Shown piece after piece: positions 1-64,000 of a stretch of 64,000 nucleotides of DNA. The notes beneath the pieces were generated by a model that was not told the DNA's origin, searched no databases, and saw only the letters and a program-made list of their open reading frames with translations. Position numbers and translations under genes: made by a program. Within the stretch, counting starts at the first letter, position 1, and every line of letters starts with the position of its first letter. Source of the DNA: Chrysomallon squamiferum (Eukaryota; Mollusca; Gastropoda; Neomphalida; Peltospiridae); assembly GCA_012295275.1 (NCBI GenBank), contig CM022670.1, positions 37,569,751-37,633,750 of the forward strand, given 5' to 3'.

Positions 1-590
1 AAAAAAAAAATGAAATTTTCAAGAGTGAAATAAAAAGTAGGATTTCGAAGAAAAGAAGAAAGCAAGAGACAGTAACATTTTGCAGAATAAAAAAAATAAA
101 TCAATTCTTGGAAATGTTGATGACCTTGTTTATGCTCGGTTACAGCGAAGTGTTTATGACGCACAAACCAGTTCCAAGAAAGAAATGCACACTGACGTAA
201 AATACGATTTCTTGGAAAAACAAAATTAAATAACAATAACTGAAGAAGAAAAAAAAAAGCCAGCAGTTTTATAGGGACGCGTGACAAAGTCAGGTGATCT
301 GCGGAATAGCGTAATTTATGTATGTATGAAAATTACGTAAAGGAAAATTTTATTTTTCTTCTTCTTGCGTAAAGCGTTAGTGACATTGTGAGATATTACT
401 TCTGACAGTGTAGGACAAATATTTGTAAACTGACTCCGTACATTTGTCCCTTACATAGGAAACATCTGATAGTGTTTTACCAAAGGGAAACGTGACGTTG
501 TTCGACTCTTGTAGTTCTACACAGGTCAAAGAAAAAAAAACAAAAAAAACAAACAACCAAAAACAATATCATCAGTTAATAATAATAATA
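1..590 (+). promoter_or_regulatory. 5' flank of the lectin/ZP gene, with bZIP-type sites
   Basis: No gene is seen here. The stretch lies directly upstream of the signal-peptide exon at 591. It contains TGACGTAA at about 193-200, the perfect palindrome TTACGTAA at 333-340 and TGACGTTG near 493. These resemble CREB/ATF and C/EBP or PAR-bZIP sites. No convincing TATA box was found. Calling this a promoter is inference from position; the motifs are visible but short enough to occur by chance. Confidence 0.3.
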
Positions 591-9011
<8,421 letters not shown>

Positions 9012-9208
9012 CTTTCTTGGAAAGTGCTGTGCTGTGCTGCAGGAAAATATTTTTTGTTGTTGTTGTCGTAAAACATTTTCATGTAACCACAACTTGATAA
9101 TTATGTGACTGAAAATATTTTATAATACTACATTTCTATAAACAGTTTGTGATGTCCTTAGTGTTTAGATGTAGAAATTCCTTAAGCATGTGTTTGTATT
9201 GTTTTTAA

Positions 9209-9262
<54 letters not shown>

Positions 9263-9971
9263 TTTTTTATTTATTTTTTTTCGGGTTTGGTGTAACAATT
9301 TCAAAATGTGTTCCTTCATTTCTGAATAATAATCTAAAAAGTGTTTCCTATCGCTTATTATCATTATTATTATTATTATTATTTTAAATTAATTAATTAA
9401 TTTATTTATTGTGCATTGATTATCACCAGTAGACGCTTTTTTTTTTTTCTTTTTTTTTTTTTGGATAAATAACATAACTGGGTTTATATTATATTTTCAA
9501 ATTCCTTTCCATCTAAATTTATGAATAAAGAAATAGCCGCAACTGTCGGTTAAAAGGTGTTATGTAATATCTGCATTATGTCACAGAACACAATTAAACT
9601 GCATCTCAGAGGTCGTATGTATAATAATTATAATATATTTTGGTATTTCTGGCTGTGAGAATACATAGAAAATATATTTTTATATTTGCACCTAAAAACG
9701 AGTGAAAGATATTTTAGTCGCCGTGAGCACGAAGTTACCAGGAAACGCATATACTTGATGCATACATCACTGAACTTCGTCGGGGAGATAATCCGGGCAG
9801 CTCAACTGATCTGGATTCTTTACATCGCTTTTTCTCCATATTAGATATTCCATGTTATCCATGTCATTATTATTCCAGTATTCTACTAAATTATAATTAC
9901 AGTCAGATAATGTATCCTTCATAAATGATAAATATGATTATACGTTGTTATCAGAAAAAAAAAAAAAAAAA

Positions 9972-10012
<41 letters not shown>

Positions 10013-10199
10013 CAACACAACACAATAAATAAATAATTTTAATAAAAGAATAAAATGATGTGCATTATATAAAGAACATAAACGACAAAATGGTTTCGAG
10101 TTTGAAGACTTCGATATGCTGTGTAAAAACATCACAAACAAAATGCCGTTGACATTGCTAAAATGCCAACAAGCAAGAAAAAACGAGGACATCATCACT
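9012..10199. other. 3' UTR and intergenic stretch, repeat-rich
   Basis: A polyadenylation signal AATAAA lies at 9524-9529, about 510 bases after the spliced stop, and could end the lectin/ZP transcript. The rest holds (TTA)n at about 9211-9262, poly-T, and (ATA)n at 9973-10010. No gene is recognised. Confidence 0.6.
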
Positions 10200-11050
10200 C
10201 ACGATATAAAATGATGAAACATGGCTGCCACAAGCATTCAGACCACGCAGAATCAAGACCATCAAAAGGAGAACAAATGGAAGGACATTAGGAAGTACAC
10301 GATTACACGAGAAATACGTGTAACATCAAAGAGCCTTAGGAAAGCTGGAACAACCCATGTCGCAGGTCAAAACAGTCTGATTACACTGTTAGACAAGCAG
10401 GTTAGAGAAATCCGATATCAAAATAAGAACATAAAACGAATAAAGGCTTTCTATACAGAGCTGTGTGACAATGAACATAGTTTACTAATTCACGCTAACT
10501 GGAAAAATGCATCCGATGTAACACCCTAGGAGGTCCAAGCAGCGCAAAGAGATAAGAAAAATGGTCTATGCGGTAATTATAAACATTGAAACGTTAACAT
10601 ATTATGTTTATCTCAAAGACAAATTCCTATGGAAATATGCAGATACTTCAAAAAGAGCTACAGACCCATATCTATAACACTAAAACACTATAAGACTACA
10701 AGACTATAACACTTATAAAGATTACTAACACAAAATTTATAACAAAAAGACTAGCCGGAGATATGAGCACTAAACAAATACGCAGTCGCAAAAATGGAAA
10801 GAAGTATGATAAACATCACATATTGAGAACGAAAAATAAACATCTAGGAAAGCAAGAAACCCAATAATCTCAGATATGACTGAACAGTTTAGAAGACGGA
10901 AGGAGATATAGGCTCACTGGCAGAAGACAACAAAAACCAGTGGACATAACGTATCACCACTTGGAAATCAAACGAAGGGAAACAATCCAGAGGAAGCCCA
11001 GCGAGACGATGGAGAAATAAACTAGATGACTATTGGTAGAGAACAGCGCA
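10200..11050 (+). mobile_element. Degenerate RTE/BovB-like LINE fragment
   Basis: The open stretch at 10221-10529 reads KRIKAFYTELCDNEHS and continues past a stop as EVQAAQRDKKNGL. This matches the linker just before the reverse-transcriptase core of RTE-type LINEs. Further on, broken frames read AKMERSMINIT (about 10790) and RITTWKSNEG followed by ARRW (about 10950-11030), the usual C-terminal motifs of such polyproteins. The reverse-transcriptase core between them is missing, and stops and frame breaks abound, so this is a dead, internally deleted copy. Confidence 0.65.
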
Positions 11051-11052
11051 GT

Positions 11053-11570
11053 GAATGAATGAATGAATATTTAACGACACTCCGGAATGAAAAACATACT
11101 GACCACTGGATGTCAGATAAAGATAAATACAATAAAATGGTAAATATTTTTTATATAATAACTCATGCTCGGATAGGTCGTATTTATTTGTCCCATTCAG
11201 TCTGAAGAAAGATCGTCTACCTCAGTGTGAACACACTTTGGTGGATTGCCATAATCTTTACCTGATCTGTAACTATATTTAACTACCAAATAAATATGAC
11301 GAAATCATTGCGATTTCATCCTGAAGTTGTTTAAAAATTTTGAGTTACAAAATTTATCTATAAATTTGAATTTAATTAAACTTGGATACCTCTATTTTTG
11401 CAAGCTCTTTACTGTTTTAATTAATTTTTAGAATGTTTATATATAAAGTAATCACCATTTTATTTAATTTACCTTTATTTGAGACCCAATAGCCAATATA
11501 TATATATATATATACTTCTTCTTTCTTTTTTTTAAGTTCTAGAGTGTCGTTAAACATTCATTCATTCATT
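11053..11570. mobile_element. Inverted-repeat element with AACGACACTC core
   Basis: The left arm (11053-11083) is GAATGAATGAAT followed by ATTTAACGACACTCC. The right arm (11541-11570) is its reverse complement with about two mismatches, AGAGTGTCGTTAAAC then ATTCATTCATT. The roughly 520-base interior has no reading frame. It looks like a foldback/MITE-type element. I associate this end sequence with abundant molluscan repeats, from memory and unchecked. Confidence 0.6.
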
Positions 11571-12090
11571 ACGCAATCCTGTTAAATGTTTCAGTAAAAT
11601 TCTATAAATCTAAAGTCTTAAAACAAGTTCAATATGGAAACATAATCTGAAATATCGTATTAAATTTCCAAAATTTTCTAAAAAAGACCCTGCAATTTTT
11701 ATTTATTTATTTATTGCAATAATTACGTTTTTATGTCTGTGAATAAATAAATAAATAAATAAATAAACAAAAACAAAGATTACTGTTTGTGTATGATTTT
11801 TTGCATTGGCAGTTACCGCCTTTGCGCGCATTTTTAAAAGGAAACTACACGCAGATAACGAAATAGCTTGGTACGCTAAACCAAAACTCCAAAACTGGTT
11901 TATGTGACCAGATTAAAATGACCACTGAAATATAATGTGGTCATTTTAATATTTATTCAACTGTCAAAAGAACAAATCGTAGAAAAAAAAATCTTTATTT
12001 AATTTACTAATAGAAGATTACTAATAAATAAATAATTTGATATGAAGGTTAGCGATATACCATTCTATCGCAACAATTTGTTGTCGTTTC
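11571..12090. other. Intergenic, no gene seen
   Basis: AT-rich sequence with ATTT/AAAT runs near 11700-11765. No coding signature was recognised. Confidence 0.6.
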
Positions 12091-12235
12091 GCCTTACCGG
12101 AAGTACGGTACCCGCACGCGCGTCGTATAAATTCTTGTCTGTTCCTGTCAACGAAAACAACAAATGAATTGCAGAACTGAACAGTGATAATTGCAGGGAT
12201 ATCGCAGAAAATATTTAACTGAAGTTAAAAGGGGT
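12091..12235 (+). promoter_or_regulatory. Probable EFCAB7 promoter and non-coding first exon
   Basis: A small CpG-rich island in an AT-rich setting. It has a consensus ETS/GABP site CCGGAAGT (12097-12104) and a TATA-like GTATAAATT (12125-12133). It is followed by about 100 bases ending at a possible donor (GGGGTAATAG near 12230). The first coding exon has its own acceptor at 12681-12682, so an upstream non-coding exon is required somewhere, and this is the best candidate. Confidence 0.5.
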
Positions 12236-12705
12236 AATAGAATTTAAAGCGATGTGTTTATATCTTTATATTATTTTTTTTTTTTACTTTTTGTTCTGAA
12301 AGAATATATAATACATGATGATTGAATTTTTAATTATAACATTATTAAACACCATGTAATATACAATACAGTAAAATATGTGATAAATGATAAACTGATA
12401 ATTTTATCATAAAGTTCTGTCGAGGATAATTATATTTTTAGCATAAACTATAATTATGTAACAACTGAATGATTTTTACGCTGGGCATTGCATATAATGA
12501 TATATAAATAAATATAAAAAAAACAACAACAACAAAAAACCACAACAACCTTGCATGCCCGATACAATAACAACAACAACAAAACATTATGATTATGAAA
12601 AAAAAAAAAGAATTTGTATACATTCAAAAACTGTTGTTAAACAAAATATTTAATTATTTATTTAGTTATTATTTCTTTTCAGTTCTTTGTTGCACAGTCC
12701 TGATA

Positions 12706-15700
12706 ATGTCGAGAAGATCAAGTCGCCCTTCCTCTGCTGCCTCCCACAGTAGTCGGTCATCCAATGCAGATGGTGATTTTAAACTGGAATGCAAAGCAGC
12801 TTATCTTACTGTTTTCAATGACATCAGAGATGAAATTACCTCAAAAGATGACCTCATTTTAGGTTTGTTTTCTGAAAAGAAAGTGGAACATTTTGATAAA
12901 TTATATGTATGAATATATGAATTCAAAAAAAGATATACTGAGAAATAGACATGTGCAGAAATAAACCCTGATTGACAAAGTGAGATTGATATTATTGTAT
13001 TTGTAATAACACATTTCAGAAGAAATATCCTCCCAGATGGGTTGATAAATCAAAATTATAAATATTTGTAAAGATTCTGTACAGAATGTACAATGCAGAC
13101 TTTTTTCTGACTTTCTGCTGGGCAAGTTTAATAAAGACAGAATACATTTATTTCTAATATTTGTATTGCATATACATAAAATATATTGTTATATATATTC
13201 TGTAATACAAAAAAAGATTGGATTGAATCACTGAATTCCTTAATTCCTTGTTTGTCAGATTATCTCTTTATATATAATTTTTTCTTTCTTTTCTTGAACA
13301 GCTAATAAAAAGTTCATTAATTAATATAGTATTTTAAAATGATCTCAGACACTGTATTTAAACAAATGATCTTTCAGTTCCATTCAATTATTTCCAGTTC
13401 TTCAACAAACTGGTCGTAACCCTACTCGACGCACACTAGAGAAATACTGGAAAGATACAACAGGTATGTGATCTATAAAATAACTAGTTTATATCTTACT
13501 TTTGTATGCATTCATCATGCTTAATTTTTTTTTTTTTTTTTGCATATTTTTATTTCCAGAATGGTAGCACAATAGAAACATTCCCATGTATTAGAATAAC
13601 ATAAACACAGAATATTAACTCTTATTTTATAAATTCCATAGATAATTTTTGAAATATTGTACAATCATTTTACAAAATATATTAAATATCAGACAGATCC
13701 TAATTTACTAAGGAAAATCTTTATCTAACTAATATGTCAAATTGTTTAAAGTGCTGATTACAAACAAACTAACTTCCTTAAAAAAACATTTGAAATGATT
13801 TGACAATTAAATAGAAAGAGAAAGCAATATTTGATTTGTGTATTTCTTGGATAGGGATGCCTGTGTGTCCAATATTTTCATTAATTTCACTTGCATATTA
13901 ATTTTAATTTTATAGTTATAATTTTTATTTAAATACAGTGAGCCTTTAGATAAGACAGTGTTGACATTTCTTTTTCAGAGTCATTATCTTTCAATGACTT
14001 TGTTGATATATGTCATCATGAGCCTGCTACAACTACAGATGATCTTATGAAAGCCTTCAGAAAAATTGATGTGAATGGTGATGGTTACTTGTCTGTGAAT
14101 GAACTGGTTAATACTCTTAGTACAGTAAGTGGTGACACAGCACTCAAGTATTCATATTAATCATGATTTGCATTAACTGTTACCTCATTTTTACTTCAGT
14201 TCATTGCATCTTGAACCAGTAGAGAAAAAAAAGAAAATGTATTAATCTTCTTTTTTTTTTAATTATTATTGTAAGGTTTTTTTTCTTTTTTAGGTTTTGT
14301 AAACTTATACAATTGTTACTTGAGATTGGCAATATTAAGTTAAAAAAAGAAACAAACTTTGAAAAGTCTTTCTATGAAATCCTTTCTTTCAGAAAGGAGA
14401 AAAGATGAGCCGTGATGAAGTAAAAGCTATTATTAGCGATGTGGATGAAAATAAAGATGGTAAATTGGATTATCATGAGGTATGTAACCTGCAATGTCTG
14501 ATTGATAAGAATGTTACAGAACAGTGTTTCATAACCTTGCTACTAGCTACAGATCCACAACAGCTGCAGACTGTTGACTTAAAACTTAGAATTGATAAAA
14601 CTCCATTATGTCAATTGGATATAACCATTATTATATACCTACAGACACATTCATGGCATATTTATTCTTTTATAAATATCTATAGCACCAATTTTACTGA
14701 AGCAATTATCTTAAATATAAGATGTGTGTTTTATTTATTGTGATTTGAAATAGCCTTTTCCAAATATATGTTCCAAGAGAATTTAAACATTTGTTCTAAA
14801 CAGTAATTAACTATCCAAATTTTTTTTTTTTTTTTAATTTTGAACATGGATTTTCCAAAAGATTAGTGATTATATTAAGAATTTTTTTTTTTTATAGCAA
14901 TAACTTAATGTAAAATCATTCAGAACATTTTTAACCTGCATTCTCCATATTTCTATTTTTTTTTTACACCTTTAGAATCCTTTATACGTTTATTAAATTA
15001 TTTAATCTACTCTTTTCTAACTACTTAATAATAGTGGTATAGTTTTTAAATTTTAGCTCTAAACACAGTCAAATTACTTTTCAAAATTATTTTAATATAT
15101 CCATTTTCTTTGTATTCTGTTTCAAAAATAAAAAAACATAGTTAAATGGTGTTGGTTTTTTTCATTCAGCAGTCATTTCCCTACATCCAGGTATAGTTTT
15201 ATCCTACAATCTGCATATATGTACAGTGTTGCATGCATTGAGCTTATATTTGTTTTATTCACACACTAAGATAGTTTTTGAATGATAGAGAATACATTGT
15301 TTTTTTTTGTTTGTTAACTGATGCTGTACAAATGATGTTTAACGACTCTTTAAGAGAATCACATTTTCTTTGGCATACACAATATTTTATTTATTTTTGA
15401 TACAGTGTAATTTTCAATTTGTATAAGAAATTTGATCTTTGCTTTTAAATCTCACTGTATGTGTTAATGTTTCAGATGGATTAGATTTCTAATTAAATTT
15501 CCATTATTTTCCATTAATAGTAATGTTACGAGATTTTAATGTATTATTCTTAACATATAAACATTTTTTCTTTTCCTTTTTATTGGAATTTTGGAAATCT
15601 GAAACCTTTCCAGTCCCAGGCATTTTGCATAGGCAATCTTCAACCTCTAATAAATTTCACAGATTATATTTCTGAATATTCTTGATGAAATAATAAAAAA

Positions 15701-18700
15701 AAAAATACCAACATAGGCATTAATAAAATTATTTACTGAATATTTCTGTAGTTCTGTAACATGGTTATGAAGACGACAGAAGAGGCTAAGAAGATGGCAC
15801 TGAAAGTGATGGAGAGAAAAGAGAGGAAGAAACAGAAAAGCAGACAGTCCATATCCAGCAAAAAAGGTAAATCATACTATGTCACAGTAATCAGTGTTGG
15901 TTTAGACAAATGGGCAGTGTGAATGAAACTTCTTGTCTTGCATCCTTTGAACAGACCTACATAAAACAGCTGCTGAAAATTTCATTATCACAAACACCTG
16001 TTATTTAACAAAAAAACCCAGTATTTCACATTATTGTTTGACATGTATTTGCTATTCTAAAAGATGATGGCTGGTGATTCAGAAGTAACTTACTTTGTTT
16101 AACTGTTTGAATGAAAATTTTGCTTGAGATTCACCAGTAAACCATACTATTTAAATTTTAAATAGACCGTTAGTATTGTTTTGTCTTTAAGCATGCTTCT
16201 GATGTTATAGGCAAAAGGTTTCAGTGCATTATGATTTTATTTATGACCAGTTTCTGGTTATAATATTAAAAGGTGAAATAGGTCTATAAAGATAGTCTTG
16301 AACTTGTTATTTTATTATTTATTTACTTATTTATTTTTTGTTGTTGTTTTTGTTTTCATATGATGTAATTTTTTAACATTTAATTTAAAAAATATACATT
16401 TTAAGGTTTCAAGAATTTTTTCTTGTTAAAATTAATGGCTATAACAAATAAAACACTGTTCACTTTTATTGTTAGCACTGGTCTAGTCAGTAATGTTCTT
16501 TTTGTCATAATTCTGTGGTAATACTATTACTGATGTTAAGACTGTTTTACGTTTTCCTTTGTCAGTGGTAAAAATATAAAGATATATATATATATTTTGC
16601 ATTATGTTTTACCAATTATATCATTGCATCCCTGCCATTGCAGTATCACATTTCATGTGTTGTTTGTTTGGAATTAATTTTATGAATCTATAGAATTACT
16701 TTATTTGGTATTCTATTTTTCTTTTTTTTCTGTAAGTGACTGAACTTTTTTCTGTTTTGAGTAATGTTTTGATTATGCATTTGGTACTTGTTTGACACTG
16801 CTGTTTGTATATTTGACTGAAGTGTGTTAAAGATGGCCCTGGTCTGGCAAATTACAACAAAACATTACTAATTTATTTTACTTAAGCCCAGTGTATATGA
16901 AAATTTAGCCATTATGGTTTTCTGTCATGTAGTCATCATACAGATTTCAACTTGAAGAAGATTTTTCAGTAGGTCAGAATATTTTTGCATGTGAGAGAGA
17001 AGTGTGTGTGTCTGTTGTATTTGATTTTGAACAATGCAGCTTTAGTTGTATTTATCAGTTCAGAACCAGCAAACAACATTTTAAATATCCTCAAATGTTT
17101 TTATTAGATGAAACAGAAGTTTCTTCAGAGCAACAAGAAACTAAAGAGGAGAAAAGTAAGGTGTTCTTCTAACACTGGCTTCTGTGTGGCTTAAGTGATA
17201 CAGCTTTCCTTTTGCTTTCCTTTATTACTTTTTAATAATTTTTTTCATTACTTTTCTTTCTTAATGAAAAGCAAATTGTATTTTTGGGGTATTTTTTAAA
17301 GTAAATATCAAAACACTAATCATTTATAGTCACAGGTTTGCATATACCAAATATTTAGAAATTGCATTAGGGTCAGTCTGTGTCAAATGACCCAATGGGT
17401 TAAACCCGACCATCTCAGATTTTTATGAAACTTGGTATACTTGTTGACTGGGATCCCACAGCACCAAATCAGTGGTGTTGGAGAGATGGCCCACCGAATT
17501 TTTAGATTTTTGGCACCAACCTTAGAACCCTCATATCTCAGGAACTACTGGGCCAATCTTCATAAAATTGGTATTGTTGAAAAGGCAATATGACAAGGAT
17601 TCCATATTGGAGTACATTGACCTTTTGACCTTTGCTATGACCTTGAAATTGACCGTGTGGATCACGTGACCTTGAGAAGAAAAGTTTCCTGGGTGTAACA
17701 TTTTTTGTTTAGTCACAATAACACCTTTTCAGCCATTAATATCTGATTAACTAAAACCTGAATGGGCTAAAATCTCAAAATTCGGTGGGCCATATCTCCC
17801 ACTCCAGTTTTTCTAATCTACTATTATTTTCATATAATAAACACATATCACAATACTGTCCTCAATAGAAATATATCTGTTAAAAGAACACTAAAACACA
17901 TTCATCTTAAAGGATATAGTTTATATTTGTTAAATGAAGACTAAAACACACTAATTTTAAATGATATGGTTTATATCTGTTAAATGAATACTAAAACACA
18001 CTAACATTAACAGATATTGTTTATATTTGTTAAATGAAGACTAAGACACACTAATGTTAAAGGATATTGTTTATATTTGTTAAATAATGAAGACTAAAAC
18101 ACACTAATATTAAAGGCTATTGCGTTTAGTAATCATCTGTTGTAATTCTGAGCCATATTTTAAAAGATTTTTATCACAAAATATATTCAAGAATACTGGT
18201 TTAAAAATTAATTATGTAAAACAAAATTGTATTTTTTTCTAAAATGCATTCTAGTGCATAAAATAACAAATCAGACTATTAAGGCCCTAAGTTCAAATTT
18301 AATTATTATTTTTTTTATAATATTCACAAATTCATTGTTCAGCCAAAATATATAACACACACACACACCCAATTTGTATCACAACTAGTCATAAATAATA
18401 TTTCTTGTATTCAGTTAGAAATATTTATTAAAGGAAACAAAGTCATAGTTTTTAAAAATATTTATTAACTATAAAACTGTTGAATGGTAATGTGTGTATT
18501 TTTCTTTCATTTGCAGTTAGTTAACTGTAGTAATACAATAATGGATTTGAAGCATATGTTAAAATATTTTCATAGTATTCCCATTACAAAAAAAAAAAAA
18601 ATATAAATAAAAAGCAATACATTAATATCACCATATAATTATCAGATAAGAGTGAAGATGTAACTTCATCAAGGACATCTGTACAATCCAAGAAAGTGAA

Positions 18701-21700
18701 AAGTAAGGTGTTCTTCTAACAGAAGTTTTTGTGTGGCTTAAATGACATATCACAGCATAATTTATATTTCAGTTTAGTTTTTTGCATTTTTAAATACTGA
18801 ACAGAGCTTCTTCTAAGCAAGATGCAAATTTAAATTACAGACAAACAAAATTAGATCTACAATGTTTTATATTTTCCAAAATAATTAATGAATTCACATC
18901 CCAATATTCAGTAAGAAATTCCAAGTAATATTTTATTAATGACAATTAAAAGTTAACATTTTTTTAAAAGTGTTTATTGATATTACAACAGTTAAAAGGT
19001 AATGGTTAGTTATCTGAAGTATATCATTTACAGAGACTGAAATAAAATGTCTTGTAAATCAAAAATGCAGTATAATATTCTGTTACATATTAGAAAAATA
19101 TAAATAAAGACAATGCTGTTAATATAACTGTGTAATTATTAGATGAGGCAGAAGATGTAACTTCATCAAGGACTTCTGTCCAATCCAAGAAAGTGAAAAG
19201 TAAGGTGTTCTTCTAACACTGGCTTTTGTGTGGCTTAAATGACACAGCTGCTATTGTATTATTTAAAAAAAAAAATTATGTCATTAATAGCTACAAATCT
19301 GTTTAATATTGATTTCATAAGAAATGAATATCTAGATGAGCATTTCCACTTCAAATTATAAAAGCTAATAATAAAAAAATATATATATATATAATGATAA
19401 GAATAACAGTACTGGCAAAAGAAATAATTTTATATATTTTAAAATATTTTGATATTATCGTAATTCAGATTCCAGTATTCCTAATATCAGTTGAAGATTT
19501 TTCAGCATGTAAAAAATTTGTTAATAATTAAATATAATTATTAGATGAAGGAGAAGATGTAACTTCATCAAGGACATCTGTTCAATCCAAGAAACTAAAA
19601 AGTAAGGTGTTCTTCTAACACAAGTTTCCTGTATTAAATTGCTATAGATATGGAATTATTTTGTAATGAAATTTAAAAAAAAAAAAAAAAATTCTTAAAT
19701 TTGAGTGATGTTTTTTAATTAAATAGGCTATCCTTTGTAGGAAATTGTCAAAGTAAATTTTAAAAAATAATTTTATAGCCAACAGAATCCATAACAAAAT
19801 TTTGAAATCCATATTAATGTTAGTTTTAAGAGAAAATGGTTCATTATTAAGATTTTTATATTAATTTTAAATGACAATAATTTAAATCTATGAAAAAAGA
19901 AAAGAAGATACTTTAATCAATATATGTAATTATTAGATGAGGAAGAAGATGTTACATCATCAAGGACCTCTGTACAATCTAAGAAACTGAAAAGTAAGGT
20001 GTTCTTCTAACACAAGCTTTCTGTGCCTTAAATAGTTTTGGACAAAAAGCTGATTTCTGTTCTTCAACTATTTATGTTTATAATGATATGCATCACAAGA
20101 AAGTTTTAACTTTTAAAAGCCAAAATGCTTTTTAAAAAAAATGTTAAATAAATAAAAATAAATGAACTTGGTATCTAACTGTTCACATTTGAATCATAAT
20201 ATCAAATGAAGATTTTTCATTCTCTAAAAAGTATCCTTATAATTATTAGATGAGGGAGAAGATGTAAATTCATCAAGGACTTCTGTCCAATCCAAGAAAC
20301 TGAAAAGTAAGGTGTTCTTCTAACACTGGCTTACGTGTGGCTTAAATAACATACCACAACATAATTTATACTTCAGTTTAGATTATTTTGGTGTTTATTA
20401 AACTGATAGTTGCCTATTGAAAGCAAGTTACACATTTTAATTTAGTGAAGTAACTTGGTTATTTTTGGTTTGTTTCTCGTTTAATGTAATTTAATTCACA
20501 ACCCTGTATTACAAACCAAACAAATATTTTATTTATGAAAAATAAAAGTTATTTAAAAAAAATTTTTAAAGAGTTTATTAATATTAAAACAGTTGAAAGG
20601 TAGTATATGTAATTTTGGTATCAGCTTTTGTTTCATTTCCAGTTAGGTTTTCTCTTGTATATCATACACAAAGACTTTGAAATAAAATAAATTATAAATA
20701 AAAAGTCAATTATAATAAGTATCCTTTTGCTAAACTATAATAAAATAAATAAAAGGCAATGCATTAAATATAATGTTTTCTATAATAAAAGAAAGTGTAA
20801 AGTAGTATCTAATTCTGGCTTCTGTGTGGCTAATATTTCTTCTTATTATTATTATAATTAAAGAAATGAAGATCTTGATATAGATTTAGCTTAAAATTGT
20901 GTATAATTATTAGATGAAGGAGAAGATGTAACTTCATCAAGGACTTCTGTCCAATCCAAGAAAGTGAAAAGTAAGGTGTTCTTCTAACACTGGCTTTTGT
21001 GTGGCTTAAATGACACAGCTGCTATTTTATTATTTAAAAAAAAAAAAAAAAATATGTCATTAGTAGCTACAAATCTGTTTAATATTGATTTCATAAGAAA
21101 TGAAAATCTAGAGAGCATTTCCACTTCAAATTGTAAAAGCTAATAAAAAAAAAAAAATATAAATATATATATATAATGATAATAATAACAGTACTGGAAA
21201 AAGAAATCATTTTATATATTTTAAAATATTTTGATATTATCATAATTCAGTTTCCAGTATTCCTAATATTAGTTGAAGATTTTTCAGCATGTAAAAAATT
21301 TGCTAATAATTAAATATAATTATTAGATGAAGGAGAAGATGTAACTTCATCAAGGACATCTGTCCAATCCAAGAAACTGAAAAGTAAGGTGTTCTTCTAA
21401 CACAAGTTTGCTGTATTAAACAGCTATAGACATGGAAGTTTTATTTTTATTTATTTATTTATTTTAATTTAGATGTTATTTTGGCATTAAAAAGGCTTGC
21501 CTTCATAATAAATAAGTTAAAGATAAAAAAAAGTTTTACAGACTTCAAAATCCATTATTAATTTTTATTTTACATGAAAGTGGTCCATCATTCAGATTAT
21601 TCCTGTATTAATATTTAATGAAAATGCTTTAAATCAATTATTACATACAATTATCAGGTGAGAGACTCAGAAATAAAATAACTTAAAAAAATATAAATAC

Positions 21701-24700
21701 AAGACAATGCAGTTAATATAATTATTAGATGAAGGAGAAGATGTAACTTCATCAAGGTCCTCTGTACAATCCAAGAAACTGAAAAGTAAGGTGTTCTTCT
21801 AACCCAAGCTTCTTGTGTTTTAAAAATCTTTCGTTCTTCAGTCATTTAAGTTTTTTTTTTTTTACTTTTTATATTTACAAAGCCTTAAAAAGAAATAATA
21901 ATAATAACTATCTTTTTTTTAACAGATTGTTATGACAGCTAAGAAAATTTATTTTAAATATATAAGAAACCATCAGCTGATTTGTAACTTCATTACTAAT
22001 ATTAGTTTTAGGTGATTTTCATCTGTAATTCAAATTCCTACTTTATATTAATTGAAGATTTTTCAGTCTGTAAAAATTTAATATAAATTTTATTAGATGA
22101 GGAAGAAGATGTAACTTCATCAAGGACATCTGTCCAATCCAAGAAACTGAAAAGTACGGTGTTCTTCTAACACAAGTTTCCTGTATTAAATAGCTATATA
22201 CATGGCTTGCCTTCATAATAAATAAGTTAAAGATAAAAAAAAAAAGTTTTACAGACTTCAAAATCCATTATTAATTTTTATTTTACATGAAAGTGGTCCA
22301 TTATTCAGATTATTCCTGTATTAATATTTAATGAAAATGCTTTAAATGTATGGGGAAAAATAAAAATCAGTTATTACATACAATTATCAGGTGAGAGACT
22401 CAGAAATAAAATAACTTGTAAATCAAAAATTCATTATACTGTTCTGTTACATATTAGAAAAATATAAATACAAGACAATGCAGTTAATATAATTATTAGA
22501 TGAAGGAGAAGATGTAACTTCATCAAGGTCATCTGTACAATCCAAGAAAGTGAAAAGTAAGGTGTTCTTCTAACCCAAGCTTCTTGTGTTTTAAAAATCG
22601 TTCGTTCTTCAGTCATTTAAGTTTTTTTTTTTTTTACTTTTTATATTTATAAAGCCTTAAAAAGAAATAATAATAATAACTATCTTTTTTAACAGATTGT
22701 TATGATAGCTAAGAAAATTTATTTTAAATACATAAGAAACCATCAGCTGATTTGTAACTTCATTACTAATATTAGTTTTAGGTGATTTTCATCTGTAATT
22801 CAAATTCCTACTTTATATTAATTGAAGATTTTTCAATCTGTAAAAAATTATATTAGATGAGGGAGAAGATGTAACTTCATCAAGGATGTCTGTACAATCC
22901 AAGAAACTGAAAAGTAAGGTGTTCTTCTAACACAAGTTTCCTGTATTAAATAGCTATATAGACATGGAAGTTTTATTTTTATTTATTTATTTATTTATTT
23001 TAATTTAGAGGTTATTTTGGTATTAAATAGGCCTGCCTTCATAATAAATAAGTTAAAGATAAAACAAAATAGTTTTACGGACTTCAAAATCCATTATTAA
23101 TTTTAATTTTACATGAAAATGGTCCATTATTCAGATTATTCCTATATTATTTGATGAAAATGCTTTAAATGTATGGGAAAAAAGGTATATCAATTATTAT
23201 ATACAATTATCAGGTAAAAGTCTCAGAAATAAAATAACTTGTAAATCAAAAATTCGTTATACTGTTATGTTACATATTAGAAAAATATAAATAAAAGACA
23301 ATGCAGTTAATATAACTGTATAATTATTAGATGAGGGAGAAGATGTAACTTCATCAAGGTCATCTGTCCAATCCAAGAAAGTGAAAAGGAACACTGGCTT
23401 TTGTGTGGTTTAAATAACACAGCTACAATTTTATTATTTAAAAAAAAAAATTAAAGTAATTAGTAGCTACAAATCTGTTTAATAACGATTTCATAAGAAA
23501 TGTAAATCTTGATGTGCATTTCAACTCCAAATTGTAAAAGCTAATCAGAGCAAGAATTAATAATTTGTAGTGGGAAAAGATATGATTTTAAACATTTCTG
23601 CATGTAAAAAATTTGTTTATAATTACATGTAATTATTAGGTGAAGGAGAAGATGTAAATTCTTCAAGGACCTCTTTGCAGTCCAAGAAAATGAAAAGTAA
23701 GGTGTTCTTCTAACACAAGCTTCCCATGGCTTAAATAACTTTAGACTTGAAGCTGATTTGCATTCTTCAAGCATTTAAGTTTATAATGATATGTATCATA
23801 AGAAAGTTAGTTTTTTCTTTCTTTATTTTAATAATAACAATAATAAATAAATAAATAAAAATCTTTTAACAAATTATGAAAGCAAAAAAAAAAAATCATT
23901 TTACTGACAAAAGAAATCTTACGATTTTTAGCTTCATTGCTAATATTAGTTCCAGTCAATTTTCTGTTCAGTCCAAGAAACTAAAAAGTAAGGTGGTGTT
24001 CTAACATAAATTTCCTGTATTAAATAGCTTTAGAAATGAAATTATTATTATTAATATTTTTTTTTTGTAATACAAAAACTTGCCTTTATAAGAAATTGTT
24101 AAAGCTAAAAAATAATTTTACAGAAAATGTAATTGTAAGAAGATTTTGAATACCATTATTAATATTGGTTTTAAGTGAGAATGGTCCATTAAAAAAAATC
24201 TCTTTATTAATATTAACTGACGATATAAAAATTCATTATGATTTTTGTTTTTCTAGTTAAAACGCTTTAAATATTTTTTCACCTTTTCATAAGCAGCTAT
24301 TAAAGGTTTTTATTTAATTTTTTTAATTTTTGTTTTATAGATAAATTTTATAGACAGATTTCTAACTGCATTATCAGTAGTATTAGTTTTTTAATCGGAT
24401 CTCTATATTAATATAACAACTGAAGATTTTTTCAACATGAGTAAAAAAAAATATTCTCTAAAGTATATGTAATTATTAGATGCATAGAATTCAAGAGATC
24501 TTAAACAAAAAATATTCAGACACAGGTTTGTGGTGTGGCTTAAATAGCTTTAGGAAACACAGTTCTAGACTTCTTTTCAAGAGGCATTTAAATAGTTTGT
24601 TTATATACAGTAATTGTTTTTGCTTCATAGAATCCATTCTAGTATTTCTAACCAACAGTTACTAAATGAACCATAAAAAGAACAATATGATCAATATAAA

Positions 24701-24793
24701 TCAATCATTGTTTGTATCGATGTATCTAAATAAATGAGTGAGTGAAATTGTGGGGTGGTGCCACTTATGTCCACACCAAAGAGGAAACATGTT

Positions 24794-24844
<51 letters not shown>

Positions 24845-27800
24845 AGTGTTTATATAGAAATTCAGTTGCTGATTTAATTGCTACTTACCATATACAGCAG
24901 TTTATTTTGTTTAACAGGATCCAAGGAAAACAGAAAACTGATATTTTCATGGAATTGACATAACCTGATTTCCTCAAAAACGTTTGCTTTGTGATGCTGT
25001 TTTCTCTACACATTTATTTTTTTTTAAATGTTTTTATTAGATGAGGACGAGGATGTAGGTTCTTCACGAACGTCTTTACAGGCGGAATCTGTAAACCAGA
25101 AAAGTAAGGTGTTCTTCTAACACAGGCTTTTGTGTTGGCTTCACTGCCCTCCCTGAAACAGCCTTTATCTTCCTTGCTCTTTTTGAAACATTATTTGAAA
25201 TTATTATATTGTCCTATGGAGTGGTGTGGATTTGAGCTTGTATCTATAATCTTTTTTTTTTTTTTTTTTTTCTTTACTTATCAATCATCATCAACATCAT
25301 CATCATAATAAGATTTTTGGTGTTTAGAATAGAAATCCTATCATAGTTAAATTCCCACCCCCCACCCCCGAGATGAGCATGTTTGATGAATTATCAGCTG
25401 TATGAATATTTTTTCTATAAACAGGTGAATTAGTAATAAGATTTTCTGTAGTTCAGATTAGAAATTCCACCATAGTTAAATTTCCCAAAATTAACTTGTT
25501 TGATAAAATATCGGCTTTTTATGAGTATTGAGAATTTTTTATAGAAAGCATGGAACCATTTTCATTCTTTTTAAACTGGATTACTCAGTTAATATTATCT
25601 AATAAATATTAGGTTCTAGATAATTTTACATGGTAAGTAAAAGACATTTGTGTTAAATTGTTAAGAATATGGTAAATGTCTAGCTTGTATCACAGTAGTC
25701 AGAGTACTAGCCACCAGCCACTTTTGATGGTCACATACTAAGAAAGTCACAAAGCTTGAAATATCTTTAGCCTATGCTTAAATCGTCATTAAAACTGAAT
25801 CAAGTAATATTTATAAATGACAAATAGAATGTTCTAATAATTAACAATGTTTTTTTTAAAATGATTTTTAAAAATGAAAGATTCCACTTATTAATCTGAG
25901 AATATAATTTATTAGATGAAGACGATATAAATGCTTCAAGAACCTCCTTACAGTCAGGCTCTGTATACATGAGGAGTAAGCTTTGTTGTTTTTTAATTAT
26001 TATTTTCATTGCTTAATTTTAGCTTCACTGACCAAGATGTATAGCTTTATGATAAACCTTTTTGTTTGTTTAGCTAAAATAAATGAAAAATTAATTTAAT
26101 TGTTTTTTAATTTTTTAATTTTTATATTGTATATTATTTTTTTTTTCATTTTTTTTTTCTTCAGAATATTTAATTTTTCTTTGTTTTATATAACAAATGC
26201 AAATTTTGTGGCTTCACTAACCAAGGTTGAAAACTATTCAGTTTTGGGTTTTATGGTTTTGTATCATTTTGTTACTTGGCTGTTGCTTTTATTTTTTTAT
26301 TTTACTTAATTATACTCTTTTCTTTTCCTTTCTTTTTTTTTTTTTTGTCTGATTGCATATCCTAATATTTGGTGGCTTTGTGTGAAAAACAGTTAATTAT
26401 ATAGGCAGAATATGTTAGGCTTTTTTCATGTGTGTTTGTTTGAATTTCAATGCTGGCATATGAATTAGAATTACTAGTTCAGAAATTTGTCAGGTTGTTT
26501 AATCTTTGTTTTATTATTATTATTTCATTTGTTTGTTTTATTTATTTTGATATATTATACTTGGTGTGTTATAAAAGTTATGTAATACACACATACATAT
26601 ATACATACAGTTAAAAAGTACATATCATTGATAATATTCCTAGAAGAAGATGTTTGCTAAAGTTATGAGAAGTATCTGATGGCTAAAAATGTTATATGAA
26701 TTTAAATTTGTCATTAATAATAGTTTGGTTGGTAGTTCAGCACATGCTCATACACATACACACAAATGCACATAAATGTTTACATCAACATTTTTCATTG
26801 CCTATACACACTGATTGTCATGGATGTGTATCTTAGACAGAGAGATAGTGTGTGTGTGTGTGTGTGTGTGATGAATATATGCAGATGTACATGAACATAT
26901 ATGTTCATAACACAAGTATAATTTAGTGCAAAACACTTCAAATGTAATACTTCAAATGATATGAAAGTGTAGGTTGTTTTCACATTCTATTTTAAATATT
27001 TTATACTTCCTTTGTATGAAAAATTTATTTCAATACAAAATAAATAATTTCTATTAAATCACTTGATAGTTTTACTATCTTTGAAATAAGCTCAAGGAAA
27101 ATCTATTATTTTGTTTCAGTTGCATAATAAATGTCACCATTTTTAGTTTTATCAATATATTTTAGTTTCCACTCACATATTAGTCTTGAATGTCTTCTGA
27201 TGCATGTATCTGTATTACTGTAAAGATTTTTTTTTTTTTTTTTTTTTTTTCAATTCAAAAATCTTTATCTTGTTCACATTTAAGTATCACTACACACTGG
27301 TTTTGATTTTCAGAGAGGCAAGGTTCAAGGTCTTCACTTATCAGCATTGGTATTTTTATTTTTGTTTATTTGTTGCTTCACAGTTTGCTGTTGTACAAGA
27401 ATTTTCACCAGCACAATAGATTTCTGCTTCAGAGCTAGACATGTTCTGTTTTTTTGTTAGTTCATCCACTCTAGAATGTTCTGGTTGTTGCTAAATTAAT
27501 TTTATTTGCATTTTTTGAATCTCATCAAACAGAAGCACAGAAAGTTTTACCAAATGTTAAATGTGACTTTGCAGATAAACTGATTTGACATTAGATTCAG
27601 ATATAATGATACAGTTTATTATAGTGGTAAATAGATAAATAAGTATAAATATACAAAAAATATACATACATACATACATACATATTTTTATTTATTCTTT
27701 CTCTATGTTTCAAGTGTTTGTGTGCAGATTTGAATGAAAGAGAAAGAATAAATAATATAACACACTTAACAAACAATAATAAAAGACAATAATGATAAAA

Positions 27801-29334
27801 ATAAAATGAATTATAGCATCAGAATAATAACACAGTGTCGTAACTCAAGGCAGACATTTTATTTAGCACTCCATACTCCATCCAACTGCACAGGTTTTTA
27901 AGCACTAGCCTGCACATTTCAGCACATGATAAAAATAACATTACACATCTCCTGAAGCAGTACAGACCATTTTCATAGTTTACACTGCCAGCACTATAAA
28001 AAGATTTCTGCACTAACTAAAACATTCACAAAAAGAACAGTCGAAAAAAATAATTGTTTTCAGTCCCGTTCGTTTTTGTTTCTGTTCTGTGCAGTATTCA
28101 AAACATGTAATTTATAAAGTTGTTTGACAGTTGTTGTTGTTGTTGTTTTGTTTTAATTTTTTTCAGACATTAATATTCATGTGTTTATGTTCTAGATATT
28201 TGTTATAAATATTTACCAAAAATTTTTACTAATAGAAATAAAAATATAATAAATAAATAATAAAGGTAATCATCTTTTTTCAGTTGATGTGATGATTTTT
28301 TTTTTTTTTTTTCAGTTCATTTCTGTTTTAATTTCTGTTGAATTTTTCTGAGTGTTTAATGTGTCCGTAAAATTGTTTAAAGATGTAAAGAAATCATTAT
28401 CAGAAGGATATTTTAAAATAGCTTCAGTCTAGCACATATTTACTATTGGTTTAAACCATTTTATTTAACCTTTTTGAATATCATGAAACAGAAGTATTTT
28501 AAATGATGGTATGCAGTAAAAAAAAAAAAAAACAACATTAAATTAAAATTAAGAAACTCTGTGCAGTAAATTAGTGAATTATTCAGTTTGTTCATTAGTA
28601 ATTAGACACATATCTGAACCTCTAAGTGTGTTTCTACTAACAGTAGAAGAAGAAGAAAAAAAACTGTGTTTGTAGTGGTATGCAGCTTTCAGCAAAGGTT
28701 ATAATTTATTTATGCATGTGTTCCTGCTGTTCAAAATATAATAGTGATAAAAAAAAAAAAAAAAAATTAACATTCAGTGTAAATGAAGAAATTTTGTTAG
28801 TGGGTTTAAAACCTCACAGACCAGATAGATATTAATATACATATTAAGATCCTTCCTATTTGAAAAAAAAGAAAAAAGATTCTGGATATGTTTATCTCTA
28901 AATGTAAGACGTATATCCATAAAAGCCACGTTTAAACAAATTTTGGATAAAAACATGGAAAAAATCAATGAGTTTGATCATTTTAGTTAGCTTGTGTAGT
29001 TTTGAAGTAATATTATAGATTCTTGCAAAGGCTTTTCATAGTTTTATCTCCCCTCACTGTGGACAGTTTCTCTGGGTACATGTATCCAAGACAGATACCC
29101 TTGAATTTTCAGTGTGAAGCATAACTTTTACATCATTTAATTTTGAGTGTTTGCTTGTCATTTATAATTAACCTGATCTATAAAAGCACTTTAGTTTTAA
29201 TGATATTTCTAAAATGAAATATTTGCAAGTTGTATAATTTTAATAGATATTTTAAAATCAATTCCAAAAGGTTTTTAGAGCAGAAAGTTATGTATTTATA
29301 TATTTATTGATTATAGAATGTGTATTTTTGTGTA

Positions 29335-29389
<55 letters not shown>

Positions 29390-32358
29390 AGATATATTTT
29401 TCTGTAATAAAGTGTTAATGGGAGATAACTTAGAAAAAAGATGTGAAGACTGAAATGAACCCTTGCATCTGTGTCTCAAAGATGCACTTGTTTAATTTCG
29501 ATTTGTTTTAAACAGATGATTTACCAAAGCCTTCCCCAAGAAGTAACAAAGAGAGAGGGAGACAAGCAATCAGATCTCATCTGCCTGAACCAAGTAATCT
29601 GCAGGTTTGTATATAACCTGATATTAGTTTTATATTTAATGGTTTTCACTAGAAGAGTTCCCAGCTATGTTTTTTCTCTGCGATTTTTAAAGTTGCTTCT
29701 GTTTGTTATTTTATTTTATTTATTTATCTTTAAAATAATTCACTTTTTCTGTTTGTTTCTTTGTTTTTATGTAAACATGTTGCTGTTGTTGTTACTTACT
29801 TACACACTTATGTGCTTATAAATCCATACTTACTTTCTTTTATTAAATGAGTGAATAAGCACCACACTAGCACCAAAATAGCAAAAGAAAATTGTTGACC
29901 CCATAACACATTTAGCAATATTAATTTGAAATAAAATAAAATTAAATTAAATTAAATTAAAATAAAATAAAATAAACTTTCAGTAAAAATATGGAGATTT
30001 TATTTTAATTCAGAAATGGACTCACAATGCTAGTAAAGGCTGTTTCTACTTGGAAGAAGGAAGCATTATGAGTCACCAGTACACACTGGAGCTTTCAGAG
30101 AGTACAAGCGTTTGGATGACAATCGAACCTGTGAGGATTGGAGAAGGAGGTAAATAAATACAGGATAATAACACACAACACGCTGTGTAACATGTAGATA
30201 TCGTTCTAAGTGGACATAAATCAATTTTGCAGTTTTCTGTTCCAACCAGTGCTCCACAATCAGTTTATCAAAGACTGCAATGTATGTTTTTGTCCATGTT
30301 ACAACCCACTAAAATAATAACACAAATTATTTTCTATTTTGATCTGTCTCTAGGTGTTGATAAAGATGGAAATCCCATAGATACAATCCTGTTTGTTCTT
30401 CGAGATAAACCTCGCTCCCAGAGCCAGAGGGTGGTTACTTTCACAGAGATGAGAGATGCACATGGGGTAGGTACACCTTTGTGAATTACACGTGTATATT
30501 GCATTCTTCATTGCTAGTATTGTTATTCTTCAGCTTAAAAGAACTGAAACGAATCACTTAAGAGATCTGTATTAGAGTATGGTTGTCAGGCTTGAAGTGA
30601 ATGTAAAAAGTAAAGAAAAATAGTGAGACGGATTTTAAGCAAGATAACAATCATATAAAACAGATTTCATGATGGTTGAATTATTACTGAATTATTCACA
30701 TAAATATATACATTTTATATTAAAGCCATTATTTGAATGTCGAAATTGAAAGCAATGGTGGTATAATTCTCTGTTTGAATCTCAAATCTGCATTTTAATA
30801 AATTGGCTTCTTCGTTAACCCATACTGTTAAAGTTTACTGTAATTACAGCTTATGCAAAAAATCTGTGCTGTTAATAAAATTAATACTTAGTTCTTCTTA
30901 AGCTAATGATCAGAAAATTACTGGTGTAATATCTGCAGTAGCTTGCAACACAAATATTTTGACTGTTCATAGCTTATCTTTTGTTACACAGAAATTTGGA
31001 GTTCGGTGTGACTTGGATGCAGGGAAGTACAAACTGATTCCATTCTCAACTGGATGTCGACTGCGACCGAGCAGACATCATTCGAAACAGGATGCAAAGC
31101 TGGTAGATAAAGATAAACACAACAAGTTCATTCTCACTAAGGCTTTCAGGTAAGCTGGAAGTTTTTAATCGAGGAATGTTTAATGATAACGAAGGAACAG
31201 TCCAAATATGGTTTTCTGCAGCCAAGCGATCACCTAATCTGTCTGTTGTAAGACAGCAGCCTTTGTTTTTGACAAAGTAATACAATAAAATAGAAGTCCA
31301 TGATTTTATTTTGTGTTCACAAGTATAAAAACAAATTCCTGACTCACTGAGAACATGAGTAACTTCACATTTCTGTCAGGTTTTCTTAACATTTCTGTTT
31401 ATGAAATGACATTACAAACAATAGGGAATAATGTTTGTTAATTTAAAAAAAAAAATAAGATGACACATAGAAACTATTAATAACTAGAAAAACTTAAAAA
31501 TAATAAGAATAATAATAATAATAAAAAGACACATAGTTTTAAAACTGAGCCAGGTTTTCTACATGGTATTTTTTTATTTATTTATTTATTTATTTTCTTT
31601 TATACAAAACTGTGTGTTGAGAGTGAGTGTATGTGCATGCGAGTGTGTGTCTGTGTGTGAATGCACATTATTTTCTTTCTGTCTTTCTTACTATTTTTTC
31701 ACTAACAATATTTATATTTTTTTTTTTTTTTTTAAATTATTTATTTATGTTTTTGTTTTAATATTTACTGACACCTTCATACTTTTAACACTATTCAGAC
31801 GGGCACTGGAGGAAATATTTGAGATGGTTGACTTGGATGGAAACGGACGGTTAAGCCGAGAGGAGTTTAGTCTGTACACGTGGAGAACTAGTGGAGAGGG
31901 GGTAGCCGATGAAGAATGGGAAGTGGTTGAAAGTAAGACTCATAAATCTGTGTGTGTGTCCACCAAACCAGAATACTCTTCCATTTTCCAGATTATTTGC
32001 TTGTGCTTTTAGCATTAACATCATTTTCCTCAACATTTACAACAGCCAGTATGTGTGTGTGTGTGTGTACATGCAAGTGTGTGTCTGTGTGTGCCTATAA
32101 CTAGTCTGGGTGCATGTGGTTGTGCCTATGCTTATATTCTGTTTTGGTGTTATTTCCAGCGAGCTGTGATCTGGTAAATGGTGAGATCACAAAGGAAGGT
32201 TTTATTCACCTCACAGAAATGGAGGCTCAGGAGACTGAGGGAGAAGAAAAAGAGTTGTGGATCACTTTAGAGAACATGGGCTACAACAAATCTCTTGATT
32301 TGTGCGAGGTAATTTGTTCAGCAGTAATCCACTTCAATTTTTTTTCTTAACTTTTTTT

Positions 32359-32392
<34 letters not shown>

Positions 32393-34382
32393 TTTTTTTA
32401 TTATTACTATTAAAAAAAAGTATTATTTTTTATTTATTCTTGTTGTTTTGGGGTTTTTGGGGTGGAGGTGGAAATTTCAGACAGAAATGTAAAAGGTATT
32501 CTTGAAGATATGATTACAGATACATGACTGATTTGTTATTTTTATATTTCTATTTAAAGAATGATTTTTAAAAATTTATTTTTGGATCAATTTTTTCGGA
32601 TTTTCATTAATGTGCACACTGACATTTTTGTTTGGTTTTGTCAAGAATGATAATGCCATTTTTTTAAATTATTGTTATTTCCTGTATTTAGGCTTGTCCC
32701 TTTCAATTAGATGTATATACTGAGGAATGTGACGATGCAAAACTGTTGGTGTCAACTCTTGAACCAACTGATGCTCATGTAGAAGACGCAGTGTGTGAAA
32801 CGGTTCTAGCAAAGGTAATCGTTATGTTTCATAGATTTTTTAATCCTTTCTGTTTACTTGTAATCCTAAACAAAAGAAATCTAATAATTATTACTGTAAC
32901 TGTAAAACACACAGACACCGACCAGGTCCAGAATTTTAAGATGCATGATTTTAAAAATATTTTAAAAAATTGTTTTCTCACATGAAGTCTAATTTGTATA
33001 TTTTTTTACATGTATTTTGCCATATATATATATATATTCAACAAATACTGTAGTTATTATTGTTGCTTGTCTCTAGGGTGACAGTAAAAAGGTCAAGGGA
33101 AATTCAGATCTCACACTATACAGCTATATAGGAGATGCCAGAGCAAGCCTGGTTCTCAAGAACAATGTAAGTTTATCTGTGGACATGTGATATAAACTCA
33201 GAGTACAAACTAGACGTAAAGCAATATAGTGAGAAGAACACTCGAAATCTCAATCTTTTCTAAGTCACATCAGATGTATCAAAGATGTAAAGTTATAATT
33301 AAAAATATATAATTCGCATATTTTAAATTTTACAGATCGGGTATCATGTATTCTTCAGAACAGTTAGGTTTATTCTCCATGTCCCAAAATTACATCCCAT
33401 GTTTCAGATTTGTAACATTTAAAAATTGTTAAAAATTGCTCAAACTTGAGCACAAATTTTGGATTAATGTTAAAACAGAAACATCTTTCTTAGTATGTTG
33501 CAATTTTTTCACTAAGTCTCACATCCAGATAAGTGTACGAATGTATGATCACTGTCTCTGCTGAAACTGATTGAGCTTAAACAAATTTATATTTGACAAC
33601 ACAGAGTAGATTTTTATCAACAGTCCTGGTTCTGCTGTTTATATAGTTTGTAAAATAATCTGAAATGCTCTCAGAACATTGCCTCCAACAGGTAATATTT
33701 TAACCTCTGTGTTTCAGTCATCTTCACAACTCATCTGTAGAACTGGACTGCAGCAACAGTCGTAACTGTGTGAGTAACCAGAGCAAGCTTAAACATACAG
33801 TATCAGTTCCAGCCCATGCCACAGTTGTAAGTACCAAAAAATAGATCATGCCCTTTTTTATTTTTTTTTATTTTTTTTTAGTTGACCAACTGAAACAAAA
33901 ATACAAACTAGACAGTCCCTCTGATCTTCAGAATCTTAGGATGTCAAAAAAAAAAAAAAACAAAAAAACATCACTAGGGTGTCTGATATTGTAAGAAAAT
34001 TTTATTTAAGCATAAGGAAAACATACAAGAGTGTTGCATTGCATCAGCTCTGTTTTAATAATATAACAGTGGATATATATCTGTGGTTAAAATCTGACAC
34101 CGTTTTTTTGCCAATTTTGATAGCCATCTAATTGAATTACAACAGTAATTATTTCCATGGGTCTGAATACATTTTTAGAAGTTTGTTTATATTTTCTGTG
34201 ATATTTAAAGTTTAGAATTATTATTTCAGTGTATGATACATGTATGTATGCAAGTTATTCGGATTTCATACAGCTCCTTTTGATTTGATGAATGTTTTGT
34301 TTTGCAGGTTGGTCTTCATCTCATTCCAGCTGATGAGAGATCAGAGTGGTTAGTTCAGTGTACAGAGAGGATTGTTAAATAG
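12706..34382 (+). CDS. EFCAB7: EFCAB7-like EF-hand protein with an internal exon-repeat array
   Basis: Exons: 12706-12862, 13398-13463, 13979-14124, 14393-14479, 15752-15866, the repeat array 17108-25975, then 29516-29604, 30014-30149, 30354-30466, 30992-31149, 31799-31932, 32160-32308, 32692-32814, 33077-33166, 33718-33826 and 34308-34382. Junction phases agree except at 33718-33826. EF-hand loops: DVNGDGYLSVNE, DENKDGKLDYHE and DLDGNGRLSREE. The C-terminal half has KGCFYLEEGSIMSHQYTLEL and GKYKLIPFSTGCRLR, a calpain-domain-III-like beta region as in EFCAB7, and ends PADERSEWLVQC. Vertebrate EFCAB7 works with IQCE to hold EVC-EVC2 in the cilium for Hedgehog signalling; the same role here is inferred. 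Predicted length is about 867 aa; vertebrate forms are near 630, and the array accounts for about 285 aa of the excess. The orthology call rests on my reading of family motifs. Confidence 0.85.
13979..14479 (+). other. EFCAB7: N-terminal EF-hand pair exons of EFCAB7
   Basis: Exon 13979-14124 encodes FNDFVDICHHEP and the loop DVNGDGYLSVNE. Exon 14393-14479 encodes DENKDGKLDYHE. Both loops keep all six calcium-coordinating positions (D1, N3, D5, position 7, S/D9 and E12), so calcium binding is expected. Confidence 0.85.
17474..17806. mobile_element. Foldback (inverted-repeat) element in an EFCAB7 intron
   Basis: The left arm (17474-17507, GGAGAGATGGCCCACCGAAT) and right arm (17772-17806, ATTCGGTGGGCCATATCTCC) are near-perfect reverse complements. 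The interior has several GACCTTGA/GACCTTT motifs and no reading frame. This is a non-autonomous inverted-repeat element between the first and second array exons. Confidence 0.65.
17877..18122. repeat. Minisatellite, about 5 x 57-60 bases
   Basis: Five imperfect units share TTTGTTAAATGAAGACTAAA and ACACACTAAT...TTAAAGGATATTGT. The unit length is close to that of the neighbouring 57-nt exons, but the sequence is unrelated to them and non-coding. Confidence 0.85.
23331..23387 (+). pseudogene. Array exon copy without its splice donor
   Basis: The coding part is intact (EGEDVTSSRSSVQSKKVK) and preceded by the usual TAATTATTAG acceptor. The expected GTAAGGTGTTCTTCT is missing: GTGAAAAGG runs straight into AACACTGGC. 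About 14 bases including the donor were deleted. Skipping keeps the frame because all array exons are phase 1-1. The next GT, at about 23402 (TTTTGTGTGG), would also restore phase 1 if used. Confidence 0.8.
23956..23987 (+). pseudogene. Truncated array-exon relic
   Basis: Only the 3' half of the repeat remains: TCTGTTCAGTCCAAGAAACT and a GTAAGGTG donor. The 5' half and its acceptor are gone. Using the TTCCAG just upstream gives a 32-nt exon that breaks frame, so it is probably not spliced in. Confidence 0.7.
24470..24550 (+). pseudogene. Decayed array-exon remnant (acceptor only)
   Basis: The typical GTAATTATTAGATG acceptor context occurs at 24469-24482. It is followed by unrelated sequence, then CACAGGTTTGTGGTGTGGCT, which resembles the conserved downstream flank of the other copies. 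The coding core and donor are lost. Confidence 0.45.
25976..29515. other. Large EFCAB7 intron
   Basis: About 3.5 kb of AT-rich intron between the last array exon and exon 29516-29604. It holds TG, TACA and GA tracts (GA at 29338-29387). No exon or recognisable mobile element was found. Confidence 0.6.
31799..31932 (+). other. EFCAB7: Third EF-hand exon of EFCAB7
   Basis: Encodes RALEEIFEMVDLDGNGRLSR followed by EEF, with a complete loop DLDGNGRLSREE preceded by a helix. It enters in phase 2 and leaves in phase 1, matching its neighbours. Confidence 0.85.
33718..33826 (+). other. EFCAB7: Penultimate EFCAB7 exon with a one-base frame discrepancy
   Basis: The upstream exon ends in phase 0 and the last exon starts in phase 0, yet this exon is 109 nt. 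In the entry frame it reads SSSQLICRTG and stops at TAA. One base over, it reads HNSSVELDCSNSRNCVSNQS without interruption to the donor, and the last exon continues sensibly. A single extra base near its start explains both facts. Confidence 0.75.
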
Positions 34383-34826
34383 TAACATTTCAGTCAGACA
34401 GACTATCTTATGTTAAATTTTAGCTTCCTTGTATTGTCTTCAATTTATGAACACTTTTGTTGAATACAAGTCCAGGTGACACTTCTTTTGGCATAGTAAT
34501 TGTAGAACTTAATAGTTAACATCTATTTCAGAGTTGTTAATAAGTTATGTAGAAAAAAATATATATATATATTTATATTTTACATTTGTAATTTATTTAA
34601 ATCTGTATGATCTACTTCTCGTACAGTAATATGAACTCTGAAAAATTCACTGGAAATTTAGTTGTTCGTTTGTCAGTTTTGATTTGTAAACTGCTAAAGA
34701 ATTTGTTTGGCTAGGATAATTGTTAGAATGGTTATGTACTTCATAAACATTGTGGAATTGTTAAGATGTAAAAAATTTGTGATTTATTTTCAACTTTTTA
34801 AAAAAAGTACCCTATTATAAATGTTT

Positions 34827-34887
<61 letters not shown>

Positions 34888-36362
34888 CATGAAAATTATA
34901 ATTTTAACTACATTTTTACATCATGCATCAGTATTTTGTACATTTTTCGTAACATTTTCCCCAACATATCTAAAACCATTCTTCTAACATAAAATGTTTA
35001 AACATAATGATTCCTGTGGGAAGTGACCCACATTTGTGATGTTTTATTTAATATTTGAATTTCTGTCCATTTTGTTTTATGAATGTTCTTAATATTTATT
35101 CCATACTTTTAAAATGGCAATACTATGTTTATTGTGATTATTTGTTGGCACCATCCGTCCTATTTTCAATCATATAATTGTCATGTTGTATATTCTTACA
35201 CATTAATAACATGACTGGGGGAGGGGGCAATACCATGAATCAGGCTATATAAATCTGGGTATACTCCCACTGTTTGGATAGTTTAATACATTTATTTTAT
35301 TATTTTTTACAAATTTTTCACTAAAAAGTATGGTATTGTATTAACTGTTCATATGATAATAAAAAAATATATCAAAGAAGCCATTTTCTTTAATAGTTTG
35401 TCACAATATGTTGAGAATAAATATTCTGTTGTGTAATACCAAAAATGTTTTATTTATTGATCTCCATCATTCCAGTTAAACATATATGAAATAAAATTAG
35501 AATAAAAAAACATTTTTGTAGTCTTTTTTTCAGTGTTTTTGTGACTCTTTATTTATTTATTTTTGTTGTGTTTGTTTTCAGTTATAAAGTGAATTTTCTA
35601 AGAATGAGGAATCTTTTATTTACAGTTGCTCTAAGCCTATTTATAATCAGTTTACATGGCATCCCAGATAATTGAGTGAAGAAACATACTACACTGTTTT
35701 GATTAGAAACAAAATTACTTTTAGATGGATTTCCTAAAGACAGGTATTATCATATATCTCAGCCTTTGATAAACCAATTGGCTGGAGTGAGAAATAGTCC
35801 AAAGCACACTTTTATTTTAATGGAATTTTCAAGTAAAATGTAAAACAAAGTTTGCAATGTTAACTTGAAATGGTTTAATTAGGGATAAAATACATATAAA
35901 AACCAAGTATCCTTCAGTTTCAGTACAAACTGTTTTTAAAGATGTATAACCAGTTTTTATTTTTAAAGTTAGAAAATAAAATAATCTATTAAAAATATAA
36001 AACAACTTATGGGCTGGAGAAGTAAAACAAAAAAATAACAATGGTACACTTACAATCCAAAACGATATTTATTTATTCTTAAATATACATGCATTCTGGA
36101 AAATATTAAATTCTTTTCAGTTTAATGAAAAGATATCATACAGGTTTTGTTAATTTAATTTATACCCATCAGTACAACATAATAATAAGATGAAAATTTT
36201 TGATCATCACAAAGAATTCATAAATAAATCTGATAATTTCATTCATTGTTTTTATCACAACTGTAATCTGCAGAAAACAAAGCAGTTTTTAATCCTCTAA
36301 ACTTAAATTTCAGACATGGAAGTAAAAATATAGAATTCTATGAGATTCATTCTATGATTTTA
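34383..36362. other. 3' UTRs and gap between convergent EFCAB7 and ORC1
   Basis: Polyadenylation signals AATAAA occur at 35358-35363 and 35416-35421 for the + strand. A TTTATT at 36068-36073 gives AATAAA on the - strand for ORC1. A (TG)n tract lies at 34830-34882. A copy of a dispersed repeat occupies about 35761-35982. No gene was seen. Confidence 0.6.
35761..35982 (+). repeat. Dispersed repeat, copy 1
   Basis: Shares AGCCTTT-ATAAACCA-GGCTGGA and AAAGATGTATAACCA-GTTTTTATTT, in order and orientation, with 39757-40034 inside an ORC1 intron. It has no reading frame and its class is unknown. Confidence 0.6.
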
Positions 36363-39300
36363 TTAAAATCCTCCAGTGTCATCTTTCAAGGCATACAACA
36401 CGTCATCCTGACTCACGTTGAGTCGAACTCGGAGATTGAGATCTTTTCTGCCATGTTCGACAAGAAGCAGACGAGAACTTCCCAGTCGAGCACACATGGC
36501 AGACAACTCAGAGGCAGAAGGAGGTTCCTGTCCTGTAATATTTCAAAAATGATTTTAATTCAAAATTTATTTTAAATTATCATAGTTAAAACAAACTGTT
36601 AATACACGGGTATAGACCCGAATATGTAAAGAAAAAAATTTAAAATTTTTAAAAAGATTATTTAAAAATTATTATTTCTCTTTTCATGATGGTATTAAAT
36701 CTGTTCTGCTCAGTTCTTTAAAAAAAAACATTAAAAAAATACAGTGTTTCTAACTAATAATTTATAATAGTATACATTAACTCGCGTCTGATTGTTCTGT
36801 GACACACATAAAACAGTACATGAAGAAAATCACTTGACACTCACCACAGAAGCGACACAATGCTAGATGCTGACAACACAGTTTTGAAAACTCTGCTTCT
36901 TCAACTCCAGTTCTCTGGAACTCAGCAACAGTTGCTTGAAGAAACAACTTCTCTTGTTTTGACAGATTTCTGTTTGACATTTAAATTTTTAATAAAAACA
37001 CAGGTGTAAATAATTTAAATTTTATATGTAAATTTATATGTAAAAATTTTGTATGTCAACTTTGAAATGTACATATAGATTTATATCAAAAACTTGTTGA
37101 AAAAGTGGTAAATAACAGAGAATACATTGTTGATTTAATTTTGTTTTTCTTCTATGAAAAATTTAATGTTTGTCTGAAATGTATAAATGACAGTTACAGA
37201 ATATAATAACAATCATTTTATGTTAATGTTTCACTGATTTTTTTTTAATATGAAATATCTTGTAAATATCTTGAAAGCCAGTCAGTCAGTAAATGTGTTT
37301 TCAAACACTATTCTTGGCTCTGCAAGAAAATGTGTAAGACCCTAATCAGTACTTTTATAAAAAACACTCACCGAATTGCCACTATTTTAGGAGATGTGAA
37401 CATTTCCTGCAAAGCAGTGGACACGTGCTTCATCCCAACCAGAACGGCTTTCTTTGAAACCTCAGCCTCGGACTCGGCAATTTCTACAGCTCTGCGACAG
37501 ATGTCCAGAGCACGCCTAGCGTCACCCGAGACTGCTGCAACTTTTCTGGCTGCCAGCTGAATGGCATCGACGTCGAAAACCTTCAGACCAAGCATTCGAG
37601 AGGCCACAATCTCCTCCAGCTGTCGAAATGTGTATGGCTGAAATGTCATCCTGGTTAAACCCTGCAAATTACACAGTTGTAGACTCAAGGTAAAGGTGGA
37701 CTTGTAATAAATACTTATTAAGTTATATAGTTATACCAGTGAGCTTTACAAATGAGTTTTTTTCCAAGTTTTTTTCAATTTTTCTGATAATATCCATTTC
37801 TCATTATATATTTGTAATAAATACATTTAAAGAAAATACTTGCATATAATTATACCAGAAATATAGTTGTTTTTTTCCCCTGGTAATATGTATTCCATCA
37901 ATATTTATTTACTGACATTTTAAAACATTTTATGTCAGGAATGGGTTTTTTTTGTATAAGGACCTGAGAAGAAAATTCATACTGATTATTATCAAGGAAT
38001 TTGTTTTATGTACTTTGCAATTTGCATTAAAAAACAACATACAGTGACTGTTAGTATTAGATTAACAAGTGTAAACAAAAATACCCAAAGAATGATAGTA
38101 TGGAGAATGACCATACAACCAATAATTTTTTTATATAAATACTGAAATTGCAAAATTTTTAAACCTTTCCCTTTAAAACATATTCATCAACTGATTTAAA
38201 TATCTCCCTCTCTCTCTCTCACACAAACAAGCTACTGATCACCCACATGGGTTATTTTCCATTACTACTATTTTAACAAAGGCTCTGCTGTGTGCCTTGG
38301 GAAGGTGCCCATAAAGGATCTACTGTATAATAGTAGCCTATCACATAGCTTCATCTGTGACTATTTCTACTGTTCTTAGCTGTGTGTGACTACATATGAG
38401 AAACATATTCTGAGTTCATACCAGTCTGCTGGACACTCGTTTCATCATCAGTCTCTCTGGCAGGTCCATTGTGTTTGCGACGGCTAAAACAACCAGTCTG
38501 GCCTGCTGCTGGCTTGGCCAGTCGAAGATGTTGTACATCACATCTTGTTTCCTTGTCCACAGAAGATCCAACTAAAAAACATATATGTCAAAACATTTTT
38601 TTAATAATTATTGTGGATTGCAAATTTGTGTATTTTTTTTAAAAATTGGGTTCATGTCAATGTAGTATATGAATATTTTTGTTTTATTTACCAGGATTGC
38701 AGGATTTTTTAAAATTTATTTTTATTTACATATTAACTGGCAATGTTTCTATATTAATTCAGAAAATCTGGATTATGAAATTGAAATTGCCCAAAAAAAA
38801 AAGAAAAAAAAAAAAAAAAAAAATAAAGAATTTTCATAATTAATTGGATATTACAAGCTTGCTGAAAATTTCATAAAACTCATAGCCTTGCTTTATTTTT
38901 CTATGTGTATCAAAATATTTTTTATTGTTGTTATTTGTTTTCTTTCTTACTATTTAATGGAGACGGCAAACTTATGAATCACAAAATATTATCTATTTAA
39001 AATTTGATGAAGGTTTTATCCGTGAATAGTTGACAAAATAAACTTTAGTGAAGTCAGTTTATCAAGTGTTAAAAAAAAAAAAATGTACACAGTGCACTAA
39101 TTCCAAGTGTAAATACAGACTCAAATGTCTAACAAAAGCTGATTACCTCCTTCTTAACATTATAGTACTACACTGAAACTAACAACTTTAAAATACTCCA
39201 AAAATCTCAGCAACATTTGAAATTCTGACGACTTTTGAAAGAAACTGAGACTATATTCTCAGACCTTAGACAAAAACTGTAAATCAATATTAATAAATAG

Positions 39301-40612
39301 TTTTATAGATTATGGTTTTTTTTTTTTTTTTAAATCAATCCGTATCATAATTAATTCAGTAAAATATGTAATATTATGAGCTGCAAATAATTTATATCTG
39401 TGAAATTTTTCTTATTAAAATGTCCTTTTCTCATCTTAGTGTAAAAGGAAGACATTACAGAAAAATGTAACAAATATTTACCTCATCTACTAACATGACA
39501 ACCGTTTCTCTTCGGCTTCCAGTATTACTGAATCTTTTTCCAAGTAGTTCTGCTGCATGGTCTGGTGTGGCTTTTTGTCCTGTTAAAGCCTGTGTCAATG
39601 AAAACAGTTGAAGATTTTGATATATTTTTGTTTCATAAGAAACGGAAAAGAAACGGAACAGCATTAAATCAGTAATATTCAACTTAATGACACTTATTAA
39701 GTACCATCGTTTAATATTATAATAATTTTTAATTAGATTAATACAATTATGACATAAGCCTTTAATAAACCAGTAGGCTGGATTGGGAAATAGTTTAGTG
39801 GGAACTGTTCAGTTGATCTCTAATCTTTCACACCTTTGTCTATAAAAGCACTCTTTTATTTTAAAGCCATCTTCAAGTGAAAATGTAAATGATCAAGTCT
39901 GCAATGCTTCCATTAACAACTTGTAACGATTTGAACAGAGATAAAGTAAATATAACAACTAACTGAACAAACTGTATTTTCAAAGATGTATAACCAAGTT
40001 TTTATTTTTTTTAGTTTTATTTTAAAGTTCAAAAATAACCATAACAGTGTTTTTACTAAAATGTGGATTCATAGTATTTACCAGTTACAAAATTAGTAAC
40101 AACTAAATTTTGTTTTAACCCAAAATTAAGTTTTACTATTAAGTTTTGCAAAATTATTATATGTGTGTGTGTGTGTGTGTGACACTTTTTAAAGCATGTA
40201 TCAACAAACACTCTCAATATTGTTCAGAAAATTTGTCATCAATAAAATCTAGTAAGAAAACATTTAAAAACACAAGACGGTACATTTCAGTTTAACAGTT
40301 AGTATTAAGTTAGACACCTGTAGAATCTGTGTATATGCTTGTCTTGGTTCTGTCAGCTTCATCCCATTAATTTCAATGAACTTGAACTTGGCAATGTCTC
40401 CTTGTTCAACACCATTCAACAATGCTCTTGTCACCTCCTTAACTGTGGCAGTCTTGCCAGTTCCAGGAACACCAGATATGTACATACACCTGAAATTAAT
40501 AACACAATAACACACATGTATATGTATACACACACACATATACAAATATATCTGTATCTCCATATCTATATATAATTAAATATTTCTATCTACAAACACA
40601 GATAGACAGATG

Positions 40613-40704
<92 letters not shown>

Positions 40705-43700
40705 ACATGTAAGAACATCTGTACATATTAAGTATTAGATCTTGAATTACTTAATTTTTATAAAACTAGATGAAAAACCTATCACAGGATATAAATTATA
40801 TAAAGTAATACAATAACAGCACCACAGATTAATTTTATTGAAAATTTTATGCAGTGATATAAAAATATTTAAAATAAAATGTTAAACAGTTGTAAAATAA
40901 ATTTTATGTATTATTTAATCTTAATAAAATTAAAATTAAAAGAAATTTTAAAAGTGAAAGTTTTATAATTACCAATTTGTAACTGTCAGTTAAACTGCAT
41001 TCATCTATTCAGTGTTTCTTATGAGCAAATTTTTCAAATTTTATGTGGATTTTTTGTTTAAATTTTGCTTCATTTTTATAAGCAACGGCTAAGTTTTAAT
41101 TTTCTGTTCTGTATTTACTGATAATTTTAAAAACTACATCATATCAAATTAGTTTTATAACATCATTTTTGTAAAGGGTAATATTAAATACTAACCCGCC
41201 AGTATTGTCATGAATTTTGCTCTCTACAAAAGAATAAATATCCTCAAATTCTGTATCTCGACAAGGGAGAGTATCTGGTACTGCTGATACATGTAAACTG
41301 AAAACAGACAGTGTATTAAAATATTATACTAACAACTAATCACAACATGTTTCAGATTATCGTAACAGTACACCTATACACAGTGTAAAAAACTAAGAGA
41401 CAAAACAAAAACAGTAACAATAATAATAGAGTGAAAGTAAGCTGAAATATAACTTTATGGTTTAAATTATTTTAGCTGAATACAAGTTTCATTCATTTTA
41501 TAAATGCAATTTAGTGTTGCATGTTGATCTTTGGGTGGTTTTTTTGTACAGTTAATAAACTATTACATAATGTAATATTTTATTTAAAATTTCTTGTTTA
41601 ATTCTTATTTATGTGTATAGGGTTTTTTTAGCTTTTTTTCTTCTTCTTTTTTTTCAAATATTTTGTAATCAGAACATGGAAAACACAATTCCAAAGATAC
41701 AAGTGATGAACTCTACTTTGGTAAAAAAAACCTTTGCCACAAGAAAGTTTTCAAACCAACAACAGATCTGAATAGCCATAAACGACAAACAAAATGTTAG
41801 TGATATTAAAACTAGTATATTATAAAATAAAAATACCGTGATCTTGCTTCTTCAAGTGCACTGGTTGGAGACAAAAATGTCTTCTCTCTTTTCGGAATGG
41901 AAGGAGTGGCACGGCCTATCACAGAACGTCTAGACTAAAACACAGACCAAATTTATAGTAAAATGTCACTGATACTGTGTTTTACATATGATAAACAGTC
42001 TGTTAGAATAATATGTAAATTAAGTGAAATATAGTTCCAAATTAATTGGCTTTTTAAATGCAGACAGAGATCACAAAGACTGTTAGATACTGTTTAAATA
42101 CATGCTGGTATAAAAACACTAAATATTTTGAGGCACATAAAAGATATTTTTAATAAAATTTTAATCATTTAAAATACTGCAATAATAGTGTTCAGATAAT
42201 TATTTTTGGGCCAAATTTATTTCTTCAGAGCTCTGCTTCAACATGTTTGGGATAAACTGATCTAACAATCCATAGTAACATACAGACCATGTGTTGAATG
42301 AATTAATGCAGTTATAAAACTATATAATGAAAGAAAACGGCATTTTAAAAGATACAAAACTGATTTTGAAAGGAAAGGACATACTTTAGAAGATCTGGAT
42401 GAAGGTGTATGTGATTGTTTTGCAGTTGACTTTCTCCTGATTTAGACTTTTTATTTGATTTCATCTCTGTTGTGTCAAACACTTCAGGTTCCTCAGAGAG
42501 TTCAGATATACTGTAATCTGAGTCCAAGTCTTCATCAACAAAACTTTCATCTTTCATACTTCTGTAATGAGTAATCAGAATAGTAACAACAGACATTTGT
42601 AAACATGAACAAAATCACAGCATAAAAAAAAAAAAAAATGGAACTGTGTGGCAGTTTTACCCAAGTTTTGTTATTTTATTCTCCATTATCAGAGAATGCC
42701 TTAAATAAAACAAAAAGATAAAATTATTTATGATATATTTGTTTTAATTTCTATTATAAAAAAATTCATTTTAAAATTGAAAGTTATAAAAACATTAGCA
42801 TATAAAATTAAAACAGTTTCTGCAAATGCATTCCTGTTTATTGAAACTGTAATTACAAACATGTTTCAAATCTCATTTTAAAAAAAAAAAAAAAAAATTA
42901 ACTTAAAATTTATTAAAAAAAAAAAAAAAAAACACATAAAGAAAATTTCAAAAATGCTTACCCTATTTTTAGCACTGATTTACGTTGCGACCTGCGTGAA
43001 CCTGTTTCTGCTGTTGCCTGTTTTGCCACCTGGGATTCAAAGTCTTCATTAAGTCTTCTTCTAGCGGAGCAAGGCCGAGAACTGCTGTCAGGCGTGTTAT
43101 TTCTGAAAGACTCATAGTGCGTGTCTGAAACTCTTCGCAATGTCACAGACTGCACCCGAGAGCCTTGTTTTTTACTTCGAACGCTAGCTGCTCGTGTTAA
43201 TTTCTTGACACTGTCGACCGCTTCAGGTTTTTTCTTGTTTCGGGGCTCTGTTTTGGACCTCTTTGTTAAAACTGAATCACCATCTTTGTCAATGGGTAAG
43301 CGTTTGATCACTGGAGTATGAGCTTCGGGCAACTGTTTTGAAACAGAATTCTTTTTGGCACTGAGTCGTGTTGAAGGTCTTGTCAATTTTTCTGGGCTTT
43401 TGTCAGTGGGAACGGTTTCTGATTTCACAGTCCGAATTGTCATTTTCATTGCATTTGCGCTTGCAGTCACTTTTTTACGAGTGCTATGATTCACCATTTC
43501 TTTGGAGGATATTTTTGGTTTTTTGACACTGCTGGTTTGGGTTTTCTTGATGACTAATTTAGTAAATCCGTCTGTTGATGAATCTTCAGAGTAAACTGAA
43601 AAGTTACTTTCATGGTCAACATCTTTCGGTTCTGAATGTTCACTTTTGCTCTTTGCGTCTGATACTTCAGAGTGAAGAGAATTACTATTGCTGTCAGAAT

Positions 43701-44766
43701 CACTTTCTTCATCTTGACTGTCACTGAGAAAACTGGTGACATCTTGAATGTTGTACCATGGGTAAACAGAATTTCCTTGCTTTGGACTTTTGAGATCTGA
43801 AAATGAAATAAAAAGATGATGAACTATTCAATGAAAATAATTTTTATACTAATTACAATATTCATATTTATACAATTTTCAAGGGTGTTTTTAATTTTGA
43901 ATGCATGATTTCAGAATCTTTATATTTATCTTCCACATTAAAGTAAAAATCGTAAAGACAATTTTTAAATTTTACTTTAAAGAAAATATAATTTTACTGT
44001 TCTCTTTTTAATTTTTTAACATTATTTTTCTTGATACTAAATTTATTTCATTTTCTTCTTATAAATGTACACTAATCATTTTAAATTGATATCATGGAGA
44101 AAGCCAATATTACTTTAACCTAACATTTAAATTTATCAAAGTATGGATTGCAGTTAATTTCTAAATATCAGGCAAACAAATAATTTAACTGAAGCATCAA
44201 CAACAGAAATAATTATCAACTATTGATGGCAGCAATGACAAGTTATAACATTAAAAAAAATCAGTAATTAATAATATGAAAGATTCTTAGCTCTACCCTA
44301 TGGAACCACAGTACATATGCAACGTAAATAAAACCAAAAAGCAAACAAACCTATTCTGGGTGATTTTTCCGTTTTCTTTCGAATATTTCCTTGAAGTGGA
44401 ATGACCGGTGACATTGTTGGTGGTGTGCTGACAGCTTTAACCTTGCCTCCTGAACTAACACCTATTCTCAGTTTTAAGTTCAAAGGTTTAACTTTGGGAC
44501 TCAAACTGCACTTTTTCACACTCAAAAGAATCTTCAGAAGATCTGTGTTTCCCTGTATTTTGGTCATTACCATCAAGGTCCGCATCACGCAGTCTTTTTG
44601 AAAGAGATGACCTGTTTAATTTGACTCCATTTGAATACAGAATCCCTGGTTTTGTGCATTGTTGTACACTTTTCCTGGGTGACGATCTTATGACAGGTAT
44701 GACCCTTAATTTAACATGTCTTCCTTCGTCTTCCTCTGAAATTCCATTCTCTTGCATTTTTGCTAT
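36363..44766 (-). CDS. ORC1: Origin recognition complex subunit 1 (11 exons recognised)
   Basis: Exons in transcript order: 44351-44766, 42962-43796, 42385-42561, 41837-41934, 41196-41297, 40318-40489, 39482-39589, 38422-38571, 37372-37661, 36845-36969 and 36363-36532. They total 2643 nt, about 880 aa. A Ser/Lys/Arg-rich disordered region precedes [13 protein letters not shown], Walker [11 protein letters not shown], Walker B VVMLVDELD (split by an intron), sensor 1 [15 protein letters not shown], sensor 2 [14 protein letters not shown], and the winged helix [10 protein letters not shown]...GSSRLLLVE...[14 protein letters not shown]1 binds replication origins with ORC2-6 and loads MCM with CDC6 in the nucleus. 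Two linker exons carry one-base frame discrepancies; all ATPase and C-terminal junctions agree in phase. The N-terminal BAH domain was not found, so the 5' end is incomplete; the first in-frame ATG seen is at 44757. Confidence 0.93.
39757..40034 (+). repeat. Dispersed repeat, copy 2
   Basis: Second copy of the repeat at 35761-35982, same orientation, about 55 bases longer, within an ORC1 intron. Confidence 0.6.
40629..40703. repeat. (GA)n microsatellite in an ORC1 intron
   Basis: A TA run followed by about 35 GA units, roughly 140 bases upstream (in transcript terms) of the Walker A exon. Confidence 0.95.
42385..42561 (-). other. ORC1: ORC1 linker exon with frame discrepancy
   Basis: The upstream exon hands over two bases, and the exon reads [20 protein letters not shown] onward. 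The next exon must start in phase 0, but this 177-nt exon exits in phase 2. Its 3' part makes sense only one frame over ([12 protein letters not shown]). One missing base, for example in the CAAAAC run, would reconcile the two halves. Confidence 0.75.
42962..43796 (-). other. ORC1: Large disordered-region exon of ORC1
   Basis: An 835-nt exon, open throughout in one frame (entry phase 1, exit phase 2). It encodes an acidic Ser/Asp start ([14 protein letters not shown]) and then a long basic Ser/Thr/Lys/Arg stretch with SP/TP pairs (KSPEKLT, HTPVIKR). ORC1 linkers of this kind bind DNA and are CDK targets in other animals; here that is inferred. Confidence 0.85.
44351..44766 (-). other. ORC1: First recognised ORC1 coding exon, with frame discrepancy
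   Basis: Enters in phase 0 as [20 protein letters not shown] and stays open to a TAA after FESQS. One base over, a frame reads [18 protein letters not shown] through to a donor whose phase matches the next exon. The two frames overlap at a GAAAAAG run; one A fewer joins ...FECEK to CSLSPKV. A homopolymer length error is the simplest cause. Confidence 0.7.
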
Positions 44767-45667
44767 CTGTAACAAAGTTCTTTCAACAGTTTCAAAATAA
44801 ATTCCACTGAAAGACTTCCACACATTAAAAATGAGAAAAGCAGCACTGTGTATTTTCTGTCAGGTACATCATCTACAAAAATAAAGCTTGTTTTTAACTC
44901 TTGAAAAAGTAAAATTTTAAAAAACAATTATAATAAGTAATCACATAATAAAAACAAATTCAAAAAATTCAAATTAATGTTCAAAAACTTTTAATTTTGT
45001 TTTTCAAAACTTTATTCGTTTATCATTAATGGATGTTTTAACTGCATTCATGAAAATTTAAATGCATTAGTGTATATTTTTAAATAATAATTATGATTTC
45101 AAGAGAAGATCAAACAGTTTACAGACTTAAATCTTATGTTTTTTAAATATTTAAACAATTTTGAATAAAATCCAGAAAAACTTGTGATTCATCTTCCAGT
45201 GAGTTGTAACTGACATCAGATTTATTATATTTAATGAGGATTCAAAAAAAAGGTGGGGAAAACTGAAATTAAAAATAAATAATTTTAGAGTCTGATAGCT
45301 GAATTTTTTTTCTTTTTACTATTAACAAGATTTCTTATATAAAAAAAATTTTAATTTTTTTTTTTTTTTAATTAACATGTTCATAAATTGTTATCTCCTA
45401 AGCGGTAACAAGACAAAACTCTACTCATTCAACAGTCAACTAGGACATATTCCTACTTCACTGTGTTAAGCCAACATAAATAACAACAACAACAACAACA
45501 ACAATAATAAAATATAAATAAATAAATAAATATAAAAGCAATCTTTTTTCTTTTTACTTGTAAAACAAAAAAAAATAAAAAAATAAAAAACAGCCAGTTT
45601 CTGTCTCTATTTCCATTGCTTTTAATATTTCAGAAACTGTCTTGGTACTATGATGGTTAGCACAGAT

Positions 45668-45700
<33 letters not shown>

Positions 45701-47160
45701 GTGGCTTACAAATATGCATTTTGTTGGTGTTTCACCAGGTTTGTCACACTACTTCATGGCATCAACTAAATAAATATCTTCAATGACTGTTTGCAACAGG
45801 ACAAGCTTTCCCTCTCACTTTGAAAATGATGGTGTATATATATGCATTCTATAAGGACAGTAGATACTTAAGTGACTTTCGACACATGGAGAGTATAGAT
45901 ACTGTGATATCAGGATGTTATGATATTTAGCTGAATCTGAGAATAAGTACCGGACACATAGAATCTTCCAAACTACTCCAGAATGGATTCTAAATCATCA
46001 AGAACATTCCAAGTTTTAAAGACTATGCTACTTCATCTTGTAAGACTATTTAGCATTCTAAGAGCTTGATATCCCCTTCCCACAATAACACTTTACCAAA
46101 CCAGACTCTGGAATTTCCTGCATCTCTGCATAAACTCAACAGGAATCCTCAGAACCAAATTGAAATTATAATTAAAAACCTTTCTTTTGAAGTGCAGTTA
46201 GAAATAACAGCATTTTGTACAGAAATCTGACTAATGAATGGACTTTTGTCTTGTGTTTTATCCATGGGAATTTTGCCCTGGATACATACTATGATATCAG
46301 CCTCTTGCAAAACTGCCACTTTTATTTTATTATTATAAAAATTAGCAAGTGTTGATGTGTCAAAATAAAAATTAAAATATAAAAAATGTCATTTGCTTCT
46401 AGTTATACAGAAAAAAAAGTATTTATTCTATTCATGCACACCTACTGCTGTATTTTAATCATGAAATTACTGAGCTGCTTTAAAGTCAATGTAGTAAGAG
46501 AATAAATAATTTTTAAAAAACGTAAATATTTGTATGTAACTGAATATCGTAACTTAAGTATACTTAAAATTAATTTAGAATCATTTCAGATTTCTTTTTC
46601 TTTGAATACACATATCCAAGTTACGCAATTTTCACAGCTCATGCAATTTGTTATGCTGATCTTTTGAATGTGATATTCTAAAACAATATTTGCTTTAAAC
46701 TATTAATACTAATAATAATAGTATTATATTTAAACTAATAAAAGTTATCAAGAATCAAGTCTGTCTCTCACTCTTGTCTAGTCAGACAAATATTCAGTAA
46801 AACCTATGACAAAGCATATACCATTATACCTAAACAACGGATTAAACATTCCATAAATGTCTTTATTAAAGATATTACTAAATTCATATAATCCATGAAA
46901 CTAAAAACAAAACAAAAAGAGACGATTTCTGTCAGCCCACTCATGGCCTCGTTATGATTAAAGTTTTAAACTTACTTTCGAAAGTTTATTTCATATTGTT
47001 TTCCAGAGAATATTTCTGAAGATCCAGTGGCATAATCGATTAATTACAATTTCAATGTCAGCACTGGGAACATTTTGTTTATATTCTATATGATATTTGG
47101 AAACACACACAGGTATTACTTTGAGATGATAGCACATGTATTTTGTTGTCAATTTATTAG
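44767..47160 (-). other. ORC1 5' region, no exon confidently recognised
   Basis: By position this should contain or be crossed by the 5' part of ORC1. I searched both strands for BAH-domain motifs and found none. A (TG)n tract lies at 45669-45692. A short minus-strand open stretch near 46080-46170 reads VLRIPVEFMQRCRKFQSLVW before a possible donor; it is not recognisable. A splice-donor-like GTAAGT at about 46979-46974 (minus) could end a non-coding first exon. Confidence 0.35.
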
Positions 47161-47172
47161 CGCCCTCTATAC

Positions 47173-47182
47173 TCCCGCCAAA
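47173..47182 (-). promoter_or_regulatory. E2F-type site upstream of ORC1
   Basis: The minus strand reads TTTGGCGGGA, a full E2F consensus, within a short GC-richer stretch (47161-47250). ORC1 genes of other animals are E2F-regulated at G1/S. Position and orientation suggest the ORC1 promoter, about 2.4 kb upstream of the first recognised coding exon. Confidence 0.45.
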
Positions 47183-47274
47183 TGTTTCGGAAACTAAATC
47201 CTTAAAAACGGAAAGAGCCGAATAAGAAAATCAACACCGACCGCGCCACACACATTTATAAGCCACTTAAGTTT

Positions 47275-47282
47275 ACGATATT

Positions 47283-47313
<31 letters not shown>

Positions 47314-47362
47314 TTATTTTTATTTTTCTGTCAAAAGTCTCTGTCTCTCACTCTCTGAGCTG

Positions 47363-47422
<60 letters not shown>

Positions 47423-47423
47423 T
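47275..47423. repeat. (TTTA)n and (TTA)n microsatellites
   Basis: TTTA repeats at 47280-47322, then about 18 TTA units at 47366-47423. Confidence 0.95.
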
Positions 47424-48448
47424 TATAAATGTGATATTTAAGAAACAATTTTCGAATATTATAAATACTAATTTAAAATGTTTATCTCTAAATGCCTAAC
47501 TGATAAAGCACATGATATTATTTTTGAAAAATCGAGTTTCTAACTACAAAATTTTCTTTCACGGAATTACATCTGTTCTATAAATTGGGTTGCTCATGTA
47601 TGCTTGAGTGCAGTTATGCATTACATACTTTGAAATTTTAATTACCTCTTCAAAATCATGCTGTGTGTCTAGATTGCCTGTTACAGATAAAGAGGTTACA
47701 TACAGATAAGAGAGAGAGAGCGATCCCAGTGAATTGGAGAAAGTGCGGTTATAAATACAACGATCCAGAAATAAATTTATCCACCGGGAGAAATGTTTTG
47801 TACAAGATTTTACTCTTATCATATTACCGCTGCAAGTAAACACCGACAAGTTTTATCTTCTGTTGATCTGACTTATGGTGTCGTAATGTAAGATAACAGC
47901 CATCTTTAATTTTTCACACAAACAGAAAACAAACTTTTGAAACTTGCAAAATGTGTAAGATTCTTTCTTTCTCTCTCTTTCTTCATACAGTAGCGATGCT
48001 CGATACATTGCGCTATTTTTAAGGTTCGTAAATGTTAACTTTTCAAATAAAACATTTCGTACATTACAAGAAAACCTCACAACTACAGAAAAATGGCGGA
48101 CTAAAACATATTTAAACTAATCTTTATTTGGGATATTTCGTTATTAATTAATACCGGATGGGTAAAAACAAATAAAACTTAACTAGGATTTATATGTAGG
48201 TATGTAGAATATTTAAGACTATTATTTTCTTCGTTTCACTAAAGTACACTTTAACATACGTCGTTATGGATGAGTAACCGTTTGTTCTGCTCCGTCAAAT
48301 CGAGGATCTACTGTGTTTACTTATTTATTTATTTATTTTAATATTCTTTTAAAATAACGTTTATATTTTATTTATTAATATTATCTTATCTTATTTTATT
48401 ATTCTTGTTCTGCAGCAGTTTAACTGACTTTTATATAATTTAATTTTA

Positions 48449-48479
<31 letters not shown>

Positions 48480-49742
48480 GTGATAAGAATTATACTATAC
48501 TAACGCATATTAGATGTATACATGAATTATTAATATACTGCAAATATAGATAGTAATACCAGAAAGACCTATACCGAAAATAAATCAACACTACATTTAC
48601 GTTTTTTTTGTGTGTGTTTTTTTTTTTTTTTTTTATATTCGTGCGTTTATGCAGGTTTCTCTCTTTCTGGGTTCGGTGTATTATCGTCGACTCCGCTACG
48701 AATGGAAAAACAAAAGTGGCTATAAAACCGAAAAAGAAATAAAATCTCCTCGGCTGGTTATAAATAATGATCATTCAGTTTTTTTTTTCAGAATTTAATT
48801 TACTTGTAGGTTTATTTCGAGTGCTTTTCTTCAGCTTTGATTATAAATCACAACAGAGGCATCGACATGAAAAATAAATGGAACCTCGCATTGACTGACA
48901 TCTGACTCAGACTGACGCTGTGTTGTAGACTGACTGTCTGTTGGAACTGACAGACGTGGCGTAGTTACCGGACACAAAACAAAATCAACAAATCAGTTAC
49001 CGCGGTACGCCACGTAAACAAGCCCGGTCTCGGAATAACTGCTCTGTTTCTATATTTAGACGATCGGGTTATTTGTATTACCAGCAGCAGCAGAGAACAA
49101 ACAAATGCTAATCGAAATCGGAAAGAAAAAGGAAAAGAAATAACCGCTATAAAAAGAAGAAGAAGAAAAGATCTGAAGGAAAAAAAAAACCCAGTATATT
49201 CCTATTTCTCTATCTTTCTCGCTCACCGATTTTGGCTTTCCCACTTCTCCAAGGCAGCCTTTTTCTATTTTTATTTCTTTATCTTACTTTTATTTTATTT
49301 TTTTTTTTTTTTTTTTCTATCTTTTCTCCTACTCCCAACCCCTTTGATTTGCTTAAAGCAGTACCAGATGCATCTGTCCTATAAATTAACTCAAAATTAA
49401 TTTAAATAGCAAATTTAAAATAATAATATTAGCCATAAAAAAAATAACGTTAGTTTGCATCTGTCCTATAAATAAACTCAGAATTAATTTAAATAGCAAA
49501 TTTAAAAAAAAAAAAAAAAAAAAAAAAGAATAACGTTAGTTTGCATTACATTATTATAAACAGATACACAAATATATACAATGTGTATGTATGTATTGTA
49601 TATATGCTAGCATTTATGAATGTATTCTTTTATTATATCAGCATTGGCTTATTTATTTAAATTATTGTTTGTTCGTTTGATTATTATCAAGAGGAACACA
49701 ACTCAAACTTATTTTTTTTTTTTTTTGTTAACCGTCTCTCTC

Positions 49743-49778
<36 letters not shown>

Positions 49779-50400
49779 GAAATGTGGATCCACATCTATT
49801 ATTGCTATTTACAGATTTACTGTTATTATTATTATTTTAATCTTATATACATTTTTAAAAGATGTTTATTTTAATAAAAATAATAATAACAACAACAACG
49901 ACAACAACAACGACAACAACACCAACTGCATCAATATTATTAATAATAATTACTACTAACGTTTCAACACTTCTATTACTACTACTACTACTACTACTAC
50001 AACTACTACTACTGATGATGATTATCAATGATGATGATGATCAAATACAATCATTACTATTTTATTGATCACTGTATGATTTTTAAAATCTCAGTAATTT
50101 CTTGTCAGTCTAATAATTTCTTATATGAATTATGAAGGCAAATAAACGTCATAGTGTTTGCACCTATTTAAAAGATTTTAAATAAAATAAAATAAAATAA
50201 AATAAAATAAAAGGAGAAAATAAAAAGCAATCAATTATGATCGGTAACTGGCTGATATCGCGTGCTATCTTTCCGCTCGGAATAAGTTTCTTTCAAATGT
50301 TTTCTAAACATAGATATTTCTTGGTTTTCTCTCAACTCAAAATAACTTAACATCCGTAACAGTAGATGAGCTGAGCAATTTCTTTCCCCTCGGCGAAGAA
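47424..50400. other. Intergenic, no gene recognised
   Basis: Short open frames lack coding character. The region contains poly-T tracts, a direct duplication of about 88 bases (49369-49455 and 49457-49545, sharing GCATCTGTCCTATAAAT and AATTTAAATAGCAAATTTAAA), TC at 49740-49778 and CAA/TAC trinucleotide runs at 49880-50040. Two inverted ACGTGGCGTA boxes lie at about 48953 and 49005. Confidence 0.55.
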
Positions 50401-50524
50401 CTTCCTATTGGCTGAAGTTATAATCGCGGAATTCCGGTAAAACTCGTTCACTATTTAATGTAGTGGCGTTAGGTTTGCGCATGTATTTTAGTATCTCCGC
50501 AGAGAAGTTGTTAATTCAAATACG
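50401..50524 (+). promoter_or_regulatory. Promoter region of the KY-like gene
   Basis: An inverted CCAAT box (ATTGG, 50407-50411), a weak TATA-like CTATTTAATG (about 50451-50460) and a start context TACGATGGCG lie immediately upstream of the intronless frame. Inference from position. Confidence 0.35.
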
Positions 50525-51196
50525 ATGGCGAAAAGACCAGAAATTGATGACTATTTTCTTGGGGCCCAAGAAAACTTCAACGAACTCGGCCTCACCGTTA
50601 GCAATTATACGAGTCCAGAATTTAGTGTAGCTGATAACGAATGTGAAATCATCTTTAATGCATCGAAACCGGTCAAAACTACGACTACACTTATTCAATG
50701 CCGCGACGAATCGAAAAATCTAGCCGAATACGTCTTCACGCAAAGGAAGGGAGAGAAGCTCTACTTTACGATCAGTTTCCCCGAATCAGGGTACTACAAG
50801 TTTCAGTTATTTGCTTTACCCGCGGAGGATGAAAGTAAGTCTCTGCCCAACGTCTATAACTATCTGATCAAAGTGGAACGGGCCGTAAAAGCCGTTTACC
50901 CCTTCCCTAAGCAGTATGCTCAGTGGAAAGAGGGTTGTTACCTGTACGAACCCCTCATCCTTAATTCTTCGTCTCGTCTCAGTAGAGTCTTTTTTAAAGT
51001 CTACATCCCCAACGCTATTAAGGCTGCTATTGTTGCTAACGGAAAAGATTGGAACCATTTGGAATTAAAGGGAGATAACTTTGAGGGAACCTTCGCTTTG
51101 GATCAGTACAGAAACAAAGCGGTCAAGATCACATTAAATGCTTGTTTCGGAAAAGGATCTAGTTCGTACCCTACCCTCTTGGAGTACTCTCTATAA
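50525..51196 (+). CDS. KY/hillarin C-terminal-like protein, single exon
   Basis: An uninterrupted 223-aa frame with base composition unlike its AT-rich surroundings. The sequence has two beta-rich, Ig-like halves. The first has SVADNECEIIF, KLYFTISFPESGYYKFQLFA and LPNVYNYLIKV. The second has AVYPFPKQYAQW, GCYLYEPLILNSSSRL, VFFKVYIPNA and PTLLEYSL. These match the repeated module that follows the transglutaminase-like core in kyphoscoliosis peptidase (KY) and hillarin, which act at the cytoskeleton. The catalytic Cys-His-Asp core is absent, so it is not a peptidase. No signal peptide or membrane segment is present, so a cytosolic protein is expected. Absence of introns in an intron-rich neighbourhood hints at a retrocopy or a single-exon family member. 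Family assignment is by motif memory. Confidence 0.72.
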   Translation: MAKRPEIDDYFLGAQENFNELGLTVSNYTSPEFSVADNECEIIFNASKPVKTTTTLIQCRDESKNLAEYVFTQRKGEKLYFTISFPESGYYKFQLFALPAEDESKSLPNVYNYLIKVERAVKAVYPFPKQYAQWKEGCYLYEPLILNSSSRLSRVFFKVYIPNAIKAAIVANGKDWNHLELKGDNFEGTFALDQYRNKAVKITLNACFGKGSSSYPTLLEYSL

Positions 51197-51471
51197 AGAT
51201 GTTTGAAAAGATTCCTTGCATACTGTTTTACAAACAAACTTATTTTCGTTACAAAGTTTATTAACATTTATTGTCCGTTGATATTATTTTATGATTATTC
51301 AACACTGTACTTGCAAGGAATTTTTGGGGATTCATATCTTTTTTTGAGAAGGTAAGATGTGTTTTTTTTTTTTATATTTTCGGACAGTGATAAACTACAT
51401 ACAGATATTTTTATACCATTAATGAAAATAATTATATTTTGTAAAATTACTTGATTTGTGGAAGGGGGGGA

Positions 51472-53984
<2,513 letters not shown>

Positions 53985-54000
<16 letters not shown>

Positions 54001-54080
54001 GGGGCGCAATGAAGAATCGAACCTGGGATCCACAATGTCTCCCTTAGCTCTACCCACAATGCAATACTCTGATTCCTCTG
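53985..54080 (-). mobile_element. tRNA-like SINE fragment
   Basis: On the minus strand an A-box-like GTGGGTAGAGCTAAGG (54057-54042) precedes a B box GGTTCGATTC (54023-54014) at tRNA-like spacing. It is followed toward lower coordinates by CGGTCGATTACTGTC. The rest does not fold as a tRNA. A (TTA)n tract starts about 30 bases away. Confidence 0.45.
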
Positions 54081-54106
54081 ACTTAGGGAATGAAGACTGT
54101 ATCATC

Positions 54107-54168
<62 letters not shown>

Positions 54169-54680
54169 ATTCGTCATTTTGATCATCATCATTATTATTA
54201 CCATGATATTCCCTGTTGTAATAATATCTTTTACTTTAACATTAATACTCAGTTAAAATATACAAGCCGACTTAACATTATCTTGTTTAATATTTGGCAG
54301 ATGAACTGTTCCTCTCGGATGGAAATTCTTTCTTTCTTACTTTCTTTCTTTTTTTTTTTTTTTTTTTTTAAAAGATAACAAAACATTGTTGAGAACTATC
54401 CAAAATAGTTTGCATTGTAGCATATAAGTTAGGAAGTCTTATTCGAAGTAAAAAAAAAAAAAAAAAAAAAAAAAATGGTACATTACGCGAGGCTAAGCTC
54501 TGAGTCGTTCATCTGGAATGTATTCTACACGGTAACAAACTTATTAAATTTGAACTTGTGCGAGTGCAGATATAATTCAATCGGTTCCTTTTTTAACCTC
54601 AGGCATTCTCTTGGTTAAAAAAAATAAATAAATAAATAAAGCACTCTAGATAAATAAGCACGAACAACCGTATTCTTTCT

Positions 54681-54883
54681 TCATTTTTTTTTTTTTTTTT
54701 TTTTATATTTTTTAAATCTTCTTTTTCTCTGTAAATAAATTGCTTTTCCATTCTTTCGCAAGTGTAGGCAGCTGCCTCTGCCAAGCATATTTAAAAAATG
54801 ATGCAATTCCAGAGGTTTTCCGGTCCCGGGGTCTAGAACTGAGATGTTCAACTGCAGTTCCATATGTGGCTTTACGCCTCCAA
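54681..54883 (-). other. Unrecognised open stretch, possible exon
   Basis: After an acceptor-like CGTTGCAG, the minus strand reads (in phase 1) GGVKPHMELQLNISVLDPGT then GKPLELHHFLNMLGRG, and decays into poly-Lys encoded by an A-rich tract. The first 35 residues look protein-like and GC-richer than the surroundings. No donor was found. It could be an exon, a repeat-derived fragment or chance. Confidence 0.25.
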
Positions 54884-55589
54884 CTGCAACGATAAGGTCA
54901 AGGTCTCCTCAGTTAGAGTTTAAAAATATCTGAAGAAAGATAAATTATTATTATGCCGTCGAATTTAATGTATTTAATCACCTTTTATAATTATGTTTGT
55001 ATGTATGTATGTATGTATGTATGTATGTACTGCCTATAACATTTTCTTTCCATTTTAAAAGTAAATGAATAGGAATGTAGAAAGAAAGGAAATTATCTGC
55101 CCTTACTCCTAGCGGCGAAAATATAGAACTTTATTAACGACGTAAGCGTCAAGGGTCTTTATGTTATTATTTATTTATTGTTGTTTAAACTATTTTATTT
55201 AACTTGTTTATTAGAGTCTTTACTTTTAAATATTACTCAGAATTAATCTTAAGAAAAGAAAAAAAGGAAATAAGTAACGATGTAACAAAAACTTCCCAGC
55301 CGAGTATCTTGATACAAACTATAAAGAAATCTGAAACATGAATGATGCATTATGTATAATTTTTCATAATTGTTACGCCCTTCATATATCACTTAAAAGA
55401 TATATTAGCATACATCCCGATTTTTAAATGATTTTTTTTTTTTTTGTTTTTTTTTTTTTTTTTTTAGCTCTATCAAAGGTTTCCTTGTTAATATTTTTAA
55501 CAAACAGAATAAAACTGTGGGGAGAAGTAGAATATTTATATTTTTGGAATATTGTAAAATTTAGTGAATCAATCTAAGGTAGCATATTG

Positions 55590-55875
55590 AATGAACTGAA
55601 TCCAGTGGTGAGCAGAGGTCTGGTGATGCCTAGGGCCAACTCCTTGACTCTATGCCCCAAAGACCCAAGTATAAGGCCTAGTATTGAGAAATATTATGAA
55701 AAAGGAAGATATTTTGAATACGTAAACACAGATGAAATATTAAATAAATACTTTATTCTATTTAAGCATAAATCAACCAAATTTATTTAGTTCTCTTCTC
55801 TGATTGGATGCCCCCCCCATTTGTATGCCCGGGGCAACCTTCGCCCCCACCACACTCTGCACGCCAAAGACTGAA
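55590..55875. repeat. Probable repeat fragment
   Basis: A GC-richer block with GGTCTGGTGATGCCTAGGGC and TGCCCGGGGCAACC. It resembles interspersed repeats rather than coding sequence. No inverted ends were found. Confidence 0.3.
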
Positions 55876-56509
55876 TCCAATTTTTTCACTTGCTTATGCT
55901 GATGGTGGTGAAATATACAGAGGAAACGTCTGTCAAAACTTTTTTAAAGAGAAATAAAGCAAAGATTAGAAAAGCGAAAGAAAAAGAGTGTGATGTATCA
56001 CAGACAAAACGATAGAGATCTAAAAAAAAAAAAAAAAAAGAAAGAAAGAAAAAGATAGATAGATAGATAGATAGATAAATAAATAAATAAATAAATAAGA
56101 ATAAAGAATAACATAAGTGTTGAATGCAAAATCTTATGGGTATGGCTGATGACAGGCGGTCTTTGATTGCTGTTTATCACACTCACCAACACGTGCAGGC
56201 AGCGCACGCATTCCAGCAGAGGAAAAGAAGAAAAAAAAAAAAAAAAAAAAACCGCTTTCATTTCAAGATTTATCTGCAGCATAGCATCTCGAGCAAGTTC
56301 GTCTGCCGAGAAAAAAATTTTTTTTTTTTTTCTTTCTTAAATCTAATTACATTCCTTTTTAAACTGTGAGATGAGGAGTTTCCCGTTTAAATTTGGTAGC
56401 CCACGGTTCATCTAGATTTAAGATTATTTTTTAACTTTAAAAAAAAAAAAAAATTGTAATTCGTTATTTAATTAAACCTTAGTAAGTGTTTTATGTTTAA
56501 AGAAAAATG

Positions 56510-56543
<34 letters not shown>

Positions 56544-57989
56544 TTTTTTAAAGTGTCTTTTCCGATCTGTTGATTTATGTATACTGGCTATTATATATTT
56601 TCAACAAAAAAATAAAAAATAAAAATGTATATTAAAAACGTTCAAAATCACTTAACTAAAATACTCGGCATATCTGTGGCGTCTAGCTTGTCAGAAATCG
56701 GTGCCAGCCGTCACAAACTTTCCACCTGCTTCAACATTCCTGTACTAACTAACAGGGCGTATGTTAAGAGTAGCAGTATCTAAAAATTCTAGCTGATTAG
56801 CCAGGTGTTTTAGTCGATCACAAACTTCTAAATAGCTTTCTCGACGAAAACGCTCTCAGGAACTTTTTTTTTTTTTTTTTTTATTGACTTTGCTTTACTG
56901 CATATTTCATTAAGGATATACAAATAACGTAAGCGTTTTGGATTAAACAGTCTACAAGATAGATACAGATATATATTGAAAACGTATCGCATTTTTTTTT
57001 TTTTTTTAAATTTTATTTCCCGTGTGAAAAATATAGAGAATATGGCTTCTTTTTTGTTTAATATTCTCATTTTTGATTTAGTATACATAGATATTATTTG
57101 ATTGAAAATGCGCATGCGTCTAATATGGAATTAGAATCATTTATTGTTCTCGTCAGCGTAATGTGTTTTTTTTTTTCCTTATTGACTTCTTTTTCTTCAG
57201 TATTATTTTCTTCGCATCGTCTTCCTTTTCTTCTTTGCGAAATAAATGTTTGAGTTTGCACAATATCTGCACTTGGTAAAACGTCTTTGCCAATAAGCGT
57301 CAATGACCTCAAACAGAAAACAAGAAAAAAAAAAAAAAAAAAATGTTACTTCATATTTTTTATCATACTGCTGTCACTCATCTCTGATAAACACATACTT
57401 TTCCACTGACGTCAGCCCTCTCTTCTCTGAAGTTTTAACCGAACACATTTACCTGATGCAACTGCTGCATACACTTTTGTATTTTATTACCCCATTTTTT
57501 AAATCACGATACATTAACTAAAACAAAAACAAACTTCTTGATGGTGATAGCTTTTTGTGTGTACCACTTTTCGTCTAGTTTATACATTCAAAAATAAAAA
57601 ATTTACGATATTTAAATTCTTATTAGTAAATATAAATACAAAAATATAAAAAATTTTTTTTTTTTTTTTTTTTTTTATAATTTGAATCCATTAAGCAAAT
57701 ACAGAATAGCACAGTATATGAGAAATGAACCAGATGAGTTTTATCTGCGAATAAAATTTTAGCTCCCGGTAGCTTCTGAAATCCATTTTGATGTCTTCTC
57801 CATCATTTAACGCCGCTGATAAACAGTGATAAATCTCTGTAGTGTTTACAGTAAATCTACATTAGGTATATCTGTATTTGTGTACAGTGATGATTTGGAC
57901 AGCTGGGTTTCATTTCGAATGTTCATCGTGTCTGTTACTATTATTCATCTTCTTCGTTTTGATAAATTTATAAATTTTAATGACTTCCC

Positions 57990-58027
<38 letters not shown>

Positions 58028-58260
58028 TCTAATCAGTTAGCTTCTAAATAAATGCAAAGATGTTACTTTACTGGCAGTAATATGAAAAAAATAATTTAAT
58101 TTTTTTTTTTTTTTGTTAGAATGACCTTTTCAGATGGTCGTAATATATTTGAATTTCTGTGTATTTAAATTTTTATTTATGTTATCTTTCTTTCTTTTTT
58201 TCTTTTTTTAATTTGTTTTTATCATTTAATAAAAATATTTCTTTGCATTTAATTTTAGTG
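55876..58260. other. Intergenic, no gene recognised
   Basis: AT-rich with many poly-A/poly-T tracts, GATA repeats near 56055-56080 and AAAT repeats at 56080-56100. No coding signature. Confidence 0.55.
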
Positions 58261-58264
58261 TTTT

Positions 58265-58265
<1 letters not shown>

Positions 58266-58341
<76 letters not shown>
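58266..58341. repeat. (TC)n-(TA)n microsatellite
   Basis: About 29 TC units followed by TA units. Confidence 0.96.
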
Positions 58342-58344
<3 letters not shown>

Positions 58345-58782
58345 ATATCATCTTCCTTGCTTTCATAAAGATAAAATTGTATATATATAGTTTGACATGA
58401 GGAACGTTTTGGCATGTAGACCTGACATGCAGTTATTTTATAATTGCAAATTTAATAAAAAGAAAACAAGCGAACAAAAACAGCGGATTTTCTTCGCCAT
58501 AACGAAGCTAACGAAGAAACACGTTATCAAATTAACTAATTTAGATCGGTTGTCAGTGGTATGCCTCCAGAGTAAATAACTATCCATTAAAGTAGGCACT
58601 GAACGTTTGAAAGAAGCTATTAGTTCCAAAGCAGTGGTCAAACAAGCTGAAAGCGGTACGTACGGAGAATGAAAATAGAACTAATTTGCCCATTACGCAG
58701 AACAGATGCGAGATCAAACTCCCTTGTCAAGTGAAATAAACGTTAAGTTCGAACCAGACGTAAACTTGTAAATGTTGTTTAC

Positions 58783-58828
58783 CGAAAATTTGACTTTGAC
58801 TACCACGTTCGCTATTTGTGGCCGCCAT
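58783..58828 (-). other. Possible first coding exon of an unknown gene
   Basis: The minus strand reads AACAATGGCGGCC, a good start context, then MAATNSERGSQSQIF and a GTAAAC donor in phase 1, inside a small CpG-containing patch. The phase matches the open stretch that begins at 54883. No homology is recognised and no further exons are certain. Confidence 0.25.
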
Positions 58829-59873
58829 TGTTTGACTGGTTTTCTGGCCTTAACGCCAAACGAACTTGATACTTCTGTAGCAATGAAATATACAAGTAAA
58901 AGAAAGTAAAAGTTTTGGGCGTCTGTATTTTGTAAAGTTTTTTTTTTTTTTTTTTTTTTGAAGAGAGAAGGTGTGTGTGATATTGTTGAAATTACAGAAT
59001 ACATTAACTTGGGTTTTGAAGATGCATAACGTAGTTGAAGTTATGGAAGACATTAACGTGGGTGCAGGCTTTTCGTGGGAAAACGATACAAATAAAAATG
59101 TTAATGTTCTTTTGTCTCTCTGTGTTTTAATGGTTCTTGTTCGTGCGAACGAAAGCATCTCTGCATACAGTGGTATCTAAGACACGGCTATCCAGAAAAA
59201 CAGAGATTTGAAAGTAAGAAAAGGGTGAAGGCTATTCAGTTCTATTATTTCTGAAGCACTATTTACACCCATGAATACGTTTTGTCCCTTTGTTGTTGTT
59301 GTTTTTTTGTTTGGTTTTAGCATTGTTATCATTATATCTATTTTAAAAATCTTAACAGTCTTTCTTAATTCATTTTATAATATGCTTTTCTCTTAATGTT
59401 TCCATTTACTTGTTTATTTTATATTCTCTTTTCAGATATTGCTGCAGCCATTTTTTTTTTTTTTTTTTTTTACTCACACTTTTTTTATGGGTCCTACTTA
59501 CTAGAGAAATTCATAAAAACAGATTAAAAAGAAAAGAAAAGATCATCCATCATCCGTTCTGGCACACATTTTTCGAAACGATCCGACACCATGTGGAAGA
59601 AGTGTAGAAGAACATAGCCTAGGAATGCACTAACTCTGACAACTGTCTAGTGTTGGACTGAAGCCGAAAAATCGTCTCCTCTGAACACATATAAATCAGA
59701 ATTCACTAGGTGGATAGATATACCATACAATCCTCTAAGTTAGACTTTCAAGCGGGAATCATGTGTTGTTAGCCGAAGATTGATGATTCAGTTTCTGGAA
59801 TTCAGTCGCTGTCAGAAATATGATACTATGTAGTTGTTGTTTTTTTTTTTTAAATTTAATTTAATTTTTCTCT

Positions 59874-59905
<32 letters not shown>

Positions 59906-60650
59906 TTTTTATATTTTTTATAAATTTTTAAGTTTCTTTTTATTATTATTATTTCTTTTATCGCAGATTGAAATGAACTGTTTATTAAATATTACTGGAT
60001 GAAATAACCAAAATATATATAATGCATTTTATAGCTTTGTATACGTTTAGCAGTGTTAAACGCTCTTTTTTATCTTTTCATTGATAAGTTATTTTGTGTT
60101 ATTGCGCTTCCTAATTCATATACAGAACATATTAATATTGTGCTTTTCTTTATATTGCTGATGATTCGTTTTGATAATCGAAATAGTTGATATGTAATTC
60201 ATTTTATACTGTTGTTTAGCATTAATGTGTTTGCTGTATCTAACTGTAATTGCTGTTGTGTTTTGTGTTAAAAACCGTACACTGTCCGAGTTTTAACTGA
60301 TGAAAAAGCAGTTAGTTTCTGTTGATGGTTATCAACCAGAAAATACGTTTATAATTGATGAAAAAGCAGTCAGATCTGCTGATGGTTATCAACCAGAAAA
60401 TACGTTTTATTAGATTTTGTTAATTTTTAATTTTTAATTTTAGATTTTTTATACATTTGTTTTAATTTATAAATTTTTTTTTAAAGATTTTGCACGAAAG
60501 AAAAGATAAAAGAAGAAGAAAGGAATGAAGTTTTATGGTGCTTAAAACGTAGTGCCGACAGTGTACGTTATTGTAAAATACTGTATTGACTAGCTAGTTT
60601 TATATTTCATTATTATTAATAAATAATTGTTTTGGATGTTGTGTGATGGA
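58829..60650. other. Intergenic, no gene recognised
   Basis: Poly-T and (ATA)n tracts (59877-59904). An imperfect tandem duplication of about 57 bases lies at 60293-60408, sharing TGATGAAAAAGCAGT and GATGGTTATCAACCAGAAAA. Confidence 0.55.
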
Positions 60651-60651
60651 T

Positions 60652-60796
60652 GTTTTATTTCCGTATTTTTTTGTTTCTCAGTTGTAATACAATGCACTTC
60701 AGTGTAAAGAACAATCTTGAGATGTAACAGTTCGTACGATCAATCCTCCTCATCGCAGTCATTGCTACATTTCCCGTTCCAGCTGGCATCACAGGC
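60652..60796 (-). CDS. Possible 3' terminal exon of a Cys-rich minus-strand gene (partial)
   Basis: A strong acceptor (TTCTTCTTACCAG, minus strand) opens a frame at 60796 reading ACDASWNGKCSNDCDEED and a stop at 60742-60740. An AATAAA signal on the minus strand (plus-strand TTTATT at about 60652-60657) lies about 85 bases past the stop. Three cysteines plus Trp and Asp/Asn residues suggest the end of a small secreted Cys-rich domain. No upstream exon could be fixed in 60.8-64 kb, and the parent gene is unknown. Another frame through the same bases is also open, so the call is tentative. Confidence 0.35.
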
Positions 60797-61515
60797 CTGG
60801 TAAGAAGAATATAAACGATACTTTGCTCCAAATCGATAACAATGGCAGCAGGTTTCTTATTTTTATTTTACTGCATATGCTCTTTGCATCTAACTGTCGT
60901 TAATAATAAAATGAGCTGACAAATGTTCGTTCATTCAGTTACTATGTGTCTCTCTGGGACGTAATGGTTTTTGTAAATCTAACTGGTTGTTTTCAGTTTC
61001 GACCAGAATTTCACTACCGGTGTAACTAAGCAGGTACATCAAAATAAGCATTTTGGCCAGTTCGTGAAAATGATCTCTGGAGTGATCGCAATTTGTTCAT
61101 CGTCTGTCGAAAACCTGTTATTAACGAGTAAATCACTGTTTACATAATACATGGATTTGATACGGCGTGATGAAATAAAGGAAAGGAAATCCAGCGTCAT
61201 TGCGCGATGTATTATTCCTTTTCCACTGTCAGTAAGAGATCGTTTGTATTATATTCACCTTCTCAAAGAAGGGAAAGCACATACCACGATTTTATTGTAA
61301 AGCAATCGTGAAGCACTGGCTGGAACTGGAAACAGAGAATCATAAGAATCTAGTATATAATAATACACAGTACACTCTACCAGTTAGTTCACTGTCAAAT
61401 GATGTGAATAGATAACTAAATGCTGCAGAAAACCTTAAAGAAGTATATTTTGCTGTTGTTTAATTACGTCATCGAGATTCGTTGATAAAGGTTAAAAAAA
61501 AAATAATTAAAAAAA
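60797..61515. other. Intergenic or intronic, no gene recognised
   Basis: Fairly complex sequence with one plus-strand acceptor-like TTGTTTTCAG near 60999, followed only by a very short frame (FRPEFHYRCN then stop). Nothing convincing on either strand. Confidence 0.4.
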
Positions 61516-61517
61516 TT

Positions 61518-61640
<123 letters not shown>

Positions 61641-62044
61641 TAAAAAAAAAGTTCCGAGTATTAGATGTGGAATAAATACGTAAACGCCAAAACTGGACAC
61701 ATGATTTGAAACTGAAGCAGTCTTTTGAGAAAAACACTGCAGCTATAGTACGAAACATTAAAAGCAAAATAACACAACCAAACGAAAAACTGGAAAATTC
61801 TACAGAACCAACATTTGTATAAATTAAAAAGCATCATTCGCTTAAAGAGAAATGACAAGCAGATGTAAATATATTCTGGTACTCTAACTTGGGGCTAGAC
61901 TAATTTACACTCACGTGCAACACCACTTGATAACACTGCTCACTTAGATAATTATTCTGAAATATAACCAGAAAATATTATTTCTGCTACTTCTTCAACA
62001 TTTTTGTAATAATCTCACTGTTGATAAACAGTCTGCAATAGAAT

Positions 62045-62240
62045 TATTTATCTTCAGAAGATTTTAACAATATTAAGACAGCTATTGAAAATGCCGTCTG
62101 CTGTAATTTATTCACGCAAATAAAAGAAATCACAGTCCAGGACAAACCCACAAAGGATGGTAAATTCATGATAAATTTTAAATTCGCTCGTAGGAATATT
62201 TTAATCATAGATCACAATAGGAAACGATTTTATTTCTCTC
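62045..62240 (+). mobile_element. Possible LINE endonuclease remnant
   Basis: An open plus-strand stretch reads SSEDFNNIKTAIENAVCCNL then TQIKEITVQDKPTKDGKFM. It recalls the GDFN...PTR-G...LDLVF end of LINE endonuclease domains. The conserved Gly of GDFN is absent and the frame closes at both ends. Weak evidence. Confidence 0.25.
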
Positions 62241-62647
62241 TCTCTTATGAAATATGGCGTTGTTAAGACAGCACTGCACACGGCACTATAGATCTGTTGT
62301 GAAAGGACATGGGGCGGGGTGGCAGGATAATGAGAGATAAAAATGTCGGTTTCAATATCTAGGTCTTGAAAGTCGCACGTGCTTTTCTATTTTCAAAATT
62401 TAAAAATATATTTTCCAAACATTATAAAATAGTTTTTTTTTTTTTTTTTTTTTTTTTTTTGTTGAATATTTCATTTCGGGTAAAAAAAAAATTAAAAAAA
62501 AAAAAATATATTTTAAATAATATTTTTAAATAATAATAACAACAACAATATTAATAACGACTCAGATGATCCATACCTAACAATACCTGAATATAAAAGA
62601 TTATTCTTTACCATAACTTTTGTATCTACACCTGTTACGTCGTCGGT

Positions 62648-62931
62648 CACTGGGGCGTATCCAGCTTTTCTGATGAGGGGGGGAGCGTCCCTGACAAAAA
62701 GAGAACCATGACATTATGAAAAGGCACTACTGAAAAATTACACACGGTTCACATGGACCATAATATAACAATGCTACAACAGGGATGCTGGCAGACATAT
62801 TCTACAGTGTTCTATACACTGATAGATTTTAAAAAACTCAATAAATTTGTAAAACAAAAACAAGAACCTATACATCCTAAATAACAGAGACACTTCTCAA
62901 ATTGGACCCCCCCTCTAGATCCGCCCCAGCG
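62648..62931. mobile_element. Inverted-repeat element with CTGGGGCG ends
   Basis: The left end is CACTGGGGCGTATCCAG; the right end is CTAGATCCGCCCCAGCG, its near reverse complement. Both ends carry G- or C-runs just inside. The roughly 280-base interior has no frame. A short non-autonomous element is likely. Confidence 0.5.
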
Positions 62932-63305
62932 TCAATGGTGCAGAAATAATATTTGTGCAGCAGGAATTCAACATTTATCTTTGCAATAAAATTCTTTGAA
63001 ATAATAATCCTATAACCTACAACGCTGTGAAGTTACGAATGTCCGTGAGAAAGTGAAAACGTAAATAAACTCAACACAACAACTGTAGTTTTCCAGTCCT
63101 AAATTCTAATATACTCATATAATAATTGACAAGTAAAGAATTATTGCTTTAATAAAGAAGAAGAAGAAGAAGAAGAAGAAGAAAGATTTTATTAAACAAT
63201 TCTGGTGTCGGTTTTGTTACTTTCTTTTCTTTTTCCTTATTTTTTCTTTTTTCCTTATTACTATTATTTTTTCATTTTCGTTAAATATTGTTATTGTTAT
63301 TGTTG

Positions 63306-63366
<61 letters not shown>

Positions 63367-64000
63367 AATTTGTATATATATTTATTATAAAAAAAATTAT
63401 CTCTCTCTCTCTCTCGCTTTCATGTTTGTTAGTCAATGTATGAAATAAAATTAAAAAAAAAAAACAAAACAAAAACAAAAACAGATTCTGATGTAAATGA
63501 CTGTTTTATGATCCTTCTTCAAAAAGCAGTAAAACAAATTTAGATATTTACCAAATTTTAGAAACAGTTGCAGTAATAATAACAATAACAGACGTTACTG
63601 GTGCCGTAGCTCGTTCTTGGCATCAGTGCAAGGTTTGGTTTTGGTAGTTTTTCTAATTGTTGTAGAATTAACAACATCAGAGATAGATTATAGACTGAAA
63701 AGAAAAGGCAAAAGTTTCGTTTGTAAAAACAGGCCCGCAGAAGTTGCAAACCTGCAGAGGTTGCATTAATTATGTAGTTTTATATTACAGGTTGATAATT
63801 CTTTATCCTAAATTAGAAATTTTTTCCGAGCATCAGAAGAGATACTTTTTAGAGTTTCTGAATAGTTTTGCGTACATAAACTTCATTTTATTTTATTTTT
63901 ATTTATTTATTTATTTATTTAGTAATAGTAGTAGTAGTAGTAGTAGTAGTAGTTTTTTTTTTTTTTTTTTGTAGGGTTGTTTTTTTAATTTAGATTTTGT
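62932..64000. other. Intergenic, repeats only
   Basis: (GAA)n at 63158-63184, (TTA)n at 63311-63363 and (TAG)n at about 63923-63953. No gene is recognised up to the window end. Confidence 0.55.

Follow-up and report, generated by a model that had tools for sequence, protein, structure and literature searches.

The window, meaning the whole stretch of 64,000 nucleotides that was analysed, carries an EFCAB7-like gene of Chrysomallon squamiferum on the + strand, and this gene hosts an array of very short exons. The identity of the host, already proposed in the original prediction, was supported by protein matches and a domain search. Its best relative is the Gigantopelta aegis EFCAB7-like protein, with 66% identity over 98% (best of 120 matches listed from 569, these 120 being molluscan or unnamed). 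Named proteins among the same 120 of 569, obtained in a one-way search, are mostly EFCAB7-like, and the best matches cover the full length. When the array was used as the query, Gigantopelta came first and was followed by Mytilus only, among 30 matches listed. Pfam assigned two stretches to EF-hand_7 and three to EF-hand_1, corresponding to an N-terminal EF-hand pair and a further EF-hand region, and a PDB sequence search gave EF-hand proteins in the best 60 of 423 rows. The model of Gigantopelta P0001 has two beta-rich regions, at residues 252-349 and 480-609; its 50 listed PDB structure matches were mostly EF-hand proteins; a small number were gamete-fusion proteins with low TM-scores, and no calpain was among them. 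That EFCAB7 has two domains homologous to calpain CIII is taken from the accessible text of PMC4631099. In mammals, IQCE and the EVC2 W-peptide are binding partners of EFCAB7 at the base of the cilium, according to the accessible part of PMC10413113. Outside the array, the 5 upstream exons measure 66-157 nt and the 10 downstream ones 75-158 nt, as follows.

12706-12862, 13398-13463, 13979-14124, 14393-14479, 15752-15866, + strand: upstream exons (EF-hand pair and basic stretch), supported by match to relatives; the last ends in phase 1
29516-29604, 30014-30149, 30354-30466, 30992-31149, 31799-31932, + strand: downstream exons 1-5
32160-32308, 32692-32814, 33077-33186, 33718-33826, 34308-34382, + strand: downstream exons 6-10; 33077-33186 has a weak donor, GTGATA, and the stop lies in the last

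Between positions 17108 and 25975, 15 usable exon-like copies were identified, each with AG before it and GT after it, a length divisible by three and phase 1 at both ends; 11 consecutive ones measure 57 nt each. When they are combined with the exons on either side, the reading frame runs for 873 aa with no internal stop. The prediction of about 15 usable mini-exons that can be taken or skipped without loss of frame is thus borne out by splice borders, lengths, phase and reading frame, as is their position in the linker that follows the EF-hand head and precedes the C-terminal domains, which agrees with the domain search, the relatives and the Gigantopelta model.

17108-17155, + strand: cassette 1, 48 nt, NETEVSSEQQETKEEK, diverged, without the SRTS motif
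18646-18702, + strand: cassette 2, 57 nt
19143-19199, + strand: cassette 3, 57 nt
19545-19601, + strand: cassette 4, 57 nt
19937-19993, + strand: cassette 5, 57 nt
20250-20306, + strand: cassette 6, 57 nt
20914-20970, + strand: cassette 7, 57 nt
21327-21383, + strand: cassette 8, 57 nt
21729-21785, + strand: cassette 9, 57 nt
22097-22153, + strand: cassette 10, 57 nt, donor GTACGG
22500-22556, + strand: cassette 11, 57 nt
22857-22913, + strand: cassette 12, 57 nt
23331-23387, + strand: dead copy, 57 nt, acceptor and frame kept, donor and intronic element gone
23640-23696, + strand: cassette 13, 57 nt
23963-23987, + strand: truncated copy that keeps the exon's 3' part and the donor, without the usual acceptor
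near 24480: acceptor-like relic, read by eye
25041-25103, + strand: cassette 14, 63 nt, NEDEDVGSSRTSLQAESVNQK
25916-25975, + strand: cassette 15, 60 nt, NEDDINASRTSLQSGSVYMR
17161-25121, + strand: range of the intronic 13-mer GTGTTCTTCTAAC, which starts at donor +6

The array exceeds chance: a consensus query built from the copies matched the 15 usable copies, the dead one and the truncated one, 17 places in all, at E 7e-35 to 7e-4, and only two places elsewhere in the window, both at E 0.69. Judged by tblastn E-value (1.4e-5), cassette 15 is the one nearest to the Gigantopelta X3 cassette; in pairwise identity, however, two core copies (0.74) surpass it (0.65). Intron pairs within the array are up to 97% alike, which points to block duplications.

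The 13-mer GTGTTCTTCTAAC starts at 17161, 18708, 19205, 19607, 19999, 20312, 20976, 21389, 21791, 22159, 22562, 22919, 23702 and 25109. Over the 12 nt from donor +7 to +18 the mean pairwise identity in the 14 copies is 1.0, higher than in the exons; it is 0.82 for the last 20 exon nt, 0.71 for +19 to +30 and 0.67 for +31 to +45. The core TTCTTCTAAC occurs 15 times on the + strand of the window, 14 of them inside the array, and not once on the - strand. A transposon origin of the exon unit was rejected for the window, on the grounds of the two poor exon-query matches outside the array and of this distribution of the core element.

Comparison with related molluscs, which had been proposed as a check, revealed that the linker varies among annotated isoforms. 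Haliotis rufescens has 9 distinct linkers among 10 sequences (7-93 aa) and Pomacea 9 among 11 (25-123 aa), and the long isoforms of both carry several cassettes; annotated Littorina linkers measure 23-190 aa, and those of M. galloprovincialis 5-230 aa (27 sequences), a variety that may be partly allelic because 7 of the 27 are unnamed 'hypothetical predicted proteins' from another assembly. Gigantopelta isoform X9 has four tandem repeats in its linker, although its start resembles intron sequence. V, L or I stands at the GRTGS junction in the relatives, as a phase-1 split codon predicts. These isoforms are pipeline annotations, known without the underlying reads; their variation at the linker gives independent support for optional inclusion. 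The EFCAB7-like genes of Haliotis, Pomacea, Littorina and Mytilus share the site, similar SR.S motifs and, where visible, the phase-1 junctions, but their linkers are built of several unlike cassettes of many lengths, whereas C. squamiferum has near-identical copies of one. The linker thus varies throughout the sampled molluscs, and amplification of one cassette type stands out in C. squamiferum.

The encoded repeat is about 19 aa long and most copies hold the motif S-S-R-T/S-S-V-Q-S-K-K. In the Gigantopelta P0001 model the pLDDT is below 50 at residues 191-236, which surround the cassette. It had been proposed that the array tunes length, charge and phosphorylation capacity of the linker. Length and phosphorylation capacity stand, the latter as Ser/Thr number (89 in the 297 aa of 16 cassettes); charge hardly changes, at 0 to +3 per intact 57-mer (n=12) and +7 net for the 16 cassettes.

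The reading preferred here, to which we give a probability of about 0.72, is that a cassette exon of old molluscan origin was amplified in one lineage, yielding optional copies and, in a disordered linker, S-R-T-S repeats of variable number. One ancestral cassette would have given rise to the 15 usable tandem copies through repeated block duplications of one to two exons. Each copy would be an optional, weakly defined cassette, and therefore a variable subset would enter each pre-mRNA; we infer that array exons are included in C. squamiferum. The common intronic stretch may bind one splicing regulator that sets inclusion across the whole array together. The protein would gain a variable count of repeats of about 19 aa in a disordered linker; on one side of this linker lies the EF-hand head with a long basic helix at its end, on the other the domains responsible for IQCE and EVC2 binding in mammals. 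The likely effect is to set how far the linker reaches and how many phosphorylatable docking sites this ciliary tether carries, at nearly constant net charge. A bolder version, quite unlikely as it stands, would make the array a valency dial: one regulator reads the 12-nt stretch in each intron and sets the count, up to 15, of phosphorylatable S-R-T-S repeats in a ciliary tether that binds calcium. Exon number would then adjust the strength of Hedgehog or calcium signalling in small steps, and copy number would itself vary between individuals.

Alternatively, only the outer copies might be real, the inner ones being tandem duplicates within introns, seldom if ever spliced in, whose likeness is due to their youth and to gene conversion. 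This is considered unlikely, although the weak acceptors, the decay seen in the dead and truncated copies, and the recent copy pairs, in which exons show no deficit of changes (2/57 exon vs 5/266 intron differences), are in its favour; raw exon divergence is just modestly under intron divergence. The proposed dN/dS comparison across copies was carried out and gave 0.24 (Nei-Gojobori, 66 pairs of the 12 intact 57-mers). These 12 contain no indels, and their variable sites are distributed 5/4/10 over the codon positions. A hand count gives 11 synonymous changes out of 22, where 22.9% would be expected (p 0.005). In a neutral star model, run 3000 times at each of six settings, the 12 remained intact in 0.6% of runs at the mildest setting and in none at the remaining five; since the copies are related, these tests and those on splice sites below overstate significance. 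The synonymous excess and the lack of indels argue against unused copies, as do the drop in identity past +18 and the four tandem repeats annotated in Gigantopelta. The array copies look selected, in the purifying sense; the likeness of the copies and of the intronic element could also be maintained by gene conversion.

That all copies are constitutive, forming a long fixed repeat linker with no regulation, is very unlikely. The frame is open through all 15, splice-site sequences are intact, and in fit to the 9-nt donor consensus the 15 array donors are just slightly below 14 constitutive ones (mean 5.9 vs 6.6, p 0.008, a small difference). However, the 16 array acceptors are poorer in pyrimidines than 14 constitutive acceptors (Mann-Whitney p 6e-5), and the isoforms of relatives vary at the linker site.

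A mutually exclusive cluster, with one copy per mRNA selected by Dscam-like pairing or a donor-near branch point, is hardly credible despite the near-identical tandem exons: all copies are multiples of three, which permits several, and several cassettes or repeats are annotated together in relatives (Gigantopelta X9, long Haliotis and Pomacea isoforms). The branch-point-like TTCTAAC near 14 donors recalls OGDH (accessible text of PMC7969005), but a donor-proximal branch point serving the next acceptor was ruled out because the AG-free stretches before array acceptors (13-58 nt; 105 for 25041) do not extend as far as the element. In the first array intron, positions 17879-17892 hold a 13-of-14 complement of the element; it was equalled in 8/200 shuffles, and its duplex energy in 4/60, uncorrected for six tests, and the other five of the six introns tested for docking-site pairing were at shuffle level. 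This complement is a weak lead and may be chance.

The preferred amplification reading can be set beside known systems. Alternative exons of TNNT3 are unlike each other, with repeated ones in birds. Titin PEVK exons are larger, more diverse and part of a mechanical spring, and we know of no invariant intronic element there. Titin PEVK is alike in devoting many exons to a repetitive region and in exon duplication and loss between species (accessible text of PMC6469411). For human TNNT3 (fast skeletal troponin T), partial accounts give alternative exons 4-8 plus others. The 81-base tandem exons and micro-exon genes of Schistosoma mansoni, as far as the accessible accounts go, resemble the array in their tandem short exons, mostly multiples of three, but MEG proteins are secreted and their genes consist mostly of micro-exons, whereas the EFCAB7-like array affects a single linker in a ciliary protein that is conserved and presumably intracellular. 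The gene is not made up mostly of micro-exons, its other exons being 66-158 nt and its protein EFCAB7-like; it does hold homologous short tandem exons of one phase and lengths divisible by three, as in a tandem array of repeated cassette exons. Such tandem repeated exons are already known elsewhere, and the EFCAB7-like array is a new variant. It would offer a natural counting experiment, since a single gene holds near-identical, frame-neutral exons that share their local splice signals. Such a gene lends itself to asking if the exons are included independently, in a graded manner or in coordination, and if a ciliary adaptor is tuned by the valency of its linker. Molluscan EFCAB7 is thereby pointed to as a linker-splicing hot spot, of which no mention was found in the titles and abstract openings searched.

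The exon inventory of the original prediction holds for the 15 array copies; two candidate cassettes outside the array had been overlooked.

15170-15190, + strand: candidate optional microexon, 21 nt, QSFPYIQ, phase 0, between the exons ending at 14479 and starting at 15752
27314-27349, + strand: candidate cassette, 36 nt, phase 1, GSRSSLISI, based on tblastn (E 0.054 in 23 kb), splice signals and phase

Isoforms of some relatives have counterparts of the 21-nt candidate at the same place (EQFFYIQ, ERILYYS and similar), and the 36-nt candidate is the counterpart of Haliotis VGRTGSKSSLISI.

The EFCAB7-like gene was modelled in the window as follows, together with two candidate exons that had been missed in the original prediction:

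12706-34382, plus strand, EFCAB7-like gene, from ATG to stop
15170-15190, plus strand, candidate 21-nt microexon (QSFPYIQ, phase 0), between the exons ending at 14479 and starting at 15752
27314-27349, plus strand, candidate 36-nt cassette (GSRSSLISI, phase 1), from tblastn, splice signals and phase

Without the array of mini-exons the model gives a product of 588 aa. Among the matches listed in the protein search, the EFCAB7-like isoform X3 of Gigantopelta aegis, a gastropod of the order Neomphalida, was the top one (66% identity, 98% query coverage), followed by Haliotis rows at 51-56%. The junction 33186/33718 near the 3' end requires a weak donor (GTGATA) to hold frame and is uncertain; the model may be wrong at this point or the sequence may contain an error.

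Between the two flanking exons, which end at 15866 and start at 29516, respectively, 15 usable copies of the mini-exon were located. Each is bordered by AG and GT, is a multiple of 3 nt long and keeps phase 1. The run of 11 consecutive exons of exactly 57 nt originally predicted was borne out by the copy survey, and copy 23640 (copies are named by their start) is a twelfth intact 57-mer outside this run. The copies are also frame-neutral as had been claimed; all 15 joined stay in frame and give 873 aa. An additional copy (23331-23387) has an open reading frame and has lost its donor, while a further one is truncated, ending at 23987. Introns 21786-22096 and 22557-22856 are 97% alike and introns 19200-19544 and 20971-21326 are 92% alike, comparisons which show block duplication. 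The array has grown by repeated tandem duplication and its members are now being lost by deletion. It is real and, as far as the tests go, under selection; judged from sequence, its members are most likely optional exons. Repeated exons of schistosomes, the PEVK region of titin and troponin T are known systems of the same kind; new in this array are the homogeneity of the copies, a shared 12-nt intronic stretch and the setting in a presumed ciliary adaptor.

The original prediction had proposed dN/dS across copies as a check. For the 12 intact 57-mers, pN was 0.062 and pS 0.224 (corrected ratio 0.24), codon positions 1, 2 and 3 held 5, 4 and 10 variable sites, respectively, and no indels were found; in a hand count, 11 of 22 changes were synonymous versus 22.9% expected (p 0.005). 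Over 14 intron-pair alignments, 343 of 2714 sites differed and gaps opened at a rate of 0.16 per substitution. At the mildest of six settings of a neutral star simulation, 0.6% of 3000 runs left all 12 copies intact; at each of the five others, 0 of 3000 did. As evidence in the other direction, no exon deficit was observed in recent copy pairs; 21729 and 22500 have 2/57 exon versus 5/266 intron differences. Since the copies are not independent, these tests are indications and not exact probabilities.

The splice signals of the array appear weak, which is consistent with optional inclusion. Over the 20 nt before the AG, the 16 array acceptors (donor-less copy included) are pyrimidine-poorer than the gene's 14 constitutive acceptors (p 6e-5, Mann-Whitney), and the mean match to the 9-nt donor consensus is 5.9 positions for array donors (n=15) versus 6.6 for constitutive donors (n=14), a small difference (p 0.008); in both comparisons the duplicated copies are not independent. 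AAA|GTAAGG accounts for 13 of the 15 array donors. Tracts are better in the two outer copies, with 14 pyrimidines of 20 in 17108 and 15 of 20 in 25041.

Introns downstream of GTAAGG donors have TGTTCTTCTAAC in common. When 14 copies are aligned with gaps allowed, every column from donor +7 to +18 is identical, and mean identity is 0.82 for the last 20 exon nucleotides, 0.71 for +19 to +30 and 0.67 for +31 to +45. Cassettes 17108 and 25041, whose exons have diverged, match at 18/18 positions from donor +1. Copy 25916 and the donor-less copy lack the 13-mer, which begins at donor +6, and the window has no other occurrence of it. The element contains UUCUUCU, a pyrimidine motif, and UCUAAC, which resembles a branch point. 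With AG-free stretches of only 13-58 nt (105 for 25041) at the next acceptor, the element is unlikely to provide the branch point for it. A 13/14 complement of the element (G-U allowed) lies at 17879-17892 in the first array intron, within a 50-nt tandem repeat, and is treated as a lead and not a finding because 8/200 shuffles equalled it and six introns were tested. The 50-nt repeat is present in five copies (17872-18122), and the same intron carries an inverted repeat at 17473-17806 (38-nt arms, 89% complementary, 258 nt apart) which may be a small mobile element.

The comparison with related molluscs suggested in the original prediction revealed a linker, between the EF-hand head and the C-terminal domains, that is variable among annotated sequences in many species surveyed. 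The survey covered 112 of 145 fetched proteins from 17 species as assigned by the listings, six with one sequence apiece; four unparsable sequences were dropped.

Distinct linkers and linker lengths by species
H. rufescens: 9/10 sequences, 7-93 aa
H. cracherodii: 6/7 readable, 20-147 aa
H. asinina: 6/9 readable, 7-145 aa
H. rubra: 4/4, 19-125 aa
Pomacea: 9/11, 25-123 aa
Littorina: 5/5, 23-190 aa
Aplysia: 2/2, 12-101 aa
M. galloprovincialis: 26/26 readable, 5-230 aa (7 of 27 given are unnamed proteins from another assembly)
M. trossulus: 16/17, 28-229 aa
M. edulis: 5/7, 43-232 aa
M. californianus: 3/4 readable, 20-215 aa

In the one sequence of the chiton Liolophura the linker is short (19 aa) and the motif search gave no matches. 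The last cassette begins with V, L or I according to its upstream partner, as expected of a phase-1 split codon. Gigantopelta isoform X9, whose start is doubtful because it begins in intron-like sequence, has four tandem 22-aa repeats, two of them identical, immediately upstream of NDLPKPSPR. The 12 intact 57-mers are 87% identical among themselves versus 60% to Gigantopelta repeats 1-3, a pattern suggesting that each lineage amplified or homogenised its copies separately. The window copy closest to the single cassette of Gigantopelta X3 is 25916 by tblastn, and two of the intact 57-mers by identity.

Both candidate exons have counterparts in relatives. Inserts at the place of the microexon occur in some isoforms and not others (EQFFYIQ in Gigantopelta, ERILYYS in Haliotis, and similar forms); a search pattern built from six known forms matched 9/10 H. 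rufescens and 8/11 Pomacea sequences; it matched none from several further species, whose inserts may take forms that it misses. By sequence alone the candidate cassette at 27314-27349 is a weak match (E 0.054 for 23 kb searched), and phase and splice signals are in agreement. Its peptide corresponds to VGRTGSKSSLISI in Haliotis and SHTGSRQSLLSI in Pomacea, directly upstream of DDMPRPSPR or DDLPKPSPR in some isoforms, with counterparts also in Littorina and Mytilus.

In the AlphaFold model of the Gigantopelta protein P0001 (mean pLDDT 77.8), residues 155-191 form a helix, pLDDT is below 50 at 191-236, around the cassette, and beta-rich and EF-hand regions follow. Sixteen cassettes, 27314 included, would lengthen the protein by 297 aa, 89 of them Ser or Thr, at a net charge of +7; thus, of the linker properties that the array was proposed to tune, length and phosphorylation capacity would be altered, and charge hardly. 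In mammals, EFCAB7 and IQCE bring EVC-EVC2 to the cilium base via the ECH2 domain and the EVC2 W-peptide (PMC10413113), and the CIII-like domains of EFCAB7 interact with IQCE (PMC4631099); a table in an annelid study marks EFCAB7, IQCE and EVC2 each with a plus (PMC9695228). That the mollusc EFCAB7-like protein would have the mammalian ciliary role is an assumption.

Upstream of the EFCAB7-like gene, 1376-3704 gave C-type lectin and DSL/EGF-like domain matches below the Pfam cut-off. Open frames at 37368-40575 on the minus strand match AAA and Cdc6/ORC lid domains and presumably belong to an ORC1-like gene. A Pfam search with the 289-aa frame at 42958-43827 gave no matches, and the open frame at 50492-51193 contains PF23265, the KY-like Ig domain (E 3e-20).
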